The notes under the pieces are model-generated. The model was given only the letters and a program-made list of their open reading frames with translations, had not been told where the DNA came from and made no database searches. From Sipunculus nudus (taxonomy: Eukaryota; Annelida; Sipuncula; Golfingiida; Sipunculidae), in assembly GCA_026874595.1 (NCBI GenBank), contig CM049318.1, positions 11,575,241 to 11,639,240 of the forward strand: a stretch of 64,000 nt of DNA, read 5' to 3'. The position numbers and the translations under genes are program-made. The number at the start of each line of letters is the position of its first letter. Position 1 is the first letter of the stretch. This document shows positions 1-64,000 of the stretch, one piece after another.

Positions 1-1214
1 AAATCCCAATTTTGGGAGTCTTATAGGAAAAGCAATATCACAAGCAATCATGCAACGCAATTTTGTACTCAAAGCATTATAACCAATTCTTGTTAATAGG
101 AACTTCCAGGCCAAATGCTTTGACCTTTGCATGGTCACGACTGAACGTTGTTATGAAAGAATTTATTTTATTCGATCATTTCTAAGCATTTCTGTAATAC
201 ACCAGTTAAATCCGCAACTAAAAGGGATGGATTTAAAACTTGTTACAGCAACGATTAAAGTTATACATCCCGAAAGACATGACTAGAGTCACGGTGACTT
301 ATCTTCCTGATTGGCGACGAGGATGTTCTTCCGTGCACGGAACCTTGGGATCTGACTATTTCCGGTTCACCAGTAAACCCTTGGCGCAGTATCATGATTA
401 ATGGCACCAATTTCTCAAACTGGCATCGGGACCTCGGCTTTATCCACAATAAATCTGTCTGTCCGCCATATGTCAAACTGAATATCAGATATTTCACCAG
501 GATTTTCTGTTGGGACGACAACTTATCATTGTGTTTGTATCACGAAAGCTTTTATTCTACTCAGACAATTTATTGAGTACTCTATATCACTATACCGTTA
601 AAACCTTATTACATTGTAAATGTGTTTATGCATGTGATGAAAATACCCTATCATGTCCACATCATGTTATGAAAATTTTTATTAGTTATATTTCAAGGGA
701 AACAATAAAAGTACAGGGTAGGGATTAAAGGGCCTAATTTTCCACTAGGTAAAAAATTCCTACCATATACCTTATTTAAGAAAACAGAATTATTTGAAAA
801 TATGAGCAATCAGTCTACATTTTACAACATATCAAACCAACCTATGTCGTTGGTCACATGCAAACACAACCTCAGTTAACAGCTTCTGATCGGATGATGT
901 CGTGTAAACAGGCCAAGAAATATAGCCAGCTAAAACAAAGATGGCTCTATTCATGCATGGACACATCATTGTGAAGAGACTTAAAAGTTGTGAAACATAA
1001 AATTTGGGATTTATTGTAAATTCATGATTGCCACATTAGGTTGCCACTTCTAGGAAATTATTGTAAAATATAAACTTTGGAGAAAATAATCTAAAAAAAC
1101 CAGGTGGACACAGATTGGTGGAACGGACTAAAATATGTAGAATATATGTGATTTCTGGCTTTCTCTGAGTACATTTTCATGAACCGAAAGTAATTTCTTC
1201 TAAGAATGATTCTT

Positions 1215-1420
1215 ACAATGCTACCGTGACGGATGTACGACCTTGTTTGTTTGTTTTTTCAAGCTGTTAGTAAACATTGTACATGCGCTTAAAGCCGCCC
1301 ATGCTGACTAACAGAAAACCGATGTAATTAAAGGTGGTTGGCTGCATATTCGAAGAAACTAACACACCAACTGGACATCTGTTTCCTTACCTGCCAATGT
1401 GAATCCTTCAGTATGCGTGT
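1215..1420. repeat. Dispersed repeat F, copy 1
   Basis: This stretch shares a diverged block with 12285-12490 and 24125-24365. Common landmarks are 'gtgacggatg', 'caagctgtta', 'acatgcgc' and, in the other two copies, 'aaaacg(t/c)cattt' followed by a purine/C-rich end. It is an old interspersed element of unknown class. Copy boundaries are approximate. Confidence 0.4.
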
Positions 1421-2361
1421 ATCCTGGTCATCTTTACATGTAGACCAAGTCACCCCACTTAAACTTGTATCCGATTTTAGACCCCGGAACTGTTAATGCA
1501 TGTTTCGAAATAACTTCGTTCGTTCGATAAATCAAATGGTCGTGTGCAGGTATCTTGTAAGACGCGACCTGTACATCACAAATCGGCACGTTCCTATTTG
1601 TTCCTAATGAACGGATTTCCAGGACCTGATGATACCAATAGCAAATGTAAATATAAGACCAGCTCGACTTAAAGTAAATCCCACCGTGGAAGATAAACTT
1701 GATGTCTCTGTGCGAGGCTGCAGCTTAGGACGGCCCTCAGCCCTCAGGAAATTTCATCTTCTGTGACAAAAATCGATACCATGGCATCTGGCCACACACG
1801 TTCGACAACTTCAAACTGACGTTGCTATGTATACAAGGAATAAAATTGTTCTGCATCAATCAATCTCAGTGTGGACAACCAGTTTGTTCCGATTTCATCT
1901 GACTGATACAACAGGACCGGATGTGGCCCATTTTTTTGCAAAACATTATTATTATTATCGTTACACATGATACCTTCATATTTTGATCATATTACTAATA
2001 CCTAATCAAGTCTTTTACGCGCGACACTACTTTGCATGCACCTGTATGTTCTTATAATAAGTTATAGTCTGAAGAAAGAAGGCTTAGCCTGTATTCCGAA
2101 ACTTATTCGATCGGCCAGATTATGTGGAGAACTATCCAGGACGGGGGAACTATATGCGGAGTCGTATACATAACCGCCCAGACTGGGTGGAGAGAAGAAT
2201 CAAGACTGTATTTAGAAATCCAAAGGCTTCCATAGCACGAAGCTGGAACACGCCCGGGCCCTTCTGTTGAAACGTTTTCGTCAATGTTTCTATGGCTACT
2301 AGGCTATGATCATCCCAGTTACACAAAGTGGGAAGAAACTCAAACAGAAAGCTTTAAAATT

Positions 2362-2363
<2 letters not shown>

Positions 2364-2429
<66 letters not shown>
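2364..2429. repeat. (TA)n microsatellite, about 33 units
   Basis: An uninterrupted alternating TA tract of about 66 bp, read directly. It will be length-polymorphic and hard to assemble. Confidence 0.97.
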
Positions 2430-2430
<1 letters not shown>

Positions 2431-3468
2431 CTGCCAGTTTTCATACTATTACACATGACCTATACTAAAATGAGCAACTATGGCACAAAGGTATCCACAC
2501 ACTGAAAACATAAACTCATCAACCTGATGAATTAAAAAATCTACCCAGACTGATGATGCTCTAAGTGAGTAGTTTTATAGGGAGATCTTCGCAACCTGAA
2601 TAGTGTCGTACTTGAAAAGTCATCAATATGAGCAGTTTACAATAAATAAGTTACGAGGAGATTAGAGTAGTTTAACAGGATTCTTACTCAGACTGAGCAC
2701 TTTCAGTGAGCCTTAATCTGCTCATATGGAGCAGTTTAATTATAGTATAATAGTTGGTAATGTGTATTGGACAATTGTTTTACCTTAGGCAAGGATATAT
2801 TTTACTCAGGCCTGTTTATCTGTTGGCTTTCCGGTTTTTTTATATGCAAAACTGTGCAAAGGTAACTACTAAACCAATATTACAAGAAAAGGATTAAATC
2901 CCAGTTAGATTTTATAATACTCTGAGGGGATCGCTCTATGTAAAATGAATAGTATCATAAAAATAACAGCAATGATAAGATCTAAGGGAACTTTTATTTT
3001 AAATAAGATGTCAAACTATACTACAACTGTGGAGATCAGAACATGCAAATTATAGCAGTTAGAATTAGAATCTCTCATTGAGAAAGTTGACACACATGGA
3101 TCTGTTGCCACCGCTACTGTTCAGCACAAGCTTTGCATATCGTTGATGAATTTGCAGTATATCATAGGTCAACATAAACCGACGCAGAATAGCTGAATCT
3201 GTAAAGAAACACAATTTTATTAATAAGACAACATTGTCGACATATTGGCACTCTTTACAAGTATATAGGGACATAGTACACACACACATACACACACATA
3301 TATATATATACTGAACTCACTCCAACACATACACACACAGACTTACTGTTTACATCAACTAGCAGAGGTTAAGAAAGTGACCTTGATATCGGAGGCTGCA
3401 GTTGATACTGTTATAAATGCTGTGTACAAATAATATATCTCAGTAAATGCAAGCGTCTACTAATTTGT

Positions 3469-3488
3469 ACTCATGTGTACACATGAGT
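3469..3488. repeat. Perfect 20-bp palindrome
   Basis: The arms ACTCATGTGT and ACACATGAGT are exact reverse complements with no spacer. No neighbouring repeat explains it. It may be chance or a dimeric protein site. Confidence 0.7.
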
Positions 3489-5535
3489 GCACATTACACA
3501 CTTGTGATGCACATTAATGGTTAAACGTGAACAGACTTACTTCATTTAATGATACACGTCTCTTCAGAAACACAGCCATCAGACGTCTAGAGACCCCTTA
3601 GGCAGATTTGGATATTGGCGCAAACGAACAACAACACACTGGGAACAGTGGCACTCCCAATATAGGCCATGATGAGTTAATGAGTATGGTTCCTGCTTAA
3701 CTCTTCATTCTGGTTAGTTTAAGCCTCTCTGATGAGAAGTTTATGTGCAAAGAAAGAGTGAGTTGGTAAAACTGCTCAGGTTGATGACTGTGTTTTGAAT
3801 GCAAATTTGGTTTAAAATGACCTGGTTAATCGATTCTTCATTGGCCCATTCCCGAGATGCCATGACTTCCGTTCATCATTACATGATTCATATTGTGAAC
3901 AAACAACGAATGGGAATGAACGCAACCCTCCTGGCGGTGGCCATTAGAGGTCAGAAGACGGCCACATGACGGACTTATATTGGTTTAACATTCTTATACG
4001 CGACTGAATTTAATTTTGAATAGATCTGAAAAAAAAACCTATGAAATTAAACAACTTTAAAAGAAAAATTCCAAAACATATAATTGGAAACACATAGAAG
4101 CAATCGGATTGCAATTCATGGCATTATGATGACGGCTACAACCTTGTAGATAAACACACCGTTTCTTTGAAAAGCTCGCTTTAATAAATATTATTAGAAG
4201 ACAAATATTAGAATCAATTAAACCAGATCGACTGTTTTGCCAAATGGTACGAAAAGTGTCATTGTTTATCTCATCTGAATGGTAGTGTATCCACTCCAAA
4301 GTTTTGAGTGAACCTGAATCTGGTTTGCTCGTTTTCCTTTCTGCCTTCATCAGAATGCATGATGTAGTTTCATGTTATAATAAGAATATACTCGTCGTTT
4401 GACTAAGTTAATTAATCAATCAATACGGTTTCAGTCATATCCAAAATCGTGTGGCAGTGTCCATGCACTTCATAAATACCGTAATGGACACATCCTTCCG
4501 CGTACTTTCGATCCACTAGAACTGAAGGGTATCCTTCATTCCCAGCACGTGTGCAGGTGTCACCCTCTTAAATATGAAGTTTGATATTTTATGTAACCTG
4601 TAATTATATCTGTGTCTTTAGAAAATTAGATAGATCGGATAAAAATCGTATATCGAGAAGATAACTTTACGGGCAGGTGAAAATATTGTTCAGTTCTCGA
4701 TGCTTAGACCATCCATGGTCACGGTGATCTAATAAACATGCATACATATGTAACGGGTCGATCGAACTTGTCCAGTCCAGGTTGTTTCCTAAGGCCCCAA
4801 TTGGAGTTTTTCCTCTTTTCGAGTAATTTTTCCATACCAAAGTTTCCCCTTCAGATTTTGCTATGTGTAATTTTACATGACAATGGAGCACGTATGAGCA
4901 GAATAACTCGTTGTAGAGACGGCATTCCGCTGTTACCTGAAGCCGTGGCAGCACGCCACTACAGCTTTGTCAATATTTTTGTAGGAAAACTTTCAGCCAC
5001 CTTTAAAACTGTTTCTCTTGTGAGACTATAATGAGTAATAATGCTTTAATGTAACTCTTGACTCCGTCTTAATAAGTAACTCTATGACTGTGTATATGTC
5101 ACCACACTGGTCTGGACTACCAATGGTAGTACATGCATTGCATTATTTTCAAATATAATTTGTCAAATGTAACTCTATCTATGTCTCCGTTTCTTCTTTG
5201 TATATTTTTAATTAGTTGTTGTAAAACAGAGATTCAGCTCTTACTGGTGACCTTGGCAAAAGCCATTATAGCTCTTTGTCATTATCTTTGTAGATTAAAA
5301 CATGAACAAACCGCTTAGTGTCGCCTTGTCTCTGTGAGTACGACACCACACTTGCCTCTCAAGGATTAATCATATTTACAGGATACAAATATAAATATGA
5401 ATTTTCAGCAATGATCCTTGCAGTTACCCACTCTCTATGAAAAATTCTTTTATAATCTGTCATAACATTTATCAAATTTATTTTCCTTAAATATGGACAT
5501 ATGGCGTATGATTAATTTATCCCTAACATACGATA

Positions 5536-5840
5536 TGACGTAAACCTGCATTGAAGGTTCTAAAAAGAACCGTATACATGAGGTTCCACCAAGAACCTTC
5601 AAGATTCCCCACCCAGTCCATCGATAAGATAAGTCCATCGAGAGTTCCTCTTAGAACCTCTGAAGAGGTTCTAAATGGAACCTTACATATGCAAAAAAAG
5701 AACCATAGCGAGATTCCAGAGAGAACCCTGTCTTTAAGGTTCAAACTTGAACCTTCAAAGGTTCCCGACTCTGTCCACTCCGAGGAGCCCATTTGGGGTT
5801 TTTGGTGGAACCCTTTTCTCTTAGAGTGCAGATGCGACCT
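5536..5840. mobile_element. Fold-back element rich in GGTTC/GAACC
   Basis: About 300 bp are packed with small inverted repeats of the form AAGGTTC-n-GAACCTT, such as 'aaggttctaaaaagaacc' and 'aaggttcaaacttgaacctt'. The left end contains 'gaggttccaccaagaacc' and the right end its imperfect reverse complement, 'ggtttttggtggaaccc'. This architecture matches short non-autonomous inverted-repeat DNA elements (MITE or foldback type) known in fish and marine invertebrates. Open frames cross it on both strands only because the palindromic units lack stops. Target duplications were not identified. Confidence 0.55.
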
Positions 5841-6184
5841 GAGGCCGCACAGCCGCACATACAAAGCGGGGTAGGCGAAATAAGACACGGTTTACATCTG
5901 ATTCGCAGGACGTTTTCTACTAGAATATATTAATAACTAAATAATAATCTGCACTGCTGAATATTAGACAGAAACGTTTGCACATGCACGGTCCGCTGTA
6001 TCCTTGGACTTCGTAGTGCTGGTAATCGGGGTTTGTGCATGACACACGGTGGGTGTAATTTTTCTGCATGTGTTTGAATATCGTATGAACAGCTATGAAT
6101 ATGGTATGACCTGCAGAGAACCAAAAGGAGATGATGTTATCAATTGTCCTGTGAAGCGCCCTATAGGACTGGAGCACAGACAAA

Positions 6185-6289
6185 ATGGGTGAGACTAAAC
6201 AACAAATGGAGTATGTGTTTTTGAGCAGAAACTGTGGCCTTAAAGTATCCAACCTCTGCCTGGGCACAGTCACATTTGGTGAATGGGAG
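6185..6289 (+). CDS. Aldo-keto reductase exon 1 (residues 1-35)
   Basis: Starts at ATG (MGETKQQM...) and encodes the first strand of the family, [10 protein letters not shown] at its end, which corresponds to the LG(T/L)xTFG motif of aldo-keto reductases. It ends in phase 0 at a strong donor, GAG|gtgagc. No in-frame upstream Met with better context is apparent. Confidence 0.88.
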
Positions 6290-9200
6290 GTGAGCACACG
6301 TTAAGATAAGATTCTTTTTACGCGGTAGCGACCGCGGTACGGTCGCGGTTGCGGATAGAGTCGAAAATATGAAATTATGAAGGACTGATTCCTTTTATTC
6401 GGTTGCGGTCACGGTACTTATCCGACATGTCATCCGACAAAGTTTTTGTCGTATCATCTAGCGACTGATCCTACAAAAAAACTTTAAACAGATGGGGTCG
6501 GAGGAGGAAACCCACTGAATTGTATACGTCACATAGGGGTTTCTCCAGGAATATAACTTGATTATCAGTATATGCCATGAGGAAAACGTTTTACCCTTGA
6601 AAGCATCGATTTAAATTATTGTGAATATGGGAAACATTTGTCTTTCATTCACTGTTGAGTGGCTGGTTTCCTATCTTTTACTACAATTTTCAAAATGCAG
6701 GGATATATATATCATCTTTGGACGAGACAAGTGAATATAAGCTGTGGTTTGTGAGTGTTCTGCTTACAAAATAGGCTAATTTGATTATTGGATTATTTTT
6801 ATACCTTGAGCCCTGTATGCTAATAAGACTCCATGTACCAATGTTAATAAAGACACCAGAATAATGTGGCCCGTTGCTCCTAATATTTTAATATTCATGA
6901 ATATTCATGACGATCTGTTCGCGTGACCTCTCGTGTGTTTATGTCAGATTCCATACCTTGTGGTAAATATTAAAATAAGAGCTAAGTGGAGGCGGCTATT
7001 TAAGTACGATGATTGAAAAGTTGTTTTAAACTTTATTTAGAGGGAACCGCATTTAGTTAGTGGCAAGGTTGATTAGACAGGTTATCGGGGAATGAGCCCA
7101 GGGCTGCTTGTATTATCCCTCAAACGGTGAATACATTGTTTTAAGTGCTTGTTGTCGCAAAAGATTTTTATAAGGTTTTCCTATTATTTTCTTTAGATTT
7201 TTTTTGAGAATAATAGTGTCTTGTCCTGCTAAACGGGGAACATTTTCCACTATATCGGCATTATTGCTTGGCTAGCATGCGCTGGTTGGCTTTTAGGGTC
7301 ATAAGCATAACTCAGGGAAATGGTTCCGTGTTTAAATTCTTTCATTTTGGTATATTTATAGATACAAGTTATTAATATGGCAAGGCATTTTCGGTTTACA
7401 TTACAATAACGTATATCCCGATTTTTTGCAATTATTTCCTTTAAAAAAAACATTCTCAGAGGTCAAAATATTACAAAATTGTGATGTCAACTTTTCTAAA
7501 AGTTTGTTTGCAGTTTTTTTTAAAATACAATCGATACGAATCCTGCAAAAGTGAGAGGTTTTATACACCAAAGAGGTACCACCCTATATTCTCTCGATTG
7601 CGATTTTTGCTTTTTTTTTTTTTTTTTTAATATATTTCCATAAGAAACTATGTCAATTTGTCGCAGCGGGAAGTCATAGAAAACCTTATCCACAATTCCG
7701 GTATTTGAACAACAATGCTTGTTGTCAACAATGAGCAGCTTCGTAGTAAATGCTAATTCGACCAATTTCCTATAAAAATTGGTACGTCAGGGTTTATAAG
7801 AGCTGGTTGTGATATCCTTTTATATTTCTTCACTCTAGTTCTTTGAGGGACAGAGCAATGAGGAGAAAGCACACCAGATCCTTGACAGATTCGTTGAACA
7901 TGGAGGTAACTTCATTGACACTGCAAACACATACTCTCATGGAAAATCTGAAGAATATATTGGAACTTGGCTTCAGAAACGGTAGATTTCAATGTTTTAC
8001 TGATGAATGGTTTCAGCTTATCCATGTAATGTATTTAAGTTTGTTTTAACCTAATAGTTTCATCGGTGGTAACAGATCAATTCAAAACATTATCAAGTCC
8101 TGTCTTACTTGTTTTACGAAAGAAAAAAATACAAAAAAATGAGACGGTGTGAAATACCTCCTTCCTTATCTGCCGGATTATTTCTTATGAGAAAAAAGAG
8201 GGCGTCACTCTGACTTTACGCGATGACAGTCGTCGAGACTACGCCACCTCGGGGTGCTTCGTGATTGTTTTTATTAAATTCATACATGTGCTTCCGTTCT
8301 TTTCATGCAGAAAAACGGGCTTCATCGTGTAAAATCATAGTGTGAATTTCTCGAGTACTATCAAAGAAACGTCATGATGTAAAAAGCTCCTTTCTGTTCC
8401 GATATTTAAGTTGAAATGGAAATAGTTTGTTTAATTTCTGAATACGTTAAACGTACCTCATTCCCCAAAACTGAAAGAATGATAATTTGTAGGGTAGAGG
8501 AAAACGTGCTTCCGTTGATTTCCGATATTTAAGTTTATATGGAAATAGTTTGTTTAATTTCTGAATACGGTAAACGTACCTCATTCTTATGCAGAAAAAC
8601 GGGGTTCATCCAGTTAAATCATAGTGTGAATTTCTCCAGCACTATCAAAGAAACGTCATGATGTAAAAAGCTCTTTTCTGTTCCGATATTTAAGTTGATA
8701 TGGAAATAGTTTGTTTTATTTCTGAATACGTTAAATGTACCTCATTCCCCAAAACTAGAAGAATGATGATTTGTTGGGTAGAAGAACACGTGCTTCCGTT
8801 GATTTCAGATATTTAAGTTTACATGGAAATAGTTTGTTTAATTTCTGATTTCGTTAAACGTACCTCATTCCCCAAAACTAAAAGAATGATAATTTGTTGG
8901 GTAGAGGAACACGTGCTTCCGTGGAAATTTCGATATTTAAGTTGATATAGAAACAGTTTGTTTGATTTCTGAATACGTTAAACGTACCTCATTCCCAAAA
9001 ACTAGAAGAATGATAATTTGTTCGGTAGAGGAACACGTGCTTTCGTTGCTTTAAACCAAAGAGTAGGGTTCATCGTGTAGCTGTAATCAGTACTATCCAC
9101 GTAACGTTATACGGAATAACACCCCTTTTGTGTAGAGTTTTAAGCAAAATTAGCATGGAAATAGCATGTTTTAATTCTTCATACGGTAAACGTACTTCTC

Positions 9201-12200
9201 TGTCTGAAACTACAAGAATTTGATTTTTAGGGAGAAGAATATAAAATAGTTCTGTCACAGGTGACGCATATATCAGCATGACTTTAAATTTGTCACTGAC
9301 CAATGTATATATGTAATCTGTCGACCTTCTGGTGTCCTCAAGGGAATATTGGTCACTCTAAGACCTTTTGACATAAAGGCAAGGATCCATATTCTAGAAT
9401 AATTTGGTGTTTGTGCGGAGAGAGTTCTGATCTTATCGAATTTCGGAATATCTGCTCTCTGTGTGCTGATCAGTATTATTGTGTTTCATCTAGGCAAAAC
9501 AGAGACAAAATGGTGATCGCCACCAAATGCGGTGGTCGGATGGACCCAGACAACCCAAACGGAGAAGGACTGAGCAGGAAACACATCCTACAGGAAGTCG
9601 AGGCCAGTCTGAGACGACTACAGACAAATTACATTGATCTGTACCAGGTAATGTAATGATACATGTATAACAAATAAACACAGGAAGCACATTCTGCAGG
9701 AAGTCGAGGCAAGTCTGAAACGACTACAGACAGATTACATTGATCTGTACCAGGTAATGTAATGGTACATGTATAACAAATAAACACAGGAAGCACATTC
9801 TGCAGGAAGTCGAGGCCAGTCTGAGACGACTACAGACAGATTACATTGATCTGTATCAGGTAACGTGATGGTACATGTATAAAAAAAATAAACACAGGAA
9901 GCACATTCTGCAGGAAGTCGAGGCCAGTCTGAGACGACTACAGACAAATTACATTGATCTGTACCAGGTAATGTAATGATACATGTATAACAAATAAACA
10001 CAGGAAGCACATTCTGCAGGAAGTCGAGGCAAGTCTGAAACGACTACAGACAGATTACATTGATCTGTACCAGGTAATGTAATGGTACATGTATAACAAA
10101 TAAACACAGGAAGCACATTCTGCAGGAAGTCGAGGCCAGTCTGAGACGACTACAGACAGATTACATTGATCTGTATCAGGTAACGTGATGGTACATGTAT
10201 AAATAATAAACACAGGAAGCACATTCTGCAGAAAGTTCAGGCAAGTCTGAGACGACTACAGACAGATTACATTGATCTGTACCAGGTAATGTAATGGTAC
10301 ATGTATAACAAATAAACACAGAAAGCACATTCTGCAGAAAGTCGAGGCCAGTCTGAGATGACTACAGACAGATTACATTGATCTGTACCAGGTAATGTAA
10401 CGGTACATGTATAACAAATAAACACAGAAAGCACATTCTGCAGGAATTTAAGGCCAGTCTGAGACGACTACAGACAGATTACATTGATCTGTACCAGGTA
10501 ATGTAATGGTACATGTATAACAAATAAACACAGAAAGCACATTCTGCAGGAAGTCGCGGCCAGTCTGAGACGACTACAGACAGATTACATTGATCTGTAT
10601 CAGGTAACGTGATGGTACATGTATAAACAATAAACACAGGAAGCACATTCTGCAGGAAGTTCAGGCCAGTCTGAGACGACTACAGACAGATTACATTGAT
10701 CTGTACCAGGTAATGTAATGATACATGTATAACAAATAAACACAGGAAGCACATTCTGCAGGAAGTCGAGGGCAGTCTGAGACGACCAAACGGAGAAGGA
10801 CTGAGCAGGAAACACATCCTACAGGAAGTCGAGGCCAGTCTGAGACGACTACAGACAGATTACATTGATCTGTACCAGGTAATGTAATGGTACATGTATA
10901 ACAAATAAACACAGGAAGCACATTCTGCAGGAAGTCGAGGCCAGTCTGAGACGACTACAGACAGATTACATTGATCTGTACCAGGTAATGTAATGGTACA
11001 TGTATAACAAATAAACACAGGAAGCACATTCTGTAGGAAGTCGAGGCCAGTCTGAGACGACTACAGACAGATTTCATTGATCTGTACCAGGTAATGTAAT
11101 GGTACATGTATAACAAATAAACACAGGAAGCACATTCTGCAGGAAGTTCAGGCCAGTCTGAGACGACTACAGACAGATTACATTGATCTGTACCAGGTAA
11201 TGTAATGGTACATGTATAACAAATAAACACAGGAAGCACTTTCTGCAGGAAGTTCAGGCCAGTCTGAGACGACTACAGACAGATTACATTGATCTGTACC
11301 AGGTAATGTAATGATACATGTATAACAAATAAACACAGGAAGCACATTCTGCAGGAAGTCGAGGGCAGTCTGAGACGACCAAACGGAGAAGGACTGAGCA
11401 GGAAACACATCCTACAGGAAGTCGAGGCCAGTCTGAGACGACTACAGACAGATAACATTGATCTGTACCAGGTAATGTAATGGTACATGTATAACAAATA
11501 AACACAGGAAGCACATTCTGCAGGAAGTCGAGGCCAGTCTGAGACGACTACAGACAGATTACATTGATCTGTACCAGGTAATGTAATGGTACATGTATAA
11601 CAAATAAACACAGGAAGCACATTCTGCAGGAAGTTCAGGCCAGTCTGAGACGACTACAGACAGATTACATTGATCTGTACCAGGTAGTGTAATGGTACAT
11701 GTAAAACAAATAAACACAGGAAGCACATTCTGCAAGAAGTTCAGGCCAGTCTTAGACGACTTCAGACAGATTACATTGATCTGTACCAGGTAATGTAATG
11801 GTACATGTATAATAAATAAACACAGGAAGCACATTCTGCAGGAAGTTCAGGCCAATCTGAGACGACTACAGACAGATTACATTGATCTGTACCAGGTAAT
11901 GTAATGGTACATGTATAACAAATAAACACAGGAAGCACATTCTGCAGGAAGTCGAGGCCAGTCTGAGACGACTACAGACAGATTACATTGATCTGTATCA
12001 GGTAACGTGATGGTACATGTATAAACAATAAACACAGGAAGCACATTCTGCAGGAAGTTCAGGCCAGTCTGAGACGACCATAGACAGATTACATTGATCT
12101 GTACCAGGTAGTGTAATGGTTCATGTATAACAAATAAACACAGGAAGCACATTCTGCAGGAAGTCGAGGCCAGTCTGAGACGACTACAATTATATGTTGA

Positions 12201-15196
12201 TAGTAACTATTCACCTACCTTTTGAAAAAGAATATTTGTGATTTTTGGTTACCTTATTGCATATCTTGAAGGATGTATGAACGTGTTTATCAGCAACATG
12301 TTTGTAAGCAAAGCAGTGTTGATACACGAGAAAAACACGTAATCTAAGGTTGTAGGTTGCATATATGCGGGAGTAGAAAGGTCACTTGTTGGAAAACGTC
12401 ATTTACAAAGTTCTGGCTTATCTGACTTACTGCCAGATGCCCTGGTTGAATTTATATTGTTTATTCAGGCGGGCCCCCACATATTGTAAACACGTTGACA
12501 AAAACAAAGCAAGCAGCCTGCCTGCGATGATATCCACGTGTTCTGGTCTATTTTTATCAAAGCTCCAAGGGATTACCTTTAGTTTATAGACGTCAGATAG
12601 ATGATTGGGCCCCTTTTAATTTGATCTGTACCAGTTGAGTACTGTTTCAATGAACGTAGTAAAATGACCCAGATTCATACTCATGGAAACAAAAGGTACA
12701 ATACAGTAAACGAAGATGATTTAAGTAAGGTAATTTCTGGATATCAGTACTTGATTATACAACATATTAAGAAGTAGGTGCTGCAGATGTTAGTTGGTCC
12801 TAATATGTGTGCAAGGGTTTGCAAACATGAACATTCCTTCGCTTCAAATATACAACGAAATTTAGTGCTTATATATCATGACTGATTTTGTTAGCACTTA
12901 TTTGTTGAGTGTAGACAATCATGTCAGTTTTTTATCCCATGGAGGTTATAGTTCCATATATTTTCGTTTTAAATAATTTTTTAATAGTTTGTCAACAATT
13001 GGAAAAAGCATTTTTATATTTTGAATTATCAATCCGTTGCTGTATGAATCCATATTTCTCTTAGAGATAATTTAAATAATTGTAGGATTGAAATATATGA
13101 TTTAAATCTAAATATTTATATTCATGTATCTCTCTAAACCTCAGAAGTTATTTTTTATAATACCATAGCCTTAGATATCATATAATACACGTGCACCGAG
13201 CCGTTCACTCTGATTCTAATTTTCTTAATATCCAACAGATCCACTTCTGGGACGATGGTACGCCGTTGGAAGAGGTTTTGACGACAATGGATGGTTTGGT
13301 CCATGAAGGGAAGGTCCGCTATGTCGGAGCCTCAAACCTGGCTGGCTGGCAACTACAGAAGATCGTAGACTTGAATCATTATCTAGGTTTTAACCCATGT
13401 ATCACTTTACAGGTATTGACCGGATCCTTATACATTAATACTATAAGACAAAAGTATGGAAGATTTAAAGTTCTAACAATTCGATTAATTGATGATAAGT
13501 CACCAAAAGTCACGTTTCAGGTATCACTATTCATCTGTCGTAGGAAGCAATAGATGCATTTTGTTCTGAACATGAAACGCGTGACCGCATTTTCTCTTTC
13601 GACAAATCAAATCCAAAAGTATGTTCGAGTATTTTTACTCTTTACCTTTTATTCATCAAATCGGGCCATTTTACTCCTTATTGGTGACATATTCTTACAG
13701 CAGGAGTATAACCTTGTCGAACGGGCTGGAGAAATTGAAGCGTTTAAAGTCTGCAAGATAGAAGGAATAGGAATTCTTCCTTGGTCACCCCTGAGAAGGT
13801 TAGTGATGAAACAGTTTCATTTCTTCACGCCCAGCCCTTGGCACAACATCTTCTATAAGTTATTATTGTTATTTTTATTAATACTATTATTTTAAATCTT
13901 TGGTCTTTTGCCTGTATAGTATTTAGTGTTGGGTACCGCCTACAATTTTCATATTGCATTATATTGCAATATTCGATAATGTATTGCGAAACGTATCGCG
14001 GCAGTTTTTCATGTTATCCATGTATAGACAAAATATGTGTTACCCGCGATATATTTAACAAATTAAATATTTTGTTAATTCATTATCTTGCTACATATAA
14101 TGACACAAGAAAAGTATGCAGATCAGTTTATTTCACAGAAGAAATATGACAAAGTTACTCAGTGAACTGTTTACTGATGGCAACTTTAAGAAACATTTCA
14201 AAAAAGCTTTAAAATATGTTTCATAACGCCTTAATTACATGTGCAAGTATACCTTGGCAATGAGAGAATTTTGGACTAGGTTTCGCAAGGTGATTATAAT
14301 GTGGTATTCACAGTCACAGTCGTGTACCAAATCAGTCTTTGGGATGGAACGTTAATCATTTCGTCTATCAAGGCAACTCATAATAATCGGCCTGAGTAGG
14401 GTCTGTAGACAGGGTAGCGCGACTTTCATTTCCAACCTTCCACTAAAATTTACCCATTTAGATGACTAAGTGGTTAATTTCAGTCGCGTGTGATAACATA
14501 TCATATATGATAAAAAAAGGTGTCGATATATGAAAATTATATTGCGGTATGCAATATGCGAATCACAGTGTAGTCGAGCGTGCTGGTGTCACGGTTAGGC
14601 GCTGTATTTGTGACAGCAAGGTTGTAGGTTCGGGTCCCGTTCTGACCGCCGTCTGCGCTAAGACTCTTGGCCAAAGTCTTTAACACGAGGTTGCTCTCTC
14701 CACCCCGGAGTGAGAGGTACTGTTCATTGGAGGATAGCAAATGTAGAACGATTAACCGTCTAGTGCCTGATATGTGGGCTGTATGCTCCCAAGGGAGCCG
14801 TGGGAAGGTACAAGAACGAACAGGCTCGAAAGAACAAGACGAAGAGTACTGACATCGTCGTATCAGACTATAAACCCCCACCTTCATCTTTTGTATCGCG
14901 GTATAGAGATATATCGATGATAACCCACTCACTACTTTTTATTTGGCTTCGCTATCATAAAGGGACCCTGACCGCATGTTTTGTATAACCAAACGAGACT
15001 TGGAAAAACTAGATAAAAACGCAACATGGAGAACAATAAACAGACTATCATTTGAATACCGCCTTGCTACTTTGAACAGTGGTAGCAACTTGGTTTACCT
15101 CTAGATTTTTGACAATATTCGATATGTAATCTATTAGCTCGCCGAAACAAAGTATCAGCAGAGATTATACCGTACCTCTGACAACGTCCTTAGGCC

Positions 15197-15228
<32 letters not shown>

Positions 15229-18200
15229 TTAATATATATATTTAATATATATATGTTTCTTTATTTGTACCAAGTTGCATACAAAATAAACAGAATAGGA
15301 GTGCTGAAAATGTACAGTAATATATAGTAATGAATAAATGACACAAAAAAACCACTATCTTTGTTACGGCATCGCAAGTAGACAGTTTATTTTTTTTTTA
15401 AATATCATCATAGAAAAATCAATCTAATTCCATCTACCGTCTCGACAATTTATCAGTTCTTTCTTAATGTCATTTTCACGCTTATAACTTAAGATTTCAA
15501 GTTATGCCTCTCAACATGTCTAATATTAGCTCCAATAAATCCAGTACAGTCGTACTGCGCTCCGTGTGCAATAAAATTAACGACGAAATTCTTCACACAG
15601 GACATATTTGCATACATGTTTAAAAACCGTTTTTACAGTAGATCAGTTATTGGTTCAAAGCCACACATCCCATCTATAATATCTTTATGTGAATTCTTAG
15701 GAAATCGCCATACTCAACGTATAGCAATTCTGTACATTGTAGACGTACGATCTATTGACTTGTTATTAAGACACCACGTTTGACATCGGTAAAAATGACA
15801 ACTAAAATTGTGGAATAGTACATTCAAAGAAACAGATGAAAGAGTCCCGAAATTCGCTATCAACTTATTAATTGTGAATATAATATCACATCTTTGTCTA
15901 AATATATCATCAGTTAAATTATAATACAAATATACACCCAAATAATGAACATTTCCTTTCCATTTCAATTTGATATTATTTAACTAGAGTTCGTTCCTAC
16001 TGAATATTTTACAAGTAGTCTTTTTGGCATTATATGTTAATTTATATTCATGGTCATATTCTTCACAAATTTTAATCATTTCTTGTAATTCAATCCGTGA
16101 TGAACTTAAACGTGTTACATCATCCGCAATATAACGGCACCCGAAAAATGACTTCCAGCATAATATTCCTTCAATCTGCCCACTAGTACAACCAAGTAAT
16201 CACAAAAGAGCAGCGGGGATAACATACGGCATTGTCTCAAACCACTGGACACACACAAAAAAAAAAGAAAAGGCTTGCCTATCCATCTCACAAATTCTTT
16301 TTGTCTCATATACATATCAAGTAACAGTCGAATGATAATAGCAGGTACATTTCTACGATAAAGGAGGTTAAATAATTTACCAAAAAATTTGTCAAAAGCT
16401 TTAGAAGCGTCTTGTAAACAACAGTACACTTTAGATTCACGAGACATGTAGTTTGCACAAATATCCTTTAACACAGAAGTACACATAAACTGGAATGTTG
16501 CTTTTTGAAAACAAACTACAGCCACTTACCCTATTGCTTTCATATTACACATATGTATTTTAAAGGTAGCTATAAATATCCCTTATAATTTGGGGATCTA
16601 AGGTCAAGGTCACAGGCCCCCCTTGTTCATGAAGAAGTCGGGTTAACATTTTTGTTGATAGGCTCATTTTTCCAATGCTAATGAATATATTTCAATTAAA
16701 CTTAGTATAAACTTGATGAACAGTGATAATACCTAGCACAGCTATAAAAACTGTTCCTATATTTAACTTTTTGGGCTAGTAATAAGCACTTAACGAACAT
16801 AGTTTGTACAGAACCCTAACCAGATCAGGTTAAAGTTTCTTGTGAACTTTTTAATAAATGGCAACCTCTCACACCTTTGCTTAATTTGCTTATGTGTTAT
16901 GTGTTTTATGGGGGTTAGGAATCTCCAGTATAATTTAAGGGTTAAAGGTCATGGTCACAGGCCACTTATGTTCATAAAAAAGTGAGGTTAAAGTTTTTTG
17001 TAGGGCTCACTGCTCCATTGCTCATGAAGATATTTCTGTCCAATTTAGTAAACCGATGTTCTGTAAAATTACCCATAGATTAACGACTATTTTTAAGAGG
17101 AAACCTGAGAATCACAAGGAGGCGCTGCATGCCGAAAGTGTGATTGATATGTGAGAGACTTGGCGGGTCGCAAGATCCTGAAAATATACAAGTTAACGGT
17201 TGCCTTTTAAATACTGGGTTGCGACTATGATTACTTTGATAACTTACACAATTTTTAGATGGTTCTAGCCAACTGATGTTACAGTAAAGAAAACACGCGG
17301 ACACAGAGACTGACAGACACTTTATTATTATTATTAATTATTTATTATCATTATTATTTAAGTATATCAAAATGCCAAATTCACTCTATTAAAATACAAT
17401 AGCTCTAAGGCACTGTTCACATAAGGATGCATTAAGATGATTAAAAAAGAATTTGAGAGAGATATAATACAATTAAATGACTAAAAAAATAGATATGCAG
17501 AAAACTAAATAATCGGGAATCCAACCAAAGAGGATGACAAAGGCTAATAATATGCCAACTGGAAAAGGTGTGATTAACGAGATCGAGTTTTAGTATAGGC
17601 CAAGTCACACATACTTAATGACGTCAAAGGGTCACCAAGCTACTTTATGGTGTCACTGCGATGACTTAGTAGGAATGTGATGGATTTTAATGGAACTTTA
17701 ATTTCCGGCAAAAGTCGATGCATATTTAATGAGGTCAGAGGTCGCAAGAAATATGACGGGTATATTATGCACCCCTGTGCTGCTCTTTGTTTTCTGAATA
17801 CCCCATACCGGGGAGCTCTGTTGTCCTCAGACGATTTGTTACCTGCGGTATACACTCAAATTAACATCAACAAAATGCTAATGGGACATATCAATAGAAC
17901 TGGGTCGACCTCAATTAATTCCGAGATTTTTCACAGTATATAAGATTTCCCAGATACAACCCTCATAATTTGTGTTTCTGAATGCACAGCATGGGCGTTG
18001 ACCGTAGTCCTTTCGGTGACTTATAGAGTTACCACATGTGATGTCTAAAACCATCTGTTACGTTGCCTTGGTGCAAGGCTGAGAATTACACACCGGGGGA
18101 CCCGGGCAATACTCAGCCTTGAATATTTTCTTACAAAATATCGTAGCGGTCCTTCGGATATCCCAGAAGGAACGAATAAAGAGTCATTAAATATAAGATG

Positions 18201-21200
18201 CGGCTTAAACTATGTTCACTCTACCTATAAATCCTTTATTTCTCAGTTGACATAGGTGTGAGGTGTCCCGGTATAATATATATGATATAAAAGCATTGTA
18301 TCATAAAGAGAAGAGCAGAAGACCATCACTGCCACAGCCATGCTGCTGGGGCATGAACTCTGGTCACCCATGACCTGACCTGTGACCTGACCTCTGGTGT
18401 GCCAGAGTAATTTATTGCTAATTAGTCTATTCCATATGCAAATGGCGTGTAACCTGTCATATGTAAAGTTTCTGCAGATTTTTTTAGGAAACCGCCCCCA
18501 TTTATTTAAATGCTAGATTAACTAAGTGTGTTCATCTACAGAATTCCATTCCGGTTTCATAGAACATGACAGGGCATGCAGTTGTACACGCGTCCTCTCA
18601 TTTAACATCCTGGTGTTAACCAGACGAGGTGACTACTGCACAAGCGGGCGATGGGTGTGTTATATTCCAGATTAATAGGTCATTCCACCGAGGAACCCTC
18701 GAAAAGGACACTCGTTTGTTAGTGAAATACGACCATGGGACTCGACCTTCCCAGTTAGTCTGCAGAGTGCTCACCCTAGGTGAGGGGAGCCCGTGAAAAA
18801 ATCTGACCGCCTGAGCTGAGAACGGACTTACGACTTTGAATCCTTTCCTTTACCCTAGACCGGAGAAGCCTCAATAATGTCTTTTTTTTTCGTGTTATTA
18901 ATTTTTATTAGGGCATCATCACTTAAATTTAGTGGTTATCATGTTTGATCTAATGTTCTATTTTTAAGAGGAAACCTGAAAATCACCAGGAGGCGCTGCA
19001 TGCCGAAAGTGTGATTGATATGTGAGAGACTTGGCGGGTCGCAAGATCCTGAAAATATACAAGTTAACGGTTGCCTTTTAAATACTGGGTTGCGACTATG
19101 ATAACTTTGATAACTTACACAATTTTTAGATGGTTCTAGCCAACTGATGTTACAGTAAAGAAAACACGCGGACACAGAGACTGACAGACACTTTATTATT
19201 ATTATTTATTTATCATCATTATTATTTAAGTATATTAAAATGCCAAATTCACTCTATTAAAATACAATAGCTCTAAGGCACTGTTCACATAAGGATGCAT
19301 TAAGATGATTAAAAAAGAATTTGAGAGAGATATTATTAATTAAATTATTTAATTAAATGACTAAAAAAATAGATATGCAGAAAACTAAATAATCGGGAAT
19401 CCAACCAAAGAGGATGACAAAGGCTAATAATATGCCAACTGGAAAAGGTGTGTTTTCAGCAGTCTTTTGAAACACTTGAGGCATCCTTGATATGTTGAAG
19501 AAGATTGTTCCAGAGCATAGCGGAGGAGTATCTAAATGATCTCTTTCCGTGCTGTGTCCGGGCCCTCGGCACCTCAAGGAGAGATTTATTGGCCGACCTT
19601 AGTGCACTCACCGGGCGATACTTCTTAATCATATCAGCGAGGTATGAAGGTGCTAACCATAGAGGGCTTTGTAGGTAATCATCAGCATTTTCAAACAAGG
19701 TCTGTACTCCACCGGCAGCCAGTGTAGCTCCATAATTACCGGTTTGATGTGAGCTATCCGCTGGGTGAGTGTGATAAGCCGAGCAGCACAATTCTGAAGG
19801 CACTGCAGCCTGCCAAACAGAGCATTGGTCATGCCATACAGAAGGGCATAATCCATTCGCGAGGTCACTAAGGCTTGCACCAGCATTTTGCATGCATCAA
19901 TAGTGATGTATCGTCGGATTCTGCCAATGGATCTGATCTTGTAATATTATGACCTCAAGACAGAGCTGATGTGTTGCTCCATGGTGAGACAGCAGTCCTG
20001 CGTGGCCCCCAGGTTTCTAACTTTAGGAGATGGCAAGTAGATGACGTCTCCCAGTGACAGGGCAATATACTCAAATTTGTCATCGTTCATTTTCAGCGAT
20101 TTGTTGCTCATCCAGTTGCGGACTTTCATTTCTGTAACTGTAGCGTAGTATCCGTCCAATGAGCAGCTGACTTGATCACAAGGTAACTTTGGGTGTCGTT
20201 AGCATAACTGTGATGCGACATGTTATGCTGCCTCACTATGGTGCCAACTGGTCGAGTATACAAACAGTACTCTTTCGGACCTAGGACGGAGCCCTGTGGA
20301 ACACCATATTTTAGTATGGATGTCTGAGAGGTAAAATATTTAACAGTAACACACTGGGATCTATTGTTGAGGTAGGACTCTAACCATTGAAGGGCTGTCC
20401 CAGTCATGTCAAAAGAGTGCTAAAAAACGACTGATGAGTGTTCTGTGATCCAAGGTATCAAACGCGGCAGAGAACCAGCAATCAAGAGCCTCCGCTATAT
20501 CTGACTGAACCTTTAGGAGTGCCGTTTCAGTGGAGTGGTTCTGTTGATATGCTGATTGCAGTCTATCACAGAGCAGGTGCGCAGGTGTTCCTTTAAGCGA
20601 ATGCGCTTCTACTCTTTCAAGACTTTTAGATGTGAAAGGCAGATTCGACAACGGCCTACAGTTCTTCAAGGACTCCCTATCTAGACCGGTCGTTTTAAGT
20701 AAAGGACTTACAAATGCCTCTTTGAAGAAAGAAGGCAAGGTGGCTGTACTGAGAGACGTAATCACAATGTTGGTAACTAGAGGCGTGAGATTAAGGCAGC
20801 AGTCCTTAACCAAACACGTCGGAGCTGGGTCAAGGACGAAACACTTGTATGGAGCTTTCATAATCAGCTTGTAGATCTCTTCCTCGGTGGCTGTTCTTAA
20901 CACAGTTAGCGGGGTATACTGTAAGGGTAGATCTAATGCTCAGCTTGGAAGGTATCACAAATTTTTGTGATCTTTTGAGAGAAGAATTCACAAAATTTTC
21001 GCGAGAGCATCAGGTGAGTGTGTGGTTGGAATTGGCGTAGAACCATTTTCTCCGAGCAGATGTCTTGATAATTTGTATATTTTGGCCTGATCCCGATCAC
21101 ATTCTCTCAGTTTCATGCAGTAGTAGTACCGCTTAGCCTGAACTTCGCAATAGTGCACTGGTGTCTGTACATCTTCTTGTGAACGGGAGCTTAGGTTGAT

Positions 21201-24200
21201 AACGCTGCCGTTCCAACATGCGTTTTTCCTGCTTTGCTTTGAGAAGCTCATGAGTGTACCACTGTGTATTTGGTCTCACATATGAGGCCTTTGTTTGCTG
21301 GGAGGCATATATATCAAGCAGTAGTGCGAGGCTGGTATTGTACAAGTCAACTAGGACCTCGAAACTAGTCTCTGAAGACAGCGATGCATCGGACATACAT
21401 TGGGCGAGGTCTCCACCGAACTCCTTGACAGGAATGCCTTTGTCCTTCCTGAAAGTAACAAGCTTTTCTGTCTTGGGTGGTCTTGCAATATGAATGGTAA
21501 CGTGAATGGCCATTTGATCACTTAAACCAGGGTCGGTGACACGCGGAGGATTCACAAGGAGTGGGTCAGTCTTCTGAGTAATAACAACATCAAGTAGGTG
21601 GCCTCTGTCATGAGTAGGGTCACAGACACTTTGTACCAGACCATGTGATTCAATAAGACTCATAAACTGTGCTGTACCAGGGTCACTAACATTTTCCCTT
21701 ACATATACACTTATAGCTTTATGGGTATAATATAAACCATGGAGATATTATAATAATGCCTGATGTAACTAAATAATATATCCAACTCTCAAAAGATAAC
21801 TGCCAGTCTCGACAAGGCATGTTTTCAAACATGTGTCGTTATCCCTCTCTCGCAGTTAGTCTGTGTCGTTTTTTGTTCTTAAAATATGAATTATTCATAT
21901 AATTTTAGCGGCCTCTTGACCGGTAAATACAAGAAAGGACAAGATCCACCAGAGGGCACCAGGTACAATTATTTTATGAAGAAGAAATGGCACTTCGGAG
22001 AAGCATGTACAAAGAGGCTTCAAACCGAACGAGTATGGAAGATTGTAGACATGGTGGAAGAGATTTCTGAGCAAACCGGTGAGAATAAATTGTGCCGTTC
22101 ACGTATCATGCATTTAATATAGTTATTGCTTCGATTCAGTTAAAACAAATTTCGCCTTCTTTTTCAACATGCAAGTCATGAATGTTGATTTTCCAACGGA
22201 TAACTTGCAATAGAAATCATTTTTCAATCATGCAAATGGTAATAATAGCTCTAAATCACATTTGAAACAGCATATTTACGTAATATTCACCATTAAGTTA
22301 TTGCAATATTAACTGAAATAAAAGTGCTCGTTTAAATGTGATTACAAAAAAACTAACGATTATTTAACCACGCGTATATTTATTTTCATTTATTAATATT
22401 TAATCTTATTTATTTTTTAACATGATATCTTAAATGGGTTACAGAAAGATGAGTCCTCATCCAAGGACATTTTATTTTTGGTTCAGTTTAAGCTCAGCTG
22501 ACTGAAAATCATCTGAGCTATACCGATCCATCTCTACATCCGGGGAGGTCCTAGGCAAATCTCCTTGGAAACCTGAAATTAGGTCATGGTGACCTATATT
22601 CTGTGACCTATGGGCTGAAAAATGGTTTTGAGCACCCAGACAGTTAGACGAGACACAAAATGTATCTATTAGGCGTAGAATCTTCTAACATAACATTCAG
22701 GGAGGTCCTAGACAAATGTCCTAGGAAACCTAAAATTAGGTCATGGTGATCTATATATTCTGCAACCTATTGGAAAAAGATGTCATATGAGCATCTTGAA
22801 TGTCAGATGAGCACAAATTGTGTCTGTTAAGTCCAGATTATTCTCACACAAAAGCCAGGTAGGTTCTAGGAAAATCTTTTTGCAAAGCAGATATTATATC
22901 ATGGTGCATAGGCTATAGTCTATGCGCTATGAGCCAAAATTTATTAATTTGAGCCTCCTGACAGACAAGATACAAATTGTGATTTATTTTCCTTTGAACC
23001 TTAATTAATTATATTGAAAAGTCCAGGAAGGTCATTGGCAAGTCTTTGAAAACTGAACTTAGGTAACTTAATTCATATAACACATGTCAAGTATAGTCAG
23101 TTAGGGCACATATTGTATCCTTAAACCCTAAAATCTTCCAACACTGCATCCAGCGAGATCTTGGCAAATCCCACTTGAACATGAGTTGAGTACCTTTAAC
23201 GTCATATGGATAAAATGTATGCATTAGGCTTAGGTCCTAGGAAAATCTCCTTTGAAATTTAAAATAAGGTCATGGTGACATATTCTGCAAGCTACTGTCC
23301 TGAAGCATGATTTTAAATAGTGAGACAGGGCATGAATTGTATCCATTAACCCTTGACTCATCTAAAATGACATCCAGGGTCCTTGGCAATTCTCTTTGGA
23401 AACCAGATATTCGGTCATGGTGACCTATATTCTGCAAGCGATTTACAAGAATAATGATTTTGAGTACCAAGACAGACAGGTTAAAAATTTGTATCCATTT
23501 TCTTGGAACCCTCTTTTGTGAAATCCAGGGGGTCCTGGGCAGGTCTCCTATGAATCCTAAAATTTTTATTTTCTGTTCATTTTTCAACATAGTAACATTT
23601 GCCATCGACTATGCTCACAGACAATATATAACATTAATAAAAGAAATAAGCACCCATTTAATTTAGCTGAGCGTTATGGCCCATGGGCCACTTGTTTTAT
23701 TTGTTATGCTCCATTCATTTTTAATCATTCATTTAAGGCAAGAAACCCTGCCAGGTGGCGCTGCGCTGGTTGCTGCAGAAACCGGTGGTGACGTCAGTGA
23801 TCATCGGCGCCAGAACTCTCGATCAGTTGGATCAGAATGTAGGGGCCGCATCAGGATGGGAACTTTCCAAAGAACAGGTGAAAATAACACGGAAATGTTC
23901 GTCTGGTAGGAACTGCCACGTTACAACAAGTGTAACAAAGAATACCGTAATCCACTTGTTAATACCTCTGTCTGTTTAAGTAAGTGTGTTTGTTCGTAAC
24001 AGTAAATCCCTAGAAGTTATAGTCAGCATTTCACATGTACAAATTATATTATTTCTCGCCATACTGCACGCTAATATTAATTAAGTGTAGGTAATACCTG
24101 TTAAAATATATCATTACGCCTCATCTCTCACGCCTCATCTGTGACGGATGCATGGGCCTGTTTTTATACAAGCTGTTATAACACGGTACATGCGCCAATA

Positions 24201-25039
24201 TCGGCAAACAGAAAAAAAAATCATATTACTTAAGATGGTTAGATATGTGCGAAAATTGCAAAACGCCATTTGTAAAACTCTGGTTGGTCTGACTTAAAAC
24301 CTGATATTCTTGATTTATGTGTTTGCATTATTTTGGTAAACCCCCCCCCCCTTCATGCACTCACACACGCACACACGTTACAATCATGGATATATATGAA
24401 ACCAAAGGCATCTTCGGAAGGCATGAAATCGATTTTTTCTGCCTACCTTTAAAAAAATGGACTATGTTTAGTTGAAAAACTTTAAAAACTGGAATACACA
24501 CCTTTAAGAATGGGTTTTTGGAAAAACTAGGTCATGAGGGACTGAGAAGGTTAATTAATAATGGAGTACCTTATCTTGTTTGCCCATGTGCTCATCGTTA
24601 ACCATACAATATAAGAGAATAAATGGTAAGTTATATTTCAGCCCTGTTTGGGGCAGAAGGGTTCAAGTATTTGGTAACAATGGCGGAGGAATGCGCTCTC
24701 TTTAAATGGTCTCGTCGAAGGCGTGACATAAGTTATTCCAATATAATTTTTCTGTCATAATACATGCTTGCACTCAATTTTTAATTTAATTATTTTCAAC
24801 AAATGCTTCATTTTGGTGTTGTTATCCCTTACACCGACAAAATAACTACACAAATATGCCGTTCTCGTAGCGATTCTTGAGAGTTAATTTTCATCAATAT
24901 CTTCAGATGATTTTATTATTAATTATATTTACAGATGGATAAACTTGAGGAGGCAGCCGAATTTGACATGGGCGAATTTTACTCCGTAATGCGCTCTCTA
25001 CAAAAGAACCGAATCGGAGAGCTCCAGGGAGAATACTGA
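6185..25039 (+). CDS. Aldo-keto reductase, YajO-like, 8 coding exons, 362 aa
   Basis: Joined exons 6185-6289, 7839-7981, 9494-9647, 13239-13412, 13701-13798, 21909-22078, 23738-23877 and 24935-25039 total 1089 nt. All introns are GT..AG and every phase matches. The protein should be a cytosolic NADPH-dependent (beta/alpha)8-barrel oxidoreductase that reduces aldehydes or ketones; its substrate is unknown. The catalytic tetrad is visible: Asp62 and Tyr67 (in FIDTANTY), Lys94 (in IATKCGG) and His136 (in YQIHFWD). Other family landmarks are [10 protein letters not shown] (158-167), LPWSPLR, GLLTGKY and the cofactor-end motif IIGAR (303-307). Family members are about 330-350 aa, so length is normal. 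The C-terminus after LEEAA does not resemble the usual ending. The start has a purine at -3 (aaaATGG). Introns are rich in repeats, and intron 3 carries the exon-derived array. Animal homologues are often auto-named '1-deoxyxylulose-5-phosphate synthase YajO-like', which says little about real function. Confidence 0.93.
6290..7838 (+). other. Intron 1 of the reductase
   Basis: No coding content seen. A short patch at about 6330-6357 and 6400-6418 is unusually rich in CpG, with repeated 'cggt(t/c)gcggt'-like words and the palindrome ACCGCGGT, just after the first exon. It could be a downstream promoter element or a degraded repeat. The rest is AT-rich and unremarkable. Confidence 0.6.
7839..7981 (+). 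CDS. Aldo-keto reductase exon 2 (residues 36-83)
   Basis: Acceptor cactctag|TTC. The exon encodes [13 protein letters not shown] through WLQKR. It contains two of the four catalytic residues, Asp62 and Tyr67, in [11 protein letters not shown], followed by the family's SEEYIG motif. It ends after two bases of the Arg83 codon at AAACG|gtagat, and exon 3 supplies the missing G. Confidence 0.92.
8270..9205. repeat. Tandem repeat, about 123 bp period, intron 2
   Basis: The phrase 'aacgtacctcattc' recurs at 8450, 8573, 8735 (as aatgtacc), 8857 and 8981, giving spacings near 123, 161, 123 and 124 bp. A weaker copy lies near 9190. Each unit also contains 'gatatttaagttgatatgg', 'aatagtttgttt' and 'gtgcttccgttg'. 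Units differ by a few percent plus one 38-bp insertion. The block is noncoding and is separate from the exon-derived array in the next intron. Confidence 0.85.
9494..9647 (+). CDS. Aldo-keto reductase exon 3 (end of residue 83 to 134)
   Basis: Acceptor catctag|GC. The exon encodes [14 protein letters not shown] (catalytic Lys94), then [18 protein letters not shown] and TNYIDLYQ, ending in phase 0 at CAG|gtaatg. The family usually has TDYIDLYQ here; this exon has Asn128, while most downstream array copies keep Asp. The last 69 bases are the template of the intron 3 array. If splicing at 9648 failed, translation would add Val-Met and stop at a TAA in the intron. Confidence 0.93.
9579..12189 (+). 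repeat. Tandem array of exon 3 end, donor and intron start, 106-bp unit
   Basis: Units begin with the AAG/AAA of Lys112 at 9579 (true exon), 9685, 9791, 9899, 10005, 10111, 10217, 10323, 10429, 10535, 10641, 10747, 10810, 10916, 11022, 11128, 11234, 11340, 11403, 11509, 11615, 11721, 11827, 11933, 12039 and 12145. There are 25 copies after the exon. A typical unit is 69 nt of coding-derived sequence ([14 protein letters not shown]...DLYQ), a donor CAG|gtaatg or gtaacg, and a 36-nt spacer with a branch-like tataac, a perfect AATAAA and a terminal cacag. Units at 10747 and 11340 are only 63 bp and jump into a second copy of exon sequence around Pro104-Lys112. The last copy is cut at about 12188. 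Higher-order periods are about 318 bp (9579/9899) and exactly 593 bp (10747/11340). Long open frames on the minus strand here are an artefact of the period. Confidence 0.97.
12285..12490. repeat. Dispersed repeat F, copy 2
   Basis: Shares 'aaaacgtcatttacaaa', 'tctgactta' and a purine/C-rich end with 24258-24350, and more weakly with 1215-1420. It lies just downstream of the array in intron 3. The rest of the intron to 13238 is AT-rich and shows no gene or repeat that I recognise. Confidence 0.4.
13239..13412 (+). CDS. Aldo-keto reductase exon 4 (residues 135-192)
   Basis: Acceptor tccaacag|ATC. It encodes [14 protein letters not shown], where His136 is the fourth catalytic residue, then the [10 protein letters not shown] strand and LAGWQLQK helix, ending CITLQ|gtattg in phase 0. 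The catalytic His sits two codons into the exon, so any mis-splicing caused by the intron 3 array would remove it. Confidence 0.93.
13701..13798 (+). CDS. Aldo-keto reductase exon 5 (residues 193-225)
   Basis: Acceptor attcttacag|CAG. It encodes [15 protein letters not shown] and [13 protein letters not shown], matching the family's Q-YNL...E...LGV(I/L)PWSPL segment. It ends after two bases of codon 225 at AGAAG|gttagt. Confidence 0.9.
13925..14540. repeat. Dispersed repeat E, copy 1
   Basis: The opening 'accgcctacaattttcatattgc' region with self-complementary TATTGC/GCAATA words matches 25627-25661. Later blocks ('gagttactca'-like, and a 'ttcatttccaaccttccac'-like end) match 25785-25945. 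It is probably a decayed DNA transposon or similar element of unknown class. The SINE at 14565 sits at or near its right side. Confidence 0.4.
14565..14880 (+). mobile_element. tRNA-derived SINE
   Basis: A tRNA-like head carries a box A-like stretch around 14570-14583 (tagtcgagcgtgc) and a near-perfect box B, GGTTCGGGTCC, at 14627-14637. These are the two internal RNA polymerase III promoter elements at a tRNA-like spacing of about 45 bp. A body of about 240 bp without coding potential follows. It does not fold as a functional tRNA (no clean acceptor stem or anticodon), so it is a SINE rather than a tRNA gene. The exact end and target duplications are not resolved. Confidence 0.7.
15196..15254. 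repeat. (TA)n-rich microsatellite
   Basis: Alternating TA with two 'ttta' interruptions, read directly. Intron 5 of the reductase. Confidence 0.95.
15590..16525 (-). pseudogene. Degraded non-LTR retrotransposon reverse transcriptase
   Basis: On the minus strand the sequence reads as a reverse transcriptase remnant. It shows LQDASKAFD (the F-D-x-x-x-A-F-D type motif), a finger/palm segment with [15 protein letters not shown] in place of the usual NGVRQGxxLSP, and further downstream an I-A-D-D where the family has F/Y-A-D-D. A C-terminal thumb-like region runs to about 15590. Several stops and frame changes make it inactive. The endonuclease half is not visible upstream. It lies within intron 5, antisense to the reductase. 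Confidence 0.75.
16560..17060. repeat. Two-copy tandem repeat, about 340 bp
   Basis: The segment starting 'ataatttggggatctaaggtcaagg' (16579) recurs in diverged form at about 16930 ('ataatttaagggttaaaggtcatgg'), followed in both by 'tcacaggcc', 'ttgttcat'/'atgttcat', 'ggttaa' and 'ggctca'. Intronic and noncoding. It resembles the internal repeats of the larger tandem-repeat elements elsewhere in the window. Confidence 0.6.
17083..17572 (-). mobile_element. 5'-truncated LINE 3' end (twin of 18957-19443)
   Basis: Nearly identical over its length to 18957-19443, the 3' tail of the longer LINE. Both run from 'tatttttaagaggaaacctga' through a (ATT)n-rich patch to 'tatgccaactggaaaaggtgtg'. This copy then stops matching, whereas the other continues into reverse transcriptase sequence. 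This is the usual signature of 5' truncation on target-primed insertion. It is noncoding. Confidence 0.8.
17573..18956. other. Intron 5 stretch between two LINE copies, nothing recognised
   Basis: No coding exon or named repeat is seen. It contains repeated 'gacctga'/'gtgacctga' words near 18370-18400 and an ATGCAAAT-like octamer near 18437. Because it is bracketed by two direct copies of the same LINE tail it could be mistaken for the body of an LTR element, but it has no gag or pol coding sequence. Confidence 0.5.
18957..21663 (-). pseudogene. Degraded CR1/L2-like LINE (endonuclease end, RT and 3' tail)
   Basis: Reading the minus strand from 21663: an endonuclease C-terminus ([15 protein letters not shown]..., then SDQMAIHV in place of the usual SDH), the linker, an RT start ([23 protein letters not shown]), [10 protein letters not shown] and AAFDTLDH, then [10 protein letters not shown] and YANDTQSY, a degraded Y/F-A-D-D-T box, and a C-terminal region ending near 19450. 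A noncoding tail follows to 18957. Several frame changes and stops break it. The motif order and wording fit the CR1/L2 group of the jockey superfamily. It lies in intron 5, antisense to the reductase, with its 5' end missing. Confidence 0.85.
21909..22078 (+). CDS. Aldo-keto reductase exon 6 (residues 225-282)
   Basis: Acceptor aattttag|C. The first base completes Ser225, then [18 protein letters not shown] and a helix region ending VEEISEQTG, matching the family segment GG(L/W)L(S/T)GKY...PP. It ends after one base of Gly282 at ACCG|gtgaga. Confidence 0.92.
22471..23699 (+). mobile_element. Tandem-repeat element B, copy 1, ending in GGCCCATGGGCC
   Basis: About 1.2 kb made of roughly six to seven diverged units of 150-190 bp, each with 'aggtcctaggcaaatct', 'aggtcatggtgacctatattctg' and 'gacag' words. 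It ends at the right in CTGAGCGTTATG and then the perfect 12-bp palindrome GGCCCATGGGCC (23678-23689), followed by ACTTGTTTT. The same terminal motif recurs inverted at about 26535 and 63165. A GC-rich terminal hairpin with a short T-rich tail plus internal tandem repeats is the layout of non-autonomous Helitron/Helentron-type elements, so I infer that class. It ends only 38 bp before exon 7. Confidence 0.6.
23738..23877 (+). CDS. Aldo-keto reductase exon 7 (residues 282-328)
   Basis: Acceptor catttaag|GC. It encodes [15 protein letters not shown] and [18 protein letters not shown], the family's QVALRW helix and the IIGAR(T/K) cofactor-binding region, ending at GAACAG|gtgaaa in phase 0. Confidence 0.93.
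24125..24365. repeat. Dispersed repeat F, copy 3
   Basis: Matches 1215-1420 ('gtgacggatg...caagctgtta...acatgcgc') and 12390-12480 ('aaaacgccattt...tctgactta'). It ends in a C10 run at about 24342. Intron 7. Confidence 0.45.
24935..25039 (+). CDS. Aldo-keto reductase exon 8, C-terminus (residues 329-362)
   Basis: Acceptor atttacag|ATG. It encodes [10 protein letters not shown] through LQGEY and the TGA stop. The opening fits the family's M-x-x-L-(D/E)-E-A-S/A. The rest is not the usual C-terminal tail with Pro-Tyr-Pro, so the substrate-facing C-terminal end may be divergent. A different last exon cannot be excluded. Confidence 0.85.
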   Translation: MDKLEEAAEFDMGEFYSVMRSLQKNRIGELQGEY

Positions 25040-25499
25040 ACACGTGGACTCCGAATTCATGCTGATTATGAAACAACTAACAATGTTAATGAATTATTTG
25101 TTATAATGTTAATTAATGAATGTTAAACAGATAAATATTATCTGCCCGACACATATATCTGGTATGGTTAAGCTGAGCCTTATATTTAGTGCTACTCTAC
25201 ACACTGGATTAACTGGATAGACTTGCCTCATCGATGCAATAATTAAGACTAAGTTCCTTCCACTAACAGGGCCAACTTGCTCTTGTTATGTCGCAACCAT
25301 CAGAACAGGTACTGCCCTCTCGCGACAAATCACAACTAGTTTACGGCTTTCTTTCATTCAGTGCCAAGAGCTGGTACTGAGTTACGTCGATCGGTACATG
25401 GAAATCACGTTTCATTTTACGCATTTTAGCAGCAACCGTATGACCTAAAGCCCAGGCAGGGCTAAGATACTGCTTTATTATATTATCACAAAAAGTTAT

Positions 25500-25505
25500 A
25501 ATAAA
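25500..25505 (+). terminator. Candidate poly(A) signal of the reductase gene
   Basis: AATAAA about 460 bp after the stop codon is the first perfect hexamer I see downstream of exon 8. Placement relative to the stop is plausible but unsupported by transcript data. Confidence 0.3.
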
Positions 25506-25614
25506 TGATCATTTAACCCCGTGTAACACAATCCGGTGTTCATTATTAAGGATGATATCATACAAGAAAATTCATTTGGTTTCTTTACAGATGTACGTTG
25601 TCATAGCAAAAAAG

Positions 25615-26010
25615 GATGTTTTAAATATCGCCTGCAGTTTTCGTATTGCGATATATCGCAAGGTTACCGTGTTGATAAAAAAAAATTCTAAACATGTGAC
25701 ACTTTATATAAGCAGTTATTACAAGATATAAGGTTAGATGATCTATCAAAAATTAAAAATTTATTATGATAATTTTCCCGAGTTACTCATTTTCTGTGTG
25801 AAAATGTTTTGATACAAGGAAATCATTGAGCAAACTTACAAATTCTCTGGGACCGACATTTCATCATGTAGCCTATAAATCCTTTACTTGGATATTTCCG
25901 ACATGCACGTATAAGCGGCTTTCATTTTCTACCTTTCACTAATCCCATGTCGCATAGTTAATTTTCTGTTAATATGGATCACATATTTCAAATTAATCAT
26001 AAACATTCTC
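25615..26010. repeat. Dispersed repeat E, copy 2
   Basis: Matches the element at 13925-14540 in several ordered blocks. Contains the perfect 16-bp palindrome TTGCGATATATCGCAA at 25646-25661. It lies in the intergenic region after the reductase. Class unknown. Confidence 0.45.
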
Positions 26011-26533
26011 AGAGTGGCAGTTAGAGAAAACAAGTAAATTTGATAAAAGTCTGTCATTACTGGAGGCGTAGTTTGACCCAAAATCATGGAAGTTGATCTT
26101 TACCTAAGTACCTTATCACAAAGATCAAAGATTTATAATTCTTTAGCGGACACATTTATAAAGTAAAACTGTACCAGTATTGTATAGTTAATATTTGGTA
26201 TAAATTCTTTATTATCTGGACGACAAAGATTATTGAAGAAAATATATCATCCGTTGATTTACATCAATTTTCTTCAAGTTTAATCTCACCAACAATCAGG
26301 GCCGGACTGAACAATATCCTAATACCTGTGAGGCAATGGTGTAAATTAAATGTGGATGCCGGCTATTATATTGATACAATACTACTCATTGAATGTCCAA
26401 CAGTTTCATGTGGCCTACCCACAGATAAGAATCTTATCAACACTAGTATGTTCTCCAACATTTGCATAAATTACGTGTGAGGGTTACGTATCGTTTTGAT
26501 AAAATATTATGCCGTATCGTGATCTCACAAATC

Positions 26534-27930
26534 AAAACAAGTGACCCATGGGTCATGACGCTCAGCTGACTGGGAAGAGATTCGCAAAAGGAAATTTTAT
26601 CATCTGAATGGTAGTATATACCCATTCAACTGAAGCATCAAACAGATTAACCAACAGGCCAAGATTGTGTCTGTATTTATATATCTCAAAAATAGAGAAA
26701 AAATGCAGGTGGCTCCACCAGTCTGCAGACACTAATAAAAAGACTTAATGGTCAATATGCATGCAAAGAATCATGGTGATCTCTGAATTAGTTGTTCAGA
26801 TACTTCAGCTTTTGTATCAAATTTTCCATTATTCTGAGGGATACTTCGGAGTCCAATAGCTTGAAGGATATGGGTAATAGAGACCTAATTTCAGGTTTCC
26901 ACAGACACTATTCAGGGGTCTCCCTGTGGGTCAAGAATGAAGATTCTAGGTCCAGTCGTTACGATTTGTACCCTGTTGACAGATAACCACATCTTTAAAA
27001 GGTCTCAAAAAAGAAAAAAGTTCGTAAAAATTTATAAACATAGAGGTGGCGCACCCAGTCTGCAGAAACTGATGGAACACCTCATGATAAATATGTATGC
27101 CAAAAATCATGACCATCAGTGTTGTAGTTATTGAGATGTTGCAGTTTTTTTATCAAATTTTTCATTATTCTGGGGGGTAATTGGGAGCCCCACAGCTCAA
27201 AGGATATGGGTAACAGAGACCTAATTTCAGGTTTCCGTGGAGACTTTTCATGGGTCTCCCTATGTGTAAAGAATGAAGATTCTAGGTCCAGTCTTTACGA
27301 TTTGTGCCCTGTTAACAGATGTTTACATTTTTAAAGGTCTAAAAATAGAGAAAACAATTCGTAAAAATCGAAAAATACAGGTGGCGCCACCAGTCTGCCA
27401 AAAACTGATGAAACATCTCATGATCAATATGTATGCCAAAAATCATGACCATCAGTGATGTAATTAATGAGATATTGAAGTTTTTGTATGAAATTTTTGA
27501 CTATTCTGGGGGGTACTTTGGGGCCACATAGCTCGAAGGATTTGGGTAACAGAGACCTAATTTCTGGTTTCCATGGAGACTTTCCATAGGTCTCTCACTG
27601 TCGCAAGAATGAAGATTCTAGGTCCAGTCTTAACGATTTGTGCCCTGTTAACAGATGTTCACATTTTTAAAGGTCCCAAAAATAGAGAAAAAAGTCGTAA
27701 AAATCGAAAAATAAAGGTGGCGCCAATAGTCTGCAGGAACTGATGGAAAATCTCATGATCAATATGTATGCCAAAATTATGACCATCAGTGATGTAGTTA
27801 ACGAGATATTGAAATTTTTGTATGAAATTTTTTACTAATCTGGGGGGTACTTTTGGGCCAAATAGCTCAACGGATATGGGTAACAGAGACCTAATTTCTG
27901 GTTTCCAAGAAGATTTTTAATCGACCTCTC
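26534..27930 (-). mobile_element. Tandem-repeat element B, copy 2, about 337-bp units
   Basis: The left end carries AACAAGTGACCCATGGGTCA followed by 'tgacgctcagctgac', the reverse of the terminus of copy 1. TGACCCATGGGTCA (26542-26555) is a perfect 14-bp palindrome. The body has four units with about 337-bp spacing: 'ccagtctgc' recurs near 26720, 27055, 27390 and 27730. Each has 'aggtggc(g/t)c', 'gatgaagattctaggtccag', 'acagagacctaatttc' and 'tctggggggtac'. Open frames of 60-100 codons inside repeat the same noncoding sequence and are not genes. A Helitron-like non-autonomous class is inferred from the terminal hairpin. Confidence 0.6.
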
Positions 27931-28833
27931 AGAATCTCAGTTACAAGAGTACACTGCGCCAATCATGTTCATTTCGTTTTGAGTGACAGCTCATCGTCCC
28001 GGTAACCGTCTGAAAAGGCCACAGGCTCGGAGAGAATTGCCCCAGACGTGGTTTACTTAGGGCCTTGGACACATAGAATGCCCGGTCAGTGAGCTGTAAT
28101 TCAAACGAAACGTAACAACAAAGGCTGCGTGCACACCTCGCTGGCTAGTTTCAGTTCTGCAGACACCAGACACATGGCTACGCTAACACAGTCATACTGT
28201 CAGAATCGAATCGGTCGATGATGCGAGAATGCAGAGGGAGCAATTGAAATTCGAACGTAAACTTGTCTTCAAACGGCGCTTGAAGCGCAGAAATGGGCGG
28301 AGCCAGGATGCCTGTCGCGTGTTTGTTTATTGGCATCTGGTTGGCTGCTTGTCACATCATACGCACGTTTTGTTCAGCGTACAACGAACCGCCATCTGGT
28401 GTCTAAATATATCATAAAAGGTCAAAGCTGGCAGCGTGAAAATCAGTTGCTTCTTTAGAAGCGTAGGATTTCCGCTGCCTCAGGAGCGTACCATAATTTC
28501 ATTACGCGTCGCCGATGCTTAACAAGTTGTTCACTTTCCAATTTAAGCTCAGCTTAAACCGCATGTCTGACATTTGAATAGACGTTTCCAATAAGTAAGG
28601 CACATTTTTAAAACTTTGGACAATCTTTGGCCTCTCGGGCAATTATTCGCAAGCAAGTCATGTGACTGACCGAGTGTAGCTTCCCATAGCTACCTTGACC
28701 TTTAATAATTTGTACCAGGTCATATTACGCTCCAACTCTGTTCCTAGCTCATCAAAGACGCGGAAACAAAGTAATATGACCTATGATTTAATCAGAAAAG
28801 CTCTGGTGTACAATATCAATAAAAAAGCAGATC
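27931..28833. other. Intergenic, nothing recognised
   Basis: No gene seen. An inverted repeat with arms AGGTCATATTAC and GTAATATGACCT lies at 28716-28785. The rest is unremarkable mixed-composition sequence. Confidence 0.5.
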
Positions 28834-28949
28834 GGGGGGGGGGGGGGGGGGGGGTGCTAACAACCCTCCCTCATTTTTTCGGCTGCAGCAACCTTTTTAA
28901 CAGGCTTCAATTTTTGCGGCCTGGACCCCTCCTCCCCCCCCCCCCCCCC
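28834..28949. repeat. G21 run and C16 run about 80 bp apart
   Basis: An uninterrupted run of 21 G (28834-28854) is followed by a C-run of 16 at 28934-28949, so the two could pair as a stem or each form four-stranded structures. Lengths are likely to be unreliable in sequencing. Confidence 0.9.
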
Positions 28950-28959
28950 TTCGGGTCCT

Positions 28960-29550
28960 GTAGCCCGGTTAATATTTTGTCATCAATCCTCCTGATTTGG
29001 ACCCTTTCTTGATCTATTCGACCATGCATATATTTGCCACAGATGATCTGACCAGGGTGGGGATGATTTTGGATGGATTGATGCTTTGAATGATATAATT
29101 TATAACCAGTATATACGGGAGACGACACCCAATCACTACATATCCTTCATATCACTTGGCCGTGGTAAGGTATGCAGTGTCTCCTGACAAGAGAGCCCTT
29201 GAAATTTGGAATACCTGGGTTAAAAAGGTAGTCTTGTGACCCTAATTGTATCTGCCAAAACAGAATTTTGCTGATATTATGTTTCGCACTGGTTTGGTCG
29301 CCGTCATTGCCACGTTGATGCCCGACCATTGACCTTTGAATGTGTAATCTTTTCTGTTTATATGGTGAAAATCACAAATATCTTAGAAGCCGTTCAATTT
29401 AAACTGTTTGTATTCTATCCTTCTTGGATAGCGTTCTCATATACAAGACGGGTGGCTCACCGATATTCATTTATTCGTAAAATACATTTATGCATTTTTC
29501 TCAGGACTGTTTCGACGTGTCGGCCTGAAATATGGCATGACCATAGATCT
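28960..29550. repeat. Old tandem-repeat element, left part, split by the RTE insertion
   Basis: Contains 'gccaaaacagaattttgc', the same phrase as 43731-43748, and 'acaagacgggtggctcacc', which resembles the GGTGGCGCCACC units elsewhere. Right of the RTE, 32864-33000 continues with 'ggatagcattatcgtgtac', which matches the 'ggatagcgttgtcatgta' unit at 45782. So an older element of this group was interrupted by the LINE. Confidence 0.5.
29541..29550. repeat. Target-site duplication, left copy
   Basis: CCATAGATCT, identical to 32864-32873 on the other side of the RTE element. The minus-strand 3' tail of the element (TAAG repeats) abuts it. Confidence 0.85.
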
Positions 29551-29561
29551 TACTTACTTAC

Positions 29562-31112
29562 TTAGTCCTCTTCGCTCCTAGAGGAGCATAGGGCCTCAAC
29601 AGCAACCTTCCACTGTCTTCTGTCCCTGGCACAGGTCTTGGCCTCCTCCCATGTCAGTCCGGAGTCTCTCAGCTCACTGTGCAAGCTTCTCCTCCAGGTC
29701 TGCTTGGGGCGCCCCCTTCTCCTCTTCCCCTGCGGGTTCCACTCGAGCGCTTGCCTGGTGATGTTGCAGGGCTCCTTCCGCAAAGTATGGCCGACCCATC
29801 GCCACTTTCGCCGCCTAACTTGAACGTCAATAGGCTGTTGCTTCGCCCTCGTCCACAGGTCGGTCTTTGGCACCTTGTCGAACCATCGGAGGTGGAGGAT
29901 CTGCCGGAGACAGCTATAGATGAAGGTCTGGACCTTTGCAAAGCTGGTTTTGGTGACCCGCAAAGTCTCTGATCCATAAATAAGCACAGACTTCACATTG
30001 AAGTTGAAGATCCTCAGCTTGGTGTCGGTGGAGATGCTGGTTGCTCTCCATACAGGCTTCAAAATGGCAAATACTTGGCGTGCTTTCTTCACTCTTGCCT
30101 TGATGTCATCATCTGTGCCTCCTGTCTGGCTGATTTTGCTGCCCAGGTACACAAACTCACTGATATCCTCTACTGCTCTCCCCGAGATGGTGACTGGGGC
30201 CTCTTGCTGGTTGTTGGTGCGCAGTAGCTTGGTTTTCTCTTGACTGATCTTGAGGCCAACTCCCTGAGCTGTGTTTTCTAAGGTGGTGACTTTCTCTTGC
30301 ATATCCTGCAGGCGATGGGATAGCAGTGCCAGGTCATCGGCGAACTCAAGATCTTCCAGCTTCGTTGTAAGGGTCCACTGGATGCCTTTCCCGGAACTTG
30401 CGTAAGCCGTCCTTGTCACCGGGTCCAGTCCCACGAGGAAGAGGAATGGAGACAGAAGGCAACCCTGTCTGACGCCGGAAGAGACCTCAAAGTCGTCAGA
30501 GGGTCTACCACCATGGACCACCTGGCACGAAAATCCTTCATAGAGTCGTCTGATGATGTCGACGAACTTTGGTGGCACATCGTAGTGGAGAAGGATATTC
30601 CAGATTGCTTGCCTGTCCACGCTGTCAAAAGCCTTCTCGAAATCGATGAAGCAGGCGTAGAGAGGGGACTGCCACTCTATGGACTGCTCCACGATGACTC
30701 TGAGGGTCGCAATTTGGTCAGTGCAGGAACGTTCTTTCCTGAAGCCAGCTTGTTCATCTCAAAGTTTCTTGTCGGGGGCATCTTTCATACGGTCTAGGAT
30801 GACCCTTGTGAAGATTTTGCTGGGGATGGGCAACAGGGTGATGCCTCGCCACTTGCCGCACTGGGAGAGGTCGCCTTGCTTTGGGAGTTTCACTAGAAGG
30901 CCCTTCTTCCACTCGGTTGGCATCTGTTCTGTCGTCCAGATCAGGTTGAGCAGGTGGTGTAGCTGGTCAACAGTGTCACTTCCCCCTTCCTTCAAGGCAT
31001 CAGCAGGGGTGTTGTCGATGCCAGCAGCCTTACCATTCTTCAAGGTGTTGAGTGTCTTGCGGATCTCTGCCTTGGTGATCTCTCCAATGTTAATGTCCAG
31101 AGGGTCACCCAA
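29562..31112 (-). pseudogene. RTE reverse transcriptase, interrupted by one TGA
   Basis: The sequence 31112-30759 carries the RT N-terminal part (TKAEIRKTLNTLKNGKAAG, LPKQGDLSQCGKWRGITLL, SKIFTRVILDRM). A TGA stands where the family has Arg before DEQAGFRKERSCTDQ, consistent with CGA to TGA decay. The same frame then continues through LYACFIDFEKAFDSVD, SSGVRQGCLLSP, FADDLALL (FADD at residues 117-120 counted from the Met at 30692) and YLGSKIS, with a zinc-knuckle-free basic C-terminus ending SRSEED. Reverse transcriptase copies the element's RNA at a nicked target site. This copy cannot make the full protein without readthrough. Confidence 0.9.
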
Positions 31113-31359
31113 CTGTAGTTGAGGTCGTTCATCTGTAGGTGGTCTATTCAGTACATCCTGGAAATGCTCCTTCCACCTTGCTAGCTGGTCTTCGATGGTT
31201 GTGAGCAGCTTCCCTTATTGTCTCTGACTGGTCTGTTTGGGTTGCTGCATCTCCCACTGAGGAGTCTGGTGGTGGCGTACAAGGTTTTGAGGTCTCCCTT
31301 GCAGGCTGCTTCCTCTGCCTCCTGTGCAATGGTATTGATATAAGCTCGCTTGTCAGCTA

Positions 31360-32694
31360 TTATCTCCTTCTTGACTTCTCAAATGTGGAGTGCCTGTTTG
31401 CTGCCCGCTTTTTCTGCTGCCGGGTCTTAGCCTGGTTTAGTCCCTGCTTAGCTTTCCTTCTCTCCTCCACTTTCTGCCAAGTCTCATCACTGATCCATGG
31501 CTTCCTGTTTGTCTGTGGTCGTCCCAACACATCTTCACAAGCTCCAACAACGGCTTCTTTGAAGTTGGCCCATCTGTTCTCCACTGTTTCTATCTCTTCT
31601 GTCTGAAGAGCTTGGAAGCGGTTGTGGAGAGAGATCTGAAATGCCTTTTTTGTGTCCTGTTGTTTCAGTTTCCTGACATTGAACTTTCTCCTTGGGTTGT
31701 GGTGTTTATTTCGTGCAGACAGTCGCATCTTGATCTTGGTGACAACGAGGTGATGGTCTGATCCTATGTCTGCGCCACGTCTGACTCTCACATCCTGTAG
31801 GGAGCTCCGGTAGCGTTGCTTCACCATGATGTGGTCTATCTGGTTCTCTGTTTGGTGATCAGGGGAGACCCAAGTAACTTTGTGACAATGCTTGTGTGGA
31901 GAAAGCGTGCCTCCAATTACAAGGCTGTTAGTGGTGCAGAAGTCAGCCAGCATCTCTCCATTCTCGTTCATTTCACCAAGTCCATGTCGTCCCATCTCCC
32001 GCTCTCTGTCGGTGCTGTCAGTCCCAACCTTGGCATTCATATCCCCCATCAGGATGAGCATGTCCCGTCTTGGAATCTTGTCCAACACTGACTGAAGCTG
32101 GGCGTAGAAGTTTTCCTTGTCTTCCTCCTCTGCAACGTTGGTGGAGGCGTAGCACATGACTAGAGACACCTTCTGGAAGCGGTACTCGAACCGTGCGGTG
32201 ATGACGCGGTCTGACACAGGCTCCCATTCCAGTAGGCTCTTTGCTGCTTGCTCGGACAGAAGGAGGCCAACTCCAGCTTCACGTCGGTCGTCTTCATTCC
32301 TGCCAGAGTAGAGCAGTGTCTCTCCATTCTGTAGTTTGGTCTCTCCATGTCCATTCCAACGGACTTCGCACATGCCCAGAAGTGTGAGGTTGTATCTGTG
32401 CATCTCCTTCACCACTTGTGCACATCGTCCGGTCTCCCAAAGTGTCCTCACATTCCACGTTCCTAGTAGGACAGGTCTATGTGATAACAGTCTCGGGGAC
32501 TTCATCAAGGGTGTCTCTGGTCGAAGAGGGGTCGTCGGCTCTGCAGCTTCCTGACGGGTTTGGCTGCAGCGCGTCATAATTCTCCTGGGTGGAGCCCCAG
32601 ATCTCCCAAAAACTAAATGAGTGCAAGTTTTGCTGTTGATGGTTTCTGTAACTAAGGTCTTTTTCTGTGTGAGGGTAGTTAACCCATCGCACAA
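31360..32694 (-). CDS. RTE endonuclease domain, 444-aa open frame
   Basis: An exonuclease-endonuclease-phosphatase fold domain that nicks the target DNA. Motifs by residue from the first Met: TWNVRTL (Asn81), CEVRWNG (Glu110), GDMNAKVG (Asp218, Asn220), QIDHIM (Asp287) and GSDHHLV (Asp313, His314), which are the expected metal-binding and catalytic residues. Animal annotation often mislabels this as 'craniofacial development protein 2-like'. The frame ends in a basic stretch at 31360, and the path into the RT is broken by a stop and a frame change. The true start could be a later Met such as residue 40. Confidence 0.9.
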   Translation of the reverse strand: MCDGLTTLTQKKTLVTETINSKTCTHLVFGRSGAPPRRIMTRCSQTRQEAAEPTTPLRPETPLMKSPRLLSHRPVLLGTWNVRTLWETGRCAQVVKEMHRYNLTLLGMCEVRWNGHGETKLQNGETLLYSGRNEDDRREAGVGLLLSEQAAKSLLEWEPVSDRVITARFEYRFQKVSLVMCYASTNVAEEEDKENFYAQLQSVLDKIPRRDMLILMGDMNAKVGTDSTDREREMGRHGLGEMNENGEMLADFCTTNSLVIGGTLSPHKHCHKVTWVSPDHQTENQIDHIMVKQRYRSSLQDVRVRRGADIGSDHHLVVTKIKMRLSARNKHHNPRRKFNVRKLKQQDTKKAFQISLHNRFQALQTEEIETVENRWANFKEAVVGACEDVLGRPQTNRKPWISDETWQKVEERRKAKQGLNQAKTRQQKKRAANRHSTFEKSRRR

Positions 32695-32863
32695 CCCCAG
32701 CCTGGAGGACCAGGGTGTATCGTTTCGTCTGGCTTATACCCCACAGATGTGTTGAGCCTGGTTGAACCTGCCAGGGGCCGAAGCCCCTGCCCACATAGCT
32801 CTGGGGGTCATTGGAACACACAAGCCGTCCTACCACGTCAAGGTGATACACCAACGGGACGGT

Positions 32864-32873
32864 CCATAGATCT
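32864..32873. repeat. Target-site duplication, right copy
   Basis: CCATAGATCT, identical to 29541-29550. It marks the 5' end of the RTE insertion and shows that the 5' end is not truncated beyond recognition. Confidence 0.85.
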
Positions 32874-32999
32874 AGGATAGCATTATCGTGTACACATGAC
32901 TAATGGTGCCTTAAAAATGATATATATATTTTTTTATTTTCGTCCATCAGTGCGTTTTGGGATACTTGATCATCTCTGATCCCACACATTTAGATGGCT

Positions 33000-35900
33000 C
33001 TCACGTCAGGAGACTTTCCATGCCTTACTTTATCCTTGCATCTGTGAATCGGCGGATACCTGCGGGTGCTTGTCGAATGTCTGTATTCTTATTCTAAAAG
33101 TAATTCTGTAGTAGTCATCAGAAATGGACGCTGTGCCGGTGGTGAAACAAAGCTGAAAACATTATATCTGCCATACTCTGTTTCGGAGAATATAATTATT
33201 TCACTACGTGACTGCGGCAAATCGACATATTGATAGTTTGTCAATATTGGATCAATTTAATGGAAAAGTGGAAAAGGTAATAAAGCATAACACCCTAACC
33301 CTGGTTGCCTTGTTGGTATCGGGGCATTTAAGGTGGAAAAAACATATTAAACTTCGTATGGTATCATCAGCTTTGTTTTCTTTTTAATTTTATTTTTGTT
33401 GAATGTGCCATCACAAATAGGTTTCCATAATATAAACTGAAAATTATATTTTTATATATTTTACTCTATAAAAAATGACTCACCAGCTTCTTGTCTGATT
33501 ACTTCCAAAGTGTCCAATATACTCCACAGGCGGTTATGGTTACAGCTGCACAGAGCGACCTTTTGGTATACGGGAAATGCACCTCCTTTCATTGCATCAT
33601 TCCTGGAGACACCTGCCATGTTCGTTTTAAATGAGTCGATCCTAGAGCCATTAATTGGTTTCTGGTCTTTCTTATACTATAGTACCTGTATATCAAATTT
33701 CAGAAAAACAAATTGATATTTCCCAGTTGCACTCAGGAAGGTTTTCATGAATGTAAGTTGATCGTACAATTAATATCATATTTGTATACTCTGGTATCAA
33801 AATGTGGCTGTCTGTGATCATATTAGCGATCTTATTAAATTCGATAACATGAACGATGTAAATCAATGTAACTTTGTCTCTATACACGGTGGTCGCACTC
33901 ATACACACACACACACATTGCCGTAGCGAGCAAAGAATCTGATAATACTGATAAAATATGTCAACAGTCACCCAGCAATGGACCAGTTTATTGATTCGAT
34001 TAAACAAACCTTGTTCAGTTTATAACTTGACTTTAAACGCAAATCTGTTCTAGTTGTGGTTGTTCATTTTATGGATATTCAGAAAAAAACGTATAGTGTT
34101 ATCTACGCACCAGCCATATTGCACGTTTGATGAAGCTTTTTGATGAATACGACAGGAATATTTCCTGAATAATTGTCACTATTTATTCATTGGAAAGGCT
34201 AATGTACATGACCCTATAGCATCAAAAAGCACTGTGTTGAAGAAAAGAAACAAAATTGTGTTGACTCAGCCTGGTAATGAACAGAAGCACACATAAAGTG
34301 GCGAAACAAATACCATTAATGCCATTTTCCAGGCCAGCGGACCAAATACTGTCTCGGTCATAAACAACAGGTTATGCTTATCGATTTATCCGTACGGATA
34401 CAGGTACGTACGGATACAAGGGTTTTGTATATTTCAGTTATCTAAAACTGTAGCCTCAGCCTTATACCTCCGCCAGGCTCTTCCTTAAGCTTTCCTGTGT
34501 TTCACACAGTGTCACGGTTCACTGGATTAACACGGTTCACAGGCCAGAGCCAGAACAAAGACGGTCCCTAATACCGATGAACAGCATTGACACCTACACA
34601 GTATAGAATCATTCGAACTGAAAATATACATGGTGTTCCAGCATACCTCAACATTTAATGGCTTATTCCTTGGGTGTTACCCCACCACAAACAGTCATCA
34701 AATCCGTCCGAAACATTTATCGTAAGATTGCTAACAGACAAAACTATCAGGCAAGCAGTCAAATAATAAAAGGATATATATATCGACACCAAAGGGAGGT
34801 ATAATTACTCTTATTAGTAATCATTATTGTGAACGTAATTTTTTTGGTCGATTTTGTGCCCAAACGTCCACCTGTAAGGCAAAAAGGTTTTTGATATTTG
34901 ATAATGTATTGACTACCTGATGCTAAAGGTGAAACATTAAATGCTGATGTATGTGAGAATCTGTTTCCAAGAATAAAAGAGAAAATACATGCACGCACCT
35001 AGTGGTTCTCTGGGGTTGATCAAGGTACGGGTCTGTTGTGAAGGAGGGCAAACCACATGATAATCAACATCGGGTAAAAATCATCTTTACTTTGGAAAGA
35101 TAAAACGAATGGTGAGAGAACATTCAATACAAAGGAGAGAAAAAATTCATATGTTGACCTACAAAGCACTGCTGAGAAAACATTCTGTACGTCGGAACCC
35201 AGAGAGCATTCAATAGAGCAACAGTCTTTACAAAGTCTATCGTAATGTCAGAGAGGCGTTTCCCTCCGGAAAAAGATTAGATTTTATTTAAGATGATAAT
35301 TCAAATGTTTTAGTCATTTTAGTTAAAGCCACATTAAGATCTTCAAGCTGATCATTATCATTGTCACTGAAATAAACCTGACGAACCGCTTAACATGGGT
35401 TTGTACTTTCTAACAATCCCTTCAATGTGCGAAAACAGTTTCTTATGTCCCTTTTTAACTATATTATTAAAACAAATTAATAATCAATGAAAAATTTGAA
35501 TTCCTGGCGGCATACAAGCATTCCCACAAGGGTTTTATGATTGATAACCAAGTTGTTTGAGAAACCACACTGATGGAATTTTCAGGTTGGTTTCTACATC
35601 CACATATATTCTTTTGATTTCTCCCTCATACCCTGTTCTCAGAATGTCGGATCTGTACGCCGATATCAATGTAACACAGGATGAATTACAATTGCACAGC
35701 ATTTGTCCTTGTATCTTTGTTCACAGGGGCGTGTTTAGAGGGAATACCGCTTCAATAAGTATAGATCGCCTTGGATTTAAACCGAATGAGTTTATTACAT
35801 CCATAAAACTAAATGGTTATTATAAAGAAGAAAAGTGAGGGTACCGGAAACCTTTTGAACCGCCTCGAAAAATTCTCTCGGAAACCCTGCTTAGAGTCTC

Positions 35901-36155
35901 ATTCAGAGAGTTAACATATTATCTCCATATATATTTACTCCGTATAATAAAATACATGTATATATTTTCTACTAAAACATCACTGATTTTGAATTATTCT
36001 TAAGGCCCCCTCCCAAAAAAAAACATTTTCTCAGGCATTTTTTTTCAGAAATCAGTGACGGCGGGCAAATAAAAAAAAATTCTTTGTATATAAATGTCAT
36101 GTGATCTCTGTGCATTGGCAAAAACAGTAGAAATTGTGACTTTGCAGTTTGAAAC
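33000..36155. other. Intergenic, no gene recognised
   Basis: AT-rich sequence with no domain-bearing frame. Open frames up to about 100 codons (for example 35557-35838 + and 33693-34007 -) have no motifs, and their coding-like composition is weak. A short (CA)n run lies near 33903. I see no identifiable repeat except the tail of the split repeat at the left edge. Confidence 0.5.
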
Positions 36156-36322
36156 AAGTTAGCAACATTTGACCTGTAACTTTGGATAGGTTGCTTGTGG
36201 ATTCTTGATCAAAAGTTTAAGCCACTTCTCATGCACAACACAATAAAGAACTGCAAAAGAAAAGCCTAGGCAAACAATTGGTCTCAAGTATAGCTTACCT
36301 AGTTTTTGCGCCTATGTACAGC

Positions 36323-36387
<65 letters not shown>

Positions 36388-36614
36388 TTATAGAGCGACT
36401 ATGTTTGTAGGCCTAGAATGCTCAGACGTTTTGCGGTCGTGAGCCCCCCAAGTTAGCAACATTTGACCTGTGACTTTGGATAGGTTGCTTGTGGATTCTT
36501 GATCAAAAGTTTAAGCCACTTCTCATGCACAACACAATAAAGAACTGCAAGAGAAGCCTAGGCAAACAATTGGTCTCAAGTATAGCTTACCTAGTTTTTG
36601 CGCCTATGTACAGC

Positions 36615-36679
<65 letters not shown>

Positions 36680-36739
36680 TTATAGAGCGACTATGTTTGT
36701 AGGCCTAGAATGCTCAGACGTTTTGCGGTCGTGAGCCCC
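36156..36739. repeat. Tandem duplication, 294 bp, each with a (TA)n core
   Basis: 36156-36449 and 36450-36739 are nearly identical. Both run from 'aagttagcaacatttgacctg' through 'cctaggcaaacaattgg', a (TA)n tract of about 60 bp (36325-36385 and 36617-36677), 'gattatagagcgactatg' and 'cggtcgtgagccccc'. Differences are a few bases and TA length, so the duplication is recent. The second copy runs into a C20 tract at 36736-36755. Confidence 0.93.
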
Positions 36740-36756
36740 CCCCCCCCCCCCCCCCT

Positions 36757-39595
36757 TTGTCGGAGATATGAACCACTGTGACCTAAATCAACCACTACCC
36801 AACTTCTACGCAGTATGTGAACTGTAACACAAGAGGTCGCCAGAAACTGGACTTATTTTACTGTAATATTAAATATGCTTATATATGTGTTCAAGGTCCT
36901 CCACTTAAAAACAGTGAACACAATATGACCTATATGCAACCTACTTACAGACGAAAACTTCAGATGCTGAAACCACGTGTAATTAATATTAAAGTGAACT
37001 CAAAGGAAGCCTATGAGAGCCTGCAAGCATGTTTTGATCTAACAGACTGGCAAATGTTCATTGACATGTCATATAATTTAGATGAACTTACTGAAACTGT
37101 GTCTGTGAAGATATGCTTGTACCTATATAATAAAACCATTAAGATTTACCCTAAAATAAACCTTGGATCAATAGTGATCTACGGAAACTTATCGTATCTA
37201 AGCACCAAGCTTTCAGGAGCAATTCAGATAACAGATATAACTTACAAAAAGAGACTGATTCTGCCATTGAGAAAGCCAAACAACAATAGAATTAGAAAGT
37301 AGAAAAATTGTTCCATATAGCCAGCAATCAAAAGATGCATGGAAGGGTCTTAAGGAATTAACTGGTATAAAAAAAAACAAGAAAGAATGCTCACTACTAG
37401 CTGAAAATGGGAATGCTGACAAATTAAATGCATTCTATGCACGTTTTGATGACGGTCATATAATTCTCTAAGGAAAAGGATATGAAGAGCAATCTGAGAG
37501 CAATTTTACAATCAAGTGATGATGGCATCTCCGCTGATCTTAATGATATAAACAAAGTGTTGAGCAAGATTAATGTAAAGAAAGCTTGTGGACACGACAA
37601 AATCAGTGGCAGATTAATTAAAACCTGTAAAAATAGTTTGTCCTTCATTATAAATCACATTCATCAACTGTCTCTATCCTTATGTAAACTACCAAAAAAA
37701 TGGAAGACCGCACAAATGATTCCAGTCGCCAAAAATACTCTCCTAAAGTGATGAACGATCTCAGGCCTCAGTGTTGCACTTACATCTATTCTCGCAATTT
37801 TTTTGGAGAGAATAGTTCTCAGCAAATCACTTCCAATTATTAAACCAATTCTAGATCAACATCAGTTTGCATATTCATCCAGCATATATGCACAAGTGAC
37901 GCCATTGCCACATTAACTCATTTCATTTTCAACACTTAAACAGGGACCCCAGAAATAATGCCAGATCTCTTTTCATTGATTATTCTTCATGGAGCCTTCA
38001 AAAAATAATGCCGCACATCATGATCAATCAGCTCTATTAGTAAAACATTCCTCCTTCCTACTGTCTATGGATTCTAGATTTTCTCTCTGATAGAAGCAAA
38101 CATGTTAGAACAAGCAATGAAACCTTTTCAGATATAATCATAAAATTTATATTCAATACTCAGGTGCTCCACAAGGCTGTGTTCTGTCAGCCTTTCTGTC
38201 AGCCGCCATTCCTATATACAAATAATTTGTCTGTGAGCCTTTCAGATTGTAAAATTATCAAATATGCAGACGACACTGTCATTCTAGGCCTGATACACAA
38301 GAATGATGAATCGCTCTACAGGAAAACCATTCAAAATGTGACTGGTCGGTGTGAAGAACACTGCCTTCAATTAAATGTAAAGAAGACTCAAGAAGTAGTC
38401 TTTGATTTCAGGAGATTAAACTTTGTAGTTACCCCAGTTGCTATCAAAAATGAAGATGTAGATATGGTAGAAAATTATAAATACTTAGGATGTATTATTG
38501 ATAGAAATCTTAATTGGAAAGAACATATGTTTAATCAATCCTATTAAGAAAGTTAAAAAAAGATAATTACCTTTATTATCTATAGGAAAGTTAAATATTC
38601 AGTGACAAACCAGTTACCATGTTTCGTATTTCAGTAATTTCCAGTGTCCTAACTCACGCACTGGAGTGCTGGTTTACAAATAGATCTGATAAGTTTAAGG
38701 AACAGTTAAATAATACCAGGAAAAGAAGTTGTAGAATTAACTAGTACTTCTCTTGCCGCACACCAGGAAATCTGTGAAACCAAAATAATTAATGGCCTTC
38801 ATATAAAAGGTCATGAACGACACAACACATCCCTGCCGATGACGAAAAAACTTGTTAACTTGCATAACTGGGAAAATGGTTAAAACGGTCCAAATGACCG
38901 AAATCGCAAGTAAAAGGGCTTTGCGTCCTCGAAGTAAAGTCGTTCACAAGGATCGAGTTCGGCTCTCGAATGGCATGGCTGGGTCTCCGCTGCTGGGATC
39001 GGTAGAGGGAATGCGGGTTGCTTCGGGCTTTGTGGCTGTGGGTGCTGTAGCTTTCTAACAAGGACTTCAACCCTGGAGAGAAGAGGGCGCCCCCTATGGC
39101 TCCTTGCTTGGCTTGGCGTGGCACTGCGACTGTTGGCTCAGAGAACGTGCTTAAGGAGCGCACAGGGCTGAGGTCTTGACCGCAGCAACCTGTAGCTGCT
39201 CGATGAGTGTATACTTCTTTTGGCTTGGACAACACATTCCCTAGACCCCTACATTCAGAGGTAATTTTTTTTACCTTCAGGCAAACGCTAAAAGATGCAA
39301 CATTCTGCAGAACAACTTGTTTATAAAAAATCTCTTGTGCCACACAGAATTAACTTTTAAAGTCGCAACCCTCAAGATATTTAATGTTTTGAATTATGTG
39401 TTTTACAGGCAGAATTATTTGTTTTATCATTTTTACATGTTTTTTTTACATGCATAGTCAATATGTGTTATGTGTTATTTTTATGTATTTTTATGTATTT
39501 TTTTATGTATTTATTTATTTTTATGTAATGAATTGCAAGTCTACATAAAATTCCTGAACTTTAAGGCTAAGAAATGTTATCTTATCTTACTTTAC
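36757..39595 (+). pseudogene. Degraded jockey-superfamily LINE
   Basis: The + strand reads as an endonuclease C-terminus (GDMNHCDLNQPLPNFY, then CNTRGRQKLDLFYCNI), an ACFDLTDWQMF linker typical of this LINE type, the RT start (SKINVKKACGHDKISGRLIK, LPKKWKTAQMIPVAK), a YADDTVILGLI box near 38260, NVKKTQEVVFDFRR, and YKYLGCIIDRNLNWKEH. Many stops and frame changes interrupt it. A T-rich 3' region ending 'gttatcttatcttac' near 39595 looks like the element's tail. A stretch at about 38850-39345 does not read as LINE and may be a later insertion. The 5' part is missing, cut at the poly(C) tract. Confidence 0.85.
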
Positions 39596-39941
39596 TAGTA
39601 TATTGTTCTGACATGCATGGTTCTTTTATATTATTTATTTGTTTATTTATTTATTTTTTTTTTGTCGTTTATTACCCGGTGCTCTCATAACATTCGGTAG
39701 AGCGAGTCATCCCGGCTAGATCATCCCTTGTTATGGGTTCATACCTGACATTGTGTAATTCTCAGCTTTAAATTACATTTAGGCGCCACCTGACATGCGA
39801 CATCCGTCCTCCGGGTTTTAGTCGAAACTAAAAGTCTGAAGTTCAATATCCAATGTCGGTGACCAGTAGTTCGTCGACTCTCCCGTCACCGGTCCCGGTC
39901 ACCGTGACACATAACGCCGCGCCGGGTTGTTTAGAATCACA
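39596..39941 (+). promoter_or_regulatory. Upstream region of the thioesterase gene
   Basis: The last 200 bp before the ATG are richer in CpG and in G+C than the surroundings, with repeated GTCACCGG/CCGGTCACC words (39885-39905), which fits a proximal promoter and 5' UTR. No TATA box is obvious. A GGTTCATACCT word at about 39736 resembles a Pol III box B, but no matching box A or tRNA fold is convincing. Confidence 0.35.
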
Positions 39942-39979
39942 ATGGCGAGTCGTCAGCGCTCACTTGGAGGTCTGGCAAA
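39942..39979 (+). CDS. Thioesterase-like exon 1 (residues 1-13)
   Basis: ATG in good context (cacaATGG) followed by MASRQRSLGGLA and two bases of Lys13, ending at a consensus donor GCAAA|gtaaga. It was found by asking which upstream ATG-bearing segment ends in phase 2 at a donor. The following exon supplies the G of Lys13. The exon is only 38 nt of coding sequence, so transcript evidence would be decisive. Confidence 0.75.
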
Positions 39980-42900
39980 GTAAGAATATCTAGCGTAAAA
40001 TTGTTGTAAATCCTAGCAAGTTGATTTAATGGGTAAATTCTGGACACGGGCATGTGATTTTGATCGTGCTCCCTAGGTGAGCGATATTACAAGCACCAGT
40101 GCGATGAATCCCTGCCTTGCAATCGGTATCCGGCCGATCTATTACCACTACTCATAGATGGGTTCCATACTTTAGTTGGGAAGTCTAGCAATCCAAATAG
40201 GAATTTAGAAAGTTCAAGAAAATAAATATTTCCTTTGCATATTTTATATGTTTAACCGAGTAGGGGCTTAAGCCACACTGGCCATTCACCCTTCAACCAT
40301 TATCAGCTATAATTAGGCCTACTAAGTGATTAAAGGGGCATAATCAGGAGCAATATTATGTCTATCATTACACACTGTCAGTTTAGTTTTGCTTTATACA
40401 AAAGTTGCCCAGCAGAACCGTCCAAGCACAGTCTCATTTTCTAGCATACAGCAGTTTTACACCTTGTTGTGGCTCATAGTGTATGTAAACACAGTCCACA
40501 TATGTCTTTTTACCATAACAAAACCACTTGATGGGAGGTCCGATTAAGAGGGGCAATATGGGTTGTTTCAGCCAGCGGGAACATGTATTACATTTTTGGG
40601 CCAAGTCACTCTGGCATCTCCTGATTGACATGTGCTGTGGCTCTGTGCTGCACACGGCCACTGCCACTGTGTTTATGTTGACACCTGCGATCGCGCCCAG
40701 CCCCTCTGATTTTAACACTCGTTTACAGGAGTAAGCAAACAGTTTCAATGTAATATTTTGACAGGTACAGATTTATTTTAAAGGGAAGAAGCTATTTTTT
40801 GTGTTAACTTAATTAACATGCTTTATAGGTGATCGGGCCCTTTAAATAAAATGTGTAGAAGTAGTTAATGCCACAAGACACAGGAGGTAAAAATGGTGGC
40901 ATTTGAATTATGTTATGCAACTTGAAAGTATAATTTATTTTAAATAAAAGGTGTTTCAAAATTTTTTTTTGGGGGGGGGGGGGGCTAGACCAAAATACCC
41001 TGCTTTGTTACATTGATTGCTGTGCAAATAGTACTGGGAAGCCACCTCAGTTGCCCATTATGATTAATAAATTGACCAAATATAAATTTATATACATATA
41101 AAACATAGGACTTATACGACTTGAATCATATTTTACACTTCAATCTGGTAATAAGTGGATGTTGGGGGTGGGGGGTTGGGGGGTGACTTCGGCAGAATTA
41201 CTATGCCTTGACTGCTATGCAAACAATACAGGGAAGCCACCCTGGCCATTTACCCTCTCCCCTAATTAATTGGTCTATGGCTTGGTTTTTACTAGTGATG
41301 GGAGTTGATTCTTTTTCATAATTGATCATCGGTTTGAGCAAACCGATCGATGATCGATTATTAATCGGTTCAGACAAATATAAAGATATATGCAATTATC
41401 TGTGAAACTGTACTTTCTTAACCAAGCCCGCATGTCTTAGTAATTCTACCTCAAGAAAAGAAGTTTTTGCCTTTTTAGCGAACCTGTAAGCTTATGCGAT
41501 GGTGCAGCGTCGTGTGTCGTGCGTCGTCTGTACGTTAACCATAGCTATCTCAAAAATGGCAGGACCTAGCATCACCAAATTTTTTGGAAATAATCAGTCA
41601 TCCAAAAAACTATATCGGATTTTGTTTATTTTTTTCTAACTGCATTTTCTTAGATTTTATAGGGAAAAAGCTAAAAAAGCTTTAAAAATCTTCTCCGCAG
41701 AAACTGTCCAGCCAAATTGTCCAATACTTCAGAGAAATGATCCCTGGAACAATCTTTCTCAAGTTTGTTTGAATGGTTCCAGTTTGGAGATTTTTGGCCA
41801 AGTTACAGGAGGTTGAACTTTGTTAACTGTGCAAAAAGGCATATTAAAATTTAAATCTCAGAAACGGCTGGAGCTATCATCACCAAATTTTATGCCAATG
41901 TTGGTCACATAGGTCATATCTGAAATTGAGGTATTGGTGGCACCACCTGCATCGGCCCTTTTTTTAGTTCAGGGTCATTAGTGCCTGTATCACACTGAGG
42001 GCTACAAAAAACTTCTTCTCTGAAACCATATGGCCAAAATGTTTAATATCGCACAGAAATGAACCTAGGGTAGTGCTTTCTGAAGTTTGTTCAAATGGTC
42101 TCTTTTCAGTGACTTTTGGCTAAGTTATGGGAAGCTGAATTTAGTCATATGCCATAACAGCCCATTTTAGCTCAGTGGCTACAAAGATCTTCTTCTCAAA
42201 AACCACTGGGCCAAATTCTTAAATCTCGCACATTAATTATCCTCAGATGATGATAATTCAAGTTTGTTCAAATGGTTTTGGTTCAGTGCTTTTTGGCTGA
42301 GTTACGGGAAGCTGACCTTAGCCAGTTTGCTGTATCTTCCTATATGATTTATAAACTTGCGAAACGTTTTTCGACTGATGCCACTGATGCCAGTTTGTTA
42401 AATATTTTACAAGAATAATCCCTACAATAAATCTTATAATAATTGTCATTAATGGTTCCAAATGAATGATTTTTGGCTGAATAATGGAGATTGAATTGAG
42501 TCATTTTACCCTATATGTTAGCTGTGTGATGCTGTTACATCTAGCCTGGCACCAGTTTATCAGCATCTATTACATCATGCCTCTAGACATTTAGATTTCA
42601 GGTTATCTATGGAAAATATTGACAAGAATGTTTTTTAAAAGCTTTTAAAAAATTTAGATTTATGATTTAAGTTATTTCTCATACCGGGCAATGTTACAAT
42701 CATAGATATTCAACTCTCTGTGGCTATATAAAGACAACTGTAGGTGGATTTTAAATTATTGGTATCCCTACTCAACTTAATTAAAAAATTTGCCATGAAT
42801 GATATATATCTATATTTTAATTTGCATTCAGTATGCATCCGTAATAATTTTACATATATTCCTGATTTCTTTTTTTTATAAAAAGTCAGCTGAAAAGCAT

Positions 42901-45900
42901 TTTGTATTGGGAAAATAAATTTCAAAGTTATTTCAAGTAGGGACCACTTTTGTGTACAGATGGCAGCACTTGGATTACCATTGGCAGATTGCAAGAGCCT
43001 TGATGTTGGCCATTAGCCAAGATGATGTCAGCTCTATAAATAGTTTTGCCACAATGCCAGGATTGGAAGAAGTGCAGCCAGGTATAGGTCAAGAGTTCAC
43101 TCAGTGCAGTAGCTGCATTCTATTTATAGCTTTGGCAGACTGCTCACTGCATCATATTTGGCACCAAACTTCAGCCTGAATCTATTTATAGCTTTGGCAG
43201 ACTGCCAACTGTGTCAGATTATGCAACAGGTCAAGAGTTCACTCAGTGCAGCCAGGTACAGGTCAAAAGTTCACTCAGTCTAGCCAGGTGCAGGTCAAGA
43301 GTTCACTCAGTGCAGTAGCTTGAGGCAGCAATTTGTCACAGGTCACTCGGGGCTAAGTGCCTTACTCACCTAAGCCTTGTCAGCCCAGTGCATCAGACTC
43401 TGGGGAAGTTTGATGTATTGGACTGATTTTTTTACCTGTCTGTGCGTCTTTGATGGTATTCTCATTTACAAGACAGGTGGTGCCACCAACAATGACTTTT
43501 GCAGTGTATGCACCGGCTTATTTCTACAGAGGAATTTGATACATCAGCCTAAAATTGGGCATGTTTATACATAATGGGTAGTTTTGTAGTGTACAAGAAT
43601 GGTGGCGCCACCTACAATCCCTGCGTATTTCACAGGAGGGGTTTGACATATTTGTCTGACATTGGGCATATTTATTTATCTCTTCATTGTATATAAGACT
43701 GGTGGTGCCAGCTTCAATCATTGTATCCGCCAAAACAGAGTTTTGCAGATACTATGTTTTCAGTCGGACGCCATCGCCGCATAGGTTTCCAGGGAACTCC
43801 TCCATAACCACTGGGCAGAATTTTTTAAATTTCGGAATTATGATGGGTCACATGTGAACTCCACACATAAACCCACATATCTCGGGAACCGTTTGACCAA
43901 TCAGGCTAAAAATTTTGCACAAATATATCCCTTTGATAGCTTTATAACATACACTAAAATGGTGGCGCCACCTGCAACCATGTTTGCACAGCATCCATCT
44001 GTTCATCTGCCTTGGGGTAATATCACTCATATCTCAGCATTGGTTTGACTTTTCCACCTGAAATTTTGCAGGTTTATACATCCTGGACAGCTTTCTTGAT
44101 TTTATGACAGGTGGCGCCACCTACATTCACGTTTACTCTGCAGATATCCAAGCTCATATCTTGGGAACCATTTGACCGATTGGGCCAAAATTTTGCATGT
44201 GTTTAGATCTCACATAGCTCTTCATCATAGGCAAAACTGATGGCACCACCCGCAACAATTTATGCACAGCATCCATCTGTTCATCTGCCTTGGGATAAAA
44301 TCACTCATATCTCAGCAGTGGTTTGACTTTTCCACCTGAAATTTTGCAGGTTTATACATCCTGGACAGCTCTTTTGATTTTATGACAGGTGGCGCCACCT
44401 TCATTCAAGTTTACTCTGCAGACATTCAAGCTCATATCTTGGGAACCATTTGACAGATTGGGCCAAAATTTTGCTTGTGTATAGATCTCACATAGCCCTT
44501 CATCATAGGCAAAACTGGTGGCACCACCTGCAACCACTTATGCACAGTGTCCATCTCCTCATCTGCCTAGGGATAAAGTCACTCATATCTCAGAAGTGGT
44601 TTGACTTATCGACCTGAAATTTTGCAGGTTTATACATCCTGGACAGCATCCAAGCTCATATCTCAGGAACCGTTTGACCGATTGGGCCAAAATTTTGCTG
44701 TGTATAGATCTCACATAGCTCTTCATTATAGGCAAAACTGGTGGTGCCACCTGCAACCACTTATGCACAGCATCCATCTGTTCATCTGCCTTTGGATAAA
44801 ATCACTCATATCTCAGCAGTGGTTTGACTTATTCACCTGAAATTTTGCAGGTTTATACATTCTGGACAATTTTCTCAATTTTATGACAGGTGGCACCACC
44901 TACATTCACGTTTAAGCTGCAGACATCCATGCTAATATGCAACACACCTCACTCTATTCCCCTTGCCACTTAATCCATGCCTCACTTCACCCTTCCCACT
45001 CTGATTTCTGTGGATACACATAGTCGCTTGTTGACTACCTATATTCTGGTTTTAAAATGTCCTAGTCCGAACTTGCAGGTTGGAAACGTCCATTTTGCTG
45101 AAATCATAATGACTAAGGTAGATATGCAGGACTTAAGAGGATCAATATTAAATTTTAAAAATAAACCTCAATTAATACTCCTAAACTTTGCACAGGTTCG
45201 CATTAGGCCTGTAGGCCTTGTTTATATTTTCCTGTTATCAGTAATATATGCTTTTCAAAGTTTCATTTTAATTATTTATAATAATCAAGAATTGAACCAC
45301 AATCCAGGACATCTAGTTACTGCATCAACCTGGATAATTTATTGAGCATTTTAACGCCATACCGCCCATATTGTGCAATGTACATTTCGTTACAAAACTC
45401 CCCGCTAATTCTGCAGCTCCCTGCCAGTTCACAGAGGTTTATTAAGTCCTCCATTCTCGTATCTACCATGTTATACTCAGTTACATACGGAAGTTATTTG
45501 GGAATAAGGACCCATAATGTAAAGCGCGAAATGTTGTAAAAAATCGATATAATCTTGTCTGTGCAATATCTCAAAAAATATTTCACAGATTTTTACCAAA
45601 CTTGACTTGTGCATTAATATAGGTAAGAGGACGAACCCTATTTAAAATGGGGTCATGACCTTTATTAGGAGAGTGACCTTGACCTTGAATAGGACCATTT
45701 TTTGGGGGAAATAACTAATTCTCAAATATCTCACGAAATCTTGCATGGATTGATCCAAATACCAAGTTTGCCAAAGATCTTGGATAGCGTTGTCATGTAT
45801 TGGAAACTGGTGGCACCATCTATTATCCTTTACTTGTTTTAGCCCGTTCCGATTCCCCCATTATTGCTACTTGAAAGTACTGTGAGCATTATAACTCAAA

Positions 45901-48672
45901 AACTGATAGAGAGATTTCCTTCATATTACTCATATACAAAGATAGGGGATATGGGATGAGTTATATATAAACTGGGGCCATGAACTTTCCTTTGAGAGTT
46001 GCCTTGACCTTGAATATTACCATATTTTGTGAAAATCACACAAAATCTTAAATATAAAAATAAGGGATGCATGGTTTGCCAGGATTGGTAAAAAAAACAA
46101 ATTGACCTAAGATCATGGATAGCTTTGTCTTCTACTGGAAACCGGTGATGCCACCATTTTTGTCCTTTTCTTATTTTCACGCTTTTTAATACCCCCTTCA
46201 TTGCCACTTGACAGTACAGTGAGCATTATAAATAAAAAAACTAATCGACAAATTTCTTTCATATTATGCATATACATAGATATAGGTTATGGAATAGATA
46301 TAATTTAAATTGGGATCATCACCTCTCCTATGAGTTTCCTTAATCTTGAATATTCCCATATTTGGTGTAAAAAATTGTTTCTCAAGTTGATAGATGGAAG
46401 AAACCATGGTGACTTGCCAAGTGTCAGTCCAGCTCCTGAAGGTGGGGCCTATTCTTGAAGGGGGGGGGGGGGGGATTGATTGTCTGGGGATACTATGGCA
46501 CCTGCGGTGCCAGGAAATGTCTAGTTTATTATGATAATTATGATCTCACTTTTCTTTATTTATAAACTAATTTTATAAGTGGCCACAACATGGAGCCAGT
46601 TTTCATAACCAATGATTTATCAATACGCTTGTTTCCGTATAAAACCTGTTTAATTAATACATGTATTTGATTAATTGACAGGTTAGCCAGGTATCAAGTT
46701 AATGTGGACCGCGGTGGAACTCGTGCCCAGGTCATCATACCAGGATTCTCATTGAATGACTTTGACAGGACTGGTGGGTGAATCTTCAAAATTCTACATT
46801 GATTCTTATTAACTGGCTTGTTTAGTATTGCCAATGACATATAGGTCTTGTTGGGCTTGGGGCTGACACACTGCCCAGAGGCAAATAGGAAGGCGGTAAC
46901 AAACAAGCCACTTTATAATATCATTATTAACCACTATGCATGTTATCAGCACAATCAGCCATGTACATTTAGTCTATCTTCATGCAGTGATCTGATGAAA
47001 CACTTAACTTCAACAGTGCACAAATGCCAGCACCATAGACTCTTAGCATGTTGTATACATTCCACCAAGTTGTGTGTGACACCAGGGAATTCAAGCTGGA
47101 TGATGCAGCACATACATACCTAAGTTATCCTAATCATGATGTCACAGTAAAAAATGTTGTTGCTCAGTTTTGGGATAATCATTTCAGAGAGTTTCATTTC
47201 ATCTTTCTTCTTGGAGTTTTAATATGTTTTACCATGATGCACTCAAGTGAGTCAGTATAAGCCATAATTACCAACTATACAATGAAATTTTACCCCCCTA
47301 TAGCAGACAGTCACAGGAGCTGACAATTTGCCCGTTATGGTAAGGTGTCCACCCCAGAGGGGGCCGGGTCCTGCAAAATTAGCCAGATGTCTGTTTTCTA
47401 GGCAAGGGACATAAAAATTGCATGTTTTATTATATGAATGAGACTGTTACAGGAATTTTTATTGGGTCATTAACATCATTATTTGATGGAGAATCTACTT
47501 TCCAATATTGAGTGAGAATGGCAGGACTTGTTCCCAAATATGGTGCTTGTTGTTTGATGCATTTCTCATATGCCCATCAAAAATCTTAATAAGATTTGTG
47601 TGTCTGTTATTATAGGCGGGGGTGGTTATATCTGTTGGGCGGACAAAAAGTGTTGGTTGTCCTGAATAGCGGGGTGTCCACCCTAAAGGAGTCCTTAAAA
47701 TAGTAAAAACATTTGTCCAGACAAAAGACTCTGTTACATGGGTTGCCCCCCCCCCCCCAGGGTATCCGCATGGTAAGGCACTTTCTTGGCTCAATCTGGG
47801 AAACTTCCAGACTATAGTCCATGGCAATGGTGATGTCCTCCCTCCAAACAGGGTTATTTTAACATATTTGTTTATTTTTTGTTTTTATATTTTTAGGTTC
47901 TCTGTCTGTGACAAAAACCCAGATGCTCATGTCATCAGCTCGAATATATGCTTACCACGCGCCAGTATATGAAGGAAAAGGGTTCCTGGAATATGACAAA
48001 ATGACGAGTGATCGTTTCACTTTCATGGCTTCTGTACAAACAGAATTTTCAAAGGATTTTTATGAACTGAACAACATTAAGCAATCACCCCCAGAATTTG
48101 GAGTAGACCTGCATATAGGATATATAGGTGTTTCATCCCTGAACACAGTAGCTGTACTTAAAACTCTGGATAACCAAACAGAACTTGTGCGAAATACAAA
48201 CCAAGTAGTGTCAGTGGACAAATCAACCAGGAAACCTTTTCCTTTGCCACAGTGGTGGGTGGACAAATACAAAGATGCAATTGTAGAAAACAAGCGAATT
48301 GTGATCCCCACCCTCTCTGTACCAGACAACACGTTTGAACATGAGATTAAAGTGCGCTGGAGTGACACAGATGCCTATGGGCATGTAAATTACATAAGCT
48401 ACGTCACATTTTGTATGGAGGCCGCCATGCATGCTATTGTGAAATCTTATTTTTCCAAGTTCAGTGGTGATATTCTGCTCTATAAATTGAGAAAAATGGA
48501 TATTGCCTTTAGAGGTGAGAGTCTAATGGATGAAAATCTGCAGGTAAAAACGTGGGAAGATCCAGATGATCCATGGAACCTTCACTTTGATATATCCAGA
48601 GATGAAAAGACACTCTTTCAGTGTACTTTGCAGTATTATCCAGAGATAGCACAGTGTACTGTAAATTCATAA
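39942..48672 (+). CDS. Double-hotdog thioesterase-like protein, 3 exons, 301 aa
   Basis: Joined exons 39942-39979, 46682-46773 and 47897-48672 give 906 nt with matching phases (2, then 1). The protein contains two hotdog-type segments: RYQVNVDRGG...IPGFSLNDFDRTGSLSVTKTQMLMSSARIYAY (about residues 16-66) and a second with the classic acyl-CoA thioesterase motif RWSDTDAYGHVNYISYV (about residues 197-213), where Asp200 or Asp202 with the following Gly-His-Val-Asn forms the usual active-site region. This fits the 4-hydroxybenzoyl-CoA/acyl-CoA thioesterase superfamily, which hydrolyses acyl thioesters. The substrate is not predictable. The first 16 residues carry four basic and no acidic residues, so mitochondrial import is possible. 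Both introns are filled with repeats. Confidence 0.88.
39980..41469 (+). other. Thioesterase intron 1, first part
   Basis: No coding content. Contains a G-rich run near 40973-40983 and, near 41330-41370, palindromic words around 'accgatcgatgatcgatta'. Otherwise unremarkable. Confidence 0.5.
41470..42560. repeat. Tandem-repeat block, 4 diverged units
   Basis: Landmarks 'aagtttgttcaaatggt', 'ttttggctgagttacgggaagctga' and 'caaat(t/g)' recur near 41762, 42080, 42258 and 42440, so units are about 180-320 bp and strongly diverged. Noncoding. It may be the body of another tandem-repeat transposable element of the same general type as families A and B. Confidence 0.6.
42960..43345. repeat. Short direct repeats, 'caggtcaagagttcactcag'
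   Basis: The 20-bp phrase occurs at about 43086, 43212, 43256 (variant) and 43291. A longer phrase, 'atctatttatagctttggcag', occurs twice near 43120 and 43182. This is a locally scrambled tandem repeat within thioesterase intron 1. Confidence 0.7.
43420..44960. repeat. Tandem-repeat block built on GGTGGCGCCACC
   Basis: At least ten occurrences of GGTGGCGCCACC or one-base variants appear near 43473, 43602, 43700, 43960, 44108, 44240, 44388, 44516, 44750 and 44890, alternately followed by 'tgcaacca' and 'tacattca'. The full unit is about 280 bp with two half-units. Between the palindromes are conserved phrases such as 'cacctgaaattttgcaggtttatacatcctggacag' (in pieces) and 'catctgttcatctgcct'. 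Noncoding, thioesterase intron 1. The palindrome is shared with families A and B. Confidence 0.85.
44961..45548 (+). other. Open frame with a degenerate 2A-like motif, otherwise unrecognised
   Basis: A 122-codon frame (44977-45345) contains a hydrophobic stretch FQSFILIIY followed by NQELNHNPGH at 45283-45312. This loosely resembles the (L)n-x-D/E-x-E/H-x-N-P-G-P 2A-type ribosome-skipping motif found at the start of some invertebrate LINE proteins. The final Pro is His, and no endonuclease follows, so at most it is a broken LINE 5' end. Confidence 0.25.
45549..46524 (+). mobile_element. Helitron-like family A, copy 1
   Basis: The right end reads: poly(G), 'attgattgtctggggatactat', the hairpin GGCACC-TGC-GGTGCC (46497-46511), nine bases, CTAG (46521-46524), then T. 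A hairpin 9-10 bp before CTRR at a T is the textbook Helitron 3' end. The body holds tandem units with 'caccatctattatccttt'-type palindrome variants, 'gatcttggatagcgttgtc', 'gaccttgaccttgaat' and 'ttgccacttgacagtac', shared in order with copies 2 and 3. The left end differs from the other copies, so this copy is 5' truncated or diverged. No transposase coding. Confidence 0.65.
46682..46773 (+). CDS. Thioesterase-like exon 2 (residues 13-44)
   Basis: Acceptor attgacag|G. The first base completes Lys13, then LARYQVNVDRGGTRAQVIIPGFSLNDFDRT and one base of Gly44 at ACTG|gtgggt. The segment RYQVNVDRGG...IPG(F/L)SLND is the start of the first hotdog unit. Phase joins exactly to exon 3. Confidence 0.88.
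46774..47896 (+). other. Thioesterase intron 2
   Basis: No coding content seen. Contains a C12 run near 47747. Short frames lack motifs. Confidence 0.6.
47897..48672 (+). CDS. Thioesterase-like exon 3 (residues 44-301, stop)
   Basis: Acceptor atttttag|GT. This large exon carries the rest of the first hotdog (SLSVTKTQMLMSSARIYAY, DRFTFMASVQTEF) and the whole second hotdog with RWSDTDAYGHVN, YVTFCMEAAMHAIV and the C-terminal strand CTLQYYPEIAQ, ending in TAA. Reading in the same frame for 776 nt without a stop is strong evidence for a real exon. Confidence 0.94.
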
Positions 48673-48750
48673 CAAGTCATCTCATTTTTAATTCTGTGGA
48701 TTTCATGTGCTTTTAATTTCCATGAATTCATGAATGAAAAAAATCAGAAA

Positions 48751-48756
48751 AATAAA
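48751..48756 (+). terminator. Candidate poly(A) signal of the thioesterase gene
   Basis: AATAAA 79 bp after the TAA stop, preceded by an A-rich stretch. Spacing suits a short 3' UTR. Confidence 0.5.
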
Positions 48757-48799
48757 TTGATTTAAAAGGAACAACCTGCCTTTAACAAAACTCATGCAA

Positions 48800-49760
48800 T
48801 CATGAACTGAATCTTATAAAGTTTTCAGGTCACTTTGGGAGTGGGCCAATGAAGAATTGATACCAGTTTGGGGTGGACCTGGCACATGATTCAGATTCAG
48901 CAATAAACAACTTCTGTGAATATATTATCAAATGTACAGTCACTCCTGCATGAATGAACCAGGGAACATGGACCAAATAAGTGAATGCAAACAAGGTTTT
49001 TTGGACCATCTTACAATAATTACGGAGGAGGCTTGCGATCTATGAAAAATGCAGATTTCTAGGGGACATGGTTTATCTTCAACACATATCTAAATATGTG
49101 TTTGTTTTGGCTGAGTTAATTTATATAGTTGTCTGAAATGCTCCTTGTGTTGGCTTATTATTAACAGCATTTATTGACAGCAATAACAAATCATTCTTCA
49201 TTACAATCAAAATATTCATGTACTAAAGTTATAAATATTCCATGCACTGCAGTTGATAAATATATGTCAATACTGTGTATGTATTTATTTGTTTTGGAAC
49301 TCTTTGTTACCGTGAAGTCTTCAGACTTTTTAATGACCGAAGCAACCAACCAGACTCTGATTATCCTCAATCACCAATAAATCATGACAAGAAATTTAAT
49401 ATTTTCCCAATCATATTCAATATTATATAAACTTTTATACATAAAACTTGATACTTTAACTCGGTTTACAGTCATGTTTTGCTTCCACCTAGAGGGTATG
49501 CATTCACTATCATTCATGCGTGCATTTGTTCAAAACATAACTCATGCAATCGTGAAAGGAATCCAATAAAATTATCAGGGTTCCTCAGGAATGGGCCAAT
49601 GAAGAATCAAATGGATTTTGGTGTGGGTCCGGCTCATGATACGGGTCCAGGAAGGACTTACAGGAATATTCACAAATGTTCAGTGACTAATGCACAAATG
49701 AAACAGGATTATGGGCCGAATAAGTGAATGGAAACAGGTTTGGGGAACTTCTGCTTGAAT
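48800..49760. repeat. Diverged direct repeats downstream of the thioesterase gene
   Basis: Blocks 48820-48995 and 49555-49735 share 'gggccaatgaagaat', 'gtggacc/gtgggtcc-ggc-catgat', 'cagtcact/cagtgact' and 'aaataagtgaatg'. A third partial copy follows at about 49745-49800. Spacing is about 735 bp. Noncoding. The rest, to 50022, is unremarkable. Confidence 0.55.
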
Positions 49761-50022
49761 GACCCAGAGTATGGGCTGAATAAGAGAAACATTCAATGCA
49801 AACATTTTAAGAAGCATCCCACAATAAGGACTGCCCACATGGTGGAAGCCTGCATTACTAAGAATGCATATTTCTAGTTCTAAATGAAATCAGAATCATT
49901 CTTTGAGCATAAAATTTCTGCAATTAAAATACCGGTAAGGAAAATAGGGGTTATCTACCCAACACCAGCAAAATTAACATAATTTTCCTTTCACAGGAAT
50001 AGCACAAGAGCCTGACTTATAA

Positions 50023-52044
50023 CTAGATATTTCTTGGCACCACAGGTGCCATAGTATCCCTAGACAATTAATCCCCCCCCCCCCCCCTTTCAGAATAGGC
50101 CCCCCCCCCCCTTATCTTTAGCAGCTTGTACTGAAACTTGGAAAGGGACTATGGTTTCTATCATCTTTCAACTTGAGAAACAATATTTTTCACGTAATAT
50201 GGGGCCAATATGGTGAATCACTCTTCAGAATAAGAGCATTAATTTGTTTTACGGAAACGGGAAGGTAGGTGACACCACCTGTCTGGTTTACACTAAAATT
50301 TTCCATGATTGATAGATATGCCAAATTGAAGACCAATACCTTGAACCATTCGGAGATACGAGCAAAAACCCAAAGCACATGAACAGATGGATGCCTCGGC
50401 AAAACAACTGCAGATGGCACCACCAGTCTTGAGAACAAGATGGAGTCCAAGATCTATAGATATGCACAATTTAAGGCCAATAGGGCAAATCATTCCTGAG
50501 AAAAAGAGCATTAATTTTTTTATGGAAACGGGAAGAAAGGTGGGGCCACCTGTCTGGTTTACAAGAAAACTTTCCAAGATGGATACACATGCCAAATTTA
50601 AGACGTATACCTTGAACCACTCCAGAGATATGAGCAATTTTTCACCCGAAGCACATGTACAGATGGACTGCAAGCCAAAAAGATTGCAGATGGCACCACC
50701 AGTCTTTTATACAAGATGTAGGAGTCCAAGATCTATAGATATGCACATTTTCAGGCCAATAATGCAAATCACTCCTCAGAAAAGAGCATTAATTTATTTT
50801 ATGGAAACAGGAAGGTAGGTGGCACCACCTGTCTGGGTTACAAGAAAACTTTCCAAGATGGATGGAAATGCCAAATTTCAGACCAATACCTTGAACCAAT
50901 CCGGAGAAATGAGCAATTTTCACCCAAAGCACATGTACAGACGGACGCCATGCTAAAATGATTGCTGATGACACCACCAGCCTTGAGTCCAAGATCTATG
51001 GATATGCAAATTTTCAGGCCAATAGAGCAAATCACTCCTCAGAAAAGGGCTTTAATTTATTCTACAAAATGGGAAAATAGGTGGCTCCACCTGTCTGGTT
51101 TATGAGAAAACTTTCCAAAATGGATGGACTTGCCAAATTTTAGACTGATGCCTTTAACCACTCAAGAGATATGAGCAATGTTCATGATCAGCAATTCTAT
51201 GGATGGATGCAACACAATTACAATTGCAGATAGCACCACCAGTCTTGAATACAAGATGGAGGTATCCAAGATCAATGGACATGCACAATTTAAGCCCAAT
51301 CTGTCCATTAGTTTTAGACTTAAAATGCTCACAGTACTGATGGGCAATGATGGGTTATTAAAAAGCCGGAAAACAAGAAAAGGACAAAGGTGGCGCAGCC
51401 TGTCTTCTGTAGAAGACAAAGCTATCCAAAATCTTCGGTCAATTTTTATTTTTGGACCGTTCCATGCATCCCTTATTGATATATTTATGATTTTGTGTGT
51501 TTTTCACCATATATGGCAATATTACAGGTCAAGGCCACTCTCACAGGAAAGGTTATGACCCAAATTTTAATATACATCATCCGAAAACACGTCTATGCAT
51601 ATGCATAATATGAAAGAAATCTGTCCATTAGTTTTTGACTTGTATGCTCAGTCCTGTTAAGTGGCAATGATGGGTGTATTAAACTTCACAAAAACAAGAA
51701 AAGGACAACAGGTGGTGCCAACAGTTTCTAGTCCATGACAACACTATCCAAGATCTTAGGTCAATTTGATTTTTAGATCAATCCAAGCAAGATTTCTTGA
51801 GATATTTAAGAATTTGTGTGATCTTTCCCCAAAATGGACCTATTCAAGATAAAGGTCACTCTCCTACTAAATGTCATGACCCCATTTTAAATAGGCTTTG
51901 TCCTCTCACCAATATCTATGTGCATGTAGAATTCGGTTAATATCTGTTAAGTATTTTTTGAGTTATTTCGTCCAAACAAAATCTCTGCGGTAGCGGCGGC
52001 ATGACCTTGCTTAAACCATAGTATCACCGACTTTATCTGGGGAT
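50023..52044 (-). mobile_element. Helitron-like family A, copy 2, about 2.0 kb
   Basis: On the minus strand the 3' end is the hairpin GGCACC-TGT-GGTGCC (complement of 50036-50050), nine bases, CTAG (50023-50026), then T. The 5' end near 52044 has TTGTATCCCC and a second small stem near 52021-52043. Inside are about seven tandem units, each with 'ggtggcaccacctgtctgg' or variants, 'agatctatagatatgcac' and 'cactcc..agatatgagcaa'. It is twice as long as copy 3, so unit number varies between copies. Poly(C) tracts at 50072-50111 follow the hairpin, as in the other copies. No protein is encoded. Confidence 0.68.
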
Positions 52045-52132
52045 ACAATAACATGCACATACAGGGCTTAGATGGAAAGTTGGTTAAATAGATTGTGAAT
52101 GGATGACCGAAAAAATATAGGATGCTTGTAAA

Positions 52133-52345
52133 CCCCCCCCCCCCCATTCCCTCCCTGTGAATGGTGGTTTTGTTAGTAAACTGTTGTGAGCTTTTCTGTA
52201 TTAATGAGAATTTTCTCTGTTAAAGTTTAAACGCCAAAGTAAGCCAACCGAAAATTTTCCCTTATTGGGCCTATTATCGCCCATCCCGCCTCGTTCCCGT
52301 GTATCTAGGTCACACTTCCGTTTCCTGTAATCACATTTTTCTAAG
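52133..52345. repeat. DIRS 3' inverted terminal repeat
   Basis: From about 52200 to 52345 this is the reverse complement of 57588-57735, with about 5 differences in 125 bp. Its outer 71 bp (52133-52203, starting with C13) are the exact reverse complement of 52381-52451. Confidence 0.93.
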
Positions 52346-52380
52346 GCGGAAGGAAGTGGACTGGGAGGGAGTGTTGTTTG

Positions 52381-52497
52381 TAATACAGAAAAGCTCACAA
52401 CAGTTTACTAACAAAACCACCATTCACAGGGAGGGAATGGGGGGGGGGGGGTTATTACGTAAACATAATTGTGAGCTGTTTCTGTATTAATGAGAAT
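52381..52497. repeat. DIRS internal complementary region (circle junction)
   Basis: Two abutting halves. 52381-52451 (ending in G13) is the perfect reverse complement of the outer 71 bp of the 3' repeat. 52452-52497 is the reverse complement of the outer 46 bp of the 5' repeat (57720-57765), with one substitution and one indel. Together they spell the junction of the two element ends, as expected for DIRS circular intermediates. Confidence 0.9.
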
Positions 52498-52555
52498 AGA
52501 ACAGATAGACCTTGGGGAGAGGACACCTACCTGTAACGACGGAATGAGTAGAACA

Positions 52556-53950
52556 TCAGTGCCGGGATGGCGCAGAAGACGACGTCGCCGTGGGAACAGA
52601 TGTAGAGGGCGATGATGGCCGGGAAAACTGGAGGACCTCACCCGCCGCAATCACAGGGCCCAGGGAATAAAGGCCCGAAGCTTGTAACTGAACATCCTTG
52701 AGATAAAAGCGGGTGAACGTAGACGGGGACTTCCAATAGCCTTTCTTGACCAGTTGATTCGGTGAAATCCCGGAGAAATGGCCCAACTATGTAGACAGAG
52801 CTCGAATGTCCTGAGCCTTGATGTGAAGCTGCTCTAAGGTTGATGGAGAAGCCGACTCATAGGCGGCGACAATAGTAGCTTTTAGCCACGCACTAATGGT
52901 GATAGGGCTAATTTCCTTATTTGAAGTGGTGACTTTTGTTGAAATAAACAACTTCTTGCGCCCCCCCCGGTAAAGAATGAGTAGCTTTAAGATAATAACG
53001 TAAAGCTCAAACCGGGCAATTTGTTGCCCCGTAACGGTACCGACTGTTAGGGAGGGCCGGAACGTGGCAAGCTGACGGAGGATCACCGAAATTTTGGTTC
53101 TTTCTATAAACATCCGGAGGAAAATGGAGGGTGGCGGATGAACCGTAGGCCGCAATTTGCGTGAATTTCGAATCAGCCACGAGGGCATGAAGCTCAGAGC
53201 AGTGACCGGCAGAGGCAAGAGCGAGGAGGAAAACCGTTTTCCGAGATAAATGGAGAAGATGGGCCGAACACAGGGGCTCATAAGGGGGTTCCCGGAGGTG
53301 ACGCAAGACGACGTCCAGGCGCCAGGAAGGCGCAACATACCGAGGACAAGACGCGCAGGCATGAACCCCCTTGAGAAAATCCGTCACCAACGGATGATGG
53401 AGGACACAATCGTGACCTAGCGGACGGAGTACGGACAGCAGGGCGACACGATATCCACCCGGAGACGGATAGGATAAATGTTTATCCTGCAGTAAAAACA
53501 TGAAAAAATCCAAAACCTCCGCAAGTGACGGAGCTAACGGAGAGCTTCCGCGGGGAGACGCCCAATCGGTGAAGAGACGCCACCGGGAGTCATAGATGCG
53601 GTCCGAAGAACGGCCACGGGGAGCTGAGGCAAGGAGAGCAGCCGGACTTGAAATGCCCTGATCCTTGAGGCGTCCGATGAGAGCACGCATGCGCACAGAG
53701 GGCACGACCAAATAGGTGACGCGCTCGAGGGAACGATGGGAGATCGATCCTGAGCGGTAGAAGAAGCAGGGGCCTGGAGAGAAGCGAGCGCCACAGAGGA
53801 AACCAGGGAGCCGCAGGATGAAACAGTAGGATGAGAAGTAGAGCCGTCTGGTCCGCACGGGACAAGCGGAGAAGGATACTGCGGAGGAGATGAGGCACCG
53901 GAAATGCAAAGAGAAACCGGTGAGACCACACGGACGGCAGGGTGTCGGGG
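52556..53950 (-). pseudogene. DIRS tyrosine recombinase remnant
   Basis: The N-terminal helical domain is visible (SSDRIYDSRWRLFTDWAS, LAEVLDFFMFLL, LSYPSPGGYRVALLSVLRPL). The catalytic domain follows: KTVFLLALASAGHCSELHAL, where the family's catalytic Arg pair before SELH is replaced, then a frame change near 53.1 kb, KKLFIS, TISAWLKATIVAAYE, and KAQDIRALST, where the usual HxxR His is Gln. An in-frame TAG follows, then SGISPNQLVKKGYWKSPSTFTRFYLKDV with the nucleophile Tyr in the FYLKD box. With two catalytic residues lost plus a stop it is inactive. Confidence 0.85.
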
Positions 53951-54129
53951 AGACGGTCGTGAGGGTGACGTAGACGTGTCGCGGTAGGCTCGAGAATGGG
54001 GGGGGACGAAAAATCGAACAGATCAAATTCCGGACGCCCCAGACAAGCGAAAATACTCCGAACAACCGGGAGCGGAAGGAGCACCGGCGGAGGAGGAGAC
54101 GCAGGGCGTCAGGAAAGGGCGTCGGCAAG

Positions 54130-55257
54130 AATGTTTGACAGGCCCAGAAGATGCGATGCACGAATCAAGGCCCGGAGAGAGATGCATAGATCAAACAAAA
54201 GGTAGGTCTCCTGCATCAGTGAGGGGAGACCGAGTACCGCCCTGCCTGTTGATATATGCCACGACTTTGGTGTTGTCGATCCGGACGAGAATGTGACGGC
54301 CGATCAAGGGGGGGGGACCAGCGGGAGATCACGCGATGGACGGCACGCAGTTCCAGGATATTGATATGCAGCAGACGTTCCGACGGTGACCATATCCCCG
54401 AGGCGCGAAGATCGGCCATATGGGCCCCCCAACCGAGGAGAGGGGCATCGGTATATACGGTGCAATCTTTTTACTTAGAAGGGAAGGTCCAGCCAGGGAC
54501 GAAGGGACCTCCACGTGAGCCAAAACGGGAGGACCGTAGGACGAACTGATGTTAAACGGAGAAGGCCGTGACGGCGCAGGAGAGACTGAACCGGATGTAA
54601 CGGGATAAAATTGGCGGCTCAGTTGAGAGCGCCATGCAGAGAAGCCGCAGTCCGAGAGTCGACACGGCGCAGCGTGAGAAAGGAACGAATCTGCCGGCGG
54701 AGTTTGAGAGCAAAATTGAGCGGGAGAGACGCTGTGCTGGATGCAAAATCTAGCGTGACACCCAGAAATTGGAGGGACTGGGTGGGAGTGAGAAGGGATT
54801 TCTCCGCATTGTCGAGAAAGCCAAGGTTCTGAAGGCGAGAACCCTGGAGCGATGAGACAGTAAGAGGGAGCGATCGGCCGAATGGACAAGCCAATCGTCC
54901 AGATAAGGGAGCACAGAAATGCTCTGTGATCGGAGATAACGTGTGAACAAGCATGGTAAAAATCCAGGGGGCCACATTGATCCCAAACGGGAGGGCCCGG
55001 AAATGAAAAACGCGGTTCTGATATGCGAATCGAAGAAACAGTTGAGACGATGGACGGATTGGAACGTGAAAATAGGCATCCGTAAGGTCTATTTTGAACG
55101 CCCAATCCATCCGATGGAAAATGTGGAGAACAGCATGTATATTGAACATCCGAAACGGGGGCAGTTGGATGAACGAATTTAGGCGCTTTAGGTCTATGAT
55201 GGGGCGCCACCGCCCATGCGGCTTGGGAACAAGAAAAAGGCGGGTGTAAAACCCCAT
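54130..55257 (-). pseudogene. DIRS reverse transcriptase and RNase H remnant
   Basis: From 55257: GFYTRLFLVPKPHGRWRP, IDLKRLNSF, MDWAFKIDLTDAYFHVPI and RALPFGINVAPWIFT are the RT fingers and palm. A frame change moves the catalytic box VLPYLDDWLVH into another frame (about 54880-54920), and a second change returns to the first frame for NLGFLDNAEKSLLTPTQ and FLGVTLDF. RNase H follows (HINILELRAVHRVI near 54340, and RIDNTKVVAYINRQGG near 54270, again across a frame change). DIRS RTs typically have this YLDD box and the LTDAYFHVPI palm. Not functional. Confidence 0.87.
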
Positions 55258-55504
55258 GGTGGACGGGGAAACCTCGAAAATCGCCCTTTTTTAGATCATA
55301 GATTGAATCGCCTCCTCCAAAGCGAGGCGTTTGACGGGATTGGACGGAGGCGGAGTTTAGAACGGGTGCAGGGTGACGGGAGGTGCGTGCAAAAACGTAA
55401 AACGGAACCTGAACTTTATGGTGCTGAGAACTAACCAATGTGAGGTGATGCCCGCCAAAGCGGGAAAATGGGCGCTGAGACGAGCGCTGACCCGAACAAA
55501 TGAG

Positions 55505-57515
55505 TCATTTCTTAGTCGAACCCCGCTTAGAGGAACGACCACAAAAAGGCTGGGAACGGCTGTTACGGCCGGAAGGACGAGAAGACTGAGCAGGAGCGCG
55601 ACGCGCCAGAGCATGAGCCGCAACAGAAGGGCGAGGTTGCGGGACGCGGAAGGACAGCCGAGCAGCAAGAGAGGCCAAGCGGAGGCGGACCTGACGATCC
55701 GAGCGCTCCAAGGCGCAGTCAAAAAGAGGCCGTAATTGGCCACCAAACAGAAGGGAGCCGGTGAAAGGTTGAGAATAAAGCTCAGTCAACTCTGCTTGGG
55801 TAAGTTCCGGCTTCAAGTGCTTTAAAGACTGAAGGCAAGCCATGCGGCGTAACAATATACAATTTTCAACAAGTCGCCAGACAACCTGTTGCAACTCAGC
55901 ACAGGTATGGGCAGAAGCCTGCCAGATGTCATTAAGCATGGGCGAGTCAGGAGAGACAGCAGGCAGGCTAGTAATGGCCTGCAAGTTGTTGACCATACCG
56001 GCCGCCTGCGGCCGAGCCCCTCCAGATCCGACAGTTGACGATCGGATAACTGGACAGACGAAGAAAACAAGGATTTACCGTCCGCGAACGGCTGTTAAAG
56101 GCCGGACTCAAGACGCATCGGAGCAGACGGAATATCCGGATGATCAGGAAAGGGTATCAGTCAATCAAAGCAGGTAGCCCGGTACCCACAGGAATTCCAT
56201 AGGGTACTGGGGGACCAGGGTTTATCAGAACCCAGCACAAGCGGGGCCCCAGTATTAGAAGATGGAGACCCCGAGACCACAGCGTGGTGCTCACCTAAGA
56301 GATCCACCGTGTGATCGGTAAACTCCATACACATGGCGGCGCGGAGGAAGGCGATTGAAGGGCGGCAGGATTCAAATAAGAACCGGCCGCTGACGCCGTG
56401 GAAGACCGAGGCTGTAACCTACAGAACTTCGGACCACTAGGGTGGGCCTCCTGCGTGGAGGTAGCCACGAGGTCCAGAAGCGCAGATTTGCACGTACTCC
56501 AAGCCTGGCTTTGCAGCGCGATCTCCGACCACTGATCTTGTGCCACGGCTGGAATGGCAGAATGAGAAGACAGGGACGCTGGAGAACCCTGGGAAGGGGG
56601 ATCCAGGGAGACCCACGGAGCCGGAACGACCTGAGGCTGAAAAAAGGAAGCCGAGGATTGGTCAGCAGCAGGGACCACCCGGGAAGTCACAGGAACCAGA
56701 GCCGCAGGCAGCACAGCAGACGGGAACTGAAAGAAAGAGCCGGCCGGCCGGTCAGGAACGGCCGAACGAACCACCAGAGCAGTCGGAGTAACCATAGGTG
56801 AGGCCTGCTGCAAGGAAAGGGAGGCAGAAGGGACGGACGCACTTACCTGCACACCAGGAAGGCCGGGGCGAACCAGTGGGACGGCCCCGGCCGGCCCAGG
56901 GGATAAGGAAGGAATCCAGCGAAGGGCCGGGGGCGAAGACAACTGCCTGGGAGAAAGCACTGGGGGAACAAGTGAGGCCGCCGGGCTGACTGACTCGGGT
57001 CTAGACGGATCGTCTAGATCCGACATAAGGGACGAGCAAAATCGAGATAATTTATGTACGATGGAATAAGCTGACGGGCCGTCGGCACAGGAAGCCGCGG
57101 GAACCGGGGAAGACTTCCGTTTATGGGTATGGGAAAGTAAGGACTTGACCTTCAAAACTACCGGGGAGGAAACAGTACCGGTGGTAACGGACGGGGAACG
57201 CAACAAGGCCGTGTTGCGGTCACCCAGGGTAGGCTCCCCCCCCCCCGAGGCAACCACGGGACCAGACAAAGGAATCGTGGAAGGGGAACCCCCAACTACT
57301 GGGGAATCATGAAACAATGCCCACTTGTCTGAAGACCATGTTTGACAGTAGAAACAGGGATCCGCTGGACCCCGGCAGGAGTCATTGTTCGAAAGGCAAT
57401 GGAAACAAGTGGGGTGGGAATCCCAAACCGGGATTAAAGAACCACAAGAAACACAGTAAGTGGGGTTCTCCATGGCGGGAAGGGAAAAGAAACACAACTT
57501 ACAGTCAGTTGGCAA
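55505..57515 (-). pseudogene. DIRS gag-like protein, two frames
   Basis: A 406-codon frame (57515-56295) begins with a cysteine-rich module: Cys21, Cys24, His34, Cys37, Cys40, Cys47, Cys54 and Cys57, probably zinc-binding. A long Pro/Ser/Val/Ala-rich linker follows. The likely start is Met15 (MENPTYCVSC). A second frame (55996-55505) has a helical region (LNDIWQASAHTCAELQQVVWRLVENC) and a basic Arg/Ser-rich end that resembles the C-terminal part of such gags. The frames are different, so the original protein is broken near 56.0-56.3 kb. The function, packaging of element RNA, is inferred from position and cysteine pattern. Confidence 0.65.
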
Positions 57516-57587
57516 ACTCGACCGTTCAAACCAAACAGTGGACGAATCTCGCAGCGCGGGATCACACGTCCATCATGGCTGACGCCA

Positions 57588-57765
57588 GAAGAAAAATGTG
57601 ATAACAGGAAACGGAAGTGTGACCTAGATACACGAGAACGAGGCGGGATGGGCGATAATAGGCCCAATAAGGGAAAATTTTCGGTTCGCTTACTCTGGCG
57701 TATAAACTTTAACAGAGAAAATTCTCATTAATACAGAACAGCTCACAATTATGTTTACATAATAA
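57588..57765. repeat. DIRS 5' inverted terminal repeat
   Basis: Reverse complement of the 3' repeat over about 125-140 bp. Its outer 46 bp (57720-57765) are copied in the internal complementary region. It ends at 'acataataa', where the complementary copy stops at the G13 run. Confidence 0.9.
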
Positions 57766-58604
57766 AACTGGGCAAAGTTCATCCTCATTACAGTAAAAGA
57801 TCTGATACTGTATAATACAAGAACCCCCTTTCCCAGATGAGGTATAGGATTTGTCTTACATTGTCTCTACTTTCATGATACCTGAATAATTCAATTATGG
57901 TCCACTACCCCCTCCATCCCCCCCCCCCCCTTATCCCACAACCTGTATCATGTAGAACTCTGCCCTGTAAATAACCAAATAAACACAACACCTATTTCAT
58001 CAGATCACATATTTTATACTGCTGTACATCAGACAGAATGTCTACACTGAATATAATGATCTTGTATGTTTTTATATTACACAACATTAAGACAAGTCTT
58101 TGTCTTGTGGTTAGAAGAGTCTGTAACACAGATGATCATATGTACAACCATTCTCCACAACATCTGGTGCTCAAAATCAAGCTCCAGATACCAAGACTGG
58201 ATTATCACTGCCATTGTTTATAATATTCCATATTTTTATGTTGTAAATATGTTCCTCTCTCTTTGGATTCTCGATAGAATCACGACTGCAATGGAGACCG
58301 TTGTGTTTGCTGTCCAATCCTTTCCCATCCATGTTTAACTACCAGAGTATCCTGCAACAAAAGAAGCAGAACTTTTCAGGACCAAGTAATCATAAATGAT
58401 CAATGAGAGCTTACTATGCCTTTTTAAGGTTAAAACTTGTACAATGTTTGCAGGAATACTGAGAATGCCTTGTGGTAAACTTTATTTACATCTCTATTAG
58501 GGTAACATAATGAGCTGAATTCTTTGACCAATTTAAACATGCTGTTGTATAAATGCAGCCTCAACTTTTCAGTAATCAACATATTTTGGCTTTATAGTGA
58601 AGTG
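57766..58604. other. Intergenic, nothing recognised
   Basis: AT-rich, with a C-run near 57918-57930. Frames up to 90 codons near 58066-58338 have no motif. Confidence 0.5.
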
Positions 58605-58762
58605 CAGTGGAACTTGTCTGAAAGACCACCTTTCCAATAGACCACTTGTCTATTACAACCACGAGTGAACCAAAATCATTCACATTTGTTAATTATGATT
58701 GACCTACCTAATATGACCAGTTTTGACCAGTCTCACAGGTGGTCTTATTACAGGTTTCACTA
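58605..58762. mobile_element. Short inverted-repeat element (MITE), about 158 bp
   Basis: Left end CAGTGGAACTTGTCTGAAAG and right end, read on the other strand, AGTGAAACCTGTAATAAGAC are imperfect inverted repeats. Inside are several 'agaccac'/'gtggtct' words in both directions. The layout fits a small non-autonomous DNA transposon of the Tc1/mariner sort. The target duplication is not clear. Confidence 0.6.
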
Positions 58763-59344
58763 AATTACTTCAATATGAAGCCATTTTAAATCCTTGTTGA
58801 GACTACAGAGGACATCATCAACAGCCAAATGAAGTAATTCATCTCACTCACAAAACATATTATGAAAAGTTTACAAAATTCAAAATAACTCATGATTTAC
58901 AAAAATAATTTTATGATCTGACCGAGGCTACTGCACAGTGTTGTCACTGTTAATTTTTCTAGAGTATAAACTGGTAATGCTAGAGTGCCCAGCATTATTT
59001 ACAAATTGCATACCTCATCAATGTGATTGGTGGCATTCCTGGATCTGCTCCTTTCTTGAAACCTGAAACAATTAAACTTCATATAGAAAACAGGTGGACA
59101 TAGCCTTTACAGATTTGAATGTAAAAGAGATACATTTGTCTATCCCACTATGTGAAAATGAAGCAGAACTTACGTATACAGACACTCTGACACACTTGGC
59201 CAAAAAATGAACAAGAAGGGCAATTCCTATTTTCCAAGCATATAAAAATAAAACAATAAAACCTACAAACCTACACAAACAAGATGTATCCTGCACTGCT
59301 ACTGGTTCTAACACCTGCAGCAGCTATGTGTCCAAGTAAACATC

Positions 59345-59646
59345 TATAACAGGGCTCGACATTAATGGTTAACCGCTTGCCTGGGGCAAGTGAAAGTTCC
59401 AGAAAATAGTGGAAGGGCAATTAGAAGTTACCTCATACTTGCCCAGTTGAGCTAGTGGGTCCTACATGAACTTTTACCCAAGTAAAGGCTTGAAAAAGGA
59501 TCTTTGTGTTCTTGAATACCATCAATAATATTTTAGGGCAAGTAAAAATTCATGAAAGGCAACAAAAAGCTAGATGTTACTTGCCTGACTGGGCAAGTAC
59601 AGTCAGGCAAGTATTTTTGTAAGTTGATGTCGAGCCTTGTATTATA
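59345..59646. mobile_element. Inverted-repeat element (MITE), about 300 bp
   Basis: Left TATAACAGGGCTCGACATTA and right (other strand) TATAATACAAGGCTCGACAT are inverted. The interior repeats 'gcaagt' and 'cttgcc' words, including 'cttgcctggggcaagt' and 'cttgcctgactgggcaagt', which can form hairpins. A non-autonomous DNA element is inferred. Confidence 0.6.
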
Positions 59647-59961
59647 AGCAATTTGATGGCAGTCTGCACTGGTCACCAAGGCACTCAAAACAGAAGATAG
59701 CAGCAAAACATGCATGCATGGGCAAGTTATATACCCAAAACTTGTTTTAACATTTATGTAAATATGTGATATAAACTGGTACTAAAAGGCTTGAATTTTT
59801 ATGGAACTGGCTGAAACTTGCTGCAAATAACTGGAAGTGATTTAAGCACTTGGCTACAGTCCATTTTATGCAGTTGTTGAACTTATTGAGGTAACAAGGA
59901 AAATTTATTTTGTGCAGTTGTTGGAGAGGATAAAATGCACACACACATACACTTACATTAA

Positions 59962-60907
59962 CTAGATATTTCTTGGCACTGCAGGTGCCATTGACAATTA
60001 ATCCCCCCCCCTTAAGAATAGGCCCCCCCGTCTTCAGCAACAATTAATATCAGACCACACTCATAGAAAAGGTCATTCTCACAGAAAAGGTCATGACCCC
60101 TATTTCACTATACATCATCCCCTAACCCATTTCTATGTATATGCATAATATGAAAGAAATCTGTCCATTAGTTTTTTACTTTTAATGCTCACAGTTGTGT
60201 TAAGTGGCAATGATGGGGTATTAAACGGCACAAAAACAAGTAAAAGAATAACAGGTGGCGCTATCAGTTTCCGGTACATGACAACACTATCCAAGATCTT
60301 TGGTCAAGTTGATTTTTGGACCAATCAATGCATCCCTTATTGAGATATTAATGATTTTGTGTAATTTTCACCATATATGGCAATATTCAAGGCCAAGGCC
60401 ACTCTAATAGGAAAGGTCATGACCCCCATTTACATATACATCATCCCATAACCCATATCTATGTATATGCATTATATTAAAGAAATCTGTCCATTAGTTT
60501 TTGACTTATAATGCTCACAGTACTGTCAAGTAGCAATTTTGGTGGTATTAAACTGCTAGAAAACAAGTAAAGAATAAAAGATGGCGCCACCAGTTTCTGG
60601 AACGTGACAACCCTATCCATGATCTTCCATCAACTTGATTTTGGGATCAATCCATGCAAGATATTTAAGAATTTGTGTGATTTTCCCCAAAATTGGACCT
60701 ATTCATGGTTAAGGACACTCTCGTAGTCAAGGTCATGACCTCATTTTAAATAGGCGTCGTCCTCTCATCCATATCTATACATATACCAAGTTTGGTAAAG
60801 ATCTGTGAAATATTTTTTGAGTTATCGCGCCAACAAGATTTAAATGCGGAGGTGGCGGGAACGGTATTAAAACATAGTATCCCCCCGACTTTGTCAGGGA
60901 TACAATT
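59962..60907 (-). mobile_element. Helitron-like family A, copy 3, about 0.95 kb
   Basis: Minus strand 3' end: hairpin GGCACC-TGC-AGTGCC (complement of 59975-59989, one mismatch), nine bases, CTAG (59962-59965), then T. The 5' end at about 60907 is TTGTATCCCTGACAAAGTCG, a stem-forming end. Inside are about two to three units with 'ggtggcgctatcagtttc' and 'gatggcgccaccagtttc', 'tgcataatatgaaagaaatc' and 'catgaccccatttac'. It is the shortest complete copy and useful for defining the consensus. No coding capacity. Confidence 0.7.
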
Positions 60908-63159
60908 AATACAAAGATAAACCACATAAAATTGTCAAAGCTTTATTATTACTAGAAAGGGCCAAAGCTAAGTTAAAGCATGGACTGAAGATGTTTCAGG
61001 GTAAATCACATGATTATATGCACAAAACTGTTTGCTGCAGGAAAATGGAACCTTGCTGCAAACTTAATATGTCTATGTGAGATGTCTTTTTGTTCTGTGT
61101 TGATTATTAATTAATCTGATCAATCTGAGACAGCAAGAGTCAAGACAGCCAATTAAAGTGGACTCCTAAATTTCTTTTTCAGTGACTTGGGCAATGTGGA
61201 GTCCATATATTGCCCCCTGCAGTTAATAATGATAATAAGACTCCATACATAACTGAGCGATTTAACATATTTCCATTGATCAATGTTCAGTACATGTGTA
61301 TTGAATATCTGACCACTGAAAAACATATATGTTCTATTCACAGCACTATTTTGCACCAAGGAAGAGAAAATATATACATAAGAGTACATAGACCTGATGC
61401 ATTAAATAGACTTGCTGCAAATGCAAGATGTCTACCAGGCTGTGAATGTTTCAATTCTTTGTTGACAAATAAATCAGTTAATGATGTCACAGGTACTTCA
61501 TTCTTTCTTGAATGGTTATTTTTTATTACAAGCTTTCAACATTGGTATGTTACAACCATAGGAAATATTTTTATTCAATTTCCCTTCTAAGAGTAACAGA
61601 TTGTTTTGTGCCATTATCCCAGTTAACCCTTTGACTATCAGTGCTTGTTGATTATCGACGATTATTGATTAATCGAATCGATGTTATGAAAATCTTCGAT
61701 TCTCGATTATCTTTTTTATGTTCATTTAACAGAGCGACAACTGGGTCTACCGCCGACCGTGTCCATTTTAAACTTCTGTTAGCAATATCAAAGTTGAAAG
61801 AAAAGAAACTGCAGGGGAATTTGACTTGAGAAAGTGGTGACTTGTAAGGTGGAAAGATGAAATTCAGACATTTTTGCTGCAAAAAGTTTCATACATATAC
61901 ATTTAGTCCAGGATATTTTGGCGCGAAAGGAAAATCGTACGCTCAAAACGTATTTTGCTTAACCTTTGCCGAAAGAAATGATCCCCCCTCGTAATTGGTC
62001 GGTGCAAGTTTTGTCAGAAAACTCTGACAGTAGTATTGGTATATTCGCGTGTCTGTCAACGTAAGGTCTACCTCGTTTAATACCAGACGGTCGGACTTGA
62101 AAGCCTGGACTTCACATATATATAAGCCTGGACCTCCAGCGACACATGTCAAGCCAAGATACACGGAGGTCGGCAAATGAGGAAATTTGACCAGTTACGT
62201 CAGAGACATTGTTAGGTCATTTATTAGAATAGACTCTTCATATTATATAATAAGGCAACCTGACATAAGCTGCCATAAATTACAACAATTACATGTCAAG
62301 AAAAAGAGAAGCTTCTAGAAGCATGCGTATTTAACAGTGGTGAACTTTTGAAATACCAAATGTGTCAATAAACTTTATCCTGTGCGGCGACTCTTAGCAA
62401 ACGTCAGCCTGACTGGGAATACCGAGAGCGCTTTTTCTTAAGAATAATTATAGCGGAAATCTGCACTGAAAAGGTCTGGCGGGGAAATTGGGACACTTTT
62501 TTATTCTACAAAGGCATGTATTTATTGCTTATTTTGGCATACAAATCACTCTAAAAACTTTTGAGTCGGCTGGAAAAATTAGGGTCGGTCGGGTGACCGG
62601 AAACAAAAGTTTTTTTTTTTGGCCTTATTGGTACAGTCCATGAAGCACTGTAAAAGTACAGTAAATGTAAAATAAATGGACTCATGTTTTCCCAACCTTT
62701 CAATTTTGCCAGTTTCTTTTTGGAATCCATACCATTTTTGTTACCATTATTGACCAGATCTGCCTTTAATGTTACCTTTCACTATATATATGTCTTTATC
62801 ATATAACTTACTAAAAAATCTGTCATTATATGCAGTTTCCCTTTATTATTTGTTAATATTTTAAATGATTTAAACTATATATAATGTTGAAAACATAATA
62901 AATGAAATTAAATCCAGATTGATCCAGGGGAAGAAAATTTTTGGCATTAAATATAAATACATAACAATATGATAAATTGCCTTCCTGAAAATCCTAATTA
63001 TTAACCAAAGAAGGCCTAAAAAGTATATTAAAACATGTATTAAAAGTATAGTATTACCTTTAAAATGAGTTGAAGAAAATACCATCAAAGTTAACATGAA
63101 AGGAGTTATTCAGTCTTATATATTCTTTGCCTTGTTACGGGTGGGAAACATTACGGGTT
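60908..63159. other. Intergenic, no gene recognised
   Basis: A frame at 61210-61590 (126 codons) has no recognisable domain, and no splice-consistent partner was found. 61640-61720 contains 'tcgattaatcgaatcgatg'-like palindromic words resembling 41330-41370. 62560-62640 contains 'gggtcggtcgggtgaccgg' followed by a T-run, which looks like part of a dispersed repeat. Confidence 0.45.
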
Positions 63160-63200
63160 GGACAAAACAAGGGACCTATGGGTCACGACGCTCAGCTGTT
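63160..63200 (-). mobile_element. Terminus of tandem-repeat element B, copy 3
   Basis: 'acaaaacaagggacctatg' then 'ggtcacgacgctcagctg' is the same terminal motif as at 26535-26572, with a slightly imperfect central palindrome. The expected tandem units do not follow, so this is a solo or truncated end. Confidence 0.55.
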
Positions 63201-64000
63201 ATATATGATAAAAAAATATTATTTAGAAATGAGGCACATGCTGGTTTTGTATGGTTATAAATATAAGCTGTATTATGAGTTGTTGTTGTTTAGCTTATGT
63301 ATGATTTTGATAGTACCTTTGGAGACAGGGAAGAGGATTGATTTCATTTATTTTATTAACAAATGGAGTGCTATTGTCACACAGATTTTGACTTGGCCAT
63401 ATAACTTATAAGCAGAATATATAATATAAGGGTTTAACTATTAATTAAAAAAATTACAAATATTTTCCCAAATATTATTTTTTTTTTAAATAATAAGAGA
63501 ATCATATGATTTTTTTAAATGAAATATAACTGAAATGATTATTAAAATAATATTAAAGAATATATTCATGAATGCATTCATGAATACATTTTGAAAGTAT
63601 TTGCACTGGTATTCATATACTTTCATTTTTACCTGAATTCCCATTCTTTATGCAAGAAATTTTATAATGGAGTACATAATCATATTCGTATTTAAATACA
63701 ATTACAAAGTATTCGAACCATGAATGGTATTTATTTAGTTTTCACCAAACAATGATGTTGAGAATCCAGAATATACAAAATTCACACATTTAAATAATGA
63801 TCATAAGTACCTGGTTTTATGGCTTTTATTTATATTAAAAAATAACTGTAATAAATTCATTTTGGACTAATTTCACATCAATGTACACACTAGACACAGT
63901 AGGAATCTAGATTAATATTATCAACTGCATCTTTGTCTATCATTAATTTCCATCATATGATCCCTAATGATTAGTAATGAATGATATGATTTACTTCTTT
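63201..64000. other. AT-rich intergenic end of window
   Basis: No gene or repeat recognised. Composition is very AT-rich with A/T homopolymers. Confidence 0.6.

Follow-up and report, generated by a model that had tools for sequence, protein, structure and literature searches.

How a splice donor is chosen when nearly the same donor follows it 22 times, and whether such copies serve any end of their own, are the questions raised by an aldo/keto reductase (AKR) gene of Sipunculus nudus. The gene lies on the forward strand of the analyzed window, a stretch of 64,000 nucleotides from contig CM049318.1 (assembly GCA_026874595.1) in whose numbering unprefixed coordinates are given here. Tandem repeat detection with TRF placed an array with a period of 106 bp and 24.5 copies at 9575–12188 on the forward strand (85% matches, 5% indels, score 2324), far beyond what would occur by chance. 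The array begins inside exon 3 (9494–9647) and overlaps its boundary with intron 3, such that each unit consists of the last 70 nt of the exon (23 codons and one nucleotide, 9578–9647 in the live exon, the parent unit of the array) and 36 nt of the intron. This composition had been proposed in a preliminary description of the locus and was confirmed. The same description counted 25 amplifications of the exon end, of which the 106-bp repeat with 22 complete decoys stands, but not the count, as TRF gives 24.5 copies and some of these are partial.

A search of the array region for the pattern TGTA[CT]CAGGTA identified 23 sites, consisting of the live donor (GT at 9648–9649) and 22 decoys, and the spliceosome is thus confronted with 23 near-identical donors. 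The decoy region (9684–12143, forward strand) contains the 22 complete units, each with CAG/GTA (the slash marks the exon-intron boundary), and two partial copies (10746–10788 and 11339–11381), while a further partial unit (12144–12190) terminates the array. All 22 complete decoys retain CAG/GT, 16 of the 22 have an 11-mer identical to that of the live site, and over the 20 nt flanking on both sides the decoys show between zero and four mismatches apiece to that site. The near-identity of the decoy donors, and their number, were therefore as initially described.

The gene that surrounds the array also looks otherwise intact, as initially described. Eight exon blocks, all on the forward strand and extending from 6185 to ~25036, align without stops to the paralog at C1:50.004 (loci L009 and L010), and the joined exons 3–5 match the aldo/keto reductase family PF00248 (E = 9.7e-35). 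The coding part of exon 1 (6185–6289, ends read from the sequence) has 35 codons and the donor GAG/GTGAGC, and the region around it (6158–6302) has 95.9% DNA identity with the same paralog. Exon 2 (7839–7981; acceptor CTCTAG/, donor AACG/GTAG) was placed by protein matches in several paralogs, with the ends taken from the sequence, and precedes an intron of ~1.5 kb, exon 3 and an intron 3 of ~3.6 kb, as measured by coordinates. Downstream of the array are exon 4 (13239–13412), exon 5 (13701–13798, donor AAG/GTTAGT) and, with approximate ends, the blocks for exons 6 (21907–22080), 7 (23740–23880) and 8 (24935–25036). Between the window gene and the C1:50.004 paralog, dN/dS is 0.40 (dS 0.173, Fisher P = 6e-5) over the eight exon blocks, the ends of which are approximate and the first of which extends two codons upstream of the ATG and nine bases into the intron. 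Compared with the copy at C1:80.119, dN/dS is 0.224 over exons 2–5 (dS 0.436, P = 1e-9). Both values indicate that the gene was under purifying selection while the array was present. It should be noted that intron 2 has another tandem array (284 and 123 bp; 8305–9052) just upstream of exon 3, which as far as seen is not exon-derived and is mostly missing from L009 in the intron alignment.

A difference in donor strength is unsupported as the selector in the window. Predicted pairing with the 5′ end of U1 amounts to −9.4 kcal/mol for the live type, −9.1 kcal/mol for four decoys and −10.0 kcal/mol for two decoys. Combined with the identical 11-mers, this means that the live site does not stand out by the strength of its sequence. 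The live donor GTAATGTAA (9648–9656) is followed by an in-frame stop at the third codon of the intron, and so every later donor adds a stop and truncates the frame; the frame effect was determined for the first three of the 22 window decoys, and the stop lies upstream of all 22. Thus the first donor must serve, and the constraint on the gene requires that this live site is used at a sufficient rate.

The choice of the first donor is favored by the stop directly after the live donor and, by analogy, by published minigenes. In the minigenes of Carranza et al. 2022 (PMC9225289) that had two identical strong donors and were spliced under exon definition, the upstream donor was used exclusively. 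Exons between introns >250 nt, a class to which introns 2 and 3 of the window gene belong, favored the upstream of two near-equal donors in that study. The same paper states that ~60% of all alternative 5′ site events prefer the downstream site, that the classical intron-centered rule also favors the downstream donor, and that larger-exon constructs skipped the exon when donors were weakened. The minigenes and the window gene share identical donors downstream of one exon flanked by introns of this length class, though the former have two designed donors and the latter 23 natural ones. If the comparison holds, exon 3, situated between long introns, would be defined across the exon and its acceptor would pair with the nearest donor, the live one, while any transcripts made from later donors would hold the stop codon and probably be degraded. 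Near-identical donors compete, however, and frequent use of downstream donors could be tolerated, with a fraction of the transcripts lost to decay and the arrangement persisting as a mild burden that drifted up in copy number. Judged by the dN/dS of 0.40 for the two closest copies, constraint would be moderate and not strong, in keeping with such leakage. Nonetheless, this alternative is unlikely given the exclusive use of the upstream donor in the paired-donor minigenes and the constraint still visible on the gene.

The array is not restricted to the window gene. Homologous units also follow exon 3 in a further four AKR copies (L009, L011, L012 and L013), each of which is located on contig C1, and because these arrays occupy the same junction the possibility of a unique young satellite was rejected. 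The initial impression of a satellite belonging to one gene is not borne out on this ground, nor in view of three further AKR paralogs with arrays at other exon edges (see below). While the window copy on contig C13 has 22 complete decoys, there are eight in L009, five in L011, five in L012 (one partial) and three in L013, so copy number differs between duplicated paralogs; L014 has no decoys beside exon 3. L011 and L012 are degenerate copies, and in the latter exon 3 was found without its 5′ part. The junction at which position +36 of the intron meets the exon (AAACACAG/GAARCACATTC) is identical in the window copy, L009, L011 and L012, and is 9 bp shorter in L013, which results in a 97-bp unit. 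The 9-bp deletion is common to the L013 decoys (L013:4668–5059), a small case of homogenization within an array.

The relationship is closest between the window gene and L009, the introns of which are collinear on both flanks of the array (9194–10514 at 79% and 12678–15170 at 76%). In a tree of the 47 of 51 units with at least 70 letters, the terminal L009 unit is nested in the clade of window units (96/90), and this terminal unit is identical to the terminal partial unit of the window array (12144–12190, forward strand) at 43 of 47 positions. Together these observations indicate that the unit types predate the split between the two genes and that the window array is related, in expanded form, to an array in a C1 paralog. 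A single origin of the array across the AKR copies is weakly supported by a gene tree consistent with one origin (58/77; 56% of bootstraps), which comprised 19 gene copies, four of them with arrays, and excluded the array copy C1:80.050, for which no full exon 3 was found, and, from the copies that lack this particular array, C2:64.7, C8:47.84, C8:79.48, C9:14.6, C9:37.60 and C13:54.4. A search of the same genome with one unit returned at least 49 matches, and eight first-look candidates were scored. Beyond the five arrays, the unit matches among these occurred at three exon-only places (C1:80.164, C13:54.4 and C8:47.8), and the same array was not found elsewhere among the eight.

The older arrays on C1 provide a means of asking if the decoys are maintained. 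Across their 21 decoys, GT positions have changed in 5 of 42 cases (0.119) compared with 0.135 over all columns (Fisher P = 1), and 52 of 103 neighboring column pairs are at least as conserved as the GT. The number of old decoys that keep GT (16 of 21) is close to the ~15.7 predicted by independent decay, (1 − 0.135)^2, and rates of change are alike across the three codon positions (0.163, 0.124 and 0.155). Selection on the decoy donors is thus unsupported, as within this genome the splice sites of the 21 old decoys are not conserved beyond their surroundings. GT is retained in 10 of 11 decoys of intact genes and in 6 of 10 in pseudogene copies, a difference that lies in the direction of constraint but involves too few decoys to separate the two groups. 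In the window array none of the 44 GT positions have changed (expected ~1.4, P = 0.24), while variation is greater at third than at second codon positions (26 of 571 compared with 10 of 549). These patterns fit young copies re-seeded from the exon and do not by themselves imply neutrality. Taken as a whole, no selection on the decoys is detectable from these comparisons.

These results bear directly on the potential for the array to act as a set of functional decoys or poison sites, in which the 22 donors would draw in U1 snRNP, or mini-exons would arise from the 70-nt AG...GT units, and retained or stop-bearing transcripts would tune AKR output. Several features are in keeping with such a role, including the CAG/GT kept by every complete decoy, a predicted U1 pairing about equal to that of the live site, the AG with which every unit ends, the shift of frame into stops that would follow the inclusion of one 70-nt unit as an exon, and the recurrence of donor arrays at another exon in two paralogs. 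Conversely, the old decoys lack any excess conservation of GT or of codon positions, the AG at the unit end is not preceded by a pyrimidine tract, and intact paralogs differ in array length, with anything between 3 and 22 complete decoys. Additionally, introns are rarely as short as the 36-nt spacer. A regulatory role of this type is consequently quite improbable, and no function of the array's own is detectable. The array is best read as an old exon-boundary minisatellite that is probably neutral.

The internal order of the window array offers some indication of how such a minisatellite may have grown. Units 1–3, which start at the live exon end, recur as units 4–6 with the same private variants. 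The two partial copies within the decoy region each precede a unit with ~20 nt of additional exon 3 and together with it form 169-bp irregular units on the forward strand (10746–10914 and 11339–11507), the second located 593 bp downstream of the first. Each consists of a 43-nt partial copy followed by the longer exon 3 stretch, and both contain the exon-type bases AAACACATCCTACAG, from which most decoys depart at three synonymous positions. The recurrence of the live-end units and of the exon-type bases implies that exchanges took in the live exon end and added fresh copies. At the distal end, an insertion of ~430 bp separates the terminal partial unit from TTGATCTGTACCAG (12621–12634, forward strand), the probable remainder of that unit, after which there is no donor.

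From these patterns a history can be proposed. An ancestral AKR segment, from the interior of exon 3 to nucleotide 36 of intron 3, would have been tandemly duplicated, as the common junction suggests. The array was passed on to five or more gene copies during the duplication of the family and decayed in them with no sign of constraint on the decoys. In the window gene it may then have expanded through the duplication of one or several units at once, sometimes taking in the live exon end and re-seeding the array with fresh donors, before the insertion split the last unit. The locus is likely explained by an inherited, decaying minisatellite of the intron, expanded in the window gene, with a unit that happens to include the donor of exon 3, and by splicing through the nearest donor. 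The array is known from one assembly, and a collapsed or stuttered short repeat could in principle produce an array of this kind, yet such an artefact would have to account for the ordered variants, the match of units 1–3 to units 4–6, the irregular unit that recurs 593 bp later, the diverged arrays at the same place in four paralogs, and flanks that are collinear with a paralog, and is extremely unlikely. Exon-edge minisatellites can evidently outlast gene duplication and leave the host gene in place.

When 93 exon matches (redundant between overlapping loci) were compared with themselves, another three edge arrays emerged in AKR paralogs. In L044 (C9:37.71 Mb), a 66-bp unit is present 10.4 times at the exon 4 donor (L044:1657–2346), providing the live site and nine decoys. 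Two of the nine (GTGAGT and GTAAGA) seem to resemble the donor consensus more than the live GTGAGA does, a point that would favor tolerated use of downstream donors. In L045 (C9:37.60 Mb, 1172–1553, minus strand), a 61-bp unit is present 6.3 times at the exon 4 donor, with the live site and four intact decoys; further copies occur near 770–880. L025 (C8:79.48 Mb, 1501–2012, minus strand) is the mirror case, where a 169-bp unit containing the exon 4 acceptor and most of exon 4 is present 2.8 times, such that two decoy acceptors lie upstream and the live acceptor is the 3′-most of three. These three and the exon 3 array differ in their units and junctions and are therefore counted as four independent occurrences.

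For every decoy tested in L044, L045 and L025, splicing at that site shifts the frame or introduces a stop. The live site is in each array the copy closest to the opposite end of its exon, which is the acceptor end for the donor arrays and the donor end for the acceptor array; a live site at any other position of the array would be expected to break the frame. The genome thus contains a graded series in related genes, with decoy numbers of 22, 8 and 3 for exon 3 and of 9 and 4 for exon 4, in which the sequence of some decoys equals or betters that of the live site, and which is joined by the duplicated acceptors. Choice among equal donors has so far been tested by paired sites in minigenes and by transcriptome statistics, and the series constitutes a natural test of the exon-definition rule far beyond the published range. 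The interest of the locus lies in this test of donor choice and not in a new mechanism.

The recurrence of edge arrays in one family (three separate donor arrays and one acceptor array) could be cited for the view that they are maintained as platforms for splice-site decoys, where donor amplification would be favored because extra U1-binding sites tune AKR output and the live exon re-seeds the donors. The frequency of edge arrays gives a measure of how unusual this recurrence is. TRF arrays with a period of at least 30 number 26 across 162 kb of AKR loci (74 distinct exons). Of these, 7 overlap an exon edge, while a uniform placement null gives a mean of 6.43 (sd 1.99, P = 0.47), a crude null as some blocks were chosen for the array, which biases the sample toward edges, and as arrays are allowed to cover whole exons. 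The edge arrays therefore look like the expected fraction in a genome rich in intronic tandem repeats, and a special amplification hotspot at exon edges is unsupported. Maintenance as decoy platforms is very unlikely.

Tandem copies of exon sequence inside a gene are also found in the mutually exclusive exon arrays of Dscam, where the copies are reportedly alternative exons that encode protein isoforms. The copies in the window are instead 70-nt exon fragments that have no convincing acceptor and are decaying, and several of the old decoys hold stop codons in the exon frame; they do not form a mutually exclusive exon array. Human tandem arrays are said, in the title of a 2007 PNAS article by Zhuo et al., to give rise to new alternatively spliced introns. 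There, as here, tandem arrays and splice sites are located in the same gene region, but no new intron is evident in the window gene. The position of intron 3, with its donor after LYQ, is common to paralogs that lack the array, among them L015, L016, L036 and L037, and the intron does not qualify as a new one formed from duplicated exon sequence with the protein unchanged.

The preliminary description knew of no satellite built in this way from a live exon-intron boundary, but the kind has been reported before. According to De Grassi and Ciccarelli 2009 (PMC2812944), segmentally duplicated human genes have internal tandem repeats at exon-intron boundaries. Both the human repeats and the AKR arrays are minisatellite units over such a boundary with a copy number that varies between recently duplicated paralogs. 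The human repeats change exons or make novel introns with transcript support, whereas in the window the exon and its frame are untouched and the copies are older, intronic decoys, up to 22 of them complete. Further, tandem duplication of AGGT-bearing exon sequence is an established source of introns (the Rogers model; PMC4974935 and PMC2891723). As in the window, tandem duplication in that model multiplies splice signals and a stop codon exposes unspliced forms to decay. The two cases differ in that exonic sequence becomes a new intron in the model, while in the window the duplicated material is a donor that was already there, along with the first part of its intron, and the copies lie within that same intron. 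No report of a donor-bearing intronic array of this size was found in the open-access library searched, with most subscription journals outside that scope.

Several observations concern other parts of the genome and of the window. The repertoires of sulfotransferases (>150 matches) and P450s (95 matches) are very large, with long single-exon copies in both. A look for edge arrays in the P450s saw no close pair of same-range matches among the 95, a weak test as 92 of 1022 candidates were scored and many are intronless. All 19 SDR matches are located on small contigs (C61–C90) and have open frames. Intronless SDR genes are present on C61, C62, C64–C69, C72, C75, C89 and C90, with near-identical copies on several contigs, and in L065 an SDR gene lies beside fatty-acid synthesis genes. 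The SDR-bearing small contigs are probably bacterial, from a symbiont or a contaminant. An SDR from a bacterial-looking contig had no close relative among the genome contigs searched (at best 53% identity). Within the window, long open frames on the minus strand (29562–32733 and 52787–57572) read as a LINE-like element, with endonuclease and reverse transcriptase, and another retroelement. Three additional window arrays with units of ~220–340 bp (26699–27918, 43956–44868 and 50216–51300) all contain a GGTGGCRCCACC-like motif and are perhaps one dispersed repeat family.
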